Origin: Haloterrigena turkmenica DSM 5511
GTDB taxonomy: Archaea > Halobacteriota > Halobacteria > Halobacteriales > Natrialbaceae
Reading direction: 5' to 3'
Length of the DNA stretch: 64,000 nucleotides
NCBI RefSeq assembly: GCF_000025325.1
Contig: NC_013743.1
Span: 1,240,001-1,304,000, forward strand
Shown here: one piece after another, positions 1 through 64,000 of the stretch
Layout of the letters: every line of letters starts with the position of its first letter
Numbering within the stretch: position 1 is the stretch's first letter
Made by a program: the position numbers and the translations under genes
Notes under the pieces: generated by a model
What the model saw: only the letters and a program-made list of their open reading frames with translations
Databases searched by the model: none
What the model was told of the DNA's origin: nothing

Positions 1-128
1 TATTCGTCGCCGTACTGATGGCCGTAGAGCAGCCTCGATGCGGTATACCCCTCGTGTTCGACGATGAACTGGTGCATTAGATGCTGCTCGGCCGGTGGTC
101 GCTGCAGGGTCACCTCGAGATAGCGCAT
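1..128 (-). CDS. HTH transcriptional regulator, bacterio-opsin-activator type (5' part only)
   Basis: The reverse strand opens at an ATG at 126-128 and reads MRYLEVTLQRPPAEQHLMHQ, then FIVEHEGYTASRLLYGHQYGDE, with no stop before the window edge. This N-terminus (a beta strand, then HxxHxFIVEH and SRLLYGHxYGD) is the usual beginning of the haloarchaeal Bat-like regulators that carry a C-terminal HTH_10 domain; the HTH itself would lie outside the window. The frame was found by reading the sequence directly because the fragment is short. It is divergent from the RnfC-like gene and shares its upstream region. The target is unknown. Only about 42 codons are visible, so the call rests on the N-terminal pattern. 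Confidence 0.7.
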   Translation of the reverse strand, partial: MRYLEVTLQRPPAEQHLMHQFIVEHEGYTASRLLYGHQYGDE

Positions 129-210
129 TTCGCTGCTCGAGATACGTCCGCTGCTGCCTACAAAGCTACCGTCTCGACGGACCGACGGACGGCGGATCGA
201 ACGCCGCCAG

Positions 211-231
211 GAGGGGTTATAAACACCCCTC
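211..231. promoter_or_regulatory. TATA box framed by a 7-bp inverted repeat, candidate operator
   Basis: GAGGGGT at 211-217 and ACCCCTC at 225-231 are perfect reverse complements and enclose tataaac at 218-224. A repressor dimer bound here would cover the TATA element. It lies between the divergent HTH gene and the RnfC-like gene, about 50 bases before the ATG at 282, so transcription of the latter would start near 245-250. The HTH regulator next door is an obvious but unproven candidate to bind it. Confidence 0.5.
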
Positions 232-281
232 ATAGATGCGGATCAAGTCGAACGATCGTGCCGGACGATTCTCCACGTGTC

Positions 282-1406
282 ATGACGACTCCACGTGTGC
301 AGCCGGCTCGTGACGCGGAGTGGCCGGACGTTCGAACCGAGGGGAGCGACCTGATCCGGGCGGCCGGCGTCGCGGGCGCGGGCGGCGCCGGCTTTCCGTC
401 CTACGCGAAGTGGACGGACCTCGACGCGGTCGATTCCCTCCTGGTGAACCACCAGGAGAGCGAACCGAACTACTACATCGACAAGTGGCTCGGGAAGACC
501 CGCGCGGAGACGTTCGCCGCGCTGTTCGACGCATTGCTCGAGCGAGCGTTCGACCGGATCGTCGTCAGCGCGAAATGGAAAGACCGCGATGAATACGTGC
601 GGGACCTCGAGACCGAAACCGGTGGAACGGTGATTCCACCGGCCGAACTGCCGCTCGACCGGGACGAGGAATCGGGCGTCGTGTTCGCCTACACGGAGAA
701 CAAGTACCAGTACGGGATGGAAAGTGTCCTGCTCAAGACAGTCGACGGCACGGTTATCGGAACCGATCTTCCGACCGATCACGGCTGGCTCGTCCAGAAC
801 ACCGAGACCCTGTACAATATCTTTCGTGCGCTTTCGGACGGCGAGCCAGTGACACACAAGTACGTCCACGTCAGCGGCGACGTACCGCGAGATCGATTCC
901 TCGAGGTTCCGATCGGGACGCCCGCGAGCGAACTGCTGCGAACGGCTGGCCGTCCGCCCGAAACGCTGCCGTCGAATGCAGTGCTCGCCGACGGTGGACC
1001 GGGCTGGTGTTTCCCCGTCGAAGTGTCCCCCGACGAGTACGGAGTTCGCAAGCACACGAACTGTCTGCTCGTCCTCGACGAAGAAACAGTCGCGGAAAAT
1101 ACGTACGGAGAGGGGCGGATCGACGTGCTCGAGGCGTACGAGTGGACCGACCGGGAGGTGGACTTCGAACCCACCGCGATGATCGATCCGTCCCGCGTCC
1201 GGATCCCGCTCGCGACGAACCCGGAGCCGGACGTCGTGGACCCCGCCGAACCGGTCGTCGAGGTCGGCGATCACGTCGACGTCGGCGACCGGATCGCGAG
1301 ACCCAGTTCCGACGGGATCAGCATCCCCCAGCACGCGTCCATCGCCGGCGAGGTGACGGCGGTGTCCGAGTCGGGTATCGAGATCGAATCCCACTCGAGA
1401 GTGTAG
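282..1406 (+). CDS. RnfC/PduS-like SLBB-domain protein lacking iron-sulfur ligands
   Basis: The 374-residue product has the flavin/NADH-binding fold of the NuoF/RnfC/PduS family. Near residue 30 it shows GVAGAGGAGFPSYAKW, the glycine-rich signature of RnfC and PduS. An SLBB-like segment follows around residues 185-225 (VHVSGDVPRDRFLEVPIGTP), and a barrel-sandwich segment lies at the C-terminus (VGDHVDVGDRIARP). RnfC and PduS normally carry CxxCxxC motifs for 4Fe-4S clusters; here only two isolated cysteines are visible, so it cannot be a standard Rnf electron carrier. The reading frame extends upstream to about position 81, but that part has non-haloarchaeal composition and overlaps the divergent promoter, so the ATG at 282 is chosen. 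It may be a redox or cobalamin-reductase-like protein; the substrate is unknown. Confidence 0.7.
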   Translation: MTTPRVQPARDAEWPDVRTEGSDLIRAAGVAGAGGAGFPSYAKWTDLDAVDSLLVNHQESEPNYYIDKWLGKTRAETFAALFDALLERAFDRIVVSAKWKDRDEYVRDLETETGGTVIPPAELPLDRDEESGVVFAYTENKYQYGMESVLLKTVDGTVIGTDLPTDHGWLVQNTETLYNIFRALSDGEPVTHKYVHVSGDVPRDRFLEVPIGTPASELLRTAGRPPETLPSNAVLADGGPGWCFPVEVSPDEYGVRKHTNCLLVLDEETVAENTYGEGRIDVLEAYEWTDREVDFEPTAMIDPSRVRIPLATNPEPDVVDPAEPVVEVGDHVDVGDRIARPSSDGISIPQHASIAGEVTAVSESGIEIESHSRV

Positions 1407-1427
1407 CGAGCCGCCACGATCTCTATC

Positions 1428-1563
1428 CTAGACTCGTACGCTGCCGTCCTCTCTCCGGAACGGCAGCGAGATGTCTTCCTCGCAGAACCCGATCAGCTTC
1501 TCCTGTTCGTCGCAGATCCGGCGGACGTAGACGCGATCGTAGCCGGCATCGAGCGTGAACCTC
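1428..1563 (-). pseudogene. C-terminal remnant of an F420-dependent LLM-class oxidoreductase
   Basis: Reverse-strand translation just before the TAG at 1428-1430 contains DAGYDRVYVRRICDEQEKLI and then FCEEDISLPFRR. This matches the C-terminus of the intact oxidoreductase encoded at 3304-4260 (DAGYDHVYFHQIGDEQEKAI, then LYEEEVLPSFR). Nothing upstream of about 1565 in this frame resembles the rest of that protein. The frame runs on antisense through the potassium-channel gene only because of composition. It is therefore a truncated paralogue left over from duplication or deletion. It has no start codon of its own and ends about eight residues later than the intact protein. Confidence 0.7.
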
Positions 1564-1637
1564 TCCTTGCGACGGTCAACGGACGATACGGAGAGAGTTG
1601 GGAAGTTACATAGGGGCGCAACGGGCACGGTTCGCCA

Positions 1638-3263
1638 ATGAATCACTGGTGGCGCCGGCTCGCGCTCTCGATGGGCGCCGTCTTCGCGCTCGTCGTCGTC
1701 TACGCGTGGCTCTATCGGGCGGGCATGGCCGCGTTCGAGGGCGAGACGAAGACGTTCGCGCAGGCGCTCCAGGTCGTCATCGAGTCGCTGACGACCGCGG
1801 GCTTCGGCGGCGACGCGTCGTGGGACAGCACCACGATGAACCTCTTCGTGGTCGCGATGAACCTCACGGGGGTTCTGCTGGTCTTTCTCGCCCTGCCGCT
1901 GCTGGTCGTCCCGCTGTTCCAGCAGGCGCTGCAGGACCGCCCGCCGGAGTCGACCGACCTGACCGACCACGTCGTCATCTGCGGCTACTCGCCGCGGTCG
2001 GATGTGCTCGCGGATGAACTCGAGGCGGCGAACATCCCGTACGTCTTCGTCGACGACGATCCCGAGCTCGTCGTCGGCCTCACCAACGACGGGACCGAGG
2101 CCATCCACGGCGAACTCGACCAGGAGGAGACGCTTCGCGCGGCCAACGCCGACGAGGCGCGATCGCTCGTCACCGACGTCGACGACGAGACCAACGCGGT
2201 CGTGATCCTCACCGCCCGGGAGCTCTCGAGCGCTCTCACGATCGTCAGCGTGGTCGAGGACGAGGACGTCGCGAGCTACCACCGCTACGCGGGCGCCGAC
2301 GAGACTGTCCGTCCGCGACGGGTGCTCGGCCAGAGCCTCGCGACGAAGGCGACGACGACGCTGTCGTCCGAACTCCGCGACACGATCGAACTCAGCGAGG
2401 ACCTCGAGGTGACCGAACTGCTCGTCCAGGACGACAGCGACCTCGTCGGCCGGACGGTCGCGGAGTCTGGGATCCGCGATCGGATGGGGATCACCGTCAT
2501 CGGCGCGTGGTTCAACGGCGAGTTCGTTCCGGTTCCCGGTCCCGATCACCGAATCGACGGCAACACGATCCTGCTCGTCGCGGGCCGTCGCGACGACCTC
2601 ACGGAACTGAAAGCGCGGACGGTCTCGACGCTCGAGCACCGCCCGGAGCGGGTGATCGTCGGCGGCTACGGCGTCGTCGGTCGGACCGCGGTGGAGACGC
2701 TGGCGAGTAACGGCGTCTCGACCACCGTTGTCGATCTCGCGGACGAACCCGGCGTCGACATCACCGGTAGCATCACCGACGAGGACGTCCTCGAGGCCGC
2801 CGGCACGGACGAGGCCCGCTCGGTCCTGCTGACCGTCAACGACGACGCGACGACGATCTACGCGACGCTGGTTCTCAAACAGGTTTCCCCGGATATCGAG
2901 ATCATCGCGCGGGCCAACGAGACGGAGAACATCCCGAAGCTCTACCGCGCCGGCGCGGAGTACGTCCTCTCGCTGTCGACGGTGACCGGCCGGATGCTCG
3001 CCTCCGTGCTGATCGAGGACGAGGAGATCCTCACGCCCGAGACGCAGTTCGAACTCGTCCGGACGACCGCGCCCCAGATCGCCGGGAAGAGCCTCGGGGA
3101 GATCGACCTGCGGGCGCGGACCGGCTGCACCGTCGTCGCCGTCGAACGTGACAGCGAACTGCTAACCGATCTCGGCCCGGCGTTCGTCGTCCGCGAGGAC
3201 GACGTGTTGATCGTCGCCGGCGACGACGAGGCGATCAACCGATTCGTCGCGCTGGCCTGCTGA
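1638..3263 (+). CDS. Potassium channel with two RCK (TrkA-N/TrkA-C) domains
   Basis: This 541-residue integral membrane protein has a first transmembrane segment at about 8-27, a pore loop with filter TTAGFGGD at 52-59, a second transmembrane segment at about 68-95, and two regulatory modules. RCK1 begins near residue 111 (VVICGYSPRSD) and RCK2 near 335 (VIVGGYGVVGRT), the latter with a clear Rossmann glycine motif. A TrkA-C-like region follows each. The architecture is that of MthK/Kch-like ligand-gated K+ channels with both RCK domains in one chain, fitting the high internal potassium of haloarchaea. The filter differs from canonical TVGYGD. The ATG at 1638 directly precedes the first hydrophobic segment. 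It is transcribed alone, between two copies (one broken) of an LLM oxidoreductase tail. Confidence 0.9.
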   Translation: MNHWWRRLALSMGAVFALVVVYAWLYRAGMAAFEGETKTFAQALQVVIESLTTAGFGGDASWDSTTMNLFVVAMNLTGVLLVFLALPLLVVPLFQQALQDRPPESTDLTDHVVICGYSPRSDVLADELEAANIPYVFVDDDPELVVGLTNDGTEAIHGELDQEETLRAANADEARSLVTDVDDETNAVVILTARELSSALTIVSVVEDEDVASYHRYAGADETVRPRRVLGQSLATKATTTLSSELRDTIELSEDLEVTELLVQDDSDLVGRTVAESGIRDRMGITVIGAWFNGEFVPVPGPDHRIDGNTILLVAGRRDDLTELKARTVSTLEHRPERVIVGGYGVVGRTAVETLASNGVSTTVVDLADEPGVDITGSITDEDVLEAAGTDEARSVLLTVNDDATTIYATLVLKQVSPDIEIIARANETENIPKLYRAGAEYVLSLSTVTGRMLASVLIEDEEILTPETQFELVRTTAPQIAGKSLGEIDLRARTGCTVVAVERDSELLTDLGPAFVVREDDVLIVAGDDEAINRFVALAC

Positions 3264-3303
3264 GTCCGCCGCGAACGCGCTGGCCCCCACGCTCGCCGCG
3301 AGC

Positions 3304-4260
3304 CTACCGGAACGACGGCAGCACCTCCTCCTCGTAGAGTTCGATCGCTTTCTCCTGTTCGTCCCCGATCTGGTGGAAGTAGACGTGATCGTAGCCGGCG
3401 TCGACGGCCTCCTCAATGCTATCGATGTGGGCCTGCGCGTCCGGCTCGGTGGTCGTCCCGGCCTCGGCGATGTCCTCTTTCTCGACCATCTGGGCGGCCT
3501 GCTCGAAGTGGGCCGGCGTCGGCAGCTCCTGGCCGAGTTCGCCCGGAATCGAGCCGTTGGGCCACTGCTCGTAGATCGTCTCGATCGCTGCCTCCTCGCT
3601 GTCTGCGTAGCAGCCGTGCAGCTGTGTGTATTTGGGGCCGTCGCCGCCGGCGTCCTCGTAGGCCTCGACGGGCTCTCCCTTCGGGCCGGAACACCAGAGA
3701 CCGTCGGCGTTGTCGGCGGTCCACTTCGCGGTCTGGGGACCGAACGCGCTGGCGATCGTCGTCGGCTGTTCATCGGGACAGGTGTAGAGCCGGGCGTTCT
3801 CGACCGTGTAGTGCTCGCCGTGGTGGCTCGTCGTCTCGCCGGTCCACAGCTTTCGCATGACGTCCATCGCCTCGTCCAACATCTCGAGGCGGACGTCGTG
3901 TTCCGGCCAGCGCTCGCCGGTAACGTGCTCGTTCAAGTTCTCGCCGGTGCCGACGCCGAAGGTGAAACGGTCGCCGAACAGTTCGTCGACGGTGGCGACG
4001 GCGTGGGCGACGTTGACCGGATGGATCCGGATCGTCGGGCAGGTGACGCCGACGCCGACCTCGATATCGTCGGTCTCGTTGGCGATCGCGCCCAGAGTCG
4101 ACCAGACGAAGGGAGACTCGCCTTGCGCCGAGACCCACGGATGAAAGTGGTCCGAGATGGAAAGGAAGTCGAAGCCCGCCTCCTCCACGCGCCGGGCGAT
4201 GTCGACGAGCTCGTTCGGGCCGTGCTCCTCGCTCGAGAGGGTGTATCCGATTTGAGTCAT
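3304..4260 (-). CDS. F420-dependent LLM-class oxidoreductase (TIGR03557-like)
   Basis: The 318-residue protein is of the luciferase-like TIM-barrel family that uses coenzyme F420. It starts MTQIGYTLSSEEHGPNELVD and continues with SISDHFHPW near residue 40 and GVGVTCP near 80, both typical of F420-dependent glucose-6-phosphate-dehydrogenase-like enzymes. The length fits the family. Open frame continues upstream, but it is arginine-rich and overlaps the intergenic stretch, so the ATG at 4258-4260 is used. Haloarchaea make F420; the natural substrate of this subgroup is not established. A second, truncated copy of its tail lies at 1428-1563. Confidence 0.88.
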   Translation of the reverse strand: MTQIGYTLSSEEHGPNELVDIARRVEEAGFDFLSISDHFHPWVSAQGESPFVWSTLGAIANETDDIEVGVGVTCPTIRIHPVNVAHAVATVDELFGDRFTFGVGTGENLNEHVTGERWPEHDVRLEMLDEAMDVMRKLWTGETTSHHGEHYTVENARLYTCPDEQPTTIASAFGPQTAKWTADNADGLWCSGPKGEPVEAYEDAGGDGPKYTQLHGCYADSEEAAIETIYEQWPNGSIPGELGQELPTPAHFEQAAQMVEKEDIAEAGTTTEPDAQAHIDSIEEAVDAGYDHVYFHQIGDEQEKAIELYEEEVLPSFR

Positions 4261-4367
4261 TCCCGGACCGCTACCACGAATCGGCGGGTAACGGTTGACC
4301 CTGCGAGGGCAAGAAGTTCCGACGGCCGCCGCTCGCAGCGGCGATCCGCGGTAGCGTCGTCGGCGAC

Positions 4368-5462
4368 CTAATCTTTGACCTCGAGGAAGGAGAGACACCA
4401 GTTCTCCGGATCGGCGAGCGCGCGCCGCGAGAACGGGCCGACGTCGTCCCCGTTTCGGAGAGGACGAACCGCCATATACGTGGGGTGACAGAACCGTGAG
4501 ACGAGCGGCAGCTCGTAACTGACGAAGCCGAAGCGGGCGAGCAGCGACGGCGGCAGGGTCCCGTCGGTCACCGACAGCACGTCGGCGTCTGCGTTGTCGG
4601 CGACGACCGCCGCGAGCAGGTCGGCGAACGCGTCGTGGCGCGACGCCAGCGGCACCGAATCGAAGACGAGCACGCCGTCCTCGCCGCCGGATCGCGTGAC
4701 GAGCGCGGCGACGGGGCGGCCGTCGCGGGTGGCCACGTACGCGGTGTGCTCCAGCGTCGGCGCGTCGAAGAGCCACCGGTAGTACCGCGCCTCGCGAAGG
4801 GCGTGAAACGATCGGGGAACCTGCGTCTCGTAGATCGACTCGAGGCGGTCGGCGGGCGGCGATGCGTATCGCTCGACGTCGTACGTCCCGTCCGCCGGCG
4901 AAAACCGATCGCAGAGACGGAGCCCGGTTCGCGTAACGGCGTCGGCCACTCGTCCGATCGACTCGCCGGCCGGCCCGTCCGGGAGCAGGTCGCCGGGCCG
5001 TTGCACCCTGTAGTACAGCGGCACGACGGCCACCTCGGACCAGCCGAGTTGCTCCTGTGCGCCGAGCGAGGCGGCGTTCGGGAAGTTAAAGAACAGCGCC
5101 GATTCCCGTCGCCGGTAGCGACGGATCCCGCGTTCGGTAATTCGGGAGTAGAGCCCGTTTCGCCGGTGATCCGGGTGGACGACCGCGTCGACCGGTTTGA
5201 GCGCCAGGACGGTGCGCTCGCCGCGGCGGAGCCGGCAGGGGACGTACCCCTGCACGGCGACGATCTCGCCGTCCCGCTCGGCGAGCGTGATCGGGACGTG
5301 CGAGAGGTACGGATCGTCGACGTACTTCCAGTCGAACCAGTCGGTACTCGGTCGGTGTCCCCACTCGGTCTCGAGCAACGAGAGAACGCCGTCTCGATCT
5401 CCTTTCTCGTACGTTCTCACCCTGTACTCGTCGGTGCGCTCCGATTGTTCCTGCCCCGCCAT
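4368..5462 (-). CDS. GNAT-family N-acetyltransferase
   Basis: This 364-residue protein has an N-terminal GNAT domain: YRVRTYEKGDRDGVLSLL at residues 13-30, then VDAVVHPDHRRNGLYSRITE around 90-110, where HPDHRRNGLYSR is the acetyl-CoA pyrophosphate loop (R/QxxGxG/A variant). The second half contains another acyltransferase-like segment with a DGRPVAALVTR strand. The double-length arrangement resembles Eis-like or lipid II FemX-like GNATs, but the acceptor is unknown. It lies 107 bases from the oxidoreductase gene in the same direction and may be co-transcribed upstream of it. Confidence 0.82.
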   Translation of the reverse strand: MAGQEQSERTDEYRVRTYEKGDRDGVLSLLETEWGHRPSTDWFDWKYVDDPYLSHVPITLAERDGEIVAVQGYVPCRLRRGERTVLALKPVDAVVHPDHRRNGLYSRITERGIRRYRRRESALFFNFPNAASLGAQEQLGWSEVAVVPLYYRVQRPGDLLPDGPAGESIGRVADAVTRTGLRLCDRFSPADGTYDVERYASPPADRLESIYETQVPRSFHALREARYYRWLFDAPTLEHTAYVATRDGRPVAALVTRSGGEDGVLVFDSVPLASRHDAFADLLAAVVADNADADVLSVTDGTLPPSLLARFGFVSYELPLVSRFCHPTYMAVRPLRNGDDVGPFSRRALADPENWCLSFLEVKD

Positions 5463-5665
5463 CGGCTACTGATCGACGGAGCGTCCCTTCGTTATGCGCA
5501 GGGATGGACGACCCCGACCCCTCCCCCGTTTCGTGTACGGTGGTGATATTCCGAATAAATACGTCATATCTCGTTAGCGCGGCTCGAACCCGTCGACTCG
5601 ACCGCGGTACGCTGTGAGACACAGACGGCAACAGCTTTCGAAGTGGAGCCACTGGCTGGGAACGA

Positions 5666-7069
5666 ATGGCCACCGAGACCGATGACGGCGACGATGATCG
5701 GGTCTACTACGTCATCAGCGACCTCCACATCGGCGGCGACGAACAGCTCGAGGACGTCGAGTTCATAGACGAATTGCGCTCCTTCCTCGAGCGGCTGGAA
5801 CGGACCGACGAGGACGCCGAACTGATCATCAACGGCGACGCCTTCGGGCTCTGGGAGTTCACGACGGTCGAGGGACTCGAGAAGTTCGAGGTCTTAGCGG
5901 AGACGTATCCGGAGCTGTTCGAGCAGTTCCGGGCGACCGGGGAGAACATCCCCATCACGCTGTTGCCGGGGAACCACGACCACGAACTCGCGGCCTACGA
6001 CGAGTACGTCGACCGCTTCGCGCAGTACAACGTTGACCTCGTCCAGGACCAGTCGATCACCAGGCCGGTCGGCGACCAGGCGATCCACTTCGAGCACGGC
6101 CACCAGCAGGACGCCAACAATCAGATCGAGGACTGGGGGAACCCCCACGCGACGCCGCTCGGCTACTACTACAACACGCTCGTGACGAGCCGGGCGGGCC
6201 AGCTCTCCGACCGGGGGCGGTATAACTGGCTGAAGGACGTCCAGGCGGTCACGCCGACCGAGCGGATGCCCATCTGGCTCTTCTCGAAGTACTTCTACCG
6301 GGAGATGAACCCGGTGCTACGGTACTCGCTGGTGCCGTTCCTGTTGCTGTTCAACATCAGCGCCGTCCTCGCGGTGCTGGCGGGGCTGCATCTGGCGGGG
6401 ATCTGGTCGGTGCCGGTCACCCAGACGGAAGCGTTCCTCGGACAGTTCGGCAGGGCCGGCACCGCGGCCTGGTTCCTCCTCACGCTCAACGTCGCCGTCG
6501 TCGGCGTGCTCTTGCTCGCGGGCATTCCGCTGTACTTCATCCGCCGGGACATCAGGAAGACGGTCGACCGCTTCGGCGTCTTCGAGACCGAACTCACCGT
6601 CGACCCGGTCGGGTCATACGAGGACCGGGCCCGCGAGGTCTTCGCGGACGAGCCGGAGACGACGATCTTCTGCTTCGGGCACACCCACCGCCCGATGCTG
6701 AAGGAGGTCGACGGCGGCGTGCTGGTCAACACGGGCACGTGGCTCAAGCGCCTCCACCGTCGGGACGGGATCATCGGCATCCTCCCGCCGGTGTTCTACC
6801 CGTCGTACCAGCTGGCCGCGGTCCGCATCGCGTCCGAGTCAGCGAGCGAGGGTCGGAACGAGACTGGGACCGAGAGCGCGTCCGATTCGGCGGGCGTCGC
6901 CGTCGAGTTCGAGCGGATCACGAAGCCGAGCCCTGCGACGGAGGAGCTCACCCGCACCGAGCGGTTCTTCACGGTCGGCCGCGAGCCCACCCCCGACCTG
7001 CCGGATCGCCACGTCGTCGAGGATCCGGAGACAGAGATGGTGCCCGCGCCGGAGACGACGACCGACTGA
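5666..7069 (+). CDS. Calcineurin-like metallophosphoesterase with membrane segments
   Basis: All metal-binding motifs of the family appear in order over 467 residues: VISDLHIGG near 13, NGDAFG near 52, LLPGNHDHEL near 95, HFEHGHQQ near 140 and FCFGHTHRP near 335. Between the last two motifs are two hydrophobic stretches (about 218-245 and 268-292), which would place the enzyme at the membrane; LpxH-like phosphoesterases act on lipid substrates, but these inserted helices are unusual. The C-terminal 80 residues are acidic and probably disordered. Archaea lack lipid A, so a lipid-A role is excluded; a lipid or nucleotide phosphodiester is a guess. It is monocistronic as far as can be seen. Confidence 0.88.
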   Translation: MATETDDGDDDRVYYVISDLHIGGDEQLEDVEFIDELRSFLERLERTDEDAELIINGDAFGLWEFTTVEGLEKFEVLAETYPELFEQFRATGENIPITLLPGNHDHELAAYDEYVDRFAQYNVDLVQDQSITRPVGDQAIHFEHGHQQDANNQIEDWGNPHATPLGYYYNTLVTSRAGQLSDRGRYNWLKDVQAVTPTERMPIWLFSKYFYREMNPVLRYSLVPFLLLFNISAVLAVLAGLHLAGIWSVPVTQTEAFLGQFGRAGTAAWFLLTLNVAVVGVLLLAGIPLYFIRRDIRKTVDRFGVFETELTVDPVGSYEDRAREVFADEPETTIFCFGHTHRPMLKEVDGGVLVNTGTWLKRLHRRDGIIGILPPVFYPSYQLAAVRIASESASEGRNETGTESASDSAGVAVEFERITKPSPATEELTRTERFFTVGREPTPDLPDRHVVEDPETEMVPAPETTTD

Positions 7070-7136
7070 TCGACTCGAGTCCGCGACCGAGTCGCGAATC
7101 GAACCCCTTACCCCCGACGCGCCGGAACTCGCCCGT

Positions 7137-8138
7137 ATGACTGCCGTAGTCGATGCGACGGACCTCGAGAAGACCTACGGCGAGACGACGGCGCTGTCGG
7201 GGGCGTCGCTCTCCGTTTCCGCCGGCGAGGTCTTCGCGCTGATCGGCCCGAACGGGGCCGGGAAGACGACGCTCGTGCGCGCGCTGACGGGGACGACCGA
7301 GCCCGATTCGGGGACGGCTCGCGTGCTCGGCGAGTCGCCGGCGGCGATCGACCGGGACCGACTCGGCGTCCTCCCGCAGGACTTCTCGCCGCCGGATCGG
7401 CTGAACGCCCGCGAACTACTCGAGTACTACGCGGGCCTGTACGACGACCCCCGCGACCCCGACGCCGTCCTCGACGACGTTGGCCTCGCAGACGCCGGCG
7501 ACACCTGGTACGAGGACCTCTCTGGCGGCCAGCAGCGCCGGGTCTGCGTCGGCGCGACGCTGGTCAACGACCCCGATGTCCTCTTTCTGGACGAGCCGAC
7601 GACCGGCATCGATCCCGCCGGTCGGCGCACCGTCTGGCGGTTGATCGAGGACCTCGCCGACGCGGGGACGACCGTCGTCCTCACGACCCACGACATGGCC
7701 GAGGCCGAGCGGCTGGCCGACCGCGTCGGCCTGCTCGCCGACGGGGCCGTCGTGGCCCGCGGCACCCCCGCCGAGCTCGTCGCCGAACACGGCGGCTCGA
7801 GTCGCCTCACGATCACGACGACGGCGACTCCCGAGGCCTTCGCCGACCTCGAGTATTCGGTCGAACGGCCGGCACGCGGCCGCGGCCCCCGCGGAGCCAC
7901 GGCGGACGGCGCGCTCGTCGTCCGCGACATCGGGCCCGCCGAAATCGGGGCCGTCGTCGATTACCTCGAGGACCGCGGCCTCGAGTACTCCGGGCTGACG
8001 TGGGCCGAACCCGACTTAGAGGACGTCTACCTCGCGCTTGCCGACGCGACGGAACGCGATCGAACCGGTCGGGCCGGCGGGAACGGCGACGGCGAAACGG
8101 ACGCCGACGACCTCGCTCGCGCGGGTGAGACGGCGTGA
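7137..8138 (+). CDS. ABC transporter ATP-binding protein (ABC-2/drug-export type)
   Basis: The 333-residue ATPase has Walker A GPNGAGKTT near residue 38, signature LSGGQQRRV near 127, Walker B VLFLDEPTTG near 147 and the H-loop TTHDMAEAE near 185. The C-terminal 100 residues form the extension common in DrrA/NatA-like exporters and end in an acidic tail. Its stop overlaps the GTG start of the permease (GTGA, 4 bp), so the two are translationally coupled and form one exporter. The substrate cannot be deduced; drug/antibiotic or Na+ export is the usual annotation for the family. Confidence 0.92.
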   Translation: MTAVVDATDLEKTYGETTALSGASLSVSAGEVFALIGPNGAGKTTLVRALTGTTEPDSGTARVLGESPAAIDRDRLGVLPQDFSPPDRLNARELLEYYAGLYDDPRDPDAVLDDVGLADAGDTWYEDLSGGQQRRVCVGATLVNDPDVLFLDEPTTGIDPAGRRTVWRLIEDLADAGTTVVLTTHDMAEAERLADRVGLLADGAVVARGTPAELVAEHGGSSRLTITTTATPEAFADLEYSVERPARGRGPRGATADGALVVRDIGPAEIGAVVDYLEDRGLEYSGLTWAEPDLEDVYLALADATERDRTGRAGGNGDGETDADDLARAGETA

Positions 8139-8908
8139 CTCGAGTCGGTCGCGTTCGCGCGGCGACTGGCGCCGGCTGGCGGTCGTTCGTCCGCCGCCGG
8201 ACGGCGGTCTTCTTCACGTTCTTCTTCCCGGTGATTCTGATCGCCATCTTCGGCGCGCTCGTCCAGACGGATCCGACAGGTGGAGGGCTGTTCACGGAGC
8301 CGGCGGCCTACTACGTGCCGGGCTATCTCGCCGTCGTCGTGCTCTTCACGCCGCTGTCGCGGATGGGCAGCGAGGTCGCGCGCCACCGCGAGGGCAACCG
8401 CTTCGAGAAGCTCGCGACGACGCCGCTGACTCGCGGCGAGTGGCTGCTCGCCCAGACCGCCGTCAACGCCGTGATCATCGGCCTCGCGAGCCTGCTGATC
8501 CTCGCGATGGTGGTCGCCCTGACGGGCGCCGAGATCGCGCTCTCCCTGCTACTCGTCCCCTACATCCTCGTCGGCGTCGTCTGTTTCTGCGGCGTCGGCG
8601 CGATGCTGGGCAGCTACACGGACTCCCAGGACGGCGCCGTCGCCGCCAGCAACGCCATCGGCCTTCCCTTACTGTTCCTCTCGGAGACGTTCGTCTCGCT
8701 CGAGCAGCTTCCCGGCTGGTTCGAACCGCTGGTGAACCTCTCGCCGCTGACCTACTTCGCCCGCGGCGTCCGGGCGGCGACCTATCCAGAAGCAGACGTC
8801 ACTGGGGTGGCCGGCCTCGATCCGGCGCTGTCGAACCTCGCCGTGCTGGCCGTTATCGCCGTCGTCGCGTTCGCGCTCGGCGCGCGGTCGATCCCGCGGA
8901 CGGACTGA
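8135..8908 (+). CDS. ABC-2 type transporter permease
   Basis: The 257-residue protein starts with GTG overlapping the stop of the ATPase gene. It has an N-terminal cytoplasmic helix (TGAGWRSFVRRRTAVFFTFF), six hydrophobic segments, the ABC-2 signature EGNRFEKLATTPLTRGEW around residues 90-105 and the family pattern LPLLFLSETFVSLEQLPGWF near 180-200. It is the membrane half of the exporter with the preceding gene. Nothing is missing compared with DrrB/NodJ-like permeases. Confidence 0.92.
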   Translation: MTRVGRVRAATGAGWRSFVRRRTAVFFTFFFPVILIAIFGALVQTDPTGGGLFTEPAAYYVPGYLAVVVLFTPLSRMGSEVARHREGNRFEKLATTPLTRGEWLLAQTAVNAVIIGLASLLILAMVVALTGAEIALSLLLVPYILVGVVCFCGVGAMLGSYTDSQDGAVAASNAIGLPLLFLSETFVSLEQLPGWFEPLVNLSPLTYFARGVRAATYPEADVTGVAGLDPALSNLAVLAVIAVVAFALGARSIPRTD

Positions 8909-8989
8909 ATCGTTCACGTTCGCGAGCCCGTCTCGGCGCCGGTACTCGCGGTCTTCCCGCCGCTACTTGCGCCCGCTCCGCTGCTACTT

Positions 8990-9466
8990 TTAGTCGCCCA
9001 TTCGATCCGAGAAGTCCCAACCGTACACCACCGCTGGCTCGACGGTGAGCATCACCTCTTCGCGTTCCTCCCGCAACAGCCCTCGAGCCAGCCCCGACTC
9101 CGTGTCGTCGAGATACCGCTCGAGGAGCGTCCGGAGCGTCTCCTTCTCGGGATCGGGCTCGATCGATACGGTGCCGCGACCCCTGACGCCGGCGTACGGC
9201 GGGTCGTTCGTCGACACTTCGAACGCGACCTCGGGATCGGCCTCGAGAAACGAGACGATGTCGGCGGACGCCGACGTAGCACACTGGAGTCGCCAGCCGT
9301 CGCGGTCGCTCGAGTCGGCTCCCGCGTCCGTTTCCTCGAGGCGATACCACAGCGAACACATCCAGAGATGGTCTGCGGGCGTTCGACAGGAGAGGCGGAC
9401 CGGAACTGTCGACTCCTCGAGAAACGAAGCAATCGCCGTCGGTGAGAGGCTTCCGCGGATCTGCAT
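8990..9466 (-). CDS. Pyridoxamine 5'-phosphate oxidase-family protein
   Basis: The 158-residue protein has the split-barrel flavin/F420-binding pattern: PVRLSCRTPADHLWMCSLWY near residue 25-45, VAFEVSTNDPPYAGVRGRGT near 90-110 and a C-terminal VYGWDFSDRMGD. Such small haloarchaeal proteins are annotated as pyridoxamine 5'-phosphate oxidase-related; a true PNPOx role is unlikely without the substrate residues of PdxH. Start is the ATG at 9464-9466; the longer frame upstream crosses the DUF420 gene antisense. It is oriented with the DUF420 and DnaJ-like genes. Confidence 0.78.
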   Translation of the reverse strand: MQIRGSLSPTAIASFLEESTVPVRLSCRTPADHLWMCSLWYRLEETDAGADSSDRDGWRLQCATSASADIVSFLEADPEVAFEVSTNDPPYAGVRGRGTVSIEPDPEKETLRTLLERYLDDTESGLARGLLREEREEVMLTVEPAVVYGWDFSDRMGD

Positions 9467-9528
9467 ACGGTCCGTCCGACCGCCAGGACCAAAATACTGA
9501 CACGGGGTACGGAGAACCGACTGACCGC

Positions 9529-10131
9529 TCAGAACAGCGGGACGAACACCATCGCGAACTCGTAGCCGTAGATGTGGTTGAGCATCAGGTTGGTGACGAC
9601 CCCGAGCACGAGGCTCAGGATCCAGGCGCCGGCAGCGATGCGACCGATCCGCGCGTGGGCCGTTCGGCGAAGTTCCGCGGGTGTGTGCGTCAGGCCGAGA
9701 ATCAGCGCGTACAGCACGACCGGGACCGAGACGATCGAGAGGAGAATGTGGATCGCGAGCATGATCAGGTAGGCGTATCGCACCAGTTGCGGACCGACGA
9801 ACTCCTTCGTGCCGCCGCCGCCGACCTTGAGGAGGTAGAGGACGAGGAACACGAGGATCAGGCCGAACGCGGTGATCATCGCGAGTCGGTGTTTCGCGAT
9901 CTCGCCGGCCCGGATCCAGTACCAGCCCGCGGCCAGCAGGACGGTCGCGATCGCGTTGTTGACCGCGATCAGGTCCGTGAGCAGGTTGACCTGCTCGAGG
10001 GAGAGATCCGGATAGATCGGGACGTCGAGGAGGAACGTTCCGAGGACGAGCGTGTAGCCGACAATCGTCAGGAGGATCGTGGCGCCGATCGGCTGCTCTC
10101 GAAGCCGTCGTCTCGCGTCGGCGGTTGCCAT
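9529..10131 (-). CDS. DUF420 membrane protein
   Basis: This 200-residue polytopic protein has about five transmembrane segments, beginning MATADARRRLREQPIGATIL. The conserved pattern of DUF420 (YozB/CtaM-like) is visible: LLTDLIAVNNAIATVLL near residue 50, HRLAMITAFGLILVF near 78 and AIHILLSIVSVPVVLYAL near 125, with intramembrane histidines H78 and H127. Family members are linked to cytochrome oxidase maturation in bacteria (CtaM); a similar role here is inference. An upstream in-frame ATG at 10168-10170 would add 13 polar residues; the downstream ATG at 10129-10131 is preferred because it directly precedes the conserved part. Confidence 0.82.
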   Translation of the reverse strand: MATADARRRLREQPIGATILLTIVGYTLVLGTFLLDVPIYPDLSLEQVNLLTDLIAVNNAIATVLLAAGWYWIRAGEIAKHRLAMITAFGLILVFLVLYLLKVGGGGTKEFVGPQLVRYAYLIMLAIHILLSIVSVPVVLYALILGLTHTPAELRRTAHARIGRIAAGAWILSLVLGVVTNLMLNHIYGYEFAMVFVPLF

Positions 10132-10222
10132 TGTCGACGGTTGGGAGCAATCCCGTATCTGTCTTGCCATTCCGGAACGACGTCCGTCCGCTGCCGTCTC
10201 GCAACTGTTCGGCTGGATCGCG

Positions 10223-10969
10223 CTACCGGTACGGCAGCCGGTTCAGGCGCTCGCGGACGAGCGGTCGCAGTTCGAAGAGGTAGCGTTCGGTGTCGGCGTC
10301 CGCCTCGTCCTCGCCGGCGTGGTGGGTGTACACCACCTGCTCGACGGTCACGTCCGCGGGGAGTTCCTGCGCGATGACCACGGCGTCGAGCGCCCGGCCG
10401 GGACCGATCTCGGCGACGGACGCGCTCCACCGCTCAGGCAGCCGATCGGCGTGGGGCGAGACGATATTCGAACCCTGGTAGAGGAAGCCGTCGTCGCCGA
10501 TGAAACTCGCGTTCGCCGCGCCGTCCCAGGAGACTGCCCTCGAGCCCGTGTTCCGGACGCGAAAGAACGCGACCGTCCGGTCGGTCGCCGCCGGGACGCC
10601 GTCGACGAGTCGCTCGAGGGAGACGTGCTGGACGAGTCCCACGAGCGTCAGGCGGAGCTGCTCGCCGTCGACGGAGAGTGCCTGGTGTCCGGGGTCGTCG
10701 ACGTCGACGGCGTCCGGATCGTACGTCGGATCGCTCGCCGTCGTCGTCGAGCCGTCGCCGACGCGCGAGGCCACGCCGCCGTCCGGCTCCGGATCGGTCG
10801 GGGGCCGTTCGCCCACGAGCGCCTCGTAAGCCTCCTTGATCCGCAGAAACCGTTCTCGAGAGCCACCCTGATCGGGATGGTGTTCCTTCAGCAGCGTCCT
10901 GTAGGCTCGCCGCACCTCGCGTTCGTCGGCGGTCGGCGAGAGCCCGAGGACCTCGTAGTGGCTCTCCAT
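10223..10969 (-). CDS. DnaJ (J-domain) protein
   Basis: The 248-residue protein starts with a complete J domain (HYEVLGLSPTADEREVRRAY, then LLKEHHPDQGGSRERF with the HPD tripeptide at about 32-34). After an acidic linker, residues 95-240 form a separate domain rich in beta strands with a conserved TRDVAF/FRVRNTGSRAVSW-like core. There are no G/F or zinc-finger regions, so it is a type C J protein that would stimulate DnaK for a specific client rather than a general DnaJ. The partner is unknown. It is the first gene of the 10.97-8.99 kb reverse-strand group. Confidence 0.88.
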   Translation of the reverse strand: MESHYEVLGLSPTADEREVRRAYRTLLKEHHPDQGGSRERFLRIKEAYEALVGERPPTDPEPDGGVASRVGDGSTTTASDPTYDPDAVDVDDPGHQALSVDGEQLRLTLVGLVQHVSLERLVDGVPAATDRTVAFFRVRNTGSRAVSWDGAANASFIGDDGFLYQGSNIVSPHADRLPERWSASVAEIGPGRALDAVVIAQELPADVTVEQVVYTHHAGEDEADADTERYLFELRPLVRERLNRLPYR

Positions 10970-11056
10970 TGCTCCGTACTACCGCACTTGGTCGAAAAGA
11001 GTCTTTCCGTCCGAATAGCGTGCTTCGTTCGGCTCGACCGGCCGGGCCGGCGACGG

Positions 11057-11353
11057 CTACTCGGTCCGGTCGCCTGCCTCCTCGAGCGTTATGGATCCGT
11101 CGGCCTCGATGGTGACCCGGTAGCCACAGAACGGGAACGAGACCTCGCCGTCGGGGCGTGGCGTCCCGTTCGACCGCGGCGCGAACAGCGAGTCCAAGGC
11201 TTCCGGATCGACGACGTCGTGGAGCGATGCGTACGTCGGCGGCCGGAGCTCCTCGGGTGAAACACCCTCGGCTTCAGCGACGGCTTCGATAACTGTCCGG
11301 CTTGGCGATCTCCAACATGACGCGTCGACGCTATCGCCGTCCCCCTCCGTCAT
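11057..11353 (-). CDS. HalOD1 output-domain protein
   Basis: This 98-residue protein consists almost entirely of the haloarchaeal HalOD1 domain: SRTVIEAVAEAEGVSPEELR at about 18-37, PPTYASLHDVVDPEALDSLF at 38-57 and FPFCGYRVTIEADGSITLEE at 75-95. HalOD1 is a proposed signal-output domain in haloarchaeal two-component and sensor proteins. As a stand-alone copy its partner is unknown. It sits between the J-protein and leuS genes. Confidence 0.85.
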   Translation of the reverse strand: MTEGDGDSVDASCWRSPSRTVIEAVAEAEGVSPEELRPPTYASLHDVVDPEALDSLFAPRSNGTPRPDGEVSFPFCGYRVTIEADGSITLEEAGDRTE

Positions 11354-11546
11354 AGTACCACCCTACCGAATCCGATGGAATAAAACTGTCCTTCTTAACC
11401 TCGCTTGTGGCAGAAATTTGGCCGTCAGCCTTCGATATCGAAGGTTTTCGGAGGTCGACGTTCGACGGGGAACGTTCGATCGGTCTCGGAATTCCCCGTC
11501 CCGTCGACGCACCCTATTGTCTCCCTGTTGATACTGAATACGATCC

Positions 11547-14351
11547 TTAACTGATGTGAATCGCCGGCTTGCCCGGCCGCGCCGCCTCCGCCAGTTCGTC
11601 GCCGTCGGTCGCCTGGCGCACGGTGACGTCGGCGTCGAACTCGTCGGTGACCAGCCAGGCGGAGCGCTCGAGGATCGAGCGCTCCGACGCGGCGTCGGAG
11701 ATCTCCTCGAGTTCCGTGTGGTCGCCGCGCTCGAGCAGGTCGACCACGAAGGGTGCGACGGTCTCGCGGTCGGCGTCGACCCCGGCCTCGAGGACTCGGT
11801 CGACGAGCGACTCGGTGTCCGCCCCCTCGATCGACTCGTCGATATCGTCCCGGAGCAGCCGGATCGTCTCGTACTTCCAGTCCTGGGCCACGACGAGATC
11901 GATCCGCTCGGGGTCGTCGATCGCCGCGGTGTCGACGATATCGCGAACGTCCGCGAGCGTCGTCTCGACCAGCCGGCGCTCGCGTCGGTAGTCCGCGACG
12001 TCGCTCTCGGGGGTCGGCCAGTCGGCCTCGACGACCAGTCCCTCGCCGCGGAGCTTGTTCCAGCACTCCTCGCCGAGGTGTGGCGCCATCGGCGCGATCA
12101 GCGCCGAAAGCGTCAGCAGCCCACGTCGATAGACCTCGCCGTGGGGTCGTTCGTACTCCCGGTATCGGCGGAGCAGTCGTGCCAGTTCTCGGATCTCCGT
12201 AGCGGCGCGGTGGAAGCGGAACCGCTCGTACTCGTCGGTAACCGCGACGATCGTGCGGTCGATCTCCCGGGCGAGATAGCCGTCGTGGGGCCGTCGCTTG
12301 ACGCGCGTGTCGCCCTCCTCGACGAACGCCGAGGCCATCCCGTAGAGGGTCTGCTGGAGTTCGTAGGCGCCGCGGACGTTGTTCGCGGTCCACTCGAAGT
12401 CCTGCTCGGGGTGGGCCGCCGAGAGGACGAACAGCCGCGTCGTCTCCGCGCCGTACTCCTGGGGCGCGACGACGTTGCCCTTCGAACTCGACATCTTCTC
12501 GCCGTCGTACAGCACCGTCCCCTGGCTCTTGAGCTCCCGAATCGGTTCGCGCTGCTCGAGCAGCCCCAGATCGGCCAGCGCTTTCGTGAAGAAGCGCGTG
12601 TAGAGCAGGTGGAGGATGGCGTGTTCCTCGCCGCCGACGTAGACGTCGACCGGCAGCCAGTCGTCGGTCAGTTCGGTGTCGAAGGGGGCGTCCTCGAGGC
12701 CGGGCGAGAGGAAGCGCAGGAAGTACCACGAGGAATCGACGAAGGTGTCCATCGTGTCCGTCTCCCGCTCGGCCGGCCCGCCGCAGTCGGGGCAGACCGT
12801 CTGCTTCCACTCCTCGGCGGCGTCTAACGGATTACCGGTCGTCCGGACGAACTCCGGGAGCTCGATGGGCAGGTCCTCGTCGGGCACCGGCACGCGGCCG
12901 CAGTCGTCGCAGTGGACGACCGGAATCGGCGTCCCCCAGTACCGCTGGCGAGAGATCAGCCAGTCGCGCAGCCGGTAGGTGACGTCTGCCTCGATCGCCG
13001 CGACCTCCTCGAGGAGCCGCTCGCGGGCGGTCCCGCTCTCGAGACCGCTGTACTCGCCGCTGTTCTCGAGGATTCCCTCGCCCGTGTAGGCGTCCGTTTC
13101 GAGATCGACGTCGATGCTCGCGTCCTTCGGCGCGACGACGCCCTCGATCGACAGGTCGTGCTCGAGCGCGAACGCGTGGTCGCGCTCGTTGTGCGCCGGA
13201 ACGCCCATCACGGCGCCGGTGCCGACGTCCTCTAGGACGTAGCCGGCGACGTAGACGGGGAGTTCCTCGCCCGTGAGCGGGTGCGTCGCGGTCGCGTCGG
13301 TTTCGACGCCCGAGAAGCCGACCTCCCCGGGATCTCGTTCGCGGACGTCCTCGACGTACGCCGCGACGTCGTCGTCTGCGGCGGCGAGTTCGTCCGCGAG
13401 GTCGTGACCGGGCGAGACCGCGAGGTAGGTCGCGCCGTAGACCGTCTCCGGACGGGTGCTGAAGACGTCGACCGTGCTCGTCGCGTCGTCGCCGACACCG
13501 TCGGTATCGGGCCCGGCGGACTCCCGCGACTCGGTCCCCTCGCCGCGTCCGTTCGAGGTGTCCTCAGAAGTGCGTTGCACTTCTGATGGGCTGCGAGAAT
13601 CGCTTTGCGATTCTCGAACGCGTGGCACCTCGCTCACCTCGAACCCGATGCGCGCGCCCTCCTGTCGGCCGATCCAGTTGCGCTGGATCTCGCGGACTCC
13701 GTCGGGCCACCCCTCGAGGTCCTCGAGTCCGTCGTGGAGTTCCTCAGCGTAGTCGGTGATCGTGAAGAACCACTGGTCGAGTTCGCGCCGGCCGACGGGC
13801 GTCTCGCAGCGCCAGCAGACGCGCTCGCCGTCCCGCTCTTCGACTTGGGCCGCCGCGAGAACGGTCTCGCAGTCGGGACACCAGTTGACCGACGCGCCCT
13901 CGTACTCGACGAGCCCCTCCTCGTAGAGCCGCTTGAAGAACCACTGGTTCCACCGGTAGTACTCCGGCTCGCAGGTCGTGATCTCCCGGGACCAGTCGTA
14001 GCCGAAGCCCATGGTCTCGAGTTCGTCGCGCATGCGACGGATACACGCCTGCGTCCAGGACTCGGGGTCGGTCTTGCGCTCGAACGCGGCGTTCTCGGCG
14101 GGCAGGCCGAAGGCGTCCCACCCCATTGGGTGGAGCACGTCGTCGCCCTGCATCCGCCGGTAGCGCGCGTAGGCGTCGGTGATCGCGTAGTTGCGCACGT
14201 GGCCCATGTGGAGCGTCCCCGACGTGTAGGGGAACATCCCGAGGACGTACGTGGGGTCGTCGGCATCCGCCGGAAGCTCGTAGACGTCGTCGCGCTCCCA
14301 GACGTACTGCCAGAACTCCTGGACCTGCGCGTGATCGTAGTGCGTCGTCAT
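11547..14351 (-). CDS. leuS: Leucyl-tRNA synthetase, bacterial type, with an extra insert
   Basis: The 934-residue class I synthetase charges tRNA-Leu. The HIGH motif is HMGH near residue 48 (YTSGTLHMGHVRNY). The zinc-ribbon/NWCPDCETVLA region is at about 155-190, the CP1 editing domain starts with TRPETVYG near 300 and the KMSKS motif is KMSSSKGN near 628. Segments such as GFGYDWSREITTCEPEYYRW follow the bacterial, not the archaeal, LeuRS pattern, so the gene was probably acquired from bacteria (inference). Between RQEGARIGFEVSE and VDVFSTRPETVYG, at the edge of CP1, sits a 50-60 residue polar insert absent from E. coli LeuRS; it contains the two DNA hairpins at 13564-13616. The ATG at 14349-14351 gives the expected N-terminus. 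Confidence 0.95.
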   Translation of the reverse strand: MTTHYDHAQVQEFWQYVWERDDVYELPADADDPTYVLGMFPYTSGTLHMGHVRNYAITDAYARYRRMQGDDVLHPMGWDAFGLPAENAAFERKTDPESWTQACIRRMRDELETMGFGYDWSREITTCEPEYYRWNQWFFKRLYEEGLVEYEGASVNWCPDCETVLAAAQVEERDGERVCWRCETPVGRRELDQWFFTITDYAEELHDGLEDLEGWPDGVREIQRNWIGRQEGARIGFEVSEVPRVRESQSDSRSPSEVQRTSEDTSNGRGEGTESRESAGPDTDGVGDDATSTVDVFSTRPETVYGATYLAVSPGHDLADELAAADDDVAAYVEDVRERDPGEVGFSGVETDATATHPLTGEELPVYVAGYVLEDVGTGAVMGVPAHNERDHAFALEHDLSIEGVVAPKDASIDVDLETDAYTGEGILENSGEYSGLESGTARERLLEEVAAIEADVTYRLRDWLISRQRYWGTPIPVVHCDDCGRVPVPDEDLPIELPEFVRTTGNPLDAAEEWKQTVCPDCGGPAERETDTMDTFVDSSWYFLRFLSPGLEDAPFDTELTDDWLPVDVYVGGEEHAILHLLYTRFFTKALADLGLLEQREPIRELKSQGTVLYDGEKMSSSKGNVVAPQEYGAETTRLFVLSAAHPEQDFEWTANNVRGAYELQQTLYGMASAFVEEGDTRVKRRPHDGYLAREIDRTIVAVTDEYERFRFHRAATEIRELARLLRRYREYERPHGEVYRRGLLTLSALIAPMAPHLGEECWNKLRGEGLVVEADWPTPESDVADYRRERRLVETTLADVRDIVDTAAIDDPERIDLVVAQDWKYETIRLLRDDIDESIEGADTESLVDRVLEAGVDADRETVAPFVVDLLERGDHTELEEISDAASERSILERSAWLVTDEFDADVTVRQATDGDELAEAARPGKPAIHIS
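13564..13616. repeat. Paired-hairpin insert inside leuS
   Basis: Two perfect inverted repeats with 10-bp stems and 3-nt loops stand side by side: TCAGAAGTGC-gtt-GCACTTCTGA at 13564-13586, then CGAGAATCGC-ttt-GCGATTCTCG at 13594-13616, with a 7-nt spacer. Read in the leuS frame they encode ESQSDSR and SEVQRTSE. The insert keeps the reading frame and lies in a non-conserved position. The architecture equals that of the elements at 16073-16117 and 60070-60115, although the stem sequences differ. Confidence 0.75.
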
Positions 14352-14527
14352 TGTGGCGAGCAGTCCTGCCGACTACTGGGCGTGCCGGCCATATCATTGT
14401 TCGCCACTCGCCGCGAGCGCCGCCCTCGAGGCGACGACCCTCGGCTCCGGCTCGCGGCCGCGAGCGAACCAGCAGGTTGTGGGGTGAGATTAACAAAGCC
14501 CCTGGGCCTGAAACGAACGAGCGACGA

Positions 14528-15217
14528 ATGGCTCCAGACGACGATTCGACGCCGGCGACCGGGACGTTGCTCGTGACCCTCGCCGTCGTCTTGCTGACGT
14601 TCGCGGTCGGCGTCGTTGCCGTCTCCGACGTCGGCCCCGATCCGATCGGCCCGGACAACGACGACCCCGCGGAGCAGTCGGCCGACGATCCGGACGGCGT
14701 CGACGCCGAGACGGCGGCGAACGACTCGAGCGCGGCGTCCTCGATTGCCGAGAGCGACGAAGCCAACGCCAGCAACGAGTCCGACGGGGTGGATCCTGGC
14801 GGCGAGTCCGAAACCGGTGTCGACGACTCGAGCGACGACGAACCCGCGAGCGATTCCGGCGACGAATCGGCCGAACCTGAGACGGATCCCGGCGACGAAT
14901 CGGACGAGCCCGAGACCGATCCCGCCGTCGACGACGAGCCGCCGTCCGAGGACGACGACGTTCCGACGGGACCGTTCGACGACGGAGAGCCGTCCGATCC
15001 GTTCGACGGCGACGGACCGGATGTCCCCGACGATGGGCCGTTCGACGACGAGGAACCGGACTCCGACGACGGGCTGTTCGATGACGCGGAGTTCTCGGAC
15101 GATCCGTTCGACGACGATGACGGATCGGACGAGAGCGGTCCGCCCGACGACGCCGGGCCGCCGGACGATGCCGGACCGCCCGACGACGCCGGGTCACCCG
15201 GCAACGGGCCGCCGTGA
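14528..15217 (+). CDS. Membrane-anchored acidic low-complexity protein
   Basis: The 229-residue protein has one hydrophobic segment at about residues 12-32 (GTLLVTLAVVLLTFAVGVVA). About 195 extracytoplasmic residues follow, nearly all D, E, S, G and P. Internal repeats are visible: SGDESAEPETDP followed by PGDESDEPETDP, and PPDDAG three times at the C-terminus (DNA about 15137-15190). No catalytic domain is recognisable; it resembles haloarchaeal disordered surface proteins. Divergent from leuS. The longer open frame upstream of the ATG at 14528 lacks coding character. Function unknown. Confidence 0.6.
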   Translation: MAPDDDSTPATGTLLVTLAVVLLTFAVGVVAVSDVGPDPIGPDNDDPAEQSADDPDGVDAETAANDSSAASSIAESDEANASNESDGVDPGGESETGVDDSSDDEPASDSGDESAEPETDPGDESDEPETDPAVDDEPPSEDDDVPTGPFDDGEPSDPFDGDGPDVPDDGPFDDEEPDSDDGLFDDAEFSDDPFDDDDGSDESGPPDDAGPPDDAGPPDDAGSPGNGPP

Positions 15218-15368
15218 CGGCACCGCCCGCTGTCCCGTCGTGGTCGATTCGTTCTTCCGCCGTAACCGAGCCAGTTTCCGTTCGTTTCTCGAGCGCGCGT
15301 TCGCGACCGATCGATCGCCGGCCACTGCAGGCACCACCGGCTTTCGGCCGTTGGCAGTAGGCGCGCAC

Positions 15369-15896
15369 ATGAGCCCAGGGTTCACCGACGACGACGTCGA
15401 CAAACGAGTCGAGACGGCCGACGGCGACTCGATCGGCGTCGTGAGGATGACCGACGCGGACACGGCGTACGTCGACCTCGAGTCGGGGGCGATCGAGTCG
15501 ATCAAAGCGGTCCTCGACTGGGACGGCGACGCCGAGGAGGTCGTCCCTATCGACGCGGACGACGTTCGTGACGTCGGATCGGACGCGATCCGACTCGAGC
15601 GCGACGTTTCCGCCGGTTCGGAGTCGGCGGAAGGGACCGATCCCGTCATCGAGCGCAACGAGACGACCGTCCACGAGGATACCGGGTCCGAACAGCGAGG
15701 CATGGGTCCCGAGACCGGCGATTCGCCAAGCGAGAAGACGGCGGCCGAAGGCGAGGGGCGGTCCGGAAAGGGCCTCGAGCCGGAAACGGACGAGATGACG
15801 GAGTCGGGGGCGGAGCGCCACCCCGACGACGACGGACAGCCGCCCCAGGGCGACCGGACCGTGACCAAAGAGCGCGGCGAGGAGGAAGATCGGTAG
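15369..15896 (+). CDS. PRC-barrel-like protein with disordered tail
   Basis: The first 75 of 175 residues fit the small haloarchaeal PRC-barrel-like family: FTDDDVDKRVETADGDSIGV, then DADTAYVDLESGAIESIKAV, then DDVRDVGSDAIRLE. The remaining hundred residues are acidic and repetitive in composition and probably unstructured. PRC-barrel domains bind RNA (RimM) or organise membrane/cell-division complexes (CdpB), but the role of this protein is unknown. The ATG at 15369 starts exactly where the conserved part begins; the frame upstream is not coding-like. Confidence 0.65.
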   Translation: MSPGFTDDDVDKRVETADGDSIGVVRMTDADTAYVDLESGAIESIKAVLDWDGDAEEVVPIDADDVRDVGSDAIRLERDVSAGSESAEGTDPVIERNETTVHEDTGSEQRGMGPETGDSPSEKTAAEGEGRSGKGLEPETDEMTESGAERHPDDDGQPPQGDRTVTKERGEEEDR

Positions 15897-16010
15897 CGTC
15901 GGTTCCCGCGTCGTCGTCCTCCGCGTTCGGCCGTCAGAGCGCGCGAACCGCTATCACGGCATGAGTGAACCACCATCAGTGTTTTCACCGCGCTCGCCGT
16001 TCGATATCGT

Positions 16011-17594
16011 ATGAGCCAGCAAGCAACCGAGCAGGTGCACGGCCACTACATCGGCGGCGAGTGGACTGACAGCGCGGGACGAGGTCCCGCGAGCAGTCGG
16101 ACGCAGTCCGACGACGGTGCAGACGAGACGTTCGAGAGCCGAAACCCGGCCACCGGCGAGACGCTGGCGACGTTTCAGCGCGGGACCGAAGACGACGTCG
16201 ACGCCGCTCTCGAGGCCGCGGACGACGCCTTCGAGGAGTGGCGCGAACTGTCGTATATCGACCGCGCGGAGTACCTCTGGGACATCTACCACGAACTCCG
16301 GGATCGCCACGAGGAGTTAGGGGAGATCGTCACCAAGGAGTGCGGCAAGGAGATCTCCGAGGGGAAGGCGGACGTGACCGAAGCGTGGCACATGGTCGAG
16401 TGGGCGGCGGGCAACGCGCGCCACCCCCACGGCGACGTGGTGCCGAGCGAGATCGGCAGCAAGGACGCCTACATGCGACGGAAACCGCGGGGCGTCGTCG
16501 GCTGCATCACGCCGTGGAACTTCCCCGTCGCGATCCCCTTCTGGCACATGGCCATCGCCCTCGTGGAGGGCAACACGGTCGTCTGGAAGCCCGCCGAGCA
16601 GACGCCGTGGTGCGGCCAGATCATCGCCGAGATGATGGACGATTCCGGGATTCCCGACGGCGTCTTCAACATGGTGCAGGGCTACGGCGACGCCGGCGCG
16701 GCGATCACCGACGACGGCCGCGTCGACACGGTCCTCTTTACCGGCTCGGCGGAGGTCGGCCACGAGATCGCCGGCAAGGTCGGCAACGAGCCCGGCAAAC
16801 TCGCGGCCTGCGAGATGGGTGGCAAGAACGGGATCGTCATCACCGAGGAGGCGGATCTGGACATCGCCGTCCACTCGGCCGTGATGAGTTCGTTCAAGAC
16901 GACCGGCCAGCGCTGCGTCTCGAGCGAGCGCCTGGTCGTCCACTCGGACGTCTACGACGAGTTCAAAGAGCGGTTCGTCGACGTCGCGCAGAAGATCGCG
17001 GTCGGCGACCCCCTCGAGGAGGACACGTTCATGGGCCCGGCGATCGAGCCCGACCACGTCGAGAAGATCCGCCAGCATAACGACCTGGCTCGAGAGGAGG
17101 GCGCCGAGGTGCTCGTCGACCGCTTCGAACTCGAGGACGGCGAGATTCCGGATGGACACGAAGACGGCAACTGGGTCGGGCCGTTCGTCTACGAGGTCGA
17201 CTACGACGCCGACGACGACCTGCGCTGTCTGCAGGAGGAGTGTTTCGGTCCCCACGTCGCGCTCATCGAGTACGACGGCGACATCGAACGGGCCCTCGAG
17301 ATCCACAACGACACCCCCTACGGGCTGGCCGGAGCGGTCATCTCCGAGGACTACCGCCAGCTCAACGCCTTCCGCGACCGGGCCGACCTCGGGCTCGCGT
17401 ACGCGAACCTCCCGTGTATCGGCGCCGAAGTGCAACTACCGTTCGGCGGCGTCAAGAAGTCCGGTAACGGCTATCCCAGCGCACGCGAGGCCATCGAGGC
17501 CGTCACCGAGCGCACCGCCTGGACGATGAACAATTCAAAGGACATCGAGATGGCCCAGGGGCTGTCCGCGGATATCACGACCTCCGAGGACTAG
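16011..17594 (+). CDS. NAD(P)-dependent aldehyde dehydrogenase with N-terminal insert
   Basis: The 527-residue ALDH-superfamily enzyme oxidises an aldehyde to the acid. Motifs in order are GYIGGEW-like N-terminus, cofactor site TPWNFPVAIPFWHMA at about 165-180, FTGSAEVGHEIA near 245, catalytic glutamate in CEMGGKNG near 267 and catalytic cysteine in TTGQRCVSSERL near 302. The family (succinate-semialdehyde or KGSA-type) cannot be narrowed to a substrate. Between IGGEWTDSA and ETFESRNPATGE, where relatives run on directly, there are about 15 extra residues (GRGPASSRTQSDDGAD) encoded by the paired-hairpin element at 16073-16117. The insert is in frame and far from the active site. Confidence 0.93.
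   Translation: MSQQATEQVHGHYIGGEWTDSAGRGPASSRTQSDDGADETFESRNPATGETLATFQRGTEDDVDAALEAADDAFEEWRELSYIDRAEYLWDIYHELRDRHEELGEIVTKECGKEISEGKADVTEAWHMVEWAAGNARHPHGDVVPSEIGSKDAYMRRKPRGVVGCITPWNFPVAIPFWHMAIALVEGNTVVWKPAEQTPWCGQIIAEMMDDSGIPDGVFNMVQGYGDAGAAITDDGRVDTVLFTGSAEVGHEIAGKVGNEPGKLAACEMGGKNGIVITEEADLDIAVHSAVMSSFKTTGQRCVSSERLVVHSDVYDEFKERFVDVAQKIAVGDPLEEDTFMGPAIEPDHVEKIRQHNDLAREEGAEVLVDRFELEDGEIPDGHEDGNWVGPFVYEVDYDADDDLRCLQEECFGPHVALIEYDGDIERALEIHNDTPYGLAGAVISEDYRQLNAFRDRADLGLAYANLPCIGAEVQLPFGGVKKSGNGYPSAREAIEAVTERTAWTMNNSKDIEMAQGLSADITTSED
16073..16117. repeat. Paired-hairpin element inserted in the aldehyde dehydrogenase gene
   Basis: Hairpin 1 is CGCGGGAC-gag-GTCCCGCG (16073-16091), hairpin 2 is GTCGGAC-gca-GTCCGAC (16096-16112), with spacer agca. 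Positions 16092-16117 match positions 60090-60115 next to tnpB at 23 of 26 bases. Two of the three differences are partners in the same stem pair (A-T here, G-C there), so the structure is conserved. The first hairpins also align with one stem pair added. The element encodes in-frame, polar residues. Confidence 0.75.
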
Positions 17595-17655
17595 GGGAGC
17601 GACGAGCGCACCGATCCCGTATATTTTTATTACTTGTCACGTGAACATCAGTATT

Positions 17656-17886
17656 ATGGGCTCGATGCTCGAGCGACTGACCCTCGACCGGCGCGATATC
17701 GTCAGCGGTGTTCTCGTCGCTGTAACGCTCGAGGTCGTCCTGATATACCAGACCGGAGTTCCGGATCCGAGTCAGTGGGGCTCGCGGCTGGCCTCGATGG
17801 TTCTCACCGCGGTCGCGTTCGTGATCGTTCTGCTGCTGTCGAAGCGAGTTACCGGCGGTGATCGCGCCACGCTTCGATCCGAGTAG
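17656..17886 (+). CDS. Small two-helix membrane protein
   Basis: The 76-residue protein begins MGSMLERLTLDRRDIVSGVL. Two hydrophobic segments at about 16-32 and 46-64 (LASMVLTAVAFVIVLLLSKR) suggest a small inner-membrane protein; its function is unknown. A TATA-like run (tatatttttatta, 17620-17632) lies about 25 bases before the ATG at 17656, which fits a leaderless or near-leaderless transcript; an in-frame GTG at 17641 would add five residues. No relatives can be named. Confidence 0.6.
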   Translation: MGSMLERLTLDRRDIVSGVLVAVTLEVVLIYQTGVPDPSQWGSRLASMVLTAVAFVIVLLLSKRVTGGDRATLRSE

Positions 17887-17979
17887 GGGTCGACGACGCC
17901 CTGCTGTCAGCTCGAGAACTGGATCTCCCCGCGAGGGAGCGAACCGCTTATCCGAGAGGTCATGGAATCGTCCGCACAC

Positions 17980-19161
17980 ATGAAAGCAGTCGTTCTCGCG
18001 GCGGGTCAGGGTACGCGCATTCGACCGCTCTCGGATTCGATCCCGAAACCGATGCTGCCGGTCGCTGACCGCCCGCTCGTGGCCCACACGATCGACGCGG
18101 CGATCGACGCCGGCGCCGACGAGATCATCCTCGTGATCGGCTACGAGGGCGAGACCGTCCGCGACTACTTCGGCGAGAAATATCGCGGCACGCCGATCTC
18201 CTACGCCGTCCAGACCGAACAGGCCGGGACGGCCCACGCCGTCAACACCGCTCGAGAGCACATCGACGGCCCGTTCGCCGTTCTCAACGGCGACAATCTC
18301 TACGATCCGGCGGCGGTCGATCGCCTCTTCGAGCACTGTCCGGCCGTCTGCGCGATCGCCGTCGACGAGCCGCGCAACTACGGCGTCCTCAGCACCGACG
18401 GCGACTCGGTCACCGGCATCGTCGAGAAGCCGTCGAAGCCGCCGACGAACCTCGCCAACGCCGGCGCCTACGCGTTCCCCGAACGCGCTCGCGAGTGGCT
18501 CGAGGTCCCCGAAAGCGAGCGCGGCGAACACGAGATCACCGATGTGCTGGCGAGCGTGATCGAGGAGTTCGACGTGACGCCGGTCACGCTCGATCGGTGG
18601 CTCGACGTCGGCCGCCCCTGGGAGCTCCTCGAGGCCAACGAGTGGAAGATCGCCGAGCTCGACCGCCGGATCGACGGCCGGGTCAGCGACGACGCCCACC
18701 TCGAGGGCGACGTGGTCGTCGAAGAGGGCGCGACGGTTGAGCCGGGTGTCGTCGTCGAGGGCCCGGCGCTGATCCGCTCGGGCGCCGAGGTCGGCCCCAA
18801 TGCCTACGTCCGCGGCGCGACGCTGATCGGCGAAGACGCGGAGATCGGCCACGCCGTCGAGGTAAAGAACAGCGTCGTCTCCCGCGGCACCTCGGTCAGC
18901 CACCTCTCGTACGTCGGCGACAGCGTCCTCGGGCGCGACGTCAACTTCGGCGCGGGGACGAACGTCGCGAACCTCCGCCACGACGACGCCGACATCGAGT
19001 TCACCGTCAAGGGCGAGCGCATCTCGACGGGCCGGCGCAAGTTCGGCGTCGTCGCCGGCGACGACGTGAAAACGGGGATCAACTCGAGTCTCTCGCCCGG
19101 ACTGAAACTCACGACCGGCGCGACGACGCGGCCCGGAGAGAGCGTCGAGCGAGATCGGTAG
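17980..19161 (+). CDS. Bifunctional sugar-1-phosphate nucleotidyltransferase/acetyltransferase (GlmU-type)
   Basis: The 393-residue enzyme has an N-terminal NTP-transferase domain, MKAVVLAAGQGTRIRPLSDS with the G-x-G-T-R-x-x-P-L/K signature and FAVLNGDNLYD near residue 100. A C-terminal left-handed beta-helix of hexapeptide repeats follows (IRSGAEVGPNAYVRGATLIG, residues 265-285). This is the archaeal GlmU/Sulfolobus ST0452-like type, which makes UDP-GlcNAc or a related nucleotide sugar from glucosamine-1-phosphate or dTTP/UTP and sugar phosphate. An in-frame ATG at 17962 would add six residues; a TATA-like cttatcc at 17944-17950 places the start of a leaderless transcript close to 17980. A paralogue is at 41906-43093, inside the glycan island. 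Confidence 0.88.
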   Translation: MKAVVLAAGQGTRIRPLSDSIPKPMLPVADRPLVAHTIDAAIDAGADEIILVIGYEGETVRDYFGEKYRGTPISYAVQTEQAGTAHAVNTAREHIDGPFAVLNGDNLYDPAAVDRLFEHCPAVCAIAVDEPRNYGVLSTDGDSVTGIVEKPSKPPTNLANAGAYAFPERAREWLEVPESERGEHEITDVLASVIEEFDVTPVTLDRWLDVGRPWELLEANEWKIAELDRRIDGRVSDDAHLEGDVVVEEGATVEPGVVVEGPALIRSGAEVGPNAYVRGATLIGEDAEIGHAVEVKNSVVSRGTSVSHLSYVGDSVLGRDVNFGAGTNVANLRHDDADIEFTVKGERISTGRRKFGVVAGDDVKTGINSSLSPGLKLTTGATTRPGESVERDR

Positions 19162-19291
19162 ATCGCTCGAGTTTCCCTCGAGACCGCTCACGCCCCGCAC
19201 GAATCGGTATCTATCGACGGACCCGACCGTCCAATCATCCGCCGACGAAACCCCGAGGGTTTACGGTGGCCGGCGTCGCCTCCGGTACTAG

Positions 19292-19573
19292 ATGCCGACA
19301 CATCGACGCATGCGATTCATCCGGGGACAGCTCGCCTGGATGCTCGCGGCCGTCCTCGCGCTCTCGCTGCTCGGATCGTTCTCATACGAGCTGTTCTTCG
19401 TGCTCTCGCTGATCGGCCTGCTGATTGTCACCGAACTGACGGCGCCGTTCTCGGTCACGCCCGACTGGCGCCGTCGCCTCCGGTGGCTCATCGCGCTCGG
19501 CCTCGTCGGCTTCGCGGTCGTCGTCGTCCGCCGGATTCTCGAGATCCTGCCACCGGAGGTGTTGCCGTGGTAG
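19292..19573 (+). CDS. Small membrane protein of the MoxR/DUF4350 operon
   Basis: This 93-residue protein has three hydrophobic segments (WMLAAVLALSLLGSFSYELF, then FVLSLIGLLIVTELTAPF, then LIALGLVGFAVVVVRRIL) and no recognised catalytic motif. Its place, 67 bases before the DUF4350 gene and in the same direction, suggests it is the first gene of that operon. The start could be the ATG at 19292 or 19310 (MRFIRGQLAW). Unnamed family. Confidence 0.65.
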   Translation: MPTHRRMRFIRGQLAWMLAAVLALSLLGSFSYELFFVLSLIGLLIVTELTAPFSVTPDWRRRLRWLIALGLVGFAVVVVRRILEILPPEVLPW

Positions 19574-19640
19574 CGATCGCTGCCGACGGCTCGCCGGTCG
19601 GCCGACCGCCGGGTGCGCGGGTCCCAGCGGAGGTGAGCCC

Positions 19641-20765
19641 ATGACGCTCCGCGAGTGGCTCCGCGACGGCGGGGGACTCGACTGGCCCCGCGTGCTGCTC
19701 GTCGCGCTGTCGGTCACTGTGCTCGCCGGACTGCTCGTCGCCGCCGCGACTTCGTCGGCCGCGTTCGGCCCCTACAATCCGTCCTGGGACGGTATGTCCG
19801 AGCTCCGACAGCAGACCGCGTCGGAACCGGGCGTCGAGAGCGAACTGGTCCGAGACACGGCGCGATACGACGACTACGAGCCCAACGAGACGGTCGCGTT
19901 CGTCGTCGCCCCCGACGAGACGTACGGGGACGAGGACGTGGATCGGCTCCGGCGGTTCGTCGATAACGGCGGGACCCTCGTCGTCCTCGAGAACTTCGGG
20001 ACGAACGGAAACCAATTGCTGGCCGACGTCGGCGCCGAGACGCGAACCGACGGCGCCGTACTCCGGGACGAACAGGAGTACTACCGCGGGCCAACGATGC
20101 CGGTCGCGACGGGCGTCGAGAATCACACCTACACCGAGGGGGTCGACCAGTTGACGCTCAACTACGCCTCCGCGCTCGAGACGGACGAGGAGGAGGCGAC
20201 CGTGCTCGTCCGGACCAGCGAGTACGCCTACCGCGACGTCGACGGCGACGACGAACTCGACGACGACGAGACGCTCGACAGCTATCCCGTCGCGGCGGTC
20301 GAGAACGTCTCGGAGGGGCAGGTCGTCGTCGTCGGTGATCCGAGTATCGCCATCAACGCGATGATCGACGAACCCGATAACGCGGCGTTCTTACAGCGGC
20401 TGTCAGCCGACGCTGACCACGTGCTGATCGATCTCTCCCACTCCGAAGATCTGCCGCCGTTGACCAGCGCGGTCCTGACGGTCCGCGAACTGCCGCTGTT
20501 GCAGGTCCTCCTCGGCGCCACGGGAATCGCCGGCATCGCGACCCTCTCGCGTCGTCGCCTCCGCCCGTCGCTCGAGCACGTCTGGACGCGACTCGTCCGC
20601 CGGAACGACCCGGCCGACGCGTCGATCGCCGTGCCGTCGGCGGGCGACGTCGACGAGCGCCGTGCGGCCGCGCTCCGGGACCGCCACCCCGACTGGGACG
20701 AGGATCGTGTCCGCCGCGTGATAGCAGCGCTTAACCGTGACGATATGGAACCGGACGATCAATGA
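19641..20765 (+). CDS. DUF4350-domain membrane protein
   Basis: The 374-residue protein has a first transmembrane segment at about 20-42 (VLLVALSVTVLAGLLVAAAT) and an extracytoplasmic domain at about 50-265. The latter contains FVVAPDETYGDEDVDRLRRF and FVDNGGTLVVLENFG, the class I glutamine-amidotransferase-like fold typical of DUF4350. A second transmembrane segment lies near 275-295 (LLQVLLGATGIAGIATLSRR), followed by a short basic cytoplasmic tail. It overlaps the MoxR gene by 4 bp (ATGA). In bacteria and archaea DUF4350 accompanies MoxR and DUF58; no activity is known. Confidence 0.85.
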   Translation: MTLREWLRDGGGLDWPRVLLVALSVTVLAGLLVAAATSSAAFGPYNPSWDGMSELRQQTASEPGVESELVRDTARYDDYEPNETVAFVVAPDETYGDEDVDRLRRFVDNGGTLVVLENFGTNGNQLLADVGAETRTDGAVLRDEQEYYRGPTMPVATGVENHTYTEGVDQLTLNYASALETDEEEATVLVRTSEYAYRDVDGDDELDDDETLDSYPVAAVENVSEGQVVVVGDPSIAINAMIDEPDNAAFLQRLSADADHVLIDLSHSEDLPPLTSAVLTVRELPLLQVLLGATGIAGIATLSRRRLRPSLEHVWTRLVRRNDPADASIAVPSAGDVDERRAAALRDRHPDWDEDRVRRVIAALNRDDMEPDDQ

Positions 20766-21793
20766 ACGGCGACGACCCCGTCGACGGCAGTCCCATGGGC
20801 GATCCTGATGCCGAGCGTATCTACAACGCCGTCCGCGAAGAGATGGGCCGAGTGCTGATCGGTAACGAATCGGCGATCGAACACCTCACGATCGCGCTGT
20901 TCACGCGAGGTCACGTCCTCCTCGAGGGCGTTCCGGGCGTCGCGAAGACGACGCTCGCGAACCTGTTCGCCCGCGTTACCGGCCTCGACTACAACCGTAT
21001 CCAGATGACGCCGGACATCCTGCCGGCGGACATCACGGGGACTCACGTCTACCGGGAATCCCGCGGTACGTTCGAACTCCAGCGCGGGCCGATCTTCGCC
21101 AACATGGTCGTCGCCGACGAGATCAACCGCGCGACGCCGAAGACCCAGTCGGCGCTGCTCGAGGCGATGCAGGAACGGCGCGTGACGATCGAGGGCGAGA
21201 CGCTGGCCCTGCCGACGCCCTTCATGGTCGTCGCGACGCAGAACCCGATCGAGATGGAGGGTGTCTTCGAACTGCCGGAGGCCCAGCGCGACCGCTTCCA
21301 GTTCAAACTCACCGTCGATCTCCCCGGTCGAGGCGACGAACGCGAGCTGCTCGAGCGGTTCGACGACGATCCCGACCTCGGCCCCGAGACGGTCGACCAG
21401 GTCGTCGCGGTGTCGGACTTCCTCGCGGCGCGGGAGACCGTCTCCGAGGTCTACGTCGCCGAGCCGATCAAGGAGTACGTCCTCGATCTCGTCGCGGCGA
21501 CTCGGGACCACCCCGACGTCACCCACGGGGCCTCGCCTCGAGCGTCGCTGGCGTTTCTCGACGGCGCGAAGGCGCGGGCCGCGATCCACGGCCGCGAGTA
21601 CGTCATCCCTGACGACGTGAAGGCTCTAACCGAGTCGATCCTCGCTCACCGACTCGTGTTGAGCACTGACGCCGACCTGAGTGACGTGGCGCCCGCCGAC
21701 GTCGTCGCGGACGTCGTCGATTCGGTGACGCCGCCGGGCGCGGAAGCCATCGAACTACAGCCGGTGAGCGACGGCGGAACGAATCGAGAGTAG
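20762..21793 (+). CDS. MoxR-family AAA+ ATPase
   Basis: The 343-residue ATPase has Walker A EGVPGVAKTTLANL near 58, Walker B VVADEINRATPKTQSALLEA near 115-130, sensor 1 VATQNPIEMEGVFELPEAQ near 155 and an arginine finger in AQRDRF. The C-terminal lid holds SPRASLAFLDGAKARAAIHG. MoxR ATPases act as chaperones for metal-cofactor or complex assembly, usually with VWA or DUF58 proteins, and here the cluster provides DUF58 at 24033. The ATG at 20762 overlaps the previous stop; an internal ATG at 20795 (MGDPDAERIY) is a possible true start. Confidence 0.93.
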   Translation: MNGDDPVDGSPMGDPDAERIYNAVREEMGRVLIGNESAIEHLTIALFTRGHVLLEGVPGVAKTTLANLFARVTGLDYNRIQMTPDILPADITGTHVYRESRGTFELQRGPIFANMVVADEINRATPKTQSALLEAMQERRVTIEGETLALPTPFMVVATQNPIEMEGVFELPEAQRDRFQFKLTVDLPGRGDERELLERFDDDPDLGPETVDQVVAVSDFLAARETVSEVYVAEPIKEYVLDLVAATRDHPDVTHGASPRASLAFLDGAKARAAIHGREYVIPDDVKALTESILAHRLVLSTDADLSDVAPADVVADVVDSVTPPGAEAIELQPVSDGGTNRE

Positions 21794-22514
21794 TCGGTCG
21801 AGCGGTCCCCGTCGAGTGGCGACTCGTCTCTTGGCGTTCGATTTTCGGCGATGGACTCGAGACATCTCCAGTCACACACGGTTCCGTTACATCCGAATAG
21901 AGCGATTGGGTAACTAGTGTACGTAGTAAACGGTCAGCCTCGGACGGATGACGATTGAACAACCCTAGTACACTAGTACAGGCATATCACGTCAAATACC
22001 TGGCTCAAATATTCATCGTCGAGTACCGTGTTGGCCCGCTGCTCGCCGATGTCGCCTACGCCATCGAATCGCTCTCGAACGGCGAGGTCTCGGACGTCGC
22101 TCAGAGACTGTCGTCACACGGCGTTCCTGTGTACCGAACCAGTTCGCCAGTATCGGTCACGACGTCGAACTCGACGGACGGTCCCTCGATATTGACCGTG
22201 CCGTCGTTGACCGATTCGATGCGGGCAGACCGGACGTAATACCCGTCAGAGAAGGACGCTGACGAATCGCCGTACAGCGCTTGATCGCGCTATATCTCGC
22301 TCTAGTGTGGCTTCTCCTTGGAAATCGCGAGGAGAGATTGCTGACCGTCTACACCGACGGATTTCGAGCCACTAATCCACTAGAGGAGAACGGAAACGAC
22401 TAGCGAGCAACCGTCGTTCACGGCGAGGGAGGATACGTTGACGAAGGTGCACGAGCGACCACTTGCGAGAGTATACTGAACGCGAGTGTAACTCGCCTCG
22501 TTCCGTTCCTTCGA
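21794..22514. other. Non-coding gap with CTAG motifs and a coding relic
   Basis: No intact gene is visible. At 22101-22286 the reverse strand encodes a startless fragment (DQALYGDSSASFSDGYYVRS, then ARIESVNDGTVNIEGPSVEF) ending at a TGA; it looks like the decayed C-terminus of an unidentified exported protein. Three CTAG tetranucleotides lie within 21914-21976. The gap separates the MoxR block from the converging DUF58 block. Confidence 0.5.
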
Positions 22515-23516
22515 TTACTGCGCTGTCGTCTCCGCATCCGCCGTCGTCTCCACATCGCCAGCGGCCGCCGTATCGCCTTCGGCGTCGGACTCGAGGTCCC
22601 ACCGGCAGGTGACTAACCAGTCGGCCCGGTCGTCGCCCGGCGCGATCTCCAGTCGGACCGGCTCCTCGAGGCCGGCGGCGAAGCCGACGGCGAGGAAGGA
22701 GGGGATCGGGTGATCGAAGCGATCGATCGGGCCGAACGCGCTGTCGCTGACCGCGATCGTGGCGCGCCCGTCGCCGGCGTCGACGTCGGCCTCGGCGCTT
22801 CGTGCGAGTTCGAACTGCTCGACGAGGCCGTCGGTCAACTGGGCGGCCAGCGGCGTCGGGTCGGCGGCGAGATCGCCGGTCAGCGCCCGCTCGAACGGCC
22901 GGAAGAGTTCGGCCCCGGTCGCCTCGAGCAAGAGGCCACGGGAGTCGTCGTCGACGACGATCGGGCCGGCGCGCTCGTCGGGGAGCGAGTAGTCGGCGTG
23001 CTGGGGGACGTAGAGCCGGGCCGGCGCCGCCTCGCCAGGGAGGTACACCCGCTCGTCGCGGAGGCCGAGTTCGTCGCCGATCGCGGCGACGTTCGCGGTC
23101 GAGGCGGTGTAGACGCGTTCGCCCACGTCGGCCGCGACGAACCGGCTGGGCGTGAGGTAGTAGGTCAGCAGGGCGCCGAAGAGCCCGGTCGCCCCGAGCG
23201 CGACGAGCACCTCCCGCGCGTCGGGGAAGGCGACGCTTCCCAGGACGGCGACGGCCCCGATCGCGGCGAGACCGATCGCGGTGGCTCGATACCGGGACTG
23301 ACGGGCGCGGACGTACTCCTCGCGCAGCCGTCGGTTCTCGTCGGCGAGGAGTTCGACCTGCGCGGCGAGTTCCCGCCGGTCGTCGCCGTCGGTCGGTTCG
23401 GTCGCTGCGTCCGCGTCGGTGACTGTCTCAGTCTCAGCGTCCGCATCTCCGGCGGCGCTCGAGGCGGCTGCCGGCGACGCGGACGACTCGGTCGTATCGA
23501 TGTTGTTACTGCTCAT
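22515..23516 (-). CDS. Membrane protein of the DUF58 block, coiled-coil plus two helices
   Basis: The protein has 333 residues. The first 45 are acidic. A coiled coil lies at about 46-80 (RRELAAQVELLADENRRLRE) and two transmembrane segments at about 85-105 and 110-130 (ATAIGLAAIGAVAVLGSVAF, then VLVALGATGLFGALLTYYL). The cytoplasmic or surface domain of about 200 residues ends in an acidic tail. The family cannot be named with certainty. Its start overlaps the end of the upstream gene by 11 bp and that gene overlaps DUF58, so all three are one operon (25502 to 22515). Confidence 0.7.
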   Translation of the reverse strand: MSSNNIDTTESSASPAAASSAAGDADAETETVTDADAATEPTDGDDRRELAAQVELLADENRRLREEYVRARQSRYRATAIGLAAIGAVAVLGSVAFPDAREVLVALGATGLFGALLTYYLTPSRFVAADVGERVYTASTANVAAIGDELGLRDERVYLPGEAAPARLYVPQHADYSLPDERAGPIVVDDDSRGLLLEATGAELFRPFERALTGDLAADPTPLAAQLTDGLVEQFELARSAEADVDAGDGRATIAVSDSAFGPIDRFDHPIPSFLAVGFAAGLEEPVRLEIAPGDDRADWLVTCRWDLESDAEGDTAAAGDVETTADAETTAQ

Positions 23517-24036
23517 GGGTCGATGAATCGGGGTCTGCGTCTGCATCCGGGGCGGTTTCGACGGCGTCGGGGACGAGCCCGAGACTGACGAGTTCGTACC
23601 GGTGGAGGGCGTAAGCCGCGAGCGCCACGACGAGAAGGAGCGTTCCCGCGGCGGTCCAGACGGATCGAGAATCGGCGACGATCCAGCCCGTCCCCACGAA
23701 CGCGATCGCGCTGGCGAGAACGACGGCGGCGTCGCGTAGCGCCGTCGAGGTCCGCACGACGGCGGCGAGCAGGACCGCGACGAACGCGAGTTCGACGAGC
23801 AGGAACGTCTCGAGGCCGATCCCGTCCGGGAACGCGGCCGCGAGCACGACGTGTCCGGCCGCGAGCGCGTACGGCGTCCCGAGCCCGTACCAGGTCAGCG
23901 CCGTCGCGAAGCCGGCCACCGCGCCGGTCGGTCCGGCGAGGAGCGCCAGCGCCGCGGTGAGGACGGCGAGCGCACCGATCACCGGCCGGCGACGCTCGCT
24001 CCCGGTCGCCGGACCGGCGGTCGGTTCCGGGCTCAC
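23506..24036 (-). CDS. DUF7519-like polytopic membrane protein
   Basis: This 176-residue protein has about five hydrophobic segments (VIGALAVLTAALALLAGPTG, WYGLGTPYALAAGHVVLAAA, FLLVELAFVAVLLAAVV, AAVVLASAIAFVGTGWIVA, AAGTLLLVVALAAYALHRYE). Size, position directly after DUF58 and the pattern YALAAGHVVLAA agree with the haloarchaeal DUF7519 family. Probably a membrane partner of the MoxR/DUF58 system. Its start overlaps the DUF58 stop by 4 bp and its stop lies inside the next gene. Confidence 0.7.
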   Translation of the reverse strand: MSPEPTAGPATGSERRRPVIGALAVLTAALALLAGPTGAVAGFATALTWYGLGTPYALAAGHVVLAAAFPDGIGLETFLLVELAFVAVLLAAVVRTSTALRDAAVVLASAIAFVGTGWIVADSRSVWTAAGTLLLVVALAAYALHRYELVSLGLVPDAVETAPDADADPDSSTHEQ

Positions 24037-25502
24037 GCGCGCTCACCTCGAGCGGCGCGGCCGTCCGAGAGGATCGTCGAGAGGCGATCCCGCGGGCCGA
24101 CCTCGAGGGCGGTCACGCGGGGCATCCGGGCGAGGTCGCGACGCAGGTTCTCGAACTCGACGTAGCGATCGTAGGCGTCCTCGACGTCCGCGAGACCGTC
24201 GGATTCGTAGAGCACCGTCGGCGCGAGCAGCACCAGCACCGAGTTGCCGTTGCCGCGGGCGAGTTTGACCGTCTCGCGGAGCTCCGCCGGCCGCGAGTCG
24301 TCGGTGAAGAGGATCGTCCAGAGCCCCTCGGTGTTGCCGCTGTGGGCACGCTTGACGGCGCCGTAGAGCGGATCCGATTCGATGCGTTCGCGGTAGCCCT
24401 CCCGCGCGGCGTAGAACGGGCGAAGGGTCGAAGCGAACGGGTCGTCGTCGTCCCCGAGGCCGATGCGTTTCGCCCGGGCGTCGGCCGCGGTGAAGCCGCC
24501 GCCCCGGGGTGTTGGGGTCCGTCTCCGCCGCCCCTCTCGGCCGCTTCCGTCGAGCGTCGTCGGATCGACCGTCGGCTCCAGGTCGAGCAATCGACGCCGG
24601 ATCCGATCGTACGCCACCGGCGTCGCCGTCGGGTCGAGGCGAAACGTGATCCCCTCGTCGCCGACGGTACGCAGTCCAACGGGGTCGCCGAGTCGGCGCG
24701 CGCTCGCGGCCGTCGCGAGCGCGACGTCGCGGAGGTAGTCGAGTTCGGTTTCGTCCGGCCGCCCCGTCGCCAGCGAGCCGCGGTGGTCGACGACCAGTAG
24801 CGTCCGTCGGTCGGTCTCGGCCTCGTACTCGCGGACGTGAGGCGTCGCCAGCCTGGCCGTGGCCTTCCAGTCGATCCGGTCGGCCGTGTCGCCGGGCATG
24901 TACTCGCGGAGTTCCGCGGGTTCGATCCCCGACCCGAGACGACCGGCCTCGTGTTCGCCGTAGGCCATCGTGATCCGATCGCCGCCCTCGCCGACGTGGA
25001 TGGTTCGCGGACCGCGGGGCTCGACGGTGACCGTCGAGGTCGTTCCGAGCGACACCGTCTCGCGGAGGAATCCGTCCGTCGCGGTCACAGTCGGTTCGTC
25101 AAACCGGTGGCGGCCCGCGACCGGCCACGAGACGTCGACCGTTCGGGTGGTCGCGGACGTCGACGGATCGAGGGACAGCGAGAAGGATTCGTCGGCCACG
25201 GCGGTCGTCGGGAGCCCGGCCTCGATCGCGACGGCGAGCGGCGACGGTGAGGCCAGCCTCGCCGAGAGAGTCACCGGAACGGTATCGCCCGTTCGAACGC
25301 CGGCGCGGACGGCCGACTGCTCGACGGCCAGCGCGTCGACCGTCTCCTCGAGCGCGCGGTAGAACCGATACTGGCGCGCGACGATCCACGAGCCGACCAG
25401 CCCGGCACCGCCGAGGAGGAGCGGGCGGGCAGTAACGACTGCGACGCCCGCGAGAAAGGCCGCGAGGCTCGCGACGGCCCACAGTCGGCGCGTGGGTTTC
25501 AT
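24033..25502 (-). CDS. DUF58-domain membrane protein
   Basis: The 489-residue protein has two N-terminal transmembrane helices (about 8-48) and a large domain. The DUF58 signature IEPAELREYMPGDTADRIDW, then KATARLATPHVREYEAE, lies at about 205-245. It is followed by a von Willebrand-like fold beginning RTLLVVDHRGSLATG near 250 and a late strand GLWTILFTDDSRPAELRETV. DUF58 proteins are the conserved partners of MoxR ATPases; the domain is thought to act in assembling or regulating an envelope or metabolic complex. Start is the ATG at 25500-25502; longer frame upstream enters the divergent promoter. It heads the 25502-22515 operon and is divergent from the DUF4129 gene. Confidence 0.88.
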   Translation of the reverse strand: MKPTRRLWAVASLAAFLAGVAVVTARPLLLGGAGLVGSWIVARQYRFYRALEETVDALAVEQSAVRAGVRTGDTVPVTLSARLASPSPLAVAIEAGLPTTAVADESFSLSLDPSTSATTRTVDVSWPVAGRHRFDEPTVTATDGFLRETVSLGTTSTVTVEPRGPRTIHVGEGGDRITMAYGEHEAGRLGSGIEPAELREYMPGDTADRIDWKATARLATPHVREYEAETDRRTLLVVDHRGSLATGRPDETELDYLRDVALATAASARRLGDPVGLRTVGDEGITFRLDPTATPVAYDRIRRRLLDLEPTVDPTTLDGSGREGRRRRTPTPRGGGFTAADARAKRIGLGDDDDPFASTLRPFYAAREGYRERIESDPLYGAVKRAHSGNTEGLWTILFTDDSRPAELRETVKLARGNGNSVLVLLAPTVLYESDGLADVEDAYDRYVEFENLRRDLARMPRVTALEVGPRDRLSTILSDGRAARGERA

Positions 25503-25663
25503 GTGCGACCGGTCTCCGTGAATCTTGTTGAAGCTACTGGTGTCCGGCGACTGCAGCGAACGAGTCCGACCGATGTGTTGATATTCGTTCGCGTTGATCG
25601 CGCGCGAGCTGTCAGTCTCGCGGAGAGAATAGTTTTTTGTCGTGGGCGGTAAATCGAACCCCT

Positions 25664-27760
25664 GTGACAATCGCCGTCGGTCGAACGCTCGTCCTCGCCC
25701 TTCTGCTCGTTTGCCTGCCCCTTACCGCAACGGGAAGCGGAATCGCCGCCGATTCCGCGAACGGCGTCGACAGCGGATCGGCGACCGCCAGCGTCGCGGC
25801 CCAACAGGAGACGCCGGACGCCGACGGCGACGACGCGGACAACGACACGGTTCGCCACCGAAATCCCGACGAGTACGACGAAGGGACCGACCAGGCCGAA
25901 CTCGAGCGGTGGCTCTCCGGCAAACTGTCGGGACAGCTCGAAAAGGGGGCGATCGAGCTCAGCGAGGGCGAGGCCGAACTCGCGAGCGAGTTCGTCGGGG
26001 AGGGGTACAACGACAGGCTCGAGCAGTACGTCGAGGTGACCGGCGACGCCGAACGGGCCGAAGCCTTCGACGAAGCCCAGAGCGAACAGGAACAGATGAC
26101 CGACGCGGTCAGCGAGTACGAGGAGACGAAAGAAGAGTACGAGGCGGCCCGCGACGCGGGCGACGAGGAACGCGCCCGCGAACTCGCCCGCGAACTCGAG
26201 TCGCTGGCCGAGGAGATCGGGGACTCGAGTCAAAACGTCCGGGACCACTACGGTGCGATCAGCAACGACAGCGATATCGACCTGAGCGACGCCGCGGCGG
26301 AGATCGAAGACGTAAACGAGGAGGTCCAGACCGAACAGGAGGCTATTCGCGACGAGTCGTTCGTCGAAACGGAGCTGACGATCGAGTCGACGACCGAGGA
26401 GATCTCGTTTACCGACCCGCTCGCCGCGAGCGGCACGATCGAAACCGAAGACGGGACGCCGATCGCGAACGAGGAGATCCGTCTCAAGGTCGGGAATCAG
26501 ACGCTTCGAACCGAGACGGACGAGACCGGGTCGTTCGACCTCGAGTACCGGCCGATCTCCGTGCCGCTGTCGGCCGACGCGGTGACGGTCGAGTACGTCC
26601 CCGAGAACGAGTCGGTGTATCTCGGGAGCGAGACCAGCGTCCCGGTCGATATCGAACAGGTCGAGCCGACGCTGACGGTCTCGGACGTCGAGCCCGACAC
26701 CGTCGCGTACGGCGATCGCGTCGCCGTCGACTACGATCTCCGCGTGGGCGACGAACGAGTCGACGACGTTCCGGTCGTTCTCTCGATCGACGGGACGTCG
26801 CTCGGACTGTTCGGCGCCAGCGACGGGGAAACCACCGGTAATTCGACGGTGCCGGCGGACGTTCCGTCCGGCGAGCGCGACCTCCGGGTTTCCCTCCCCT
26901 TCGAGGATCGAGCGCTCGCGAGCGTCGCCGACTCGACGACGGTGACCGTCGCGGAAACGGAGCCAGAGCTCTCCATCTCCGCGAGCCCCACCGGCGATCG
27001 GGAGGTCACAGTTAACGGCACGCTCGAGGCGGCCGGCGGCGGGGTCGACGGGCAATCGGTTCGAATCGTCGCCGACGGAACGGTTCTCGAGACGGTCTCG
27101 ACCGACGCGGACGGCGCGTTTGGCGCCTCGGTCACGGTCCCCGAGGAGACGGCTACCGGCGAGGTGCAACTGGTCGCCGTCCACGACGACGAGGAGACCA
27201 ACCTGGCGCGGGCGGAGGCCGCGACGACGGTCTCGTTCCCCGCTGCCAGCGATTCGCTGTTGCCCACGTGGGCCTGGCTGGCGCTCGGACTGTTCGCCGC
27301 GGCCGTCGGCGCCGGCGGCTACTGGTATCGCGACCGAGCGTCGGCGTCGTCACCGGAATCAGCACCGGGCGATTCGGACGAGGCCGACGGGGACGCGCCG
27401 ACGGCGCCCGAGACGCCCGACCCCGCGTCGACCCGAGCGCTCCTGTCGCGAGCGAGCGAGCGGCTCTCGAGCGGCGATCCGAACGACGCCGTTCGGGACT
27501 GCTACGCCGCCGTTCGAGGCACCCTCGAGTCGCGGTTCGCCGCGTCCGGCGCCCTGACTCACTGGGAGTTCTACCGCCGATACAGCGACCGGTCGTCGGA
27601 CTCGGAGACGGAGTCGGCCCCGCTCCGGGACGTCACCGAGGGGTACGAACGGGCGGCGTTCGGGCCCGACGGCGTCTCGGAACGCGAAGCCGAGACGATC
27701 CTCGAGCGCGCTCGCGAACTGTGCCCCGAGGCGACCCGGTCCAGTCCGGCGGACGATTAG
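25664..27760 (+). CDS. DUF4129-domain exported membrane protein
   Basis: The 698-residue protein has an N-terminal signal sequence (VGRTLVLALLLVCLPLTATG) and a long acidic extracytoplasmic part with a predicted coiled coil at about 120-220. Two or three Ig-like or carboxypeptidase-regulatory-like beta domains follow (TSVPVDIEQVEPTLTVSDVE). A transmembrane helix lies at about 535-555 (WAWLALGLFAAAVGAGGYWY), then a cytoplasmic DUF4129 domain (SSGDPNDAVRDCYAAVRGTL, EFYRRYSD). DUF4129 often co-occurs with transglutaminase and MoxR/DUF58 genes. The start is the GTG at 25664, just before the signal peptide; a TTG-started extension adds nine residues without support. Divergent from DUF58. Confidence 0.82.
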   Translation: MTIAVGRTLVLALLLVCLPLTATGSGIAADSANGVDSGSATASVAAQQETPDADGDDADNDTVRHRNPDEYDEGTDQAELERWLSGKLSGQLEKGAIELSEGEAELASEFVGEGYNDRLEQYVEVTGDAERAEAFDEAQSEQEQMTDAVSEYEETKEEYEAARDAGDEERARELARELESLAEEIGDSSQNVRDHYGAISNDSDIDLSDAAAEIEDVNEEVQTEQEAIRDESFVETELTIESTTEEISFTDPLAASGTIETEDGTPIANEEIRLKVGNQTLRTETDETGSFDLEYRPISVPLSADAVTVEYVPENESVYLGSETSVPVDIEQVEPTLTVSDVEPDTVAYGDRVAVDYDLRVGDERVDDVPVVLSIDGTSLGLFGASDGETTGNSTVPADVPSGERDLRVSLPFEDRALASVADSTTVTVAETEPELSISASPTGDREVTVNGTLEAAGGGVDGQSVRIVADGTVLETVSTDADGAFGASVTVPEETATGEVQLVAVHDDEETNLARAEAATTVSFPAASDSLLPTWAWLALGLFAAAVGAGGYWYRDRASASSPESAPGDSDEADGDAPTAPETPDPASTRALLSRASERLSSGDPNDAVRDCYAAVRGTLESRFAASGALTHWEFYRRYSDRSSDSETESAPLRDVTEGYERAAFGPDGVSEREAETILERARELCPEATRSSPADD

Positions 27761-27848
27761 CGGATTTCAACCCTAGAGACCCTATATCGCCCTCGGATCA
27801 TTTATCATAGATTACAGAGGTAAGAATAGGAACGCTGTCCCCGGAAAC

Positions 27849-27856
27849 CTATAAGT
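27849..27856 (+). promoter_or_regulatory. TATA box of the winged-helix gene
   Basis: The octamer ctataagt, preceded by purines ggaaac that fit a BRE, lies about 30 bases before the ATG at 27883. This is the spacing of a leaderless or short-leader haloarchaeal transcript. Confidence 0.6.
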
Positions 27857-27882
27857 GACGTTCTGGAATAAGGCCGGAGTAG

Positions 27883-29064
27883 ATGGGTGAAACTACCGAT
27901 TCGAACGCAACCCTCGATATCGAACAGAACGCACCGCGTGCGATCATTCACAAAAAGATCCTCGACCACGCGGAAGCGAACCCGGGGGAATCGATGGAAG
28001 CGATCGCCGACGCCGTCAGCGGTGCGACGACGGCGACCGTCGAACGCGTCCTCGAGGAGTACGGCGATCCGGCGGCCGACACGGGGGATGACTTGGCGGC
28101 CGACACGGCGGACGAGAGTTCGACGACGGAAACGGGGATGTCCGAGGCCGAAGCGGCGACGAGCGACGCGGAATCGAACGACGCCGAACTGTCGGCCGGC
28201 GGTGCGGACCCGCCGTCGGCCGCGACCGACGGCGACCGAGGGGTATCGGATTCGGACTGTGCGGTGGCCGACGGGGGAGCGACATCGGAGAGCGCGGACG
28301 TCGGTATGGCCGGGAACTCGCCGGCCGAGGGGCCGGTCCCGGCCGAGCAGGACGCGGATCGGGACGGGGACACCGACGTCTCCCTGGACCGATCGGCGCT
28401 GACAGAGAAACAACACGAGACGTTGCGAGCGATCTACCACCATCCCGACGCGACGCAGGCCGAACTCGCCGACAGGCTCGGAGTGAGCAGCCCGACGATC
28501 AGCCAGCGCGTCAATTCGATCGACGGCTTCGACTGGTCCGACCGCGACGCGCTCGTCGCGCCGCTGTTCGATTCCGGCGACGGCGAGGAGGAAGAACGCA
28601 TGCCGCACGCTGACGACACCGACAACGGAGCCGACTCGAGCGAGCGGGACGGTGACATGGGCACTGTCGGGGACGCGACCGACGAGTCACGCGACGAACC
28701 GAGCGACCGCGCGCGGCGGCGAACCGACCCGTCCGCGTCCCGGTCCGACCGAGCGCCCGCGGATGCAGCCGACCGGACGGACGAGGGCGCGCAACTGGCC
28801 GAACTCGCCGACCGACTCGACGAACTCACCGACCGACTGGCCGCGGTCGAGCGCGGACTCGAGGGCCGCGAGGACGGGACGGCCGGCCGCGAGGGAGGCA
28901 CCGCGCCGTCGGTGCTCGCCGATCCCGAACTCGCGCACAAGATCGTCCACGCGTGTCTCCACTCCGATCGCATCAGCGAGGAGGAGGAGCTGCGTCTGCT
29001 CCGGGACGTTACCGCGGCCGGCTCGGCCGCAGGGAGGGATGGAAACGCGACGAACTCCGTATAG
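27883..29064 (+). CDS. Winged-helix DNA-binding protein with coiled coil
   Basis: The 393-residue protein has an N-terminal helical region (APRAIIHKKILDHAEANPGE, then SMEAIADAVSGATTATVERV, HTH-like) and an acidic linker. A winged helix-turn-helix follows at about 165-215 (LTEKQHETLRAIYHHPDATQ, then AELADRLGVSSPTISQRVNS, MarR/ArsR-like recognition helix). After another linker comes a coiled coil at about 300-330 (LAELADRLDELTDRLAAVER) and a conserved C-terminal LAHKIVHACLHSDRISEEEE. It is probably a transcriptional regulator that dimerises through the coiled coil; its target is unknown, but the neighbouring MoxR/DUF58/DUF1616 genes are candidates. It has its own promoter. Confidence 0.78.
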   Translation: MGETTDSNATLDIEQNAPRAIIHKKILDHAEANPGESMEAIADAVSGATTATVERVLEEYGDPAADTGDDLAADTADESSTTETGMSEAEAATSDAESNDAELSAGGADPPSAATDGDRGVSDSDCAVADGGATSESADVGMAGNSPAEGPVPAEQDADRDGDTDVSLDRSALTEKQHETLRAIYHHPDATQAELADRLGVSSPTISQRVNSIDGFDWSDRDALVAPLFDSGDGEEEERMPHADDTDNGADSSERDGDMGTVGDATDESRDEPSDRARRRTDPSASRSDRAPADAADRTDEGAQLAELADRLDELTDRLAAVERGLEGREDGTAGREGGTAPSVLADPELAHKIVHACLHSDRISEEEELRLLRDVTAAGSAAGRDGNATNSV

Positions 29065-29152
29065 GAACCCGATTCACGGACGTTTTCCGCCCGCTGTACT
29101 CGCCGGCTCGCGGCCAGTCGCGGCGGACGGACCTGTGCTCCTCTCACTCACG

Positions 29153-29241
29153 CTAGTATCTCCACTAGCACTAGCGGACTAGATTGAGTGATAGTCACTA
29201 GTGCACTAGTATCGCTACGGCTATCGTGTCGCTAGCGCTAG
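29153..29241. repeat. CTAG cluster in the intergenic region 29065-29389
   Basis: Eight CTAG tetranucleotides occur in 89 bases, several in the contexts CACTAGT, GCTAGCGCTAG and GCACTAGT. CTAG is strongly avoided in haloarchaeal genomes, and most kilobases of this window contain none. The remaining part of the 325-base gap between the winged-helix and DUF1616 genes shows only a weak cccttttgg promoter-like element near 29356. No gene is visible in the gap. Confidence 0.6.
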
Positions 29242-29389
29242 TACGTCGATTCCGATAGTCGATAGCGGTCGGAAGCCAGACGTCGATAGCTCGAGCGACG
29301 GTCGCGAGCGTCGGCGCCTGCGGGTGCGGCGATCTGTCACACGCGATGACCGGTTCCCTTTTGGGCTCGTCGAGAGTACGTGGAATCCA

Positions 29390-30469
29390 ATGACTGAGAC
29401 GCGATCGCTGGTGGCACTGCTTCCGCGGCCCGTTCGGACGCTCCCGGCAGACCTCGCCGCCGTGTTCGCGCTCGTGGTCCTGACGAACGTCGCCGCGCTC
29501 GCGCCCGTCCTCCGCGAGACGTCGCTCCGCGTCCCGCTGGGGCTCGCCTTCGTCCTCTTCGTGCCCGGCTACGCGTTCATCGCGGCGCTGTTTCCCGAAG
29601 CCGGCGACGAACCGACCGCCGACCCGCCGTCCGACGTCGATGGCGGCGAGGAACCGACTGAGGGGACGGACGGCGGCCCGCTCCCGGTCGGCTCGTTCCT
29701 CGACGACCGCTCGGGGATCGACGGGATCGAACGCGTCGCGCTCTCCTTCGGCCTCAGCATCGCCGTCACCCCCCTGATCGGCCTCGTGTTGAACTTCACG
29801 CCGTGGGGGATCCGGCTGGTGCCGATCATGCTCGCCGTCAGCGCGTTCACCGTCGGCGCGACCGTCGTCGCCGCCGTTCGGCGGCGGGAACTCCCCGAAG
29901 ACGAGCGGTTCCGTGTCCCCTACCGCGCGTGGTACGCGGCCGGTCGCGCGGAACTGCTCGAGCCGGACACCCGCGCGGACGCCGCGTTGAACGTCGTGTT
30001 GGTCCTCTCCCTGTTGCTCGCGGTCGGCACCGTCGGCTACGCGGTCGCGGTGCCGCCCGACGGCGAACAGTTCTCGGCCGTCTACATCCTCACCGAGGAC
30101 GACGACGGCGAGCTCACGGCCGATAACTATCCGACCGAGTTCACGCAGGGCGAGAGTCAGGAGCTCGTCCTCGGGGTCGACAACCACGAACATCGGACCG
30201 TCGACTACACCGTCGTCCTGGTCGAACAGCGGGTCTCGGTCGAGGACAACGAGACGACCGTCGAGGAGCAACGCGAACTCGACCGGTTCGAGACCCAACT
30301 CGACCACAACGAGAGCTGGCACCATCCCCACGAGGTCGAGCCGACGATGACCGGGGAGAACGTTCGGCTCGTCTGGCTGCTCTATCCCGGCGGGGACGTA
30401 CCCGAGGAGCCGTCGACGGAGACGACGGAGTATCACGCGCATCTCTGGGTCAACGTGACCGAGGAGTGA
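29390..30469 (+). CDS. DUF1616 membrane protein
   Basis: The 359-residue protein carries the DUF1616 signature RVPLGLAFVLFVPGYAFIAA, then LFPE, near residues 48-70. Four transmembrane helices are visible (about 20-40, 50-68, 120-145, 155-172) and another near 210. Two extracytoplasmic parts follow, the last with a beta-rich region (QGESQELVLGVDNHEHRTVD) similar to a surface or exported domain. DUF1616 proteins are found in haloarchaeal and methanogen surface-glycan and S-layer-associated loci; function unknown. The start is the ATG at 29390, directly before the first helix; the frame extends upstream without coding character. Confidence 0.82.
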   Translation: MTETRSLVALLPRPVRTLPADLAAVFALVVLTNVAALAPVLRETSLRVPLGLAFVLFVPGYAFIAALFPEAGDEPTADPPSDVDGGEEPTEGTDGGPLPVGSFLDDRSGIDGIERVALSFGLSIAVTPLIGLVLNFTPWGIRLVPIMLAVSAFTVGATVVAAVRRRELPEDERFRVPYRAWYAAGRAELLEPDTRADAALNVVLVLSLLLAVGTVGYAVAVPPDGEQFSAVYILTEDDDGELTADNYPTEFTQGESQELVLGVDNHEHRTVDYTVVLVEQRVSVEDNETTVEEQRELDRFETQLDHNESWHHPHEVEPTMTGENVRLVWLLYPGGDVPEEPSTETTEYHAHLWVNVTEE

Positions 30470-30578
30470 ACGGGATCGACCGGAGCGGACGACCGCCGCG
30501 AGGGAAGGGCCCCATCGTCGTCCCGTCTCGTTTCTTCGAGTACCCCTGTCTCGGTTCGCGGATCACGCCGGCCGTGCG

Positions 30579-31814
30579 TCACTCCGCGAGCTGCTCGAGG
30601 CGCGCGTACCGACTGGTGCGCCAGCCGGCGACGGCGGCGCCGAGCGTGCCGACGACGACGGCGATCGCTCCGCCGGCGAGGTAGACGATCGGCGGCGTCC
30701 GCAACAGGTTCTCGAAGCCGACCAGCGAGGCGGCGAGGTGGTTCAGGGCGAACGCGGCCGGCGGCGTCGCGAGCAGTCCGAGGAGGCCGCCACAGAGCCC
30801 GAGCACGATCCCCTGGCCGCCGATCATCCCCGTGAGGAGCCACCGGGAGAGTCCAAGGGCGCGCAACGCCGCCAGCTCCCCGCGCTGTCGGGACGCGACC
30901 AGCGCCAGGAGATTGACCGTCAACACCACGCCCGCGATGACGGCGAGCACGACGAGGGCGGTCCCACTGGCCAGCAACAGGACCTGGTCTTCGAACATCG
31001 ACTCGAACTGCTCTTCGCTCGTGCGCACGTCGTATTCCGAATACTCCCCCTGTAGCTCGTCGCTGACGGCGTCTCGGTCGGCGCCGGGCGCGACGGTCGC
31101 GGTCACGAAGGCCGCTCGGTCCGACCCCGTCGTTCCGGTGATCTCCTGGAGTTCGCTCAGCGGCATCGTCGCGGTCGTGGTCCCCAGAAACTGCGAGTAC
31201 GACGACGAGATGCCGACGACGGTAAACTCCTCTTCGGCCGCGGCCGACGGACTCGTTCCGACGTAGATCGTGTCGCCGACCTCGATGTCGAACCGGTCGG
31301 CCATCCGCGGATCCACGATCACTTCGCGGGTCATCGGCCCGTCGTAGTCGCCCTCGCCGTAGTGGACGTCCCCCTCGGAGAAGCCGTCGCCTTCCTCGAG
31401 GGTCAGTCCCCCGTGTTCGTTGGGCACCCCGACGCCGGAGACGAGCTCGAGCTCCGACGGCTCGGGCTCCGTGCCCACGTAGATCGCGTGAAACGCGATC
31501 GGCGACGCGCTCTCGACGTCCTCGCGTTCCTCGATATCGGCCGCGAGCTGATGGGAGTCGGCGATCGGGTTCTCCATGCCGCCGCCGGCCGTGAGCTCGA
31601 CCGCGCCGCCCGAGATCCAGACGTCCTGATCGGCATCGTCGAAGCGATCCTGCCCGGTCTCGAGGACGCCGAGGCCGAGCCCCGCGAGCAGGGTCACTGC
31701 GAGGACGGCCAGCGCGATCGCGACGATCACCAGCACGGAGCGCCCGATCTCGTGGCGGAGCTGGGCCGCCGAGAGGCGCGCGGTCGCGGCGAGTTTGCGG
31801 AGTCTGTGTGTCAT
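30579..31814 (-). CDS. FtsX/MacB-type ABC transporter permease
   Basis: The 411-residue permease starts with a transmembrane helix at about 25-48 (SVLVIVAIALAVLAVTLLAG). A periplasm-facing MacB_PCD domain follows at about 50-265, then three helices at about 285-400. The second contains RGELAALRALGLSRWLLTGM, the FtsX family coupling pattern. It is the second permease of a LolCDE/MacB-like transporter encoded with the next two genes upstream on the reverse strand; spacing to its neighbour is 2 bp. Such systems move lipoproteins or macrolides or act mechanically; the archaeal substrate is unknown. Confidence 0.9.
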   Translation of the reverse strand: MTHRLRKLAATARLSAAQLRHEIGRSVLVIVAIALAVLAVTLLAGLGLGVLETGQDRFDDADQDVWISGGAVELTAGGGMENPIADSHQLAADIEEREDVESASPIAFHAIYVGTEPEPSELELVSGVGVPNEHGGLTLEEGDGFSEGDVHYGEGDYDGPMTREVIVDPRMADRFDIEVGDTIYVGTSPSAAAEEEFTVVGISSSYSQFLGTTTATMPLSELQEITGTTGSDRAAFVTATVAPGADRDAVSDELQGEYSEYDVRTSEEQFESMFEDQVLLLASGTALVVLAVIAGVVLTVNLLALVASRQRGELAALRALGLSRWLLTGMIGGQGIVLGLCGGLLGLLATPPAAFALNHLAASLVGFENLLRTPPIVYLAGGAIAVVVGTLGAAVAGWRTSRYARLEQLAE

Positions 31815-31816
31815 GA

Positions 31817-33085
31817 TTACTGTCGGAGTTCGGCGACGACGTCGGTTTTCCGCGTGAGATACAGCGGATAGGGCAACGCGAACAGGCCGGCGACGACCGC
31901 GACCGCGAGCGCGTACGGAACGAACAGCGGGTCGGTCGTCGCGATCGGCGACGACGTCACCGTCGACGTCGCCACCCAGTTCGTAATCGCGACGCCCGCG
32001 TAGCCGAGCGCGATCCCGACCGCGGCACCGACGACCGTCAGCGTCAGCGTCATCACGGTGACGATGGCGAGCCGCGAGCGACCAGGAAAGCCGACCGCCG
32101 AGAGGACCGCGAGGGTCTGGCGCTCGCGTTCGACGAGCAGTCCCGTCGCGGTCGTGACGAACAACGTACAGATCCCGATCCCAACGACCAGCGTGATGGC
32201 GCTGGTCGCCAGCGCGAGGTCGTCGTCCCGCAGCGCGGCCAGTCCGGTCTCGGTATCCGACTCGACCGTCGCGTTCGGATACGTCTCCTCGATCGCGTCG
32301 CGGGCGGCGTCCGACTCCGTCCCCACGAGCACCTGATCGGCCAGATCACCGTCGGCGGCGCCGGTCAGCGTCTGGAGCTCGCTCAACCGGAGGACCACCA
32401 CCGGGAGCCCGTTCGAGAGACTCGCGGTATCAGAGTCCTCGACGGCGGCCACTTCGTAGGTGCCGCCGTTGGTGGCGTTCATCCCCGCACTCGAGACCAC
32501 CAGCGTCGCGTCCTCGGACGCCTCGAGCTGGTCGGCCGCCGACGTCGAGAGGACGACGTCGCCAGTCTGGGGACCGTCGTAGCTCCCGTTCGCGTAGTGG
32601 GGATCGCCCGGCTCGAGGGCCGCCGTCGGAACGCCGCCGACCGGCGGGGACGACTCGCGCGGGACGACGCCGACGGCCATGACGTTCACCGACCCGTTCC
32701 CCTCGGGCGATCGGGCGCGAACGACCTCCATGAGCACTGGTGTCGCGTAGTCGACGTCGTCCCGGTCGTCGATCGTCTCGGTTCGATCGTGGACGTCGCT
32801 GAGTCGCGGCCCCTCGACCCCGACGACCGGGGAGAAGGTGCCGCCCTCGTGGGGGACGACGCGGAGATCGGCCGCGTTGTCGTCGGCCGCCGTGTCGCCC
32901 GCGAGCGCGACGCTGATCCCGGTGACGATCACGAGCAGCGCGATCGTCAGTGCGACGAGCCCGACCGTCACGGCGGTCCGGCGCGGCGTTCGGCGGGCCT
33001 GCGTGGCGATCCGTCCGGCGGCGAAGCGAACGATCGCGAGCCAGCGGCCGAGCGCGGAGCGGTCGGTCGATCCCTCATCGGCCAT
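31817..33085 (-). CDS. FtsX/MacB-type ABC transporter permease
   Basis: The 422-residue permease has a first helix at about 34-56 (RTAVTVGLVALTIALLVIVT), a large external domain and three C-terminal helices including LVERERQTLAVLSAVGFPGR, again the FtsX pattern. It pairs with the shorter permease downstream. The ATG at 33083-33085 overlaps the end of the ATPase gene by 11 bp and precedes EGSTDRSALGRWLAIVRFAA; the longer frame reads through the ATPase gene. The two permeases are not close copies of each other, so the transporter is probably a heterodimer. Confidence 0.9.
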   Translation of the reverse strand: MADEGSTDRSALGRWLAIVRFAAGRIATQARRTPRRTAVTVGLVALTIALLVIVTGISVALAGDTAADDNAADLRVVPHEGGTFSPVVGVEGPRLSDVHDRTETIDDRDDVDYATPVLMEVVRARSPEGNGSVNVMAVGVVPRESSPPVGGVPTAALEPGDPHYANGSYDGPQTGDVVLSTSAADQLEASEDATLVVSSAGMNATNGGTYEVAAVEDSDTASLSNGLPVVVLRLSELQTLTGAADGDLADQVLVGTESDAARDAIEETYPNATVESDTETGLAALRDDDLALATSAITLVVGIGICTLFVTTATGLLVERERQTLAVLSAVGFPGRSRLAIVTVMTLTLTVVGAAVGIALGYAGVAITNWVATSTVTSSPIATTDPLFVPYALAVAVVAGLFALPYPLYLTRKTDVVAELRQ

Positions 33086-33824
33086 CGTCGACCACCGCTC
33101 CGTCGAGCAGGGAGACCACGCGTTCCATGCGGTCGACCGCCCGCTCGTCGTGGGTCGCCAGGACGACCGTCCGTTCGGCAGCGGCGTCGACGAGATCGTC
33201 GAGGACCGCCTGTCCGGTTTCGGTGTCCAGTTCACCGGTCGGTTCGTCGGCCAGGATCACGTCGGGGTCGGTCACCAGCGCGCGGGCGATCGCGACGCGT
33301 TGCCGTTCGCCGCCGCTGAGTTCGCCGGGTCGGTGACCGGTGCGATCGCCCAGTCCGACCTGCTCGAGCCTCCGTTCGGCTTGCCGGCGTCGTTCCGTCC
33401 GACTGTAGCCTAACTGTACGAGCGGCAGCGCGACGTTCGCCGTCGCGGTCAGCGACGGGAGGAGGTGAAACTGCTGGAAGACGAGGCCGACCCGCTCGCG
33501 GCGGATGCGGGTGCGTTCGCGCTCGGAACAGGCGGTGAGGTCGTCCCCGAGGAGTTCGACCGTCCCGTCGTCGGGCTCGATCAGGCCGGCGATCACGTGC
33601 AGGACCGTCGACTTCCCGCTGCCGCTGGGTCCGATCAGCCCGACGACCTCGCCGGTCTCGATCTCGAGGGAAACGTCCTCGAGGGCCGTGACGGAACGGT
33701 CGGAGCCGGAGCCGATCCAGCCGGATCGGCCCTCGTACTCGTGCGTGATGCCGTCACAGCGGATCGTGACGGACCGGCTGGGCGATACGTGGACGTCGCT
33801 CCTCGAGGACGATTCGCTTGCCAT
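33075..33824 (-). CDS. ABC transporter ATP-binding protein, LolD/MacB type
   Basis: The 249-residue ATPase has Walker A GPSGSGKSTVLHVIAGL near 60, the family signature VFQQFHLLPSLTATANVALP near 110, LSGGERQRVAIARAL near 160 and Walker B VILADEPTGELD near 180. This is the exact form of the MacB/LolD/FtsE branch. It is the first gene of the three-gene transporter operon. The ATG at 33822-33824 is used; an upstream in-frame codon would add 18 residues in the promoter area. Confidence 0.93.
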   Translation of the reverse strand: MASESSSRSDVHVSPSRSVTIRCDGITHEYEGRSGWIGSGSDRSVTALEDVSLEIETGEVVGLIGPSGSGKSTVLHVIAGLIEPDDGTVELLGDDLTACSERERTRIRRERVGLVFQQFHLLPSLTATANVALPLVQLGYSRTERRRQAERRLEQVGLGDRTGHRPGELSGGERQRVAIARALVTDPDVILADEPTGELDTETGQAVLDDLVDAAAERTVVLATHDERAVDRMERVVSLLDGAVVDDGR

Positions 33825-34182
33825 ACTCGGGTGAGTCTGCTCGTCACGTCCACCCCCTCGGCCATAGTTTGGGTCCACCTAACCCGTTGTGCGAGAACAC
33901 CGTCGGCACGTCGTGCGGTTTCGCGCTCGGTTGCGTCACGTGCAACGGGAACGGCGGATCGTCACAACTGCGAATTACCTCGACGATCGGACTCGGTGAC
34001 GTCACTCGGCGATTCCAATCCCGGGCGTTGACCCATAGTTTCGGAGTTTTCGGACTGAGAGTGTCTTCTGATTACGACATTCTGCCCCTCTATTATCGGC
34101 GTTTACGGATGCTCTAACAGCAGTTCCCAGAGAAATATTATAATAGGAAACTTTCATTAGTGCTTATACTAACAGTTACAGC
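33825..34182. promoter_or_regulatory. Divergent intergenic region with TATA box for the zinc microprotein
   Basis: No gene is visible in 358 bases. The last 60 bases are AT-rich (aatattataataggaaac) and contain cttatact at 34163-34170 close to the ATG at 34183, a TATA-like element for a leaderless transcript. The GC-rich part next to 33824 probably holds the promoter of the ABC operon, but no clear box is visible. Confidence 0.45.
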
Positions 34183-34320
34183 ATGGGGGAAAATCTGGAG
34201 CAGCAACTGACCGCTGTCTGTCCGGAGTGTGGTGACGAGACATCCATTAAAGAGACCGTTCCGTGGCAACCGAATATCTGCACCGCCTGCGGATCGGACA
34301 TTCCGACTTCGAATACCTAA
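34183..34320 (+). CDS. 45-residue zinc-ribbon microprotein
   Basis: The short frame encodes MGENLEQQLTAVCPECGDET, followed by a tail with CTACG. The two CxxC pairs, CPEC at 13-16 and CTAC at 34-37, are typical of the zinc-binding small proteins of haloarchaea. Acidic composition and a TATA element about 17 bases upstream support expression. The gene is alone between the ABC operon and a membrane-protein gene on the other strand. Function unknown; Zn-binding is inferred from the cysteines only. Confidence 0.7.
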   Translation: MGENLEQQLTAVCPECGDETSIKETVPWQPNICTACGSDIPTSNT

Positions 34321-34538
34321 TCCGACGGTTCGGACGTGTTCGCGTCCGGTAGCGGGAGTGATCTGCCGGGCCGCCTCGCAGCTGACAACGGAGCGCGTGC
34401 AGTGCCGACAGCGCGGGTACGGCACGGCGACGGTCGCGGCCGCTTCGAAACCGATCAGTTGCGGCGCGGTCGCCTCGAGGCGTCGTCACAGTGCGGTCCG
34501 TTCGACAGCGTGGCGGTCTCGAGTAGCGCGTGCCCCGG

Positions 34539-35333
34539 TCAGCGATCCGCCGGCGTCGGCAGGGCGACCCGACGCACGGTCGTGACGCAGGCGCCGACCA
34601 GCGTCCCGGCGACCGCGAGCGCCAGCAGGCTCGGCCAGTCGACGAGCGGCACGGGCGGGGTCGCCTCGAGGACGACCCGCGCCCACAGCGGGAGGACGAG
34701 TACGATTCCGACGACCCAGGCGACGAGCCCCAGCTGGAGCCCGAGCAGCGAGCCGACGATCGGCTGGCGTGCGTGGCGGTCCGGAACCACTATCGCGACG
34801 GCGTAACTCCCCGCGACGCCGGCGACGAGCAGCAGGGCCGCGCTGGCCAGGGTCCCGTCGGCGCCGACCAGCGCGGCCGCGGTCTCGACGCGCCCGGTCG
34901 CGGACAGCATCGCGCCGACGATCGCGGCCGCAATCAGCGCCGCGACGGGGATGCCGAGCTCGGAGACGACCCGTCGCGTGCGTCGCGCCCGCTTCGGGTC
35001 GGCTCGAGCGGCCGCCGTGAAGCCGCCGACGGCGAGGCAAAACAGGAGGATCGACGCGGCGATTCCCGCGAGGGGCCGCGCCCGGGCGGCCTGGCTGTCG
35101 AGCGCGTAGTGGAACGCGAACGGGGTCGCCCAGAGGGAGTCGTGGAACGCACGGAGTTGCGATCGGAACACCGGCGCGACGTTGTGCAGGTCCGGGCCCA
35201 GCCCCCACACGCCGCCCGCGAGGACGAGCCACAGGTCCGCCCGTCGGACGCGCTCGTCGTGCAACGCGACCGGCGTCGCGAGGACGAGCAGCAGCGACGC
35301 GCCGACGAGGAAGTGGACGATCGCGGGAGCCAT
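34539..35333 (-). CDS. Polytopic membrane protein, unknown function
   Basis: This 264-residue protein has about seven hydrophobic segments and starts MAPAIVHFLVGASLLLVLAT. Positions such as HFLVGA, GLGPDLHNV and FHYALDSQAAR, with histidines at the membrane border, recall DUF457/metal-dependent membrane hydrolases, but the match is weak. The nearest named genes are the zinc microprotein and the ABC operon; no operon partner is evident. No catalytic role should be assigned. Confidence 0.65.
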   Translation of the reverse strand: MAPAIVHFLVGASLLLVLATPVALHDERVRRADLWLVLAGGVWGLGPDLHNVAPVFRSQLRAFHDSLWATPFAFHYALDSQAARARPLAGIAASILLFCLAVGGFTAAARADPKRARRTRRVVSELGIPVAALIAAAIVGAMLSATGRVETAAALVGADGTLASAALLLVAGVAGSYAVAIVVPDRHARQPIVGSLLGLQLGLVAWVVGIVLVLPLWARVVLEATPPVPLVDWPSLLALAVAGTLVGACVTTVRRVALPTPADR

Positions 35334-36075
35334 GGGGACCGGCCTCGAGGTGGGGTCACTGAGAGTGCGTCGAGAGTGCCCATAACTGTCAAGCGTGCAA
35401 TGGTAAGCATCGGTCGCGGTGCTATCAGGCTATGACGGCCATCAGAATCCATCATTCTGCCCAATTGATCGGTAATCCAGACGTGCCACGAGCTGTTGTA
35501 GGTTCGCGAGCACTCATCTTTTTCAAACCTCTTCCCTAGTCGACACGCCCTGTGACTCCCTGAATGGCCGATGCCAGCCAAGGCTGGCATCAAAGCCCCC
35601 TTCTGACACTCGAGAGTAGTTCGTGGCCGGACCGAACGATTGATCCCGATCAGTGGCGGCTGACTGTGACTGTCTTCTGCCGACTACTGGAACCATCATC
35701 TAACAGATAAGACTGGTGGCCAACACGGAACTGCGGCGATGACCCAGAGCGAGTGGGTTCTCGATCGGACGTTCCCCCTATGGAGCGTCCGATGGTCAAT
35801 CCAAATTATATTAACTGAATGAATTTATCCCTGAAGCGATCTCTGGAGATGAAGGCGAGTCAGACTCTCCGTCTGGCTTGTCGCGACTCACGGGGCCGTC
35901 TCACAGCGGAACTCGTGGGCATCATCTTCGGTGAGCCTGGTTTAGAGCTCACCGACCAGCGTTGTGAGACTGGGGTTCCGTCTGCTGGGGTGGGCCTTGT
36001 TACTTCCTGGTGTGTGACGTGCAGACAGGTCTCAGCCGACATTTATGTATCAACCCGTTGCCGATTCTTCCGGTT
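35334..36075. other. 742-base intergenic region, several inverted repeats
   Basis: No convincing gene. It holds a perfect 10-bp stem-loop GATGCCAGCC-aa-GGCTGGCATC at 35566-35587, and an 8-bp inverted repeat ATCGGACG/CGTCCGAT with a 14-base loop at 35763-35792. An AT-rich promoter-like stretch (aattatatta) lies near 35804-35815. After it comes the structured segment listed separately. A 21-codon reverse-strand frame at about 35449-35514 starts MSAREPTTARG and is probably noise. Confidence 0.45.
35840..36010 (+). ncRNA. Candidate structured non-coding RNA
   Basis: Downstream of a TATA-like aattatatta (about 35804-35815), nested complementary segments are visible: GTCTCACA (35908-35915) with TGTGAGAC (35963-35970), enclosing GGTGAGC (35930-35936) with GCTCACC (35947-35953). 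Before them, GAGTC (35857-35861) pairs with GACTC (35885-35889), enclosing AGAC/GTCT. The interval is not clearly coding. It could also be a decayed insertion-sequence part; no known RNA family is recognised. Confidence 0.3.
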
Positions 36076-36294
36076 ATGATGTCCACGAGTAAACAGCGAC
36101 TAGCGGTGCCAGACGAACTCACGTCACCACAGGCCAAACTCGTCTATTTGGCTCTCTTGGTGCAGGAGAACGCGACCGTAGATGAACTCCAGCAGATGCT
36201 GGGACTGCCGAAACTCACGCTACTGCCGCTGCTCACGGCGCTCGTTACAGACGATCTCGCCCGACGCACGGAGGATGGGTATGCCTGCCAGTAA
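36076..36294 (+). CDS. Small winged-helix DNA-binding protein
   Basis: The 72-residue protein is one HTH domain: LTSPQAKLVYLALLVQENAT, then VDELQQMLGLPKLTLLPLLT, with a wing RRTEDGYAC. It is similar to the TrmB/MarR-type short regulators of haloarchaea. A TATA-like tttatgta at 36041-36048 lies about 30 bases before the ATG at 36076; a second ATG follows at 36079. The target is unknown. Confidence 0.7.
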   Translation: MMSTSKQRLAVPDELTSPQAKLVYLALLVQENATVDELQQMLGLPKLTLLPLLTALVTDDLARRTEDGYACQ

Positions 36295-36983
36295 GGCCGT
36301 CGCGACGCCGCCAGTGAGACGACTCGTAAACAACCCCATGAGCCGCCCTGAAGACACGGAGTTCGGTCGCTGCGAGGCGACAGCCACGTCGATCGGCGTC
36401 GCATCTGCGGACCGTCGGGTTCGCGGCGAAATAGCAGGATAGTATCCGACGCGTCGGAAGCGGATCAGATCGATCTGGTTTACGAGCGCGTAGTATCGGA
36501 TTGAAGTGTGTTGTACGCTACAACTGTGGGTGCTGGATCGGTTCGGCCGAACTAGGCTGTCTTACGTCGGTCGACCCGTGCCTCTCTTGCTATCCGACCT
36601 TTCGATTTCCCTCAACTAGATCGCGACGGGTACGCATCAGACGTAGCGACGACCCAGTTCATACGGTAGTCACGCCCTTCGCGCGCATCACAGTGACTCG
36701 TTCGTCATGTGAATCTCATATACAGTTCAAAAACACATTAACAATAGTACAGTTGATCGTCTCCTCCGATCGTACTATCAATGAAATTGGACAGGCAACA
36801 GAACTGTGGCTGGATCGACTCGGACAGAGCCAGTGAACTTCAGGAGCGGGGGACGAGTGACGTCTCACCGGTCCTCGACGAGTCGATTCGTCCCACTCGT
36901 TCGGACGTCCGCACGATCGACCACCTTGCTACCTGTGCCGTCCCTGGTGCTCGTTCCTGTTGCGTCCCACGGAGTGATTCCCA
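36295..36983. other. 689-base region without a clear gene
   Basis: Frames here have low acidic content and no family pattern. One frame, 36781-36987, overlaps the ATG of the WbqC-like gene by ATGA and could be a small leader gene, but its composition is not convincing. An AT-rich stretch at 36718-36780 (tacagttcaaaaacacatta) is the likely promoter region of the WbqC-like operon. Confidence 0.4.
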
Positions 36984-37724
36984 ATGAGCACGTTTGACGA
37001 AGGGACCTCCGACGGGCGGAGTTACCACACGGATGATTTCACCGTCGCCATCCATCAACCGAATTATCTGCCCTGGCTCGGCTACTTTCACAAGATCCAC
37101 CGGTCTGACGTCTTCGTCTTTCTCGACACCGTCGAGTACACGTCGAACTCCTGGATCAACCGTAACAAGATCAAAACGCCCGACGGATGGACATGGCTCA
37201 CCGTGCCCGTTCGCGGATCCAGCAGGTCGATCGCGGACGCCGAGATCGCCGACGACAGTTGGCGAACCAGTCACGAAAAAAGTCTCCAGCAGAATTACGG
37301 GAAAGCCGTGTATTTCGACGAAGTCAGCGAGATCTTCGAGCAGACGTACGCACAGTCGTGGGAATTATTGTGTGAATTGAATATCTTCCTCGTTCGAACC
37401 CTCGCGGATCGACTCGGGCTCGAGTGCCGATTCGTCCGCTCGTCGGACCTCGACGTCGATGCGACAAGCAGCGAGCGAATCGTCGACCTCTGTGACGAAC
37501 TCGGCGCCGATCGGTACTTCTCCGGAACGGGCGCTCGCTCGTACAATGATCGGACGCAGTTCGAGGCGGCGGATATCGCCCTCGAGTATCAGTCCATCGA
37601 TCACCCGCAGTACGAACAGCGGTTCGGCGACTTCGTCCCAAACTTATCGATCGTTGATGCACTCATGAATCTCGGAGCAGACGGGACGTACGACCTCCTC
37701 CACTCGATAACCGACCATGAGTAG
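36984..37724 (+). CDS. WbqC-like family protein
   Basis: The 246-residue protein has the family hallmark AIHQPNYLPWLGYFHKIHRS near residue 21, FVFLDTVEYTSNSWINRNKI near 42-62, and a later RYFSGTGARSYND near 172. WbqC-like proteins occur in polysaccharide O-antigen clusters and are thought to help in amino-sugar or glycan modification, mechanism unknown. It overlaps the deacetylase-like gene by 8 bp, so the two are one operon, and it forms the left border of the glycan island. Confidence 0.85.
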   Translation: MSTFDEGTSDGRSYHTDDFTVAIHQPNYLPWLGYFHKIHRSDVFVFLDTVEYTSNSWINRNKIKTPDGWTWLTVPVRGSSRSIADAEIADDSWRTSHEKSLQQNYGKAVYFDEVSEIFEQTYAQSWELLCELNIFLVRTLADRLGLECRFVRSSDLDVDATSSERIVDLCDELGADRYFSGTGARSYNDRTQFEAADIALEYQSIDHPQYEQRFGDFVPNLSIVDALMNLGADGTYDLLHSITDHE

Positions 37725-38547
37725 CCTCAGCATCGATCCCCTGGATGGGTGGGCTGAAAACTTCAGCTACGACTACTACCGGAAACTGCTCCGGACGCTC
37801 CGGACGAACTACGAGGTACGTACGCTCTCGGAGTACCCCGACTGCCGTTCGAACGGGGAGCGCGCGGCGTTCATGCGACACGACATCGACGTCTGCATCG
37901 ACCGGGCAGTCGAGCTGGCGAAGCTCGAACACGAGTTCGGCGTTCAGTCGACGTATATGGTCATTCCTAATACGCCGTTGTACGACGTTGCCACCGAGCG
38001 AGAGCAGCTGTGCGAGATCGCGGAGCTAGGGCACGAAATCGGTCTCCACTGTGCTGTGGACTGGGGAGCAAGCAGTGACTGGGAAGCGGAGGAGACCGGT
38101 GAGAGCGGTCTGTCTCACGCGGAACGAACGCAAATCGAAGCCGCTCGGCGTCAGCTGGAATCGATCGGTATCGGGCCTATCACGTCACTTTCGTTCCACC
38201 AACCGGTGGACCGAGTACTCGCGGGTCCATCGACGATAGCGGGAATGGTCAACGCCTATAGCGAAGACCTGATGTCGGCGTACATCTCCGACTCCGCCGG
38301 CCGGTGGCGCGAGGGAGCACCGATCGAGGGAATAACCAGGCGTGACACAACAGACGTTATGCAGGTGCTGACGCATCCGGTCTGGTGGGCAGCGGAGCAC
38401 GAACCGCCGACCGAGCGGTTCCTCACTGTAATTGAAACGTTCGATGTGATGAACGAGCGGATGTACGACGAACTCGTCTCGGTCGGTCCGAACCATGACG
38501 GCTGGAACGACCAGCTCTCGGTTCGGTCGCTGGAACTCTCAGGCTAA
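37717..38547 (+). CDS. Polysaccharide-deacetylase-like protein
   Basis: The 276-residue protein shows the NodB-like metal-binding core: AFMRHDIDVCIDRAVELAKL at about 50-70 (HD pair for the metal and base), TYMVIPNTPLYD near 86, and AELGHEIGLHCAVDWG near 109, where ExGLH is the second metal-binding strand. Later motifs ITSLSFHQPVDR and QVLTHPVWWA carry further histidines. It probably removes an acetyl group from an amino-sugar or a glycan intermediate. Coupled to the WbqC-like gene. Confidence 0.78.
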   Translation: MSSLSIDPLDGWAENFSYDYYRKLLRTLRTNYEVRTLSEYPDCRSNGERAAFMRHDIDVCIDRAVELAKLEHEFGVQSTYMVIPNTPLYDVATEREQLCEIAELGHEIGLHCAVDWGASSDWEAEETGESGLSHAERTQIEAARRQLESIGIGPITSLSFHQPVDRVLAGPSTIAGMVNAYSEDLMSAYISDSAGRWREGAPIEGITRRDTTDVMQVLTHPVWWAAEHEPPTERFLTVIETFDVMNERMYDELVSVGPNHDGWNDQLSVRSLELSG

Positions 38548-39564
38548 CGTCGTTGGTGCGTCCGGGCACCGTCCGTTTTGCGAAACCACTTCAGCGGCCG
38601 GTGTCGCCCTGATCGACGACCTCGAGTGACGCCATGGGTCGCCCCCTGAGAGACCGTCTGCAGCTGCGGCAACCTGTAGCGTGGGTACTCGAGCCTGCTT
38701 TCGCTTTCGTCCGTGAGCGCGAGCTCGGCTCCCAGCCGTTTCGGTGCGCTTCTTGGTCGAGTCACTGTCGGTGTCAGCACTGTCGACCTCCTCGAGAAGA
38801 GGTGTCCTTGCGACACTCGCGGTCGACAGCAGCGTCGAACGCGTCGGACTGTCTCTCGACGACGCCAGTGGCGCAGTCGATCGTCGACCCCGCCGGGTTC
38901 GCCTGCTCGGCCCGCCTTGGATACGTCAGTTCGGCGGCCACTCGAGGGGCAGTCGTTACAGCAGCGCAGTCTTTCAGGGGAATTGTTTTTATATTGTGGT
39001 GTGATACCACTACACACACTCGCGGGTGACCCGGTAGAACTGAGCTCCTGCGGTGCAACGCGTCCCCCCGCGTGCATCTGCGGTGTGCGGCGATCCCGCG
39101 AGTGTTTCCACCCCCATTTCTCGACCGCTCACCGTCCGCGCGTCGACCACGTCGTCGGTTTCCGTCGACTCGAGCGTTCGGTTCGGACGGCCACCGATGC
39201 GCCGACGGCCATGTGACTCAGCCCCACCCAATTATCTTGGAATAACGACTATCAGCAAACATGATATATCACCGGACGGCGAGGCACGAGCGGTTCCCCC
39301 TCGCTCCCGAAACCGCGGTGTGGGCCGTCTCGCGGTGGTGTGTCGATTGCGGTGCAGCCCACAGTCGCCGGTTCGTTCGCAGCGCTATCAGTGTGTCGGA
39401 CTCCCGCCACTTGCTTCCGTCGCCCGTGACTGGCCGCGAGCGTCCAGTTCCGTGACGCGACCGTATCCGACTCGAGCGTTCCGATCGGTGCCACCCGCTT
39501 CGCGGCGGTGCCGACCGCACGCGCGGGCACAAGCCATTGTGGCGTGGCGGTGGAACCCACCGGT
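38548..39564. other. 1-kb region without a supported gene
   Basis: Many short frames exist on both strands but all are arginine- and serine-rich, as expected for out-of-frame GC-rich DNA, and none shows a family. A TATA-like tttttatattg at 38985-38995 with GTGGT/ACCAC nearby could drive a short frame at 39001-39216 (MIPLHTLAGDPVELSS), which is not acidic and is not called. It may be decayed DNA at the edge of the glycan island. Confidence 0.4.
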
Positions 39565-39798
39565 ATGGTCGACGAGCGATCCGCACGCGATAGTGACCCG
39601 GAACGGTACGAGTACGACGACCGCGACCGACTGGCGCCGCCGGGCTCGCCGGGCGGGGCGGCAGCGGCGGCGTCGATCCTCTGGGGACTCGCCGCCTACG
39701 TCACAACGGATTCGGTACTCGTGGCCGTGCTCGTGGCCCTCGCCGCGCTCACGACGCTCGAGGCGATCGCCGGGTTCACGAGCGAATGGCTCGAGTGA
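39565..39798 (+). CDS. Small membrane protein, unknown function
   Basis: The 77-residue protein has an acidic N-terminus (MVDERSARDSDPERYEYDDR) and one long or two short hydrophobic segments at about 30-68 (AAAAASILWGLAAYVTTDSV, then LVAVLVALAALTTLEAIAGF). The composition and GC3 are coding-like, unlike the surrounding kilobase. No family recognised. Confidence 0.6.
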   Translation: MVDERSARDSDPERYEYDDRDRLAPPGSPGGAAAAASILWGLAAYVTTDSVLVAVLVALAALTTLEAIAGFTSEWLE

Positions 39799-40069
39799 TT
39801 CTCCGGGTCGTCGACTCGGGAAACGGTCTCGTCTCGCGGGGGTAACACCCAGTGACGTTTCGATCGCGGTCGGAGTGCTCACGCGAGTCGAGCCTGTCGT
39901 TCAGTCCGGCAGAACGGCCGACCGGTGCCATCGGTCCAGCGAGGGACGCGAGTCCGCGTGGCGCGTCGCAGTCGAGGGGAGTGCGCTCGGTGTCGGTCGG
40001 CAGGCCCGCGGTTCGACTCCCCGCTCGCGAGCGGCGGGGCGTTGTGTCGGTGGGACGGGGCCGGCGGCG

Positions 40070-40255
40070 CTACGCGTCCGACTCGGACGGCCCGACCGTG
40101 GGAATCTCGACGACCGTCTCTTCGGTCGCCTTTATCTTCTTGCCCGTCGGCGAGTAGTGGTCTCGCACGTACTCGATGCCGAAGGGGTGTTCCAGGAGCC
40201 CCCAGTACGTCATCGTCCGTTCGATCCGGCCCAGCACCCGTTTGCGAACGCTCAT
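40070..40255 (-). CDS. Small conserved-looking protein of 61 residues
   Basis: It starts MSVRKRVLGRIERTMTYWGL and continues LEHPFGIEYVRDHYSPTGKK. The aromatic, ordered N-terminal half and the acidic end (VGPSESDA) look like a genuine small haloarchaeal protein. The frame extends upstream without coding character, so the ATG at 40253-40255 is used. It stands 166 bases downstream of the epimerase gene in the same direction. Function unknown. Confidence 0.55.
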   Translation of the reverse strand: MSVRKRVLGRIERTMTYWGLLEHPFGIEYVRDHYSPTGKKIKATEETVVEIPTVGPSESDA

Positions 40256-40421
40256 GGCCCTACGAGGTGACGGGAAGGACTTAGCGGTTCGCAGCGTTTC
40301 GGGCCGCGTATCGAACGGTGAGTCGTGGATCGCCTCCGGTCGTACAGCGGGGTTCAACGGGGGATCGTGCTATCGGTGCCGGTCGGCGGCGTGGGCCGGT
40401 ATCGCGCCGTCCGGAGCAGTG

Positions 40422-41342
40422 CTACTCGGTATAGGGTTCGCAGACCTGTTCGACGCCCTCCTCGAGGTCGATCTGGGGTTCCCAGCCGGTCTCCTCGCGC
40501 ATCTTGCTCGAGTCGGCGCAAGTGTCGTGGACGTACACTGAGTCGGGGATGGGGTTTGCGACGTACTCGGGGTCGATATCGGTGCCGAGTTCGTCGTTGA
40601 GCATGTCGACGAGTTCGTTGAAGCTGTAGGCGTCGCCCGTCCCGAGGTTGTAGACGCCGGTGAGTTCGTGGTCGGCCGCGAGCTCGAGGCCGCGGACGAT
40701 GTCGTCGACGTGGGTGAAGTCCCGGGTCTGGGTGCCGTCGCCGTAGAGGGCCGGCGGGTTGTCGTTCGCGAGGTCGTCGGCGAACTGGGCGATCACGTTG
40801 GCGTACTCGCCCTTGTGTTCCTCGGCGCCGCCGTAGCCCTGGTAGACCGAGAAGAAGCGCATCCCGGCGACGTCCATGTCGTAGTGGTTCGCGAAGTACT
40901 CGCCGTAGCGCTCGCGGGCGAGCTTGGACGCCTCGTAGCCAGTGTTGACCGCGACGGGCATGTCCTCCGGGGAGGGTTCGGTCTGGCTGCCGTAGATCGA
41001 GGAGGTCGAGGCGTAGACGACGGTGTCACAGCCGTCCTGGCGGGCCTGGTCGACGACGTTGACGAAGCCCTCGACGTTCACGCGGGCGCCCGTCGTGGGA
41101 TCCTCCTCGTGCATCGCGTAGGAGGACAGCGCTGCGAGGTGGAAGACGACGTCGACGTCCGTCGGCAGGTCGTCCTCGAGGACGCTCCGGTTGCGGTAGT
41201 CGACGGCGTCCTCGAGGTTCTCGGGCGTCCCGAGGTACTCGTCGTCGATCGCGATGACGTCGTTGTCTTCGGCGAGGTGGTTCGCTAAGTTAGAGCCGAT
41301 AAAGCCTGCTCCGCCTGTTATCAGGACGCGCTGGTCTCGCAT
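40422..41342 (-). CDS. NAD-dependent sugar epimerase/dehydratase
   Basis: The 306-residue extended SDR enzyme has NAD site TGGAGFIGSNLANHL near 8-22, DVVFHLAALSSYAM near 70, and catalytic YEASK near 147 with STSSIYG before it. C-terminal substrate-binding segments are GVYNLGTGDAYSFNELVD and EETGWEPQIDLEEG. UDP-glucose/GlcNAc 4-epimerase or dTDP-glucose 4,6-dehydratase-like activity is likely; the exact sugar cannot be told. The ATG at 41340-41342 is chosen over an upstream one that adds 15 residues. Oriented away from the glmU-glmS pair. Confidence 0.85.
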   Translation of the reverse strand: MRDQRVLITGGAGFIGSNLANHLAEDNDVIAIDDEYLGTPENLEDAVDYRNRSVLEDDLPTDVDVVFHLAALSSYAMHEEDPTTGARVNVEGFVNVVDQARQDGCDTVVYASTSSIYGSQTEPSPEDMPVAVNTGYEASKLARERYGEYFANHYDMDVAGMRFFSVYQGYGGAEEHKGEYANVIAQFADDLANDNPPALYGDGTQTRDFTHVDDIVRGLELAADHELTGVYNLGTGDAYSFNELVDMLNDELGTDIDPEYVANPIPDSVYVHDTCADSSKMREETGWEPQIDLEEGVEQVCEPYTE

Positions 41343-41905
41343 GGTACCTTCTCCACGGCCGTGCATTGAGAACGCTACGGTATTCAAACGGAGATTTCAA
41401 CTCGTCGATGGCGAGCCAGTGCTCGACCGTTGCCAGATCTGTACAACCGGCGTATCGCACGGATCACATACGGCGTCGGAGTTCCCATCAACCGTCCTGA
41501 AACGAGTTTTCCTCATCGCAAAATCAGCGGGAAAGTGCCTCCAAATGCTTCAATAAATAGATACAAAGTGATGGCGCCTTCTCCTTGGCGCATGCTGTCC
41601 GATATATGGCAAAATAAGCTGATAAGCTCTTAGGGAGATATTCAGCCGATACAGATACCAAGGATTGTTTTATGAACACACAGTTCTCAAACGTAGGTGC
41701 GAATATCCGAAAAGAGATACTAGGTTCTTCACTAGTGACAGGCCAGTCACCTCAATAATAACGGATTCGTGATGCTACAATCATATCAAATATCCTCTAT
41801 ACTGTTCCCGTATATATAATTCTACTGTAGACCATAGCCTGATTATAAATATTGTACTTTCCTAAACCAATACTAATAAGAGGGTCGTTGTCTCCCACTA
41901 GTCAC
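41343..41905. promoter_or_regulatory. AT-rich divergent promoter region of the glycan island
   Basis: The 563 bases between the divergent epimerase and GlmU-like genes are markedly AT-rich. Near the right end, aatactaataagagg at 41868-41883 gives a TATA-like box about 27 bases before the ATG at 41906, so that gene is probably leaderless. A 28-codon frame at 41672-41758 (MNTQFSNVGANIRKEILG) exists but is not called as a gene. CACTAGTGAC/GTCAC-like symmetry is visible near 41732-41748. Confidence 0.45.
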
Positions 41906-43093
41906 ATGGATTCTATGTCCGCAGTGGTCCTCGCCGGAGGCGAGGGCTCGCGGCTGCGGCCGCTGACAAAACATCGGCCCAAGCCCCTCCTTCCGGCGGC
42001 GACGACACCGATTCTCGAGCACGTCTTCGACCAGTTGCTCGAGGCGGGCGTGACGGAGATCACTGTCGTCGTCGGCTACAGGCGTAATCGCGTCCAGGCG
42101 CATTTCGGCTCGACGTATCGGAACGTTCCACTCACGTACGTGACACAGGACCAGCAACTCGGGAGCGGCCACGCGCTGCTGACCGCCGAGTCGACGGTCG
42201 ACGGGACGACCATCGTCGTCAACGGCGACCAGATCGTCGAGAGCACAGTCATTAGCGACGTGCTCGAGGCCCACGATGACAACTCGGCGGTAGCCACACT
42301 CGGTCTGCTCAACCGAGTCGATGTCAGCTCGTACGGCGGCGTCATCCTCGATGACGGTGAGGTGACCGAGATCGTCGAAAATCCACAGGACGAGCGTACG
42401 TACCGGTTCAATGCTGGGGTGTACGCGTTCGAACCGGCGATTTTCGATGCGGTTCGTGCCGCCGAACCGCGTGCGGGTGAACAGTCGCTAATCGACGCTA
42501 TCAACGAGTTGCTAGCGTCCGATGAGGCAGTCCGAGGAACCGTCTCCGAGGGACTGTGGGTCGACGCGACGTACCCGTGGGACCTGCTGGATGTTTCGTT
42601 CGAACTCTTCGAAGCCGGACTGATCAACGGCAGTCGGACGGAGAACGTCGCGGAATCGGCGACAGTCCACGAATCGGCCGTCGTACGGGAACCGGTCGTG
42701 GTCGCTCCAGATTGCGAGATCGGTGCCGGCGCCGTCGTCGGACCGTACGCGTGTCTGGGCGAGAACGCGACAGTAAGATCGAACGCGGTCGTCGAACGGA
42801 GCGTCATCGACGCGGACACGCGCGTCGGTGCGTCGGCCACCGTGGTCGACTGCGTCACCGGTGTCGGCGCCTCGATCGGTAACGGGACGACGATCCCCGG
42901 CGGTCCTGGCGACGTTAGAGTCGGCGACCGGATCTTCGAGGACGAGTCCCTCGGCGCGCTGCTCGGCGATCGAGTCGACGATCAGGGCGGCTGTACGTAC
43001 GTGCCGGGCGCCGTCGTGGGTCCGGAGGTAACTGTGGAGGCAGGCGCAACGGTTCGCGGAACGCTTTCGGAGGGTACGGAGGTGCGATCGTAA
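41906..43093 (+). CDS. Sugar-1-phosphate nucleotidyltransferase with hexapeptide repeats (GlmU-type)
   Basis: The 395-residue protein has VVLAGGEGSRLRPLTKHRPK, then PLLPAATTPILEHV, at the N-terminus (signature GxGSRLRPLT and the PKP lysine) and TIVVNGDQIVE near 105. A C-terminal left-handed beta-helix is visible (ESAVVREPVVVAPDCEIGAG, then GAVVGPYACLGENATVRSNA). It is a paralogue of the enzyme at 17980-19161. Its stop overlaps the glmS start (TAATG), so the operon makes glucosamine-6-phosphate and then a nucleotide amino sugar for the glycan island. The 55-base upstream extension of the frame is not coding-like. Confidence 0.88.
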   Translation: MDSMSAVVLAGGEGSRLRPLTKHRPKPLLPAATTPILEHVFDQLLEAGVTEITVVVGYRRNRVQAHFGSTYRNVPLTYVTQDQQLGSGHALLTAESTVDGTTIVVNGDQIVESTVISDVLEAHDDNSAVATLGLLNRVDVSSYGGVILDDGEVTEIVENPQDERTYRFNAGVYAFEPAIFDAVRAAEPRAGEQSLIDAINELLASDEAVRGTVSEGLWVDATYPWDLLDVSFELFEAGLINGSRTENVAESATVHESAVVREPVVVAPDCEIGAGAVVGPYACLGENATVRSNAVVERSVIDADTRVGASATVVDCVTGVGASIGNGTTIPGGPGDVRVGDRIFEDESLGALLGDRVDDQGGCTYVPGAVVGPEVTVEAGATVRGTLSEGTEVRS

Positions 43094-44883
43094 TGTGTGG
43101 CATTATCGGATACACGGGCAACGGCGGCGACGTACTGGACGTACTGATGAACGGGCTCTCGGGACTGGAGTATCGCGGCTACGACTCCGCCGGCGTGGCG
43201 GTGACGGATTCGTCGCTGGCGATCCACAAGCGCGAGGGCGAGGTCTCAGCTCTCGAGTCGGCGGTGTCCGACAGCACCATCGAGGGGCTGGCCGGGATCG
43301 GTCACACCCGCTGGAGCACTCACGGGCCGCCCTCCGACGCGAACGCCCACCCACACACGGACTGCGGCTCGCGGGTGGCGGTCGTCCACAACGGGATCAT
43401 CGAGAACTACCAGGAACTCCGGCGAGAGCTCGAGGCCGACGGCCACGAGTTCACCAGCGAGACCGACACCGAGGTGGTCCCGCACCTGATCGCAAGTGCG
43501 CTCGAGACCGGTGCGGACCGCGAGGAAGCGTTCCGCGCGGCGGTTCGGCGGATCGAGGGAAGCTACGCCGTCGCCGCCGTGTTCGACGGCAGCGAGACGG
43601 TGTACGCGGCGCGCCACGAGTCGCCACTCGTGCTCGGAATCGGCGACGACGGCCACTACCTGGCCAGCGACGTCCCCGCGTTCATCGAGTACACCGATCG
43701 CGTGGTCTACCTCGAGGACGGCCAGTTCGCCCGCGTCAACCCGTCGGGGATCGTGGTGACCGACGAGCAGGGCGCGGTCGTGGAGACGGCCGTCGAACGG
43801 GTCGAGTGGGATCCCGAAGACGCCGGGAAGTCGGGCTACGATCACTACATGCTCAAGGAGATCCACGAACAGCCGAAGGCGATCCGACAGTGTCTTCGCG
43901 AGCGGGTCACCGAACTCGATAGTACGGTGGTCGTCGAGGAGTTGGCCGACCTCGAACTCTCGGAGCCGGTGCAGTTCGTCGCCTGCGGTACGTCGTATCA
44001 CGCTGCCATGTTCGGTGCAGAACTATTGCGCGAGCGGGGAATCCCAGCTCAGACGTTTCTGGCCAGCGAATTCGGAACCGACCGGGTGCCGATCGACGAG
44101 TCGTCGCTCGTCGTCGGCGTGACACAGAGCGGCGAGACCGCCGATACGATGCGGGCACTGCGGGAAGCGAACAGCGTCGGCGCGACGACCCTCGCACTGA
44201 CCAACACCGTCGGGAGTTCTGCCGCGCGCGAATGCGATCACGTCATGTATATCCGCGCCGGCCCGGAGATCGGCGTCGCCGCGACGAAGACCTTCGCGAG
44301 CCAGCAGGTCGCGCTGGCGATGCTGTCCAGCGTCCTCTCGGCGGAAAGTTCCCCGGCGTTCGTCGAACGATTGCGGGCCCTCCCCGATCAGATCCAGCAA
44401 GTGCTGGACGAGTCGGACGCCCGCGCGGTGGCCGAGACCTACGAGGACTCGGACGCGTACTTCTTCATCGGTCGCGGGTTCAACGAATCCGTCGCGCTTG
44501 AGGGCGCGCTGAAGATGAAAGAGATCACGTACAAACACGCCGAAGGGTTCGCTGCCGGCGAGTTGAAACACGGTCCGCTAGCACTAGTGACCGATCGAAC
44601 ACCGGTCTTTGCACTAGTTACTAGTGAGCGGGACGCAGCGAAGACGCTCGGGAACGTCCAGGAGGTCAAGGCGCGAGACGCACCCGTGATCGCGGTGACT
44701 GACGTACCTGAGAAAGTGAGTGAGTACGCAGATCACGTGCTCGAGGTCCCCTCGGCGGGGCCGCGATTCACGCCCGTTCTCGCGAATATCCAACTACAGT
44801 TGGTCTCCTACTGGGTCGCGAACCGACTCGGCCGGTCGATCGACAAGCCGCGAAACCTGGCTAAGAGCGTCACCGTCGAGTAG
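43093..44883 (+). CDS. glmS: Glutamine-fructose-6-phosphate aminotransferase (isomerising)
   Basis: The 596-residue enzyme makes glucosamine-6-phosphate from fructose-6-phosphate and glutamine. The N-terminal glutaminase starts MCGIIGYTGNGG with catalytic Cys2 and contains GIGHTRWSTHG near 73 and HNGIIENYQELR near 98. Two SIS domains follow: ACGTSYHAAMFGAELLRERG near 298, TQSGETADTMRAL near 345, and the second with FIGRGFNESVALEGALKMKE, then ITYKHAEGFAAGELKHGPLA near 455-495. The C-terminus KPRNLAKSVTVE is standard. Length and motifs are complete. A local CTAG cluster (four copies, 44578-44624) lies in the second SIS domain. Confidence 0.96.
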   Translation: MCGIIGYTGNGGDVLDVLMNGLSGLEYRGYDSAGVAVTDSSLAIHKREGEVSALESAVSDSTIEGLAGIGHTRWSTHGPPSDANAHPHTDCGSRVAVVHNGIIENYQELRRELEADGHEFTSETDTEVVPHLIASALETGADREEAFRAAVRRIEGSYAVAAVFDGSETVYAARHESPLVLGIGDDGHYLASDVPAFIEYTDRVVYLEDGQFARVNPSGIVVTDEQGAVVETAVERVEWDPEDAGKSGYDHYMLKEIHEQPKAIRQCLRERVTELDSTVVVEELADLELSEPVQFVACGTSYHAAMFGAELLRERGIPAQTFLASEFGTDRVPIDESSLVVGVTQSGETADTMRALREANSVGATTLALTNTVGSSAARECDHVMYIRAGPEIGVAATKTFASQQVALAMLSSVLSAESSPAFVERLRALPDQIQQVLDESDARAVAETYEDSDAYFFIGRGFNESVALEGALKMKEITYKHAEGFAAGELKHGPLALVTDRTPVFALVTSERDAAKTLGNVQEVKARDAPVIAVTDVPEKVSEYADHVLEVPSAGPRFTPVLANIQLQLVSYWVANRLGRSIDKPRNLAKSVTVE

Positions 44884-45004
44884 GTTCGGCGACGAGCCTT
44901 CCGGTCCGGCCGAGGAGTCTGACAATCAGCGTGCCGGAACATTCTTCCAAAGTGTATAGGCCAAGACAGCAACAATCAGTAGCCTGTACGCTGAAGTAGT
45001 CACC

Positions 45005-45919
45005 ATGCCCACTCTCCGCGGCAAAACGGTGCTCGTGACGGGAGCGGCGGGGTTCGTCGGGAACCATCTCGTCGATACACTGGTCGACCACAATACGGTA
45101 CTCGCGCTCGATCACTTTCAGACGAATTCCCGAGACCGGCTCGCCGACGATGCCACGATCATCGAGGCGGATATTCGAAACGAAACGGCGCTTCGTCGCG
45201 CAATGGAAGACGTCGACATCATCTTCCATCAGGCCGCGGCGAGAGGCGCGTCAGCGTCGATCGAGGATCCGGTCGGGACACAGGCGGTGAACGTCGACGC
45301 CACGCTCACGCTCCTCGAAGCCGCTCGCGAGGTCGACGCTCGGGTGATCGTCGCCTCGAGTGCCGCAGTGTACGGAGAACCCGCGGATCTCCCCGTTCAC
45401 GAAACCGATCCGAAACAGCCCACATCTCCGTACGGCGTCCAGAAATTAACGGTCGACCAGTACGCGCGGCTCTGGAACGACCTCCACGACCTCGAGACCG
45501 TCGTGCTCCGCTACTTCAACATCTACGGACAACGCGCGTCGGATACGGCGTTCCGCGGCATCGTCGGGACGTTTATCGAACAGGCTCGCGAGGGGCAGTT
45601 GACGATTCTCGGCGACGGATCCCAGACGCGCGACCTCGTCCACGTGTCCGACGTCGTACAGGCGAACCTCCGCGCAGCCACGACGCAGCACACCGGCGAC
45701 GCCTACAACGTCGGCAGCGGTGCTCGTACGAATATCGGCGACCTCGCTCGCCACGTTCGAGAGCATGTGAATCCCGACGCCGAACTCACATACGCGTCGG
45801 AACGACAGTGGGATATCCAAGACAGTCAGGCCGATCTCACTCGCGCGCGAACCCGTCTGAATTACGAACCGACGGTTGACCTCGAACGGTGCCTGCAGAA
45901 CCGCGAATTGAGGGCCTAA
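45005..45919 (+). CDS. NAD-dependent sugar epimerase/dehydratase
   Basis: The 304-residue extended SDR enzyme has VLVTGAAGFVGNHLVDTLVD at 9-28, DIIFHQAAARGASAS near 76, SSAAVYGEPADLPVHETDP near 118 and catalytic YGVQK near 146. The C-terminus has AYNVGSGARTNIGDLA. It resembles UDP-glucose/GlcNAc 4-epimerases of the archaeal type. A TATA-like gtatagg at 44956-44962 lies about 45 bases upstream. It is the first of four SDR genes in the island. Confidence 0.87.
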   Translation: MPTLRGKTVLVTGAAGFVGNHLVDTLVDHNTVLALDHFQTNSRDRLADDATIIEADIRNETALRRAMEDVDIIFHQAAARGASASIEDPVGTQAVNVDATLTLLEAAREVDARVIVASSAAVYGEPADLPVHETDPKQPTSPYGVQKLTVDQYARLWNDLHDLETVVLRYFNIYGQRASDTAFRGIVGTFIEQAREGQLTILGDGSQTRDLVHVSDVVQANLRAATTQHTGDAYNVGSGARTNIGDLARHVREHVNPDAELTYASERQWDIQDSQADLTRARTRLNYEPTVDLERCLQNRELRA

Positions 45920-45931
45920 TAGTCCCGCCGA

Positions 45932-46072
45932 TCAGTCGTCGTCGCGGGCTTCACTGATTTTCTCCCAGATTTCGACGCATCCCGCGCCATCCGGGACCTC
46001 ATCGAGATGGTCCGTATCGGTGTCAGCTTCTGCTTCCTGATCGTCCGTCGCTGTGACCGCTGAATCAGTCAT
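45932..46072 (-). CDS. 46-residue acidic microprotein
   Basis: The short reverse-strand frame starts at the ATG at 46070-46072 and reads MTDSAVTATDDQEAEADTDT, then DHLDEVPDGAGCVEIWEKIS, then EARDDD. The core VPDGAGCxEIWE is a pattern of small haloarchaeal proteins of unknown function. The strongly acidic composition supports real expression. It lies inside the 316-base gap between two epimerase genes, on the opposite strand. A single cysteine is present, so it is not a zinc finger. Confidence 0.65.
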   Translation of the reverse strand: MTDSAVTATDDQEAEADTDTDHLDEVPDGAGCVEIWEKISEARDDD

Positions 46073-46235
46073 ATGCTCTCAATCATTTCTTTGCCTATGC
46101 TTAAACGTTATCCTCAATGAAAATTTATCGGTAGAGTTGACATGTTAGCCGAATCTGTATGGGTCAAAACAGTATCGATTTAGGACGAATAACAATCTTT
46201 TTGATCTCACTGGGATTGTGTTTGTATCGTTAGAT

Positions 46236-47408
46236 ATGACGATTCTGATCACCGGAGGAGACGGCTATCTTGGCTGGCCCACGACGTTACGAATTGCAAC
46301 GCAAACGGATGACCGCGTCATTGCGGTCGATAATCTCGCTCGACGGGAGTGGGTCGAATCGGTCGGCTCGACGAGCGCGCTCCCGATCGGCTCGATCGAC
46401 GAGCGACTCGACGCCGCACGAGAGGTACACGGCGTTCAGAACCTCTCGTTTGTCGAGGGCGATCTCGTGGAACGAGAGTTCGTCGATGAACTCCTCTCCG
46501 TCCACGAACCCGATACGATCGTCCACACGGCGGCCCAACCCTCTGCCCCGTATTCGCAGATCAACGGCGAGCGCGCCAATTTCACCCAGCACAATAATCT
46601 CCAGGCGACTCGGAACCTGCTGTGGGGCCTCGAGGAACACGACCTCACGGACACGCACTTCATCGAAACGACGACCACCGGCGTCTACGGCGCACCCGAG
46701 TTCCCCATTCCCGAGGGCGGTGCGACGATGGAGAATCAGGGCGAGCGCGACGAGGTCCCCTTCCCCGCGATGGCGGGCTCCTGGTATCACCTGACGAAGA
46801 GCCACGACGCGGCGAACATGCGACTGGCCCACAAACAGTTCGGGATCCCGATCTCCGACGTCCGTACTGCGATCACCTACGGGACGGAGACCGAAGAGAC
46901 GAACGCCGATCCCCGACTGTCGACTCGATTCGACTTCGACTACTACTTCGGCGTCGTTGCACACCGGTTCTGTGCGCAAGCAGTCGCCGGGTATCCGATG
47001 ACCGTCTACGGGAAAGGCGAGCAGCGAAAGCCGTTCGTCGCGCTCGAGGACGCCGTCGAGGGACTAGCGCAACTGGCGCTTGCCGACCCCGACGACCGGC
47101 CGTCGGACCTCACGGTGTACAATCAGGTCACCCGCGAGATCAGCATCGTCGAAATCGCCGAGACCATCGCCGACGTGGCCAACGAGTTCGAACTGGGCGT
47201 CGAAGTCGAGCACTTCGAAAATCCCCGTGACGAAGACGAGACGCACAAGATGGTGATGGAGAACGACCGATACGACCATCTTATCGGCGGCCAGTCGACG
47301 ACCTTCGAAGAGGGAATGCGGTCGCTCCTCGGCACGCTCGTCGAGTACGAGGACGTCATCACCGCCCACGAAGACCGGTTCCTGCCCGGCGTCCTCACGG
47401 AGGACTGA
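46236..47408 (+). CDS. UDP-sulfoquinovose synthase-like (SQD1/Agl3) NAD-dependent enzyme
   Basis: The 390-residue SDR enzyme begins MTILITGGDGYLGWPTTLRI, the SQD1 form of the NAD motif (GGDGYxGW). HTAAQPSAPYSQIN near 98 parallels the SQD1 EQRSAPYS segment. TTTGVYGAPEFPIPEG is at about 150 and catalytic YHLTK near 186. RFDFDYYFGVVAHRFCAQAV, AGYPMTVYGKGEQRKPF and YNQVTREISIVEIAE match the SQD1/Agl3 substrate region. SQD1 adds sulfite to a UDP-glucose-derived intermediate; in Sulfolobus, Agl3 supplies sulfoquinovose for N-glycans. It starts at the ATG 46236 rather than the earlier non-ATG codon. It is followed after 3 bases by another SDR gene. Confidence 0.88.
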   Translation: MTILITGGDGYLGWPTTLRIATQTDDRVIAVDNLARREWVESVGSTSALPIGSIDERLDAAREVHGVQNLSFVEGDLVEREFVDELLSVHEPDTIVHTAAQPSAPYSQINGERANFTQHNNLQATRNLLWGLEEHDLTDTHFIETTTTGVYGAPEFPIPEGGATMENQGERDEVPFPAMAGSWYHLTKSHDAANMRLAHKQFGIPISDVRTAITYGTETEETNADPRLSTRFDFDYYFGVVAHRFCAQAVAGYPMTVYGKGEQRKPFVALEDAVEGLAQLALADPDDRPSDLTVYNQVTREISIVEIAETIADVANEFELGVEVEHFENPRDEDETHKMVMENDRYDHLIGGQSTTFEEGMRSLLGTLVEYEDVITAHEDRFLPGVLTED

Positions 47409-47411
47409 CGC

Positions 47412-48389
47412 ATGCGCGTGCTGGTCACCGGCGGCTGTGGCTATATCGGGAGCGTGCTCGTGCCGCAACTACTCGAGGACGAGGCCGTCTCCGAGGTCGT
47501 CGTCCTCGACTCGCTCGTGTCTGGCTCCCCGCGGACGCTGATGGGGTCGGTCGGCGACGATCTCGAGTTCGTTCGCGGTGACATCCGCAACTACGGTGAC
47601 GTGGAGACCGCGATGCGCGACGTCGACCGCGTGATCCACCTCGCGGCGATCACGGGTGCCTCGAGTACTCACGATCGCCGCGACGAGACGTTCGCGGTCA
47701 ACTACGACGGCACAGAGAACGTCGTGACCGCCGCCGGCAAGTTCGACGTCGACTCCGTCGTGTTCGCCTCGTCGTGTAACAACTACGGTCGGGCCGCGAG
47801 CCGGAACATCGACGAGACGACGACGCCCGAACCGCTCAATCCCTACGCCGAATCGAAAGTGCAGGCGGAGGAGTTGGTTAACGACGCGGCGGCAGAGCAC
47901 GGGTTCGATGCGACATCCCTGCGCATGAGTACGAACTACGGCTACTCGCCGGGGGTCCGTTTCAACCTCGTCGTCAATCACTTCGTCTTCCGCGGCTTGA
48001 CCGACCGTCCGCTGACGGTCTACGGCGACGGGAACAACTGGCGACCGTTCATTCACGTTCAGGACGCCGCCCGTGCGTACAAGCACGCGGCGCTCCACCC
48101 CGATCAGTGGGCGCACGACGTCTACAACGTCGGGAGCACCGATCAGAACTACCAGATTTCGGATATCGCGGAACTCGTCAATCGAGAGCTCGACTCCGAA
48201 CTCGAGATCACGTATCTCGAGGACGAGCAACCGGGGCCGTCCTACCACGTTAACTTCGATCGGCTGTCCGAGACCGGGTTCGAGCCGGAGTGGACGCTGC
48301 GAGACGGCGTCTGCGATCTGATCGCGCAGTTCGAGGGCTCCGGAACCGAACTTCAATCGGCCGCGATCACGCAACCGATCAACCCATGA
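47412..48389 (+). CDS. NAD-dependent sugar epimerase/dehydratase
   Basis: The 325-residue extended SDR enzyme has MRVLVTGGCGYIGSVLVPQL, VIHLAAITGASSTHDRR near 77, FASSCNNYGRAASRN near 118 and catalytic YAESK near 145. LRMSTNYGYSPGVRFNLVVN follows near 170, and the family C-terminus VYNVGSTDQNYQISDIAELV near 238. It lies 3 bases after the sulfoquinovose-synthase-like gene and overlaps the next SDR gene by ATGA, so the three are one operon. The NCS/NNY arrangement before YGR differs from GalE; the exact sugar is unknown. Confidence 0.87.
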   Translation: MRVLVTGGCGYIGSVLVPQLLEDEAVSEVVVLDSLVSGSPRTLMGSVGDDLEFVRGDIRNYGDVETAMRDVDRVIHLAAITGASSTHDRRDETFAVNYDGTENVVTAAGKFDVDSVVFASSCNNYGRAASRNIDETTTPEPLNPYAESKVQAEELVNDAAAEHGFDATSLRMSTNYGYSPGVRFNLVVNHFVFRGLTDRPLTVYGDGNNWRPFIHVQDAARAYKHAALHPDQWAHDVYNVGSTDQNYQISDIAELVNRELDSELEITYLEDEQPGPSYHVNFDRLSETGFEPEWTLRDGVCDLIAQFEGSGTELQSAAITQPINP

Positions 48390-49354
48390 CATCGACCGAC
48401 ACAGCCACGATCGCAGTAACTGGTGGCGCCGGCTTCATCGGCAGTCGCGTCATCGACCGATTACAGGCGGAGCATCCGGAGTGGGACGTCGTCGCGCTCG
48501 ACAACCAGTATCGCGGCCAGGTGTCGTCGGTCGGCGACGTGGACATCCAGCACGTCGATATCCGGGACCGACGAGCGCTCGAGGAAACGCTCGAGGGCGC
48601 TGACGTCGTGTTGCACCTCGCGGCGCTGAGCGGCGTCGACGACTGCGACTCCAACCGCGACCTCGCCTACGAGGTCAACGTTCAGGGGACGAACAACGTT
48701 GCCTGGTTCTGCCGGCAGACGGGCGCGGGGCTGGTCTTCCCGTTCAGTATGGCCTCGATCGGCGATCCGCAGTCGTTCCCGATCACCGTCGACCACCCGC
48801 GCGATCCCATGAACTGGTACGGACGAACGAAGGTGCTCGGCGAACGCGCCGTCGAGACGCTCGCCGAAGGCGCGTTCCCCGCCCACATGTATATGAAGTC
48901 GAATCTCTACGGGGAACACGAGGTCGACGGCACGACGGTCTCGAAGCCCACCGTGATCAACTTCTTCGTGAACCGGGCGCTCTCCGAGGAGACGCTGACC
49001 GTGTACGAACCCGGGACGCAGTCGCGGAACTTCGTGCACGTGAAGGACGTCGCTCGAGCGTACGTTCGGAGCACGGAACGGCTGCTGACGCAGCTGGAGC
49101 AGGGAGAGACGGGCGTGGAGAAATACGAGATCGCCAGCGACGAAGATCTGTCGGTAATGGCGACGGCAGAGGTCGTACAGCAGACCGCTGTCGAGAAACA
49201 CGGGTTCGAACCGGACGTCAAACTCGTCGAGAACCCCCGCGGGAACGAAACGCTCGTCGAGAACTTCGCGGTCGATTTCACTACGGCGACGCAGCGGTTA
49301 GGGTGGGAACCGACTCACTCCGTCGCGGAATCAGTCTCGAGGCTACTAGAATAG
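48386..49354 (+). CDS. NAD-dependent sugar epimerase/dehydratase
   Basis: The 322-residue extended SDR enzyme has IAVTGGAGFIGSRVIDRLQA at 9-28, DVVLHLAALSGVDDCDSNRD near 75 and FPFSMASIGDPQSFPITVDH near 118. Catalytic YGRTK lies near 148 and YMKSNLYGEHEVDG near 170. Start ATG overlaps the previous stop (ATGA), marking translational coupling. It is the last gene of the SDR run; the following 150 bases are AT-rich and hold five CTAG sites. Confidence 0.87.
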   Translation: MTSTDTATIAVTGGAGFIGSRVIDRLQAEHPEWDVVALDNQYRGQVSSVGDVDIQHVDIRDRRALEETLEGADVVLHLAALSGVDDCDSNRDLAYEVNVQGTNNVAWFCRQTGAGLVFPFSMASIGDPQSFPITVDHPRDPMNWYGRTKVLGERAVETLAEGAFPAHMYMKSNLYGEHEVDGTTVSKPTVINFFVNRALSEETLTVYEPGTQSRNFVHVKDVARAYVRSTERLLTQLEQGETGVEKYEIASDEDLSVMATAEVVQQTAVEKHGFEPDVKLVENPRGNETLVENFAVDFTTATQRLGWEPTHSVAESVSRLLE

Positions 49355-49508
49355 CTAGTAGCAGAGCTGATTTAAGTTATACCGGTAGTATTATGACTGC
49401 ATTTTTATAGAATAACTAGTGGTATGGAAAGCCAGAATCGGAGATGTTTATCTGCCTCTAGGAGACTAGATTTAATCCCGAGAATGATAACACTCGAGGT
49501 GAACTGAG

Positions 49509-50531
49509 ATGGTTGAAGCATTAGATCTCGCTCTCGGAGGTGTCGCAGTCGGTATTCTCGCGTGGGGGTTCGAACGGTATCGAACCCGCTTCGTCAAATC
49601 CGACCTGATAATCGCAGGCGCGCTCGCAGTAGGTCTTCTCATCTTCGTGGTACTTCCGGGCGTATACGATTCTATCGGCGCCGCACTCAATATCGATGGA
49701 CGATTCGTGTTGCTCTCGATGCTCGCACAGTTCGTCCTCCTCGCGATCATCCTCCATCTCCTCTCGATGGTTCGAGAGACGAACGCGCGGTTTTCCGATC
49801 TCGTGAGAAATATCTCCGCCGATCAGGCGCCGCAAATGGACGGCGGCGAGCGGACGATTTTCGTCGTGATCCCGGCCTATAACGAGGGAAAGACGATTAC
49901 GTCCGTCGTGAAATCGCTTCCGGACACCATCCGCGGCTATACCCTTCAGCCGGTGGTCGTCTCCGACGGCTCCGTTGACGACACCGCCGAGAACGCCAGG
50001 TACAACGGGACCGTCGTCGTCGAACATCTCGTCAACCAAGGGCAGGGCGGCGCGTTGAAAACGGGCTTCCAGATCGCGCTCGAACAGGAGGCCGACATCG
50101 TCGTTACGATGGACGGCGACGGCCAGCATCCGGCCGAGGAGCTCGAACGATTGGTCTCTCCCGTAATCGACGACGAAGCCGACTACGTGATGGGCTCGCG
50201 GTACAAGGGTGAAAACAAGACCGGCAACGGAGTCGTTCGTGAAAGTGGAATTAGGTCATTCACGTGGCTGATCAACGCCCTGACGAAGTCCGAGATCACG
50301 GACTGCACGAACGGGTTCCGAGCGATTCGTGCATCTGGACTTGAGGATATGAAGTTAACTGAAGAACGGTTTAGTGCCCCTGAGTTGATTATTGAGGCGC
50401 GCAAGAATGGGCTCCGGATTCAGGAAATCCCGATCACGATCGAAGAGCGACAGGCCGGTGAGACAAAGAAACCGCAGTTGATGTACGCTATTGGACTGAC
50501 CCGAGCGATCCTCGCGACCTGGATTAGGTAA
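49509..50531 (+). CDS. DUF2304-glycosyltransferase family 2 fusion
   Basis: The 340-residue protein has three N-terminal transmembrane helices at about 5-95 (DUF2304: DLALGGVAVGILAWGFERYR, then SMLAQFVLLAIILHLLSMVR) fused to a GT2 domain. The latter shows IFVVIPAYNEGKTITSVVKS near 117-136, VVVSDGSVDDTAENA near 150, NQGQGGALKTGFQIALEQEA near 178 and DGDGQHPAEEL near 202 (the DxD-like metal site). The C-terminus LTEERFSAPELIIEARKNGL, then IQEIPITIEER, fits dolichyl-phosphate sugar synthases such as AglD/AglJ. It probably loads a sugar onto dolichol phosphate. GAGGTGA, seven bases before the ATG, is SD-like. Base composition becomes AT-richer from about 50330 onward. Confidence 0.88.
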   Translation: MVEALDLALGGVAVGILAWGFERYRTRFVKSDLIIAGALAVGLLIFVVLPGVYDSIGAALNIDGRFVLLSMLAQFVLLAIILHLLSMVRETNARFSDLVRNISADQAPQMDGGERTIFVVIPAYNEGKTITSVVKSLPDTIRGYTLQPVVVSDGSVDDTAENARYNGTVVVEHLVNQGQGGALKTGFQIALEQEADIVVTMDGDGQHPAEELERLVSPVIDDEADYVMGSRYKGENKTGNGVVRESGIRSFTWLINALTKSEITDCTNGFRAIRASGLEDMKLTEERFSAPELIIEARKNGLRIQEIPITIEERQAGETKKPQLMYAIGLTRAILATWIR

Positions 50532-50578
50532 CGTTGACAATTCTTGCCCAACCGTCTGCGAAACACAATCATTTTGAT

Positions 50579-51697
50579 TCAACTATTACTGTTCCATAAT
50601 TTCTGATAGAGTGTCCAGTAGTCATCACACATTGTTTCCATAGAATAGTTTGCTATTACATTAGATCGAACGCGCTGACAAATATCCTCAGTATTTGCCG
50701 AAACTGCATCAATCGCGCGAGCGAGCGCTTCGGAGTTGTTCGGTGGAACTGTTTCTCCGGCTTTGACGAGCTCTGAGGCACTACCGACGTCCGTCGAAAT
50801 CACCGGTAAACCACAGGCTTGCGCTTCTAACAACACTGTCGGTTGCCCCTCTGACAGTGATGAAAGGACGAATATGTCGTGGCTTCGATAGTAAGGGAGG
50901 ACGTTTTCTTGATACCCTTCAAACGTAACGAGATCATCAATACCTAATTCGACGCAGCGACTTTCATATTCGTCTCGTTTCGTTCCATCCCCGACGATCG
51001 TCAAGTGGTACGCTTCTTCGCTTTCCAAAGACAGCAATTTCATGGCATTAAGAAGTGTCGGAACGCCCTTTACTGGATCCAACCTACCGACGAACAGGAG
51101 CTCAGTTACCTCACTATCCGCCCGTGACTCGTCTCGAGAAGGAGTGAAATTCTCTGTGTCGATTCCGTTCGGAATTACCGATAGTTTGTCTGCTTCGGCA
51201 TATGGTTTTAGCGGATCAAGCAAATAATCACCGAGGGCTACAACGTGGTCGGCTGCTTCGAACGTTGCTCTGCCTAATGTAGCTGTATAACAACGCCCGA
51301 TGAAATCGACTGGGCGACTGCCCGATGTCCAATTGACTCCTGGGAGCGAATCAACCGTCACTACGGAGGGCGTAGAAAGGCGCCGTGATTCGATAACTGC
51401 GGCTGCACACACAGGGTAAAAATAGCTATATACATGAACAATATCTGACTTCTTTACTAGTGCGGAAAGCTGTCGTAAAAATGATGGGGTTGGTAGTGTA
51501 TATCGGACGCCCGGAACATACATCGCATTATAATACCTATAGTCTACGTTCGGAGCTTCTGAAGCCATTTCTTCACTATCCGATGGAGTTAAAATTGTTA
51601 TATTTGCTTTTGTCGTTAATCCTCTACTGAGAGATTGAATCCCTGTTCGAACTTGCTTTGTCGGATTAACATAAACTATGGACGGTTTGGAGGTCAT
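50579..51697 (-). CDS. Glycosyltransferase family 4
   Basis: The 372-residue GT-B enzyme is recognised by KLSVIPNGIDTENFTPSRDE near 170-190, LLFVGRLDPVKGVPTLLNAM near 198-217, LTIVGDGTKRDEYE near 230 and the catalytic E-x7-E block SEGQPTVLLEAQACGLPVIS near 288-308. It would transfer a sugar from a nucleotide donor to the lipid-linked glycan. The gene is notably AT-rich compared with the first half of the window, reads opposite to its neighbours and faces the GT2 gene tail to tail (47 bases apart). Confidence 0.92.
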   Translation of the reverse strand: MTSKPSIVYVNPTKQVRTGIQSLSRGLTTKANITILTPSDSEEMASEAPNVDYRYYNAMYVPGVRYTLPTPSFLRQLSALVKKSDIVHVYSYFYPVCAAAVIESRRLSTPSVVTVDSLPGVNWTSGSRPVDFIGRCYTATLGRATFEAADHVVALGDYLLDPLKPYAEADKLSVIPNGIDTENFTPSRDESRADSEVTELLFVGRLDPVKGVPTLLNAMKLLSLESEEAYHLTIVGDGTKRDEYESRCVELGIDDLVTFEGYQENVLPYYRSHDIFVLSSLSEGQPTVLLEAQACGLPVISTDVGSASELVKAGETVPPNNSEALARAIDAVSANTEDICQRVRSNVIANYSMETMCDDYWTLYQKLWNSNS

Positions 51698-52230
51698 ATT
51701 TCAGAATACTATAGCATTGGCCATATATGTCACGAAGTCACTAAGAGGATTAAAAAGTCATACTAGTACGAGAAGTAAATGAAGAGTTGAAAAATATAGA
51801 GGTTCTATGAATTTGAAAGCTATTCTTTCAATTTAATTACGAGGGTCTGTCCCAGTTCCGTACGTTCTCTGGTTCGAGAGCGGTATAAGTTGGGATATCG
51901 ATACCGAAAACTGAAATAGAAAAAGGGGACTTCAACGCCAAGATACGTTCGATGACGGGACAAATACATGGGACATACATACCGCAAACTGTGAGTGGAA
52001 CATTGATACTAGTGTCTAGGGAGTACTTTGGATAGATAAATCATTCTCGTGGCCCATCGTCAAATTCAAGTTTTGGATTGTTGTTCTCTATATCATGACA
52101 CCGACAGGGAGCGTCGAAACAAAAGAGGAAATCGTAGCTACCAATATTCTGCTTTTCTAGAGATCATGTTGGGAATATATGATAAAATACCGTCTATCAT
52201 TGAGCGGTTTAACGGCAAGATAGTACTTTG
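51698..52230. other. AT-rich intergenic region
   Basis: The 533 bases are AT-rich and contain only short frames that look like noise. They separate the divergent GT4 and flippase-like genes, so promoters for both are expected. Candidate TATA stretches are visible (e.g. gggaatatatgataaa near 52168-52183), but none can be assigned with confidence. Confidence 0.4.
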
Positions 52231-53202
52231 ATGTCTACCAGTTGGATGACATCAAACAAATTAAAATCTGTATCAAAAGCATTGGTCTCGCTTGGGATCC
52301 TCGCTTACCTTCTCTGGCAGATCCCTGTTCAAGAGGTAGTGGCTACTATCCCTAGATTAGGGATTATCCCCGCCGCAGCGCTCTCAGGGCTCCTTGCTCT
52401 TGAGGTGTTTCTGTCTACACTCTCGATCTTCATTCTCACGACTTACTACACGGATTTAACCTTCTATCGAATGTTTAAAATCGATGCAGCGAATTTCATT
52501 GCGAACGTATTTATTCCCTCTCGTCTCGGATCTGTTATATCAATGCCTGTCCTAATTGATCGGTACACAAGTGCAAATAAGGCGGAAGGCGCGGTTATCC
52601 AAACGACCCAGATGGTGATCGTGACGCTAATCACGGGCGGAACTGCGGGGATTGGATGGCTAATCTTTCAAGATATACTCTCCACTGAGATGAGCCTTAC
52701 ACTCGCGCTCTGTGTAGCATTATATCTCGGTTTCCCGGTTGCGGTCGTCACAGGTATCCTCTTGTCGGATATAAATATAGTACAACAACACATCATTTCA
52801 CGTCTCCCCATCCCTGAAGTTCAGCAGGGAACCCGAATAGATCCACGCCGACTTCTTGCCTCAAGTGGCTGCCTAATCGCGGCGCGCGTGATCTTGGCTG
52901 GTGCTCGTCTGTGGATTCTCTCGATTGTATTCGGCCTTGATTTGGGACTTCTTGAGATGCTATTTATTCCTGTCCTGATGTATTCTGTGACTGTCTTACC
53001 GATCTCGCTCGGCGGGATAGGGGTTGCAGAAGCATCTGGAACCGCTGTTATAAGCGCGCTAGGAGTGCCAGTCGCAGTCGCAGCGACCGTCATATTCATC
53101 GATCGAATTTTCACGACATATTTACCGTTAGTGGGATTCTATGCATATGTAAACCTCACTGGCCTTCCAGATCGAGTCGTAGACAACAATACAACAAGAT
53201 AA
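52231..53202 (+). CDS. Flippase-like (UPF0104/AglD-C-terminal type) membrane protein
   Basis: The 323-residue polytopic protein begins MSTSWMTSNKLKSVSKALVS, LGILAYLLWQIPVQEVVATI. Later motifs FKIDAANFIANVFIPSRLGS near 92-112 and PISLGGIGVAEASGTAVISA near 252-272 are the recurring patterns of the lysylphosphatidylglycerol synthase TM/UPF0104 family (N-F-P-R-G and P-x-GGxGxxE). Such proteins are proposed to flip lipid-linked sugars. A TTG three bases upstream is in frame, but the ATG at 52231 is the likelier start. AT-rich; 4-base gap to the next gene. Confidence 0.85.
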   Translation: MSTSWMTSNKLKSVSKALVSLGILAYLLWQIPVQEVVATIPRLGIIPAAALSGLLALEVFLSTLSIFILTTYYTDLTFYRMFKIDAANFIANVFIPSRLGSVISMPVLIDRYTSANKAEGAVIQTTQMVIVTLITGGTAGIGWLIFQDILSTEMSLTLALCVALYLGFPVAVVTGILLSDINIVQQHIISRLPIPEVQQGTRIDPRRLLASSGCLIAARVILAGARLWILSIVFGLDLGLLEMLFIPVLMYSVTVLPISLGGIGVAEASGTAVISALGVPVAVAATVIFIDRIFTTYLPLVGFYAYVNLTGLPDRVVDNNTTR

Positions 53203-53206
53203 TAGT

Positions 53207-55141
53207 ATGAAAATGGCACCCGAAAAATGGCTCCAAACGCTCCTTCAGAAGGCGTCTTGGCCGATTTTCTTCGTTCTTGTCATCGCCGTTGTTGGGCTTT
53301 GGATACTCGGCGTATATCTCCAACTCCCAATTGCGCTTGGGTTCTTGGCAGGGACAGTAGTAGCTATAGTTAATCGATATCGAGACCCCTTACACGATCA
53401 TCCTGCATACAATTGGGGCTTCCCGACTACTACCTCAATTAAACTGGGTTATCTAATATTTCTCTGGTTGTTCATCGCAGCCGCCGTCTCACTTCGAGTA
53501 ACGATCTATACTAAACCAGTCGCTTATTATTTGTTCGTCGCAGTTGCGGCCTCTCTGTTAGTTGTTTTACCGAAGTATGGGAAATTGCGACTCCCCTGGT
53601 TCTGTTGTGTTATCGGGCTGGGAGCAATCGTATTCCTCTCTAATCAGATGGTCTATCCGTTTGGATTTGGCGGTGCTGATTCATATTATCATATCTCACA
53701 AATGGTTCAGCCAATCCTGGAGAACGGGACGGTTCCACAGGGAACTAATTACAGCTCATATGCTCTACATCATATTTTTGTGGTCTCCAGTAGCCTCTTC
53801 CTCGATATTCCGGGGAAACAGATGTATTACTACTCCCTGGGGATCGTGATGCTAATCAGCGGGATTTGGGTATTTCTGTTCGTCCGGACCGTTCTGTACG
53901 AACGGAAGTGGGCAGCAGCTCCAGAATACTGGGCCAGCCTTGCGCTTGTCGTCTTCGTCAGCTCCGATTTCATCAACCGCTACACGAACAACGGAAACCA
54001 TCTTACCTATACCGGGCTTTTCATCGTAATGATACTCACTCTGAGCTACATCCTCGTCTGGTCCCGAAATATCGAGAAACCGTTCCAAGTACGAGTGGCC
54101 GGCACAGTCTTTTTTCTCTTTGCGACCATCACCGTCACCCACCATTATTCGGTCGCGATTCTTCTGTTCCTCCTTTTTCCGCTTCTTCTCGTAGCACCGC
54201 GGATGAGGCAGGGACGACGTATACTGATTGCGTTTAGCGTGATAGTTTTTATTCAGTGGACATACAACGCGACTACATATGGCCTTGAGTTAGTGATTGC
54301 AAATATCATTCCGCTCTTCATCGGCTTCGATATCGCGAGCCCTACAGGAGCATCAATGGATCAGCCGATATGGCTCATTGCGTATACCACACTCGGAATT
54401 TCGATCGCCTTCGCCATCGTACAAATCGGCATTCTTGATCGTTTAGAAGCCAATATACCGCTTCGGGAAAAAGTATTCCCAGTGCTTTGCTACGCATTTT
54501 TAGCCCTGATGGCTGTCGGCGTAATCCTCGGAATCCAGGGGATGTCTCCAAATCGGATGTTGTTTTTCTCGCTTCTCACGTTCGTCCCTCTGTTTTTCGT
54601 TCTAGGTATCCGCTCACTTCAGTTCCGTCGTCCACAATTAGTCACTGCTGGATTAATCCTTATCATCGCATTTTTTGCACTCTCAGGACTCACTCCAAGC
54701 ATCGAGACGAGCCCAGTCAGTGATGACGTATCACACAACAAGAAGTTTGAAACATATGAAGAAAGTGAGATAGTTGACTGGTACCGGGCACATCAGCCCG
54801 GAAATCAACCAACTTACGCCAGCCGATCGTTTGTAGAGTACGATTCTGGAACAGTAATGTTTCGGGCACATTTAGAGGATTCTCAGATAGGGGCGGAGCC
54901 GGTGCCATTGGCAGCTACGGGCGAACACTATTTACAGGAAAATATGACAGATAGCATTCTACTCTACAGCGAATATGATGAGCGAATAGGATATCGGCCA
55001 GGATTGGAGGAAAGTCGTCGATTCGGAGAAGGGGAATACGCAACTCATGCTCAAGAGAGCGTTACCGCTCTAGAGACCAATAACCGAATATACGATTCCG
55101 GTGTCACGAGGTCATATCGTGTCAATAAGACTATCAACTAG
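53207..55141 (+). CDS. Large polytopic membrane protein, glycosyltransferase-C-like
   Basis: The 644-residue protein has about 12-14 transmembrane helices over residues 1-510. The first external loop reads FGGADSYYHISQMVQPILEN, then GTVPQGTNYSSYALHHIFVV; the acidic FGGADSYYHI resembles the first-loop acidic motif of GT-C glycosyltransferases, though it is not a perfect match. The C-terminal 130 residues are soluble and probably external. It is probably a lipid-linked-sugar transferase or polymerase for the glycan island, but the family is not certain. It is in one operon with the flippase-like gene, AT-rich, and ends the glycan island. Confidence 0.75.
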   Translation: MKMAPEKWLQTLLQKASWPIFFVLVIAVVGLWILGVYLQLPIALGFLAGTVVAIVNRYRDPLHDHPAYNWGFPTTTSIKLGYLIFLWLFIAAAVSLRVTIYTKPVAYYLFVAVAASLLVVLPKYGKLRLPWFCCVIGLGAIVFLSNQMVYPFGFGGADSYYHISQMVQPILENGTVPQGTNYSSYALHHIFVVSSSLFLDIPGKQMYYYSLGIVMLISGIWVFLFVRTVLYERKWAAAPEYWASLALVVFVSSDFINRYTNNGNHLTYTGLFIVMILTLSYILVWSRNIEKPFQVRVAGTVFFLFATITVTHHYSVAILLFLLFPLLLVAPRMRQGRRILIAFSVIVFIQWTYNATTYGLELVIANIIPLFIGFDIASPTGASMDQPIWLIAYTTLGISIAFAIVQIGILDRLEANIPLREKVFPVLCYAFLALMAVGVILGIQGMSPNRMLFFSLLTFVPLFFVLGIRSLQFRRPQLVTAGLILIIAFFALSGLTPSIETSPVSDDVSHNKKFETYEESEIVDWYRAHQPGNQPTYASRSFVEYDSGTVMFRAHLEDSQIGAEPVPLAATGEHYLQENMTDSILLYSEYDERIGYRPGLEESRRFGEGEYATHAQESVTALETNNRIYDSGVTRSYRVNKTIN

Positions 55142-55578
55142 ACTAGTATAGGTTGAAGACGCAGACGACAATTGTTTCACATTGCTATTAAAGATTATAG
55201 TTTTGTCATCAATGCGGCATATTTATTTGGAATTCCGCGCTCGAGAGCGTACCTGACCCACAGCGGACCCACCAGCCGGACGCCGCGTGCGGCCGTGCAT
55301 CGGATTTGGTAGTCGTGGGTGCCATTTCTCGAGCGGTCCGCAGCAGCCAGGAGCGAGACGGTCCTGAGCGTTCATCCGGCAATGACGGGTGTCCACGGGA
55401 TCGGTATTTAGGGCAGCACTGAATCCGGGATCGCTTCGACCGGGCACGGAACGGATTCACCTCGGGCACGGCCCGATTGGCGATACTCGTTCATCGGCAG
55501 CTATAAACTACCGGGACCATCGCTGTAATTGATAACTAGTTCCGTTCGTTATCCCGATCGATCTCGACTAGCGGACCG
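55142..55578. other. Intergenic region with a decayed coding fragment
   Basis: No gene is visible. On the reverse strand from about 55371 to a TAA at 55198-55200 a startless frame reads SRNGTHDYQIRCTAARGVRL, then VGPLWVRYALERGIPNKYAA, then LMTKL. Its composition is protein-like in only this frame, so it may be the remains of a gene of the glycan island. The sequence bordering it (acattgctattaaagattat) is AT-rich. Confidence 0.4.
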
Positions 55579-56175
55579 ATGTTCCCGCGCGAACTCGAGA
55601 CCGACCGATTGCGCCTCGAGCGACTCAGCCACGAGACGATCGACCTGGAGTCGTACTATCGGGCGTGTTCGGTTCACGAACCGGGGATCGAGGAGGTCGT
55701 CGAGTACGTCCCCGGGTTCGAACCGCATCGTCACCCGAAGGAGACGCGGGACTTCGTCGACCGTGCCGAACGACAGTGGGACGACGGGGAACGCGCCGAG
55801 TACATCGTTCGGCCCCGCGAGGGGGAGTCAGGGGCGGGCGATATCGCGGGCGGCACGCGGTTAGACATTGACTGGGACAAACGGACGGCGGATCTGGGTA
55901 TCTGGCTCCGAACGGCGTTCTGGGGGCGCGGCTACGCCGGCGAGCGAGCCCGTGCCTTCCTCGAGGTCGCCTTCGAGCGGTTGGACCTCGAGTTGGTCCA
56001 AGCCGTCTGTCTCGACGGCAACGAACGGTCCAGACGGGCGATCGAGAAGTACGTCGCCGAGTTCGGCGGCACCTACGAGGGACGCCTGCGAAACTGGATG
56101 GTCGGAAGCGACGGCGCACCGGTCGACTGCCATCGGTACACGATCCGCGCCGACGAGTATTTCGAACACCGGTGA
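55579..56175 (+). CDS. GNAT-family acetyltransferase, RimJ/RimL type
   Basis: The 198-residue protein has the RimJ/RimL N-terminal pattern PRELETDRLRLERLSHETID at 3-22 and, after the middle strand, ADLGIWLRTAFWGRGYAGERA near 108-128, where RGYAGE is the acetyl-CoA-binding loop. DLELVQAVCLDGNERSRRAI follows near 140. This is the class that acetylates protein N-termini or small molecules; haloarchaeal members are uncharacterised. Stands alone, high GC, so it belongs to the core genome rather than to the AT-rich island. Confidence 0.85.
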   Translation: MFPRELETDRLRLERLSHETIDLESYYRACSVHEPGIEEVVEYVPGFEPHRHPKETRDFVDRAERQWDDGERAEYIVRPREGESGAGDIAGGTRLDIDWDKRTADLGIWLRTAFWGRGYAGERARAFLEVAFERLDLELVQAVCLDGNERSRRAIEKYVAEFGGTYEGRLRNWMVGSDGAPVDCHRYTIRADEYFEHR

Positions 56176-56280
56176 CCCATGGCTAGCACGGTTGGCGGAG
56201 TGGCGACGGCATCGTATTTCTTCTGATCGACTTCTCGGGTCCGTCTTGACGGCGCTCCGACGACGAACGCGCGAACCGGA

Positions 56281-56805
56281 TCAGCCGTCGGTTCGGACCG
56301 CCGATTCTGCCTCGAGCGAGCGCCGTCGAACGACCGACTGAACACCGAGGGCGACCGCAATCCCGATGGGGACGATCCACCCGTCGCCGCTCTTGTAGAG
56401 TCCGGGGAGTGCGATTTCGGCGTCGGTGAGCGGCCACAGGTAGGGAAACGTTCCAGCGGGCGGAATCAAGAACATGTCGAGCACGAAGTGCGAGCCGATG
56501 CCGAGCGTGAGCGATAGTGCGACCGGCCGTCGGTACGCCGGACGGACGACCAGCGAGGCGACGAGGATCGCCAGCGTCCCCCCGCCGACCGTGTGAATCG
56601 GCTGCCACGAGAACGGGACGCCGAGCACTGCTTCCACGGTCTCGGGGGAAATCACCCGCCCGAGTTTGGCAAGATCGGGAATCATCGCACCGGCCATCGC
56701 GACGGTCGTCAGCCGCGGCGTGATCCACTCGTACCGAAGAGAGAGCGCCGTCGCGAGAGCATAGGCGATCAGGACGTGTGTCAATGCGTCCGGCACGCGG
56801 ATCAC
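56281..56805 (-). CDS. Membrane metal-dependent hydrolase (DUF457/YdjM-like)
   Basis: The 174-residue protein starts VPDALTHVLIAYALATALSL-like and carries conserved polar residues at helix ends: THVLIAY, MAGAMIPDLAKLGRV, WQPIHTVGG and GIGSHFVLDMFLIPPAG. These D and H residues are the mark of the YdjM/DUF457 family, annotated as membrane-bound metal-dependent hydrolases. Its GTG start overlaps the preceding stop as GTGA, giving translational coupling with the gene at 56802-57308. A second protein of similar kind lies at 58206-58826. Confidence 0.82.
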   Translation of the reverse strand: MIRVPDALTHVLIAYALATALSLRYEWITPRLTTVAMAGAMIPDLAKLGRVISPETVEAVLGVPFSWQPIHTVGGGTLAILVASLVVRPAYRRPVALSLTLGIGSHFVLDMFLIPPAGTFPYLWPLTDAEIALPGLYKSGDGWIVPIGIAVALGVQSVVRRRSLEAESAVRTDG

Positions 56806-57308
56806 TCCCGAGAACGCGATCGCCGCTCCCGGAACCGCGTCGGCTGAGGAACCATCTTCTCGCCGGAACTAACCGGCACGGTCTGCCGTGGTTCGAGCGC
56901 CAGCACACTGGCCTCGATCCGCCAACCGACGAGGGCTCGAGCGGCAACGAGCACTGCGCCGACGAGCGAGATGACGTAGAGAAACCGCAGGCCGCCGATA
57001 TGAATCGCCTCACTCCGATCATCAGGTGCGAATAGTGCGTTTGCGGGGATGGAATCACCGACAACGGCTGCGGTCATCGTTGATTCTGCCGTAGAGGACC
57101 CGCCGACTGACGCCGGACCCCCGCTGCGATACTCGCTCCCGGGATCGAGATTCACGTCCTGAAACATCCCGATCTCGTCAATCGTCACCGAGTCCCCTGC
57201 CACCGCCGCATCGAGTGTCCAGCCAGTACCACCAAGCACGAACAGTCCGAAGAGCCCGACGAGCAGTACTCCGATCCCGAAACAGCGGCCGAGTAGACTG
57301 GCTAACAT
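56802..57308 (-). CDS. Membrane protein coupled to the DUF457 gene
   Basis: The 168-residue protein starts MLASLLGRCFGIGVLLVGLF with a transmembrane segment, has an extracytoplasmic loop of about 85 polar residues (DDRSEAIHIGGL at its end), a second transmembrane segment (RFLYVISLVGAVLVAARALV) and a basic C-terminus. The frame reaches further upstream to 57497, but those 63 residues lack coding composition, so the ATG at 57306-57308 is chosen. No family recognised. It is in one operon with the DUF457 gene. Confidence 0.65.
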   Translation of the reverse strand: MLASLLGRCFGIGVLLVGLFGLFVLGGTGWTLDAAVAGDSVTIDEIGMFQDVNLDPGSEYRSGGPASVGGSSTAESTMTAAVVGDSIPANALFAPDDRSEAIHIGGLRFLYVISLVGAVLVAARALVGWRIEASVLALEPRQTVPVSSGEKMVPQPTRFRERRSRSRE

Positions 57309-57505
57309 GCTCGAAAGTGAGTACGATATCGAGATAATAGTCGGGAGAATATCATCTCTCGAGTCGACTCGCAACTCGAGACTCGAATCGAACGCCGTGT
57401 CGGCACTCGACTCGATCTCTAAAAGTCGATCCCGGACCACCGACGGACGACTCACCGGATGAGTTGACAGTAACGTTGATTGATAGTACGTTCGCATACG
57501 ACTAC

Positions 57506-57640
57506 ATGGTTCGCTATCCGGAGGGACGCTGTACGATCTGTGGTGAACGGGAGTTCGCTCGAGCCAGCGGCGGAGCGTGGTGTCCGAACTGCGACACGCC
57601 GCGTTTGATCGACGAAATGCAAGTCGGACCTGATCGCTGA
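57506..57640 (+). CDS. 44-residue zinc-ribbon microprotein
   Basis: The short frame reads MVRYPEGRCTICGEREFARA, then SGGAWCPNCDTPRLIDEMQV. The pairs CTIC at 9-12 and CPNC at 26-29 form a compact zinc ribbon. It starts just beyond the divergent membrane-protein gene. The order is similar to that of the microprotein at 34183-34320, but the two are not closely related in sequence. Function unknown. Confidence 0.7.
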   Translation: MVRYPEGRCTICGEREFARASGGAWCPNCDTPRLIDEMQVGPDR

Positions 57641-57740
57641 TCCGAGGCTCTACCGAAGCTTCGAATGTCCCAGTGTTTCAGTAGTCCAATACACAGTCCA
57701 CGCGCATCTCGGACCCAATCAAACCACCGTGGGTGGGACT

Positions 57741-58027
57741 AAAAGGGGCGACAGGCTCGAGGAGTACGACGATGTCCTCGCACACATGCGCGCGGCGGAC
57801 GTCTTCGCCTCCCGTCCACCCGCGAAGGCTTCGGCATCCCGTTCGCGGAGGCGATGGCTGCGGATTATACCGTCATCGCAGCGGCCCATCCCGAGTCCGC
57901 CGCTTCCGAAGTGATCGCCGACGCGGGCTTCCTCGCGTCACCGACGGTCGACGACGTAACCGATGCCCTCGAGCGCACCACTGACTACCTCGGCAGTTGC
58001 CTGGTCGCTGTCGACGCCACTAGATGA
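57741..58027 (+). pseudogene. Frameshifted C-terminal remnant of a GT4 glycosyltransferase
   Basis: One frame reads RLEEYDDVLAHMRAADVFAS. After a frameshift at about 57811-57814 another reads PSTREGFGIPFAEAMAADYT, then VIAAAHPESAASEVIADAGF. Together they form the C-terminal catalytic region of a GT4 enzyme (xREGFGIxFxEAMA, the E-x7-E block). A run of four C or CCCG losing a single base explains the shift. The N-terminal two thirds are absent and the end is degenerate. Thus the glycan gene set once extended further or was rearranged. Confidence 0.78.
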
Positions 58028-58205
58028 CATGCGGTGTGATCCCGAGACGGACGCTGGATTCGAACGAAGTAAGAGCGAATCACCGCTGGGTCCGACGCTG
58101 GACCGACTACACCCGCCGCCTCGCGACACATCGAGAGCCGTCGCTCGAGCAGGACGAAGTGACTCGTACGGGAAGTGTCCCGCACCCGACCGCGGGCACA
58201 CCGAT

Positions 58206-58826
58206 TCAGGACCGCCCACGGCGGCCCCTTGCGCGGATGGCGGTAAGCACCATTCGAACACCCCACCGCAGTTCTTGGCCGCCCGGGCGCCCATCAGACA
58301 GCCAGACGACGCCCGCTAACCCGACGAGTCCGAGCCTGCCGAGGACCGCAAGCGTAGGGTCGCCCGCAGCTACCGACGGATAGGCGCCGACCACGGTCGT
58401 ACTGGTGTGTGCGACCGCACCGGTGGCTGAGGCGGTCGTGTCGGCCGCCGACTCGTAGGGAACGACCGGCCAGCCGACGCTCGCGAGCTGCAGCGACCCG
58501 TCCGCAGACAGGGGGATGACATCGGCTACCAGATGTGAGAGGGTGCCGACCGCGAACGCGGTCCCCAGCGGGCCCCGACCGTGGCGGCGGGCGAGCACAC
58601 GGGCGACGAGGGCGAGCGGGACAGCGACGAACAGCGAGTGAGCGACCGCCCGGCCACTCGCGACGAGTCCGACCTGCCAGGCTAGGGGTTTGTCGATCAG
58701 ATCCGGGAACTGGGAGGCAGTGAGGACGACGAGAACGGCCCACCCGGCGGGCGCTGTCCCCGTACGCCACCGCGCGTAGACCGTGTAGCAGAGATACGCG
58801 ACCGCGGCGTGTTCCCACGGGTACAT
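58206..58826 (-). CDS. Membrane metal-dependent hydrolase (DUF457/YdjM-like)
   Basis: The 206-residue protein starts MYPWEHAAVAYLCYTVYARW and shows SQFPDLIDKPLAWQ near 58, VAHSLFVAVPLALVAR near 82 and AFAVGTLSHLVADVIPLSAD near 112. The helix-end H/D pattern (HAAVAY, PDLIDK, AHSL, SHLVADV) is the family signature. C-terminal part contains a further helix (RLGLVGLAGVVWLSDG). Start is the ATG at 58824-58826; the frame extends 16 codons further without support. It follows a GT4 remnant and may be part of the same decayed surface-glycan DNA. Confidence 0.82.
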   Translation of the reverse strand: MYPWEHAAVAYLCYTVYARWRTGTAPAGWAVLVVLTASQFPDLIDKPLAWQVGLVASGRAVAHSLFVAVPLALVARVLARRHGRGPLGTAFAVGTLSHLVADVIPLSADGSLQLASVGWPVVPYESAADTTASATGAVAHTSTTVVGAYPSVAAGDPTLAVLGRLGLVGLAGVVWLSDGRPGGQELRWGVRMVLTAIRARGRRGRS

Positions 58827-58975
58827 GGAGTGGCAGTTACCCCCCGCCCACTTAGAGATGGCGACCGTGGACATTCCGGTGTCACGCGAGCGCGCCAGCC
58901 CCGGCCCGAGCCCTTCTGTCGCCGAGTGCTGCTTCCACGGCGCGTCTCGACGCTAGAGCGAAACGGTCGCCACCG

Positions 58976-59164
58976 TTAATTGTGGGGCTCCCCCCGGAGC
59001 ACGTAGCGGGCCGTAGCGTCGCCTGCGGCTACGAGCCGGGGGTCGTGCTCGTGCCGTCGACTCGAGCGCGGAAAGGCACCTGCACGACGCCAGGGCGGTA
59101 GCCAGCCGACCGCGCGAAACTCGTGGGAAGTGTGCGGGGAGAGATCGACCACGACCTCGGCCAT
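58976..59164 (-). CDS. Possible small gene behind a clear promoter
   Basis: The 62-codon frame starts MAEVVVDLSPHTSHEFRAVG. A TATA-like ttataact lies about 25 bases upstream of the ATG at 59162-59164 and GGAGGCG precedes it directly, which is good start-site evidence. However, the sequence after residue 20 is arginine-rich and resembles a shifted frame, so the gene may be a remnant. No family recognised. Confidence 0.35.
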   Translation of the reverse strand: MAEVVVDLSPHTSHEFRAVGWLPPWRRAGAFPRSSRRHEHDPRLVAAGDATARYVLRGEPHN

Positions 59165-59485
59165 TCGCCTCCGCTGAAGCTAGTTATAACCAATTAATAT
59201 ATTAATTCTGGTGGTTAACTAGTCGACGCGTGTCTAGCACGCCGCGGGGGACCGATGCATCTAGCATCCGCCTCCGTGCCACACGCCGTGCTCACTGAGC
59301 GCGGGAGTCACCTTGGGGGAGACTCTTGGAGAACTGAAGCGTGCAGTTTGTAGACGGAATATCACGTTTCTCCATTCCAATAGTAAGTAAATCTCTTGAA
59401 AATCACCCACAGATCTTTAGTTGCTCGCAAGATCGGAACTGATGCGGTGGGAGGTGCCTCTGACAGTCCTTTCCCGGCCGTACCT

Positions 59486-59827
59486 ACTCTTGGAACTAGA
59501 TCGCCGGATATTGCTATGTACGTACGGGGAGTTCACAGACCGGCCCCTTCAAGCGGAAGACGACGATCCGTCTTGGCAACGACGTTCCGTGGGGTAGCGG
59601 CCGTAACGAGCGAGGTAGGGCTCGGACATCGTTCTGACTCCGCGAGCAGCTTCGTTGCGCTTGCTGACCGAGAAGTCCGTACACCCGTTCCAGCGGGCTT
59701 GCTGGTCTCGGCAGTGGCGATGGGGCGCGTCACAGGGGGCGGGTGCAGCCACTGGTGAAGGCGGACAGCGCCGCCACTGCCGGCAGCCGTCGCAGGCTAG
59801 TGGCCGCAGCGACGTAGTTCCAAGAGT
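59486..59827. mobile_element. MITE-like 342-bp element with 13-bp terminal inverted repeats
   Basis: ACTCTTGGAACTA at 59486-59498 and its exact reverse complement TAGTTCCAAGAGT at 59815-59827 bound a segment with no convincing gene. Flanking bases (tacct left, ccccag right) do not show a clear target-site duplication. The interior has short frames on both strands without recognisable families. It could be a deleted insertion sequence. It lies between a small-gene remnant and the tnpB element, in a region rich in mobile DNA. Confidence 0.5.
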
Positions 59828-60039
59828 CCCCAGCAGAGAAGCGCCCAGTGAAATCGCAATCCAGACGCTTCCGGAGACTCTACGGCTACCTCGACGACCA
59901 TCCTAATACGGATGGTGCTAACTATTATTTCCGATAGCTATAGAATATGAATGGAAGTCCAAAGTCGATCACACTTACCGAAACTCTCGTCAAACGGATG
60001 GACTAGTCCCGACGCTAGTACTAGTATTCTGTACTCGCT

Positions 60040-60290
60040 ATCGGTGACATCCTCCTCGCCGGAAACCGAGAGGGAGCGAAGCTCCCTCAAGCAGTCGGGC
60101 GTAGCCCGACGACGGCAAGGCTTCCCACACAGTAAGAATACCGGGCTTGCCGGTAAGGTTTTAAGACCGATCATCTCCAAGCGTCATTTGCGTAGGTGTG
60201 CTCGGCTTGGGTGGTCTTACGGCGGTGTCACTACCGCTCCCATCCCGAGGCGAGTCATTGCGTTCCGATTTCCAAGGAACGCTCTCTCCC
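60040..60290 (-). ncRNA. Expected omega RNA / right end of the tnpB element
   Basis: TnpB works with an RNA made from the 3' end of its own gene and the right end of the element. The bases after the tnpB stop (60161-60163) contain three hairpins: CCGG-based at about 60140-60154, GTCGGGC-gta-GCCCGAC at 60094-60110 and GAGGGAGC-gaa-GCTCCCTC at 60070-60088. The guide would be taken from DNA beyond the end, near or below 60060. The exact boundary cannot be fixed from one copy. Confidence 0.5.
60070..60115. repeat. Paired-hairpin module downstream of tnpB
   Basis: Hairpin GAGGGAGC-gaa-GCTCCCTC (60070-60088), spacer aagca, hairpin GTCGGGC-gta-GCCCGAC (60094-60110), then gacgg. This has the same order, 3-nt loops, spacer and flank as the element inside the aldehyde dehydrogenase gene at 16073-16117. 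It is the only one of the three copies that sits outside a protein-coding gene. Confidence 0.7.
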
Positions 60291-61390
60291 CACGGGTCAA
60301 CCCTCTGAGCGATGCTTGCAGCTGCACTGATATCCGCTTGGAACGTCGAGACGCGACAGTGGTCGTTCGTACACCGAAGTTCTGCTTGCGTACTTCGCTT
60401 TCCGATGTGACTACACTCGTGGCACGTCTGAGACGTGTAACGCGGACTCACGTATTCGACCGGGATACCGACGTCTCTCGCTTTGTCCTCAACACGGCCC
60501 TGAAGCCGTGCAAAGGCCCACGCGTGGAGTCGCCGGTTCATGTACTTCCCGTAGTCCAAGTTCTCACGGATGTACGTCAGATTCTCCATCACGATCATCG
60601 GGTTCTCGAAAGTGCCAGCGTATTCGACGACCTCGCAACTGGCCTTCTCGAGGATATCCGTAAGCGCGTTTTGGTAGTAGTCGAACCGTTCATCAATGCG
60701 CCATTCAGCATCACGTTCTTGTAGTCGCTGAAGCGTGGTCGACATTTCCTTTCGGAGGTGTTTTGTACGCTTACCACTCCAGAGAACGGGTCTTGTCGGT
60801 GTACCGCGCTTAAGGCCACAGGCCGTGATCAGCGCAGTCTCACCGATATCAAGCCCGACTGGTGTGGTGTCACCGTCTACCGTCGGTTCTTCAACCGGGT
60901 ACTCGACGGTAACGTGAAGTGCCCAGTTCTTCCGGTTCTTCTGGAGTTGAATCTGTCCAGCCTTGACGTCCTCGTTGAGGAGATCGTGCCAGAGGTCTTC
61001 TTGCTCCGGGTTAATCCGAAGCGGAATCCAGAAGTTCGTCCCTCGTCCCGGTCGCGGTGCCCACCACGTGAATTCGTGCTCACGTTCGCTCGAGTAGTCG
61101 AACCTCGCGGCCTGATTTGTGAGCCGGAGCGGGTGTTCATCGTCTAACTCACGGGCGTTATATGTTTTCCGGAGCTTCGGGATGTAGCTGCATAGTGCAG
61201 CCTTCGCTTGGTATGGAAGATCGAACGGCGTCACTACTTCAGAGACACCGTTCATCGTATCCGCACCAGAGTCGAACGCGTCTTGCAGCGCCTCACGGTA
61301 TGTTTTGAGAGTATCTTGTAACTTCTCCTCTTTGTGGGCTGTCGGCGAGACAAGCGTCGCTTCGAGCGTCTTATTCGCTGTAGTAGACAT
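60161..61390 (-). CDS. tnpB: TnpB, RNA-guided nuclease of an IS200/IS605-type element
   Basis: The 409-residue protein has an N-terminal helical/WED-like region, a RuvC domain with catalytic aspartate in VGLDIGETALIT near 180, glutamate in VMENLTYIRENLDYGKYMNR near 270 and final aspartate in TFQADISAAASIAQR near 352. It also has a zinc finger CHEC...CTNDHC near 320-340. All catalytic residues are present, so it looks functional. The start ATG overlaps the tnpA stop by one base (TAATG), the usual order. TnpB cleaves DNA with an omega RNA and helps the element persist; without an intact TnpA this copy cannot move on its own. Confidence 0.93.
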   Translation of the reverse strand: MSTTANKTLEATLVSPTAHKEEKLQDTLKTYREALQDAFDSGADTMNGVSEVVTPFDLPYQAKAALCSYIPKLRKTYNARELDDEHPLRLTNQAARFDYSSEREHEFTWWAPRPGRGTNFWIPLRINPEQEDLWHDLLNEDVKAGQIQLQKNRKNWALHVTVEYPVEEPTVDGDTTPVGLDIGETALITACGLKRGTPTRPVLWSGKRTKHLRKEMSTTLQRLQERDAEWRIDERFDYYQNALTDILEKASCEVVEYAGTFENPMIVMENLTYIRENLDYGKYMNRRLHAWAFARLQGRVEDKARDVGIPVEYVSPRYTSQTCHECSHIGKRSTQAELRCTNDHCRVSTFQADISAAASIAQRVDPWGESVPWKSERNDSPRDGSGSDTAVRPPKPSTPTQMTLGDDRS

Positions 61391-61500
61391 TACTGGTTCT
61401 CAATATAATCCATGAGAACGTCGATACTCACTTACCCGGTCGTTGCGAGGAAGTATCCTGGTTGCCAGAACGAATCCTCGAGCGGCTGTTTCACTTCGGG
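61390..61500 (-). pseudogene. tnpA: C-terminal remnant of TnpA (Y1 transposase) with an internal stop
   Basis: Directly before tnpB the reverse strand reads PEVKQPLEDSFWQPGYFLAT, then TG, a TAA, then VSIDVLMDYIENQ and the terminal TAA that overlaps the tnpB start. FWQPGYFxATxGxVSxDxxxxYIENQ is the C-terminus of IS200/IS605 TnpA. The internal TAA replaces a codon that is usually glutamine or asparagine. The catalytic HUH and tyrosine part is absent upstream of about 61510. The element therefore survives only as tnpB plus ends. Confidence 0.8.
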
Positions 61501-61542
61501 TACTCGCTACGAACCTTTCGTCGGCCACCGGTGGTTCGTTGG

Positions 61543-61947
61543 TCATGGCGGACCTCCTTCTGTCGGTGGGCTAACCGCTCTGCTCTGCAGTTCCGTGAGA
61601 CACTGGCGGTGGGTCCGCGCTGTCGGTAGCGTGATCGTCCCGAGACGGCCCCCGACGAGCACCTCCGTCACGCCGAGCGTCGGCGAGCGGATCCTAGCGG
61701 GCGCACATCCGAGACAGTACAGCCTCAACACGACCCAATCCGCGGCGTCGGTACAGCGATACGCGTACGCGAACACGATATCGGTCTCGTGGAGCGCCTC
61801 GCCACAGCCGATACAGACGGCGCCGTTCGAGCGGGGTCCAACGGGGTGGCCGGCTAACACCGCCTCCGGAGATGCGATGACCGTAGGCTTGTCGTCGCGG
61901 ACGCTGTCCCTTGGCGCCTGGTGCCGACAGCTATCGTCACCGGGCAT
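61543..61947 (-). CDS. Zinc-binding small protein of a haloarchaeal mobile-gene operon
   Basis: The 134-residue protein has two CxxC pairs, CIGC near residue 45 and CLGC near 78, around AYAYRCTDAADWVVLRLYCL. The ends are low in structure. Similar cysteine-pair proteins are common next to haloarchaeal proviruses and integrated elements. Its start overlaps the upstream gene by 11 bp, and its stop overlaps an ATG at 61544-61546 (ATGA). The frame from that ATG (MTNEPPVADERFVAS) runs straight into the TnpA remnant, so a third gene of this operon was probably cut by the IS element. Confidence 0.6.
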   Translation of the reverse strand: MPGDDSCRHQAPRDSVRDDKPTVIASPEAVLAGHPVGPRSNGAVCIGCGEALHETDIVFAYAYRCTDAADWVVLRLYCLGCAPARIRSPTLGVTEVLVGGRLGTITLPTARTHRQCLTELQSRAVSPPTEGGPP

Positions 61948-62086
61948 CGATCCTGGCCTCCAGGTGACGTGCCGCGTTGAAGCACGCGAAACAGGGGAGT
62001 CCGTCCCCCGTCGGGCCGTTACACCAGTCGTGATCGCACGGTTCGTTCACGGAATGTCTTTTATCGGTCGAATTCGTAGTTCTCAT
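61937..62086 (-). CDS. 49-residue zinc-finger microprotein
   Basis: The short frame starts at the ATG at 62084-62086: MRTTNSTDKRHSVNEPCDHD, then WCNGPTGDGLPCFACFNAAR. The residues CDHDWC near 17-22 and CFAC near 32-35 make a C-H-C-C-type zinc site. It overlaps the next gene (ATG at 61945-61947) by 11 bp and the two are co-transcribed. It is too short for routine gene finders. Its role is unknown; such proteins are abundant in archaeal viral and plasmid regions. Confidence 0.65.
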   Translation of the reverse strand: MRTTNSTDKRHSVNEPCDHDWCNGPTGDGLPCFACFNAARHLEARIDAR

Positions 62087-62100
62087 TGCTTCTCACTCCC

Positions 62101-62163
62101 GAGAAGCGCGGTTCGGTGTGCCAGCACCGAGCCACTGTCTTTCCGTGGCACTTCGCGCTTCTC
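62101..62163. other. Three-way-junction-like inverted repeat
   Basis: GAGAAGCGCG (62101-62110) and CGCGCTTCTC (62154-62163) are perfect complements. Inside them, GTTCGGTG (62111-62118) pairs with CACCGAGC (62125-62132) with one G-T wobble, and CCAC (62132-62135) with GTGG (62145-62148). A 31-codon frame (62083-62178, GTG start) overlaps it and may not be a gene. It could be an RNA structure at the head of the small-gene operon or a DNA recombination site. Confidence 0.4.
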
Positions 62164-62194
62164 TAAAAGGATCTTCACCAGCCAGCACTATATA

Positions 62195-62219
62195 GCTTTG
62201 TAAAGCAAAGTAGAAAGCA
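62195..62219. promoter_or_regulatory. Repeat-rich divergent operator candidate
   Basis: GCTTT-gt-AAAGC (62195-62206) is a short palindrome and AAAGCAAA is repeated directly twice (from 62202 and from about 62213). The block lies next to a TATATA stretch at 62189-62194 between the divergent small-gene operon and the winged-helix gene. It is a plausible binding site for the protein encoded at 62290. Confidence 0.4.
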
Positions 62220-62289
62220 AATTGCAGACGAAGGTGAATTACGAAGGATATTCTACTATGGGGGACGGACGTGAAGTATGGCCTAAGAT

Positions 62290-62526
62290 ATGGTCAATGA
62301 GCGATATGAACCAACTGAGAACGACGAGCGCGTTTTGAACGCGCTGAAACAAGGGCGTGACAACAACGATCCGTGGGGCCGGGCGAATCCACGATGGTTG
62401 ATCGACGAAACCGGCCTTGAGAAAGGCAACATCGAGTTTTCCCTCCGGAGTCTTCGCGATGCCGGCTGGATCAAACGTGTCTCACGCGGACTCTACGAGT
62501 TCGTCGAGGATCCCCGCGACGCCTAA
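62290..62526 (+). CDS. Winged-helix regulator of provirus type
   Basis: The 78-residue protein begins MVNERYEPTENDERVLNALK and contains PRWLIDETGLEKGNIEFSLR and SLRDAGWIKRVSRGLYEFVE. The pattern of an HTH in which the first helix starts DERVLxAL and the wing reads RGLYEF is widespread among haloarchaeal virus and provirus genes. It is divergent from the zinc-protein operon. Likely a repressor of the element. Confidence 0.78.
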   Translation: MVNERYEPTENDERVLNALKQGRDNNDPWGRANPRWLIDETGLEKGNIEFSLRSLRDAGWIKRVSRGLYEFVEDPRDA

Positions 62527-62688
62527 GACGGCGGTCGGGCAGGGGCCGCGGCCCTACGACCATGCGCTTGGCGGGCCCGGCACCCAGCCCTCACAGGCGC
62601 CGAGGTGGGACCGGGGTCGCCGCCAGCCGACGTGGCTCAGACTGTGTGCAATCGACAGCACCGCAGTCGCGCCCAGGCAACGACGTGC

Positions 62689-64000
62689 CTACCGCCCGGC
62701 GACACCCATACAGGCGTAGCGCAGCGCGTCGAGGCAGTGATCCTCGGCGACCGCCTTACCGACGTGGGCTTCCTTGTAGCCGAGGAACTCCCGGATCAGG
62801 TGCTGGCAGCGATCAGACACGAGGAGGCCGACTGCGGGCTGCTCGGTAGTCGAGGACTCGGAATTGCCTGTCTCACCCGCACGCCGGGTTTCCCCGTTTG
62901 ACGACGACACATACGTCGAGTTCGGCATCCCGCCGATGGTCATGATCACCTTCTCTGTGGTGCCCACGTCTAAATTCCCGTCGGCCTCGAGGCGTTTCCG
63001 GACTTCGGCGATCCCCTCGTCGATGTCCTTCGTCGCAGCCTCGGCGCGGTAGCCGGCGCGGCGGAATTTGTCGATATGCCCGGGTTCATGATCGCAGTAA
63101 ACCGACCCGGAGGGCTTGCCGGTCGCCTCGAGCCAGGCGATCGCGTCCTCGACGTGCGATTCGGATTCGTAAAACTCGTCGAGGACGACCAGCTGATCGC
63201 GCGGCGTTTTCCCGACTTCCAACAGGATCCGCGGATCGTTCCAGCCGTGGTCGTAGCCGTAGACTCGCCAGTCGGCGATGACGCGGTCGGTGGCCGCAGC
63301 GTGGGGGATGACGTGGGTGTCACGGCTGAACTTCGTATAGACCAGCCCCTGGGCAGCCGCAAACCCACCCCGCAGCGCTTGAGCCTCGCGGTCGGTGTCG
63401 CCGAACTGGCGCTCGTAGCGCTCGCGCGTGCCGGCGTCGAGATAGGGGTTGTCGAGCGTCGACGCCCGCACGAGCTCGATCGCGAGCCCGATCGGGTCGC
63501 CGGTCGAATCCTGGCGCTGTTCGAGGATTTCCCAGGCGTCGTTGTAGCCGTTCCCGGTGAGCGTCCAGCATTGGACCTTCGGCCCGGCGACCCCGCGCAA
63601 CCGCCCGCCCAGCATCTCCAACAGATCGTGGAGGTCGGTCTCGTAATGGCTGGGCTCGTCGAGCCAGATGGCGCCGAACTCATCGCCGGCGTACCGGTTC
63701 CAGCTGTCGGCCGCCCCGAGGACGATCACGGAGCCGTTGGTCAGCGTCAGCCGATGGGCGCCGCGATTGAAGTCGGCGACGATCGGCGAACTCTCGGGGC
63801 CGTTGATCGTCCCGGTCCGGAGCGCGGTCCGGGCGCCGGGCAGTTGTTCACAGAGGATACGGAACGTGCTGTCGCGGGCCTTGGTGAAGTCGACGCCCAT
63901 CGCCAGAAACCGGCTGTCGGGATGGGCCAGCGCCTGGGCGAGCAGCCAGCGGGCGCCGAGGATGGACTTCCCGCTGCCATACCCCGCGAGGAAGGCGACG
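62689..64000 (-). CDS. Terminase large subunit (5' end outside the window)
   Basis: The frame enters from the window edge reading VAFLAGYGSGKSILGARWLL, which carries Walker A GYGSGKS, then continues 403 residues past an internal Met. FGAIWLDEPSHYETDLHDLL holds the Walker B DE near 80 of that part, and WTLTGNGYNDAWE is the coupling segment. The nuclease half shows GYDHGWNDPRILLEVG and VVLDEFYESESHVEDAI, then VYCDHEPGHIDKFRRAGYRA and DHCLDALRYACMG. This is the packaging ATPase-nuclease of head-tailed (HK97-type) archaeal viruses. A portal gene does not follow at 62689, so this provirus is rearranged or incomplete here. Confidence 0.88.
   Translation of the reverse strand, partial: VAFLAGYGSGKSILGARWLLAQALAHPDSRFLAMGVDFTKARDSTFRILCEQLPGARTALRTGTINGPESSPIVADFNRGAHRLTLTNGSVIVLGAADSWNRYAGDEFGAIWLDEPSHYETDLHDLLEMLGGRLRGVAGPKVQCWTLTGNGYNDAWEILEQRQDSTGDPIGLAIELVRASTLDNPYLDAGTRERYERQFGDTDREAQALRGGFAAAQGLVYTKFSRDTHVIPHAAATDRVIADWRVYGYDHGWNDPRILLEVGKTPRDQLVVLDEFYESESHVEDAIAWLEATGKPSGSVYCDHEPGHIDKFRRAGYRAEAATKDIDEGIAEVRKRLEADGNLDVGTTEKVIMTIGGMPNSTYVSSSNGETRRAGETGNSESSTTEQPAVGLLVSDRCQHLIREFLGYKEAHVGKAVAEDHCLDALRYACMGVAGR

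Follow-up and report, generated by a model that had tools for sequence, protein, structure and literature searches.

We identified three places in the window (the whole stretch of 64 kb of DNA analysed here) at which two perfect hairpins are neighbours (stem ≥7 bp, loop 3–5, gap 2–9): a gene encoding an aldehyde dehydrogenase (ALDH), the right end of a tnpB gene, and a leucyl-tRNA synthetase gene. By comparison, 20 first-order Markov resamples of the window yielded one such place in total. No part of the window matched Rfam at gathering threshold. The features concerned, scored where indicated with a covariance model of the module (R1) built from nine genic copies, are as follows.

11547–14351, minus strand: leucyl-tRNA synthetase gene, with palindromic insertions at about 13554–13632 (minus strand) that include a second two-hairpin type (hairpins at 13564–13616).
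16011–17594, plus strand: ALDH gene, 527 aa, with an insert near the N-terminus (PF00171, E = 1.1e-140).
About 16070–16114, plus strand: two-hairpin module of 45 nt inserted in the ALDH gene, absent from four congeners (R1, 76.8 bits).
16073–16091, plus strand: ALDH hairpin 1, seen in the sequence, 8-bp stem and 3-nt loop; seven of eight pairs covary across copies.
16096–16112, plus strand: ALDH hairpin 2, 7-bp stem and 3-nt loop; two of seven pairs covary and five never vary.
60067–60113, plus strand: module copy of 47 nt in the loop of the terminal hairpin at the tnpB right end, antisense to tnpB (R1, 53.3 bits).
60161–61390, minus strand: tnpB, an IS200/IS605-type accessory nuclease gene and a bystander (PF07282, E = 8.2e-13).
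61393–61506, minus strand: degenerate Y1 transposase (tnpA) remnant upstream of tnpB (PF01797, E = 2.9e-6, profile positions 83–121 of 121, one stop).

The initial annotation had described the similarity between the two-hairpin elements in the ALDH gene and at the tnpB right end, and had placed the former where related proteins have no residues. Both elements are present (16073–16112 and 60070–60110, the latter with hairpins at 60070–60088 and 60094–60110), and an alignment of ALDH orthologues bore out the second point: the ALDH match is 1536 nt long in four congeners (G001, G002, G003, and G005) and 1581 nt long in G000 and G004, so that the four lack exactly 45 nt at the site and the frame is kept. 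The empty site reads GARTGGACYGAYGG in these four genomes, while G000 and G004 carry the 45-nt insert there. The ALDH insert encodes about SAGRGPASSRTQSDD. Its limits could lie a few nt to either side, since target and insert ends resemble one another, a similarity that blurs the ends of inserts in general. The inserts of G000 and G004 have a mutual offset of 3 nt, and therefore one event with later changes is indistinguishable here from two events. Long ALDH genes were also found outside the genus in G017 (1578 nt) and G021 (1581 nt); that of G017 has no insert at the module site, and no further filled ALDH case outside the genus was seen among the sites compared. In a second, paralogous ALDH (L079–L081), the GxWTD turn that corresponds to this site carries a module whose hairpin-1 stem is the same.

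Among the best 60 of 241 PDB relatives of the ALDH, the alignment begins at query residue 33 or beyond in 58, past nearly all of the insert, and at residues 23 and 29 in the other two; a PDB search with the ALDH at E 1e-80 returned no matches, nor did the module peptide as a query against PDB. An AlphaFold2 model of the ALDH alone had a mean pLDDT of 35.4 and gave no support for placing the insert in a surface turn.

The module is a dispersed palindromic repeat of haloarchaea. The 26-base pattern shared by the two elements occurs, with up to three mismatches, at four places in the 5.44-Mb genome and at none when read backwards; the six genomes of the genus contain 16 matches (in five of the six genomes) vs. 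0 for the reversed pattern. R1 matched 88 times in the genus at E ≤ 0.01, with 7 to 23 matches in each of the six congeners. In the family, 85 of 121 genomes had matches at E ≤ 1e-7; across the phylum, 21 of 196 did so at E ≤ 1e-6, and these 21 all belong to the same order. Among named genomes, an exact pattern matched 11 stretches, five of them in Natrinema and the others in Haloterrigena, Natronococcus, Natribaculum, Halolamina, Halapricum, and Halorussus; viral contigs contained no exact match to a 24-letter pattern. Copy counts are lower bounds, because the copy searches scored 31 to 150 candidates per genome out of thousands.

To describe where the module lies, we used 126 non-identical copies, i.e., matches of at least 30 bits out of 170 at E ≤ 0.1, weaker ones being excluded before counting, some repeats of one locus left out, and copies with identical flanks dropped; the loci sampled were the best matches plus selected extras, mostly by score order. 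These copies represent 53 distinct places: 41 are in sense orientation, each in a different cluster of protein-coding genes, two are antisense in genes (L118 and, in a PPDK-type gene, the L142 site), and the remaining 10 have no clear host gene. Paralogues occur among the 41 clusters (two ALDH, two Peripla_BP_2 proteins, and two tRNA synthetases), and several histidine kinases are grouped in one cluster. Counted by copy, 112 of 126 are sense (a script figure of 114 includes two antisense copies, the second matches in L060 and L075); the 62 copies from the window's genus comprise 50 sense, four antisense, and eight without a clear gene. Pfam domains were found in 38 of the 41 host proteins; hosts beyond those named elsewhere in this text include the aconitase family, an IlvD/Edd dehydratase, class I tRNA synthetases, urease alpha, PPDK, a P-type ATPase, histidine kinases, the OMP-decarboxylase family, and a DNA-polymerase-beta-type protein with a PHP domain, which we take to be PolX. 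In RefSeq, merA and a hemolysin-family gene on two Natrinema plasmids are intact through their module matches. A further 20 loci from family f5 (18 from genus g24 or close to it) comprised 10 sense genic copies in the same frame, nine without a clear gene, and one that looks antisense, and the genic share is therefore smaller outside the window's family.

All 41 sense genic places use one strand and one frame, giving a peptide of about SEGRSPSSSRTQSDDG, even though the module consensus is stop-free in all six frames. This peptide of approximately 15 residues is hydrophilic and Ser/Asp-rich (SEGRSPSSSRTQSDD). Automatic frame choice (GC by codon position) gave another frame for a few copies (e.g., L053, L085, and L099); these were assigned by gene cluster, where the +1 frame is open. 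The bias (41 of 43 genic places) compares with 48.5% expected from the phase of CGAC, as measured on the 41 host genes with inserts left in (P = 3e-11 if places are independent), and therefore selection or a strand-specific process also acts.

To find empty sites, we searched the genus with a query that joined host fragments without the insert, and then fetched and aligned the orthologues. For 13 of 17 host genes tested, at least one orthologue shows an exact 45-nt gap; these genes encode a beta-CASP nuclease, a Peripla_BP_2 protein, a PCC-domain protein, the L084 protein (no Pfam match), a Pyr_redox_2 protein (presumably thioredoxin-reductase-like), a DUF302 protein, a HerA-like helicase, an FlpD/ferredoxin protein, a carboxyltransferase, an EthD protein, the ALDH, a YGR210-like GTPase, and an M32 peptidase. 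A clean 45-nt gap was not seen in the other four of the 17: flanks have diverged for a DUF2249 protein and another pyridine-nucleotide oxidoreductase, M20 peptidase orthologues have a different loop sequence, and sulfatase orthologues retain 21–24 nt at the module site, which looks like a degraded copy. At some loci (CBS, Pyr_redox_2, and HerA-like) the insert is common to several genera, and many copies are therefore old and inherited. As judged from such sequence comparison, the module is mobile in the evolutionary sense.

Base pairing was assessed in 33 copies, one per gene cluster (33 of the 41 clusters have a best copy of 48 nt). In these, 99.4% of stem cells are paired, and the changes comprise 67 cells with double and three with single changes, double changes affecting nine of 15 pairs; none of 500 shuffles scored as high and no slid control came close. 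Even copies in one host gene, the HerA-like one, can have stems that differ on both arms (GCGGAGC in L090 vs. GATGAGC in L069). That single-sided changes are so scarce suggests that the DNA palindrome itself is maintained or corrected. With many copies, covarying stems, and empty orthologous sites all recovered by the covariance-model search and alignments, the part of the initial annotation that proposed a small dispersed palindromic module, comparable to REP and entering protein-coding genes in frame, stands.

Covariation also bears on a reading without mobile DNA, under which an acidic, Ser-rich linker peptide that suits halophilic proteins would have evolved repeatedly or spread by gene conversion. 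The one frame and strand shared by 41 of 43 genic places, the hydrophilic peptide, and the tag at the corresponding turn of paralogous ALDHs would all fit such a peptide; however, these hairpins are also seen in non-coding strings and at a tnpB end, double changes maintain the pairing, and a near-identical nucleotide core recurs across unrelated genes. The non-coding copies and the base-pair covariation largely refute this explanation, which we regard as highly improbable.

Copies outside genes point to the size of the repeat unit. All eight non-coding loci measured in genus g24, which belongs to another family, contain runs of four to six hairpins with 22–24 nt spacing; each run ends in the same GCAGTCGGGCGAAGCCCGAC hairpin, and some have another hairpin 35–38 nt further on. 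Runs in the window's genus are shorter and looser (24–28 nt spacing). Within the 126 copies, centre spacing is 22 nt in 78 of the 90 with two hairpins measured. Given strings with 22–24 nt spacing, the genic insert therefore corresponds to two neighbouring units, i.e., a dimer; a pair of approximately 45 nt would keep the reading frame, whereas a single unit of 22–23 nt would not. Tandem 45-nt copies are found in the CBS gene (L074), and tandem copies also occur in the histidine kinases of L270, L283, and L284. In the alignment, the unit ends (CAGC... and ...GACGA) are nearly constant, and insertion, read in gene sense, is directly before a C, mostly in CGAC or CGAT and also in CGGG, CGCC, and CACG. 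We do not claim a target duplication, because an apparent one (4 nt, at L061) is seen only where the flank also has CGA, and none is seen at L051, L085, and L093.

Tandem copies in the CBS gene and the histidine kinases, the near absence of single-arm changes, and insertion beside or inside existing palindromes would also be expected if no dedicated enzyme were involved and the module spread by replication slippage or microhomology-mediated template switching at hairpins, a process that would likewise keep arms complementary. Against this, long-range copying would be needed to place a defined 45-nt unit in unlinked genes that lie on separate contigs, and the unit ends are nearly constant; we consider this explanation possible, if doubtful.

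The initial annotation had further proposed that the module derives from, or is mobilised by, an IS200/IS605-type system; as regards derivation from tnpB, the evidence points the other way. Among 30 tnpB loci (of 32 matches, relatives being up to 75% identical, with at least one locus, L184, cut short by a contig end ahead of its 3′ flank), only that of the window carries a module, at 53.3 bits, the next best score being 22.3 bits. When 3′ ends were compared for 22 of the 30 loci, all 21 besides the window's had a short terminal hairpin (e.g., GAAGCCTCGCCGTTTACGGCGAGGAGGATGTCAC), and the terminal-hairpin region measures 83 nt in the window vs. 36 nt in a relative. Since the module is found only at the window's tnpB, inside the terminal hairpin, this tnpB is the recipient, and the direction that had been proposed is reversed. 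An origin of the module from tnpB is not supported by these loci, 29 of 30 being without it and the window's copy interrupting the right-end hairpin. Small hairpins in tnpB right ends need not belong to the element's own RNA. Four other tnpB loci (L176, L189, L192, and L196) show additional two-hairpin segments, with different stems, inside the part that encodes the C-terminus or immediately downstream of it.

Mobilisation by an IS200/IS605 (Y1) transposase, the other part of the earlier proposal, is unproven, and some evidence speaks against it. Y1_Tnp (PF01797) was found in three of the six congeners, in the window's genome only as the remnant, and in five of 12 further genomes chosen for having module copies, giving 16 matches over eight of 18 genomes. 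The other 10 genomes had no Y1_Tnp match despite 6 to 20 module matches each, at the differing thresholds of the genus, family, or phylum search. Apart from the copy at the tnpB end of the window, no clear module lies beside the Y1 genes found, the next best score being 18.9 bits, and the link that defines REP/RAYT systems was therefore not seen here. The right ends compared also revealed no ends homologous to those of an IS200/IS605 element in the module. An origin of the module from a tnpB right end, with spread by IS200/IS605 TnpA in trans in the manner of a minimal PATE, would account for the two hairpins, a junction with a target-like tetranucleotide and without consistent target duplication, and the tnpA remnant adjoining the window's tnpB. 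Further right ends that look transposon-like also carry a module (L004, L012, and L078, and L152 and L173 for the second type), which would fit as well; L173 appears to adjoin a tnpB, as we read its zinc-finger sequence. However, we consider this origin unlikely in view of the low scores (≤22.3 bits) at 29 of 30 tnpB loci, the complete hairpin in 21 of 21 others compared, the absence of Y1_Tnp from 10 of 18 genomes searched, the lack of a clear copy beside Y1 genes other than at the window's tnpB end, and a loose junction target (CGAC, CGAT, CGGG, CGCC, and CACG).

The reading that we favour, with a probability of roughly 0.86, is that of a mobile palindromic haloarchaeal repeat with a hairpin unit of approximately 22–24 nt, which forms strings outside genes and a two-hairpin dimer inside them. 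The dimer is usually 45 nt, or 15 codons, so that the reading frame survives. It enters before a C, mostly at CGAC in gene sense, and sometimes into existing hairpin loops, including that of the tnpB terminal hairpin. Copies in other frames and orientations would be selected against; the prevalence of the sense strand and one frame may be due to this counter-selection and partly to the codon phase of the preferred target, N^CGAC. The module carries no gene, and therefore something else must move it; our guess is that copies move as single-stranded hairpins, by an enzyme acting in trans or by template switching during replication. The peptide is probably tolerated rather than useful. A more specific version of this mobile-repeat reading, which we consider rather unlikely as a whole, is a transposase-free archaeal repeat whose single-stranded hairpins are copied into targets including hairpin loops, with arms kept complementary by hairpin-templated correction, a selfish two-hairpin DNA leaving 15-residue tags in dozens of enzymes across an entire archaeal family.

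The module behaves like Rickettsia palindromic elements (RPEs) and REP dimers, an analogy that we do not extend to homology with either. RPEs, as described in the available text, are bacterial elements of approximately 150 bp in several families (PMC10969869) and, like the module, are palindromic repeats that lie both between genes and, as in-frame inserts, within numerous unrelated protein genes (PMC10969869, PMC3733652); the module differs in being archaeal and 45 nt long, the comparison being by description and not by sequence. The corresponding features here are the same palindromic DNA in frame in 41 gene clusters and the exact 45-nt empty orthologous sites for 13 of 17 tested genes.

With REP/REPIN and CGTC-tagged repeats, as far as the text available describes them, the module shares short hairpins, dimers, clusters, some copies in ORFs, and heterogeneous stems (PMC3733652). 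The CGTC-tagged families have no flanking or dedicated transposase, according to the same text, and include two Rickettsia families (PMC3733652). By that account, their REPs are mostly intergenic and CGTC repeats have loops of 4–5 nt, whereas the module is mostly genic in the places examined in the window's family and has 3-nt loops; archaea are mentioned there only in two reference titles (PMC3733652). Of the features of REP/RAYT systems, we found the short hairpin, many copies, dimers, and clusters, and found neither a flanking RAYT (Y1) gene nor, at either unit end (CAGC... and ...GACGA), the conserved GTAG tetranucleotide that REPs have at one end.

The SMR-A repeats of Haloquadratum, in the text available, insert into palindromes close to the ends of IS605-type elements and PATEs, without target duplication and with a mobilisation called "enigmatic" (PMC3119063). 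Like SMR-A and PATEs, the module is a transposase-free haloarchaeal repeat, and the window's tnpB copy likewise lies in a near-terminal palindrome. SMR-A is approximately 110 bp long with terminal inverted repeats, whereas the module has 45–47 nt and two separate hairpins; the available description contains no in-frame genic series for SMR-A, and gives PATEs IS605-type ends, which the module does not have (PMC3119063). PARCEL, as partially described, is likewise a palindromic protein-coding repeat thought to spread horizontally, but consists of tandem amphipathic domains and is reported absent from Archaea (PMC2996958).

In the limited literature searched, coding palindromes that keep the frame are reported for Rickettsia and for certain REP families of bacteria, and no archaeal precedent was found, including by searching for the peptide string. 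The archaeal system, in which empty orthologues can be set exactly against filled ones, the unit is fixed at 15 codons, and only one frame is used, offers a direct handle on protein remodelling by selfish DNA, and also on what moves transposase-free repeats in halophiles.

Palindromes of a second type were found as well. In the leucyl-tRNA synthetase gene of the window, the second-type palindrome has the spacer GCAGCCCATCAGAA and seems to lie within the loop of another hairpin, one resembling hairpin 1; at the same site, G001 and G003 have the hairpin-1-like hairpin and no second-type module, and G005 has no such insert. Together with the nesting at the tnpB end, this makes hairpin loops look like recurrent targets, as has been reported for SMR-A of Haloquadratum (PMC3119063). 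The second module type is approximately 56 nt long, with 10 pattern copies in three of six genomes. In L295 and L303, from two congeneric genomes, it interrupts an esterase-like gene, and the frame seems to change across it. Histidine kinases at L270, L271, L275, L283, and L284 carry module copies at the apparent N-box; the VEHGS codons native to the host there make up a palindrome like hairpin 1. The L137 copy adjoins an apparent duplicated tRNA 3′ sequence.

Follow-up and report, generated by a model that had tools for sequence, protein, structure and literature searches.

Phylogenetic seam and composition step in a mosaic, replacement-type surface-glycan island of a haloarchaeal genome

In a 5.44-Mb haloarchaeal genome, a run of glycan genes shifts to an AT-rich style close to the end of a gene for a DUF2304-GT2 glycosyltransferase (hereafter GT2), which raises the question of whether DNA from another lineage was joined to this gene at the very point where its composition changes. 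An earlier note on the same DNA had read the shift in this way, proposing that the right half of the glycan genes, including the end of GT2, had been replaced by recombination near position 50330. We have followed up this proposal in a stretch of 64,000 nucleotides (the window, to which all coordinates refer), by comparing the relatives, the composition and the surroundings of the genes on both sides of the shift.

The island and its counterparts within the genus

From 41852 to 49354, a sugar nucleotidyltransferase gene (41852-43093) and a GFAT gene (43093-44883) are followed by four epimerase-type genes (45005-49354), the last three of which are treated here as the epimerase block. From 49509 to 56175, GT2 is followed by a convergent GT4 gene, a flippase-like gene, a gene for a polytopic membrane protein and a GNAT gene (55579-56175) (Table 1). 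GFAT scored 733 bits with the NCBIfam model glmS (cutoff 418); the nucleotidyltransferase scored 254 bits with Arch_glmU, below the cutoff of 292. A second copy of these two genes is present elsewhere in the same genome, with 71% DNA identity.

Table 1. Coordinates of the genes, boundaries and remnant discussed in the text.
Feature	Position	Strand	Basis or remark
Sugar-1-phosphate nucleotidyltransferase (AglF/GlmU-like) and GFAT (GlmS)	41852-44883	+	NCBIfam
Epimerase block: UDP-sulfoquinovose-synthase-like gene and two epimerase-family genes	46218-49354	+	GC3 0.79-0.84; nearest relative G216
DUF2304-GT2 glycosyltransferase	49509-50531	+	Pfam PF00535 and PF10066
GT4 glycosyltransferase	50579-51697	-	Pfam PF00534 and PF13439; GC3 0.42
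Flippase-like membrane protein (LPG_synthase_TM family)	52228-53202	+	Pfam PF03706; GC3 0.47
Polytopic membrane protein	53207-55141	+	GC3 0.51; without Pfam or NCBIfam match
GT4 gene remnant, truncated and frameshifted	57756-57976	+	Matches GT4 of sister genomes
Composition step	50195-50525 (best 50321-50325)	.	Change-point likelihood; from the 3' part of GT2 to the convergent GT4
Phylogenetic seam	49346-49584	.	G216 nearest to the left, Natrinema hispanicum to the right
Whole exchanged surface-glycan island	41343-57756	.	Comparison with five same-genus genomes

The window was compared with five genomes of the same genus, in a sample of one genome per species. In all five the left flank is matched as far as 41343 (in one, to 41333), after which they carry other glycan genes; this edge falls just inside the start of a conserved flanking epimerase gene on the minus strand (40422-41387). 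The right flank is matched in pieces, at 57756-57976 and/or 59819-60048, and the intervals between the flanks measure roughly 8-23 kb in the same-genus genomes and contain genes that for the most part differ from those of the window, some of them glycan genes. Because the flanks are shared and the interior differs in all five, the whole island has been exchanged relative to the genus; measured against these genomes, the exchanged segment of 50330-55141 that had been proposed is too short, the replaced stretch running from 41343 to about 57756.

At its right edge the island abuts a remnant that corresponds to codons 266-339 of a 378-codon GT4 gene (L184 of genome G001), to which it is 91-100% identical in two frames; this GT4 gene is intact at that place in three of the same-genus genomes (G001, G004 and G005). 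A search for repeats at the ends of the island gave short matches only, none of which pairs 41.34 with 57.76 kb exactly. The gene content, both in the window and in the sister genomes, is that expected of a surface structure (glycosyltransferases, epimerases and flippase-type proteins), the products being presumably located at the cell surface. We conclude that the locus belongs to the known class of replacement genomic islands and that its interior is mosaic.

Seam and composition step at GT2

The mosaic is seen in the nearest relatives of neighbouring genes. The three genes of the epimerase block have their best matches in genome G216 (identity 85, 80 and 76%), and GT2 has its nearest relatives in Natrinema hispanicum (79%), G358 and G340 (76% each); those of GT4, in a comparison covering few genomes, are N. 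hispanicum (71%) and G358 (67%), the G216 protein standing at 46%. Trees of the epimerase block and of GT2 were built on the same ten taxa. In the former, the window grouped with G216 with a support of 100, and a grouping with N. hispanicum, G340 and G327 was rejected (AU 2.6e-4); in the latter, the window grouped with these three with a support of 97, and the pairing with G216 was rejected (AU 0.0064). The two splits are incompatible under any rooting. A walk over 277 informative residues placed the peak of the switch at 49524, with near-optimal positions throughout the interval given in Table 1 (permutation p 2e-4, a value that tests clustering only). The switch of nearest relative within this interval puts the seam where GT2 begins and leaves the gene wholly on its right-hand side. 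The right-hand part appears to have a source other than that of the epimerase block, much as the earlier note had supposed, but its boundary is the beginning of GT2 and not a point near 50330.

The strong step in composition that had been reported near 50330 is present. GC content is 0.676 over positions 1-35000 of the window, 0.626 over 41850-49354 and 0.462 over 50532-55141. At third codon positions a model with two breaks, at 50321 and 55135, surpassed a flat model by 213 lnL; over all bases the best breaks were 50325 (2-lnL interval 50195-50525) and 55235. GC3 amounts to 0.74-0.84 in the genes of 41852-49354 and to 0.70 in GT2, with the lower values of the three genes that follow listed in Table 1. 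The AT-rich style gives way to high GC at about 55235, although similarity to the same-genus genomes at this site returns only at about 57756.

Inside GT2 the profile departs from the earlier description of a gene that is GC-rich up to 50330 and AT-richer after it. GC3 runs low-high-low, with values of 0.54, 0.65, 0.78, 0.82, 0.73 and 0.58 in successive blocks, and the best single internal break is at codon 65 (49706), not at 50330; codons 1-65 have a GC3 of 0.52, the core 0.79 and the tail 0.58. Three gene-bounded classes (epimerases, GT2 and right-hand genes) reached a lnL of -1629.6, versus -1632.2 for one free break within GT2, and the top model among those tried (lnL -1619.0) assigned both the head and the tail of GT2 to the AT-rich class and left the core GC-rich. 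The dip at the head is also present in the nearest relative, N. hispanicum. The tail lies 0.15 below the rest of the gene in GC3, the lowest value among 30 homologues being -0.08; it differs from the core (p = 0.001) and from GT4 (p = 0.016).

In seven of seven relatives (clearly in six, slightly in one), most of which have different downstream genes, the gene 3' of GT2 likewise has a lower GC3 than GT2 itself, so that the composition step can be explained without an internal seam. The islands of the same-genus genomes likewise show GC3 steps, from about 0.7-0.9 to 0.3-0.5. The right-hand genes would then be AT-rich because variable glycan-assembly genes usually are so in such islands, and the dips at the two ends of GT2 would be local features rather than a seam, the unusually low tail being left as one such feature. 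The step is about 0.8 kb away from the seam, and the history of GT2 differs according to which of them is followed; a composition step can thus mislead on the position of a seam.

The two parts of GT2 (residues 1-273 and 274-340) were also placed in separate trees with 30 distinct full-length relatives, as the earlier note had suggested. N. hispanicum was the nearest neighbour of the window in both, and a constrained pairing of the two (N. hispanicum as L052) was left unrejected by the body as by the tail (AU 0.21 and 0.54, respectively). Most distant placements were rejected by both parts, the tail tolerating L058, L051 and L037; with only 67 residues, it provides a test of limited power. Counts of informative sites gave no switch of preference at 50330. 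The complete topologies of the two parts reject each other, suggesting that family members elsewhere may have recombined; the tail of G340, for example, is placed away from the group of its GT2 body. Two observations had been named beforehand as speaking against a hybrid GT2, namely like trees for its halves and a GC3 profile without a step; for the window's own gene the placement is indeed the same in both trees, and the GC3 step exists. Within the limited power of the short tail, trees, AU tests and informative-site counts give no support to a seam inside GT2 at 50330.

Predicted module and competing explanations

GT2 is probably a dolichyl-phosphate-sugar synthase. It scored 103 bits with the NCBIfam model (TIGR04182) for AglJ, the first Dol-P glycosyltransferase of N-glycosylation in haloarchaea, under the cutoff of 325, and by description it is set apart from AepG of Haloarcula hispanica, in which two membrane segments are C-terminal, whereas the membrane part is N-terminal here. 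In N. hispanicum and G358 a related GT4 gene is found near GT2 and convergent with it, as in the window, but separated from it by one extra GT4. In G216 all seven gene families form a single run, on one strand and in the order epimerases, GT2, polytopic, flippase-like and GT4; in G066 and G181, which belong to the same order but to another family, GT2, a flippase-like gene and GT4 are adjacent, and in G121 GT2 adjoins a flippase-like match, with GT4 about 4 kb on.

Of 384 genomes, only three others have a match to the flippase-like protein at <=1e-40, in each case next to a member of the DUF2304-GT2 family, and the protein is 36% identical to its counterpart in G216; for this gene and the polytopic one, no relative above about 36% was found among the 384 genomes of the order. 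The polytopic protein is matched at 34-36% directly after GT2 in G216. Its predicted structure, a weak model with a mean pLDDT of 56, aligns with STT3/AglB, ArnT and AftA at Z scores of 15-17 over about 330 residues, and the 33 best structural matches of this model are all GT-C proteins, which points to a protein that is probably a GT-C-type glycosyltransferase. GT2, the flippase-like gene and this GT-C-like gene form a plausible Dol-P-sugar module, in which GT2 would charge dolichyl phosphate with a sugar, the flippase-like protein would aid the passage of the Dol-P-sugar across the membrane, and the GT-C-like protein would transfer the sugar on the outside, as in AglD/AglR/AglS of Haloferax volcanii. 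Coupling of these three predicted roles would explain the association of GT2 with flippase-like and GT-C-like genes.

The explanation that we consider probable is that a replacement-type surface-glycan island spans 41343 to about 57756, that its interior is mosaic, and that a module exchanged at about 49.35-49.55 kb included the whole of GT2 together with GT4. The flippase-like and GT-C-like genes may have arrived with them, and the mosaic may predate the entry of the island into this genome. Recombination inside GT2 near 50330, replacing the end of the gene and everything to about 55141 with DNA of an AT-richer lineage, could draw on the best composition break, which does fall inside GT2, and on a tail that is lower in GC3 than the core and dips, relative to its own gene, beyond all 30 homologues. 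We nevertheless regard it as quite unlikely: tail and body share their nearest relatives, with neither rejecting the pairing with N. hispanicum; GT4, which lies past the break, is closest to N. hispanicum and then to G358, just as GT2 is; the head is as AT-rich as the tail and the gene-bounded model fits better than an internal break; and the GC3 of the tail is unlike that of GT4 as well. Gene conversion by a close relative over a very short tract is conceivable.

An island that arrived whole, in which the step merely separates conserved genes for sugar supply from fast-changing genes for assembly, would be consistent with the GC3 contrasts inside islands of different gene content and with the single run of families in G216; the incompatible and well-supported splits of the epimerase block and GT2 count against the strict form of this explanation, which we judge unlikely, while an earlier host could have been the place where the mosaic arose, the last transfer then being of one piece. 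That the right-hand part is AT-rich by recent arrival from a haloarchaeal donor of low GC, for instance one resembling Haloquadratum, would agree with its GC of 0.46 set against that of the first 35 kb of the window, yet it appears very improbable; no close DNA match to 50.6-55.1 kb was found among 60 relatives, and the best relatives of GT4 have a GC3 of about 0.55 in the islands of other genomes, indicating that AT-richness is common to these gene families in several hosts. A further reading, in which the conserved DUF2304-GT2 gene would serve as a recurrent hinge of exchange in the glycan islands of haloarchaea, with variable assembly modules swapped time and again at its borders against a conserved epimerase block, is offered tentatively and is itself doubtful.

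Relation to known islands and pathways

Replacement flexible genomic islands with surface-structure genes have been described in prokaryotes of aquatic habitats, an archaeon among them (Lopez-Perez et al. 2014, PMC4033161), and the present case is a further example of this kind: different clusters of like function occupy one chromosomal site between conserved flanking genes, and the function is that of surface glycans. In that work the exchange was attributed to recombination in the flanks, with complete clusters being exchanged, whereas the interior is mosaic here; our comparison is between species, and not between the strain pairs in which recent exchange would show as a SNP peak at the borders and raised synonymous change in the flanking genes. 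Haloferax gibbonsii LR2-5 has low-GC long variable regions, of which LVR2 holds a whole N-glycosylation cluster (PMC7921747); these strain-variable regions share with the window's island a lower-than-average GC but belong to another genus, the likeness being one of description, not of gene comparison. The cell-wall island GI1 of Haloquadratum walsbyi, diversified by homologous recombination and mobile elements (PMC4535781), is also a haloarchaeal surface island, its gene content being compared by description only, and recombination inside glycosylation genes has been reported for Haloferax (PMC5867893).

By role, the predicted module resembles AglD, AglR and AglS of the mannose branch of N-glycosylation in Haloferax volcanii (PMC3871713), with a GT2-family Dol-P-sugar synthase, a flippase or helper, and an outside transferase; unlike the arrangement in the window, H. 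volcanii aglD sits outside the main cluster (PMC3871713). Virus sensitivity has been connected with the exchange of such islands (PMC4033161), and mating preference with that of haloarchaeal surface glycans (PMC5867893); the locus joins these systems as a clear example, from a haloarchaeon, of a surface-glycan island that is replaceable, has a mosaic interior and retains a scar of the island it displaced.

Possible within-gene recombination in a glycosyltransferase

In the GT2 homologue of a relative (genome G340, locus L153, 9244-10311), the body (residues 1-273) is closer to the window's group than is the tail (residues 274-340); because the tail resembles that group less, this gene, rather than the window's GT2, may be the within-gene recombinant.

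Sugar-supply genes of the island

One island gene has UDP-sulfoquinovose synthase as its top NCBIfam match (347 bits, below the family cutoff of 575), and the glycan may therefore contain a sulfonated sugar. The nucleotidyltransferase-GFAT pair is duplicated in the same genome (G000:C1:2237171-2240130, DNA identity 71%).

Elements at and beyond the right end of the island

A 342-bp stretch flanked by 19-nt inverted repeats (89% complementary) is perhaps a MITE-like element; its right end adjoins the point at which similarity to the same-genus genomes resumes. The TnpB-like gene is positioned immediately right of the island, and the large terminase-like gene hints at a provirus at the window's right end.

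Features discussed, in window coordinates
Feature	Position	Strand	Match
Nucleotidyltransferase-GFAT pair	41927-44883		
UDP-sulfoquinovose synthase-like gene	46218-47408		
Inverted-repeat-bounded stretch	59486-59827		
TnpB-like transposon protein	60161-61390	minus	Pfam Cas12f1-like_TNB; PHROGs transposase
Large terminase-like phage gene	62689-63900	minus	PHROGs phrog_2, 2.6e-16
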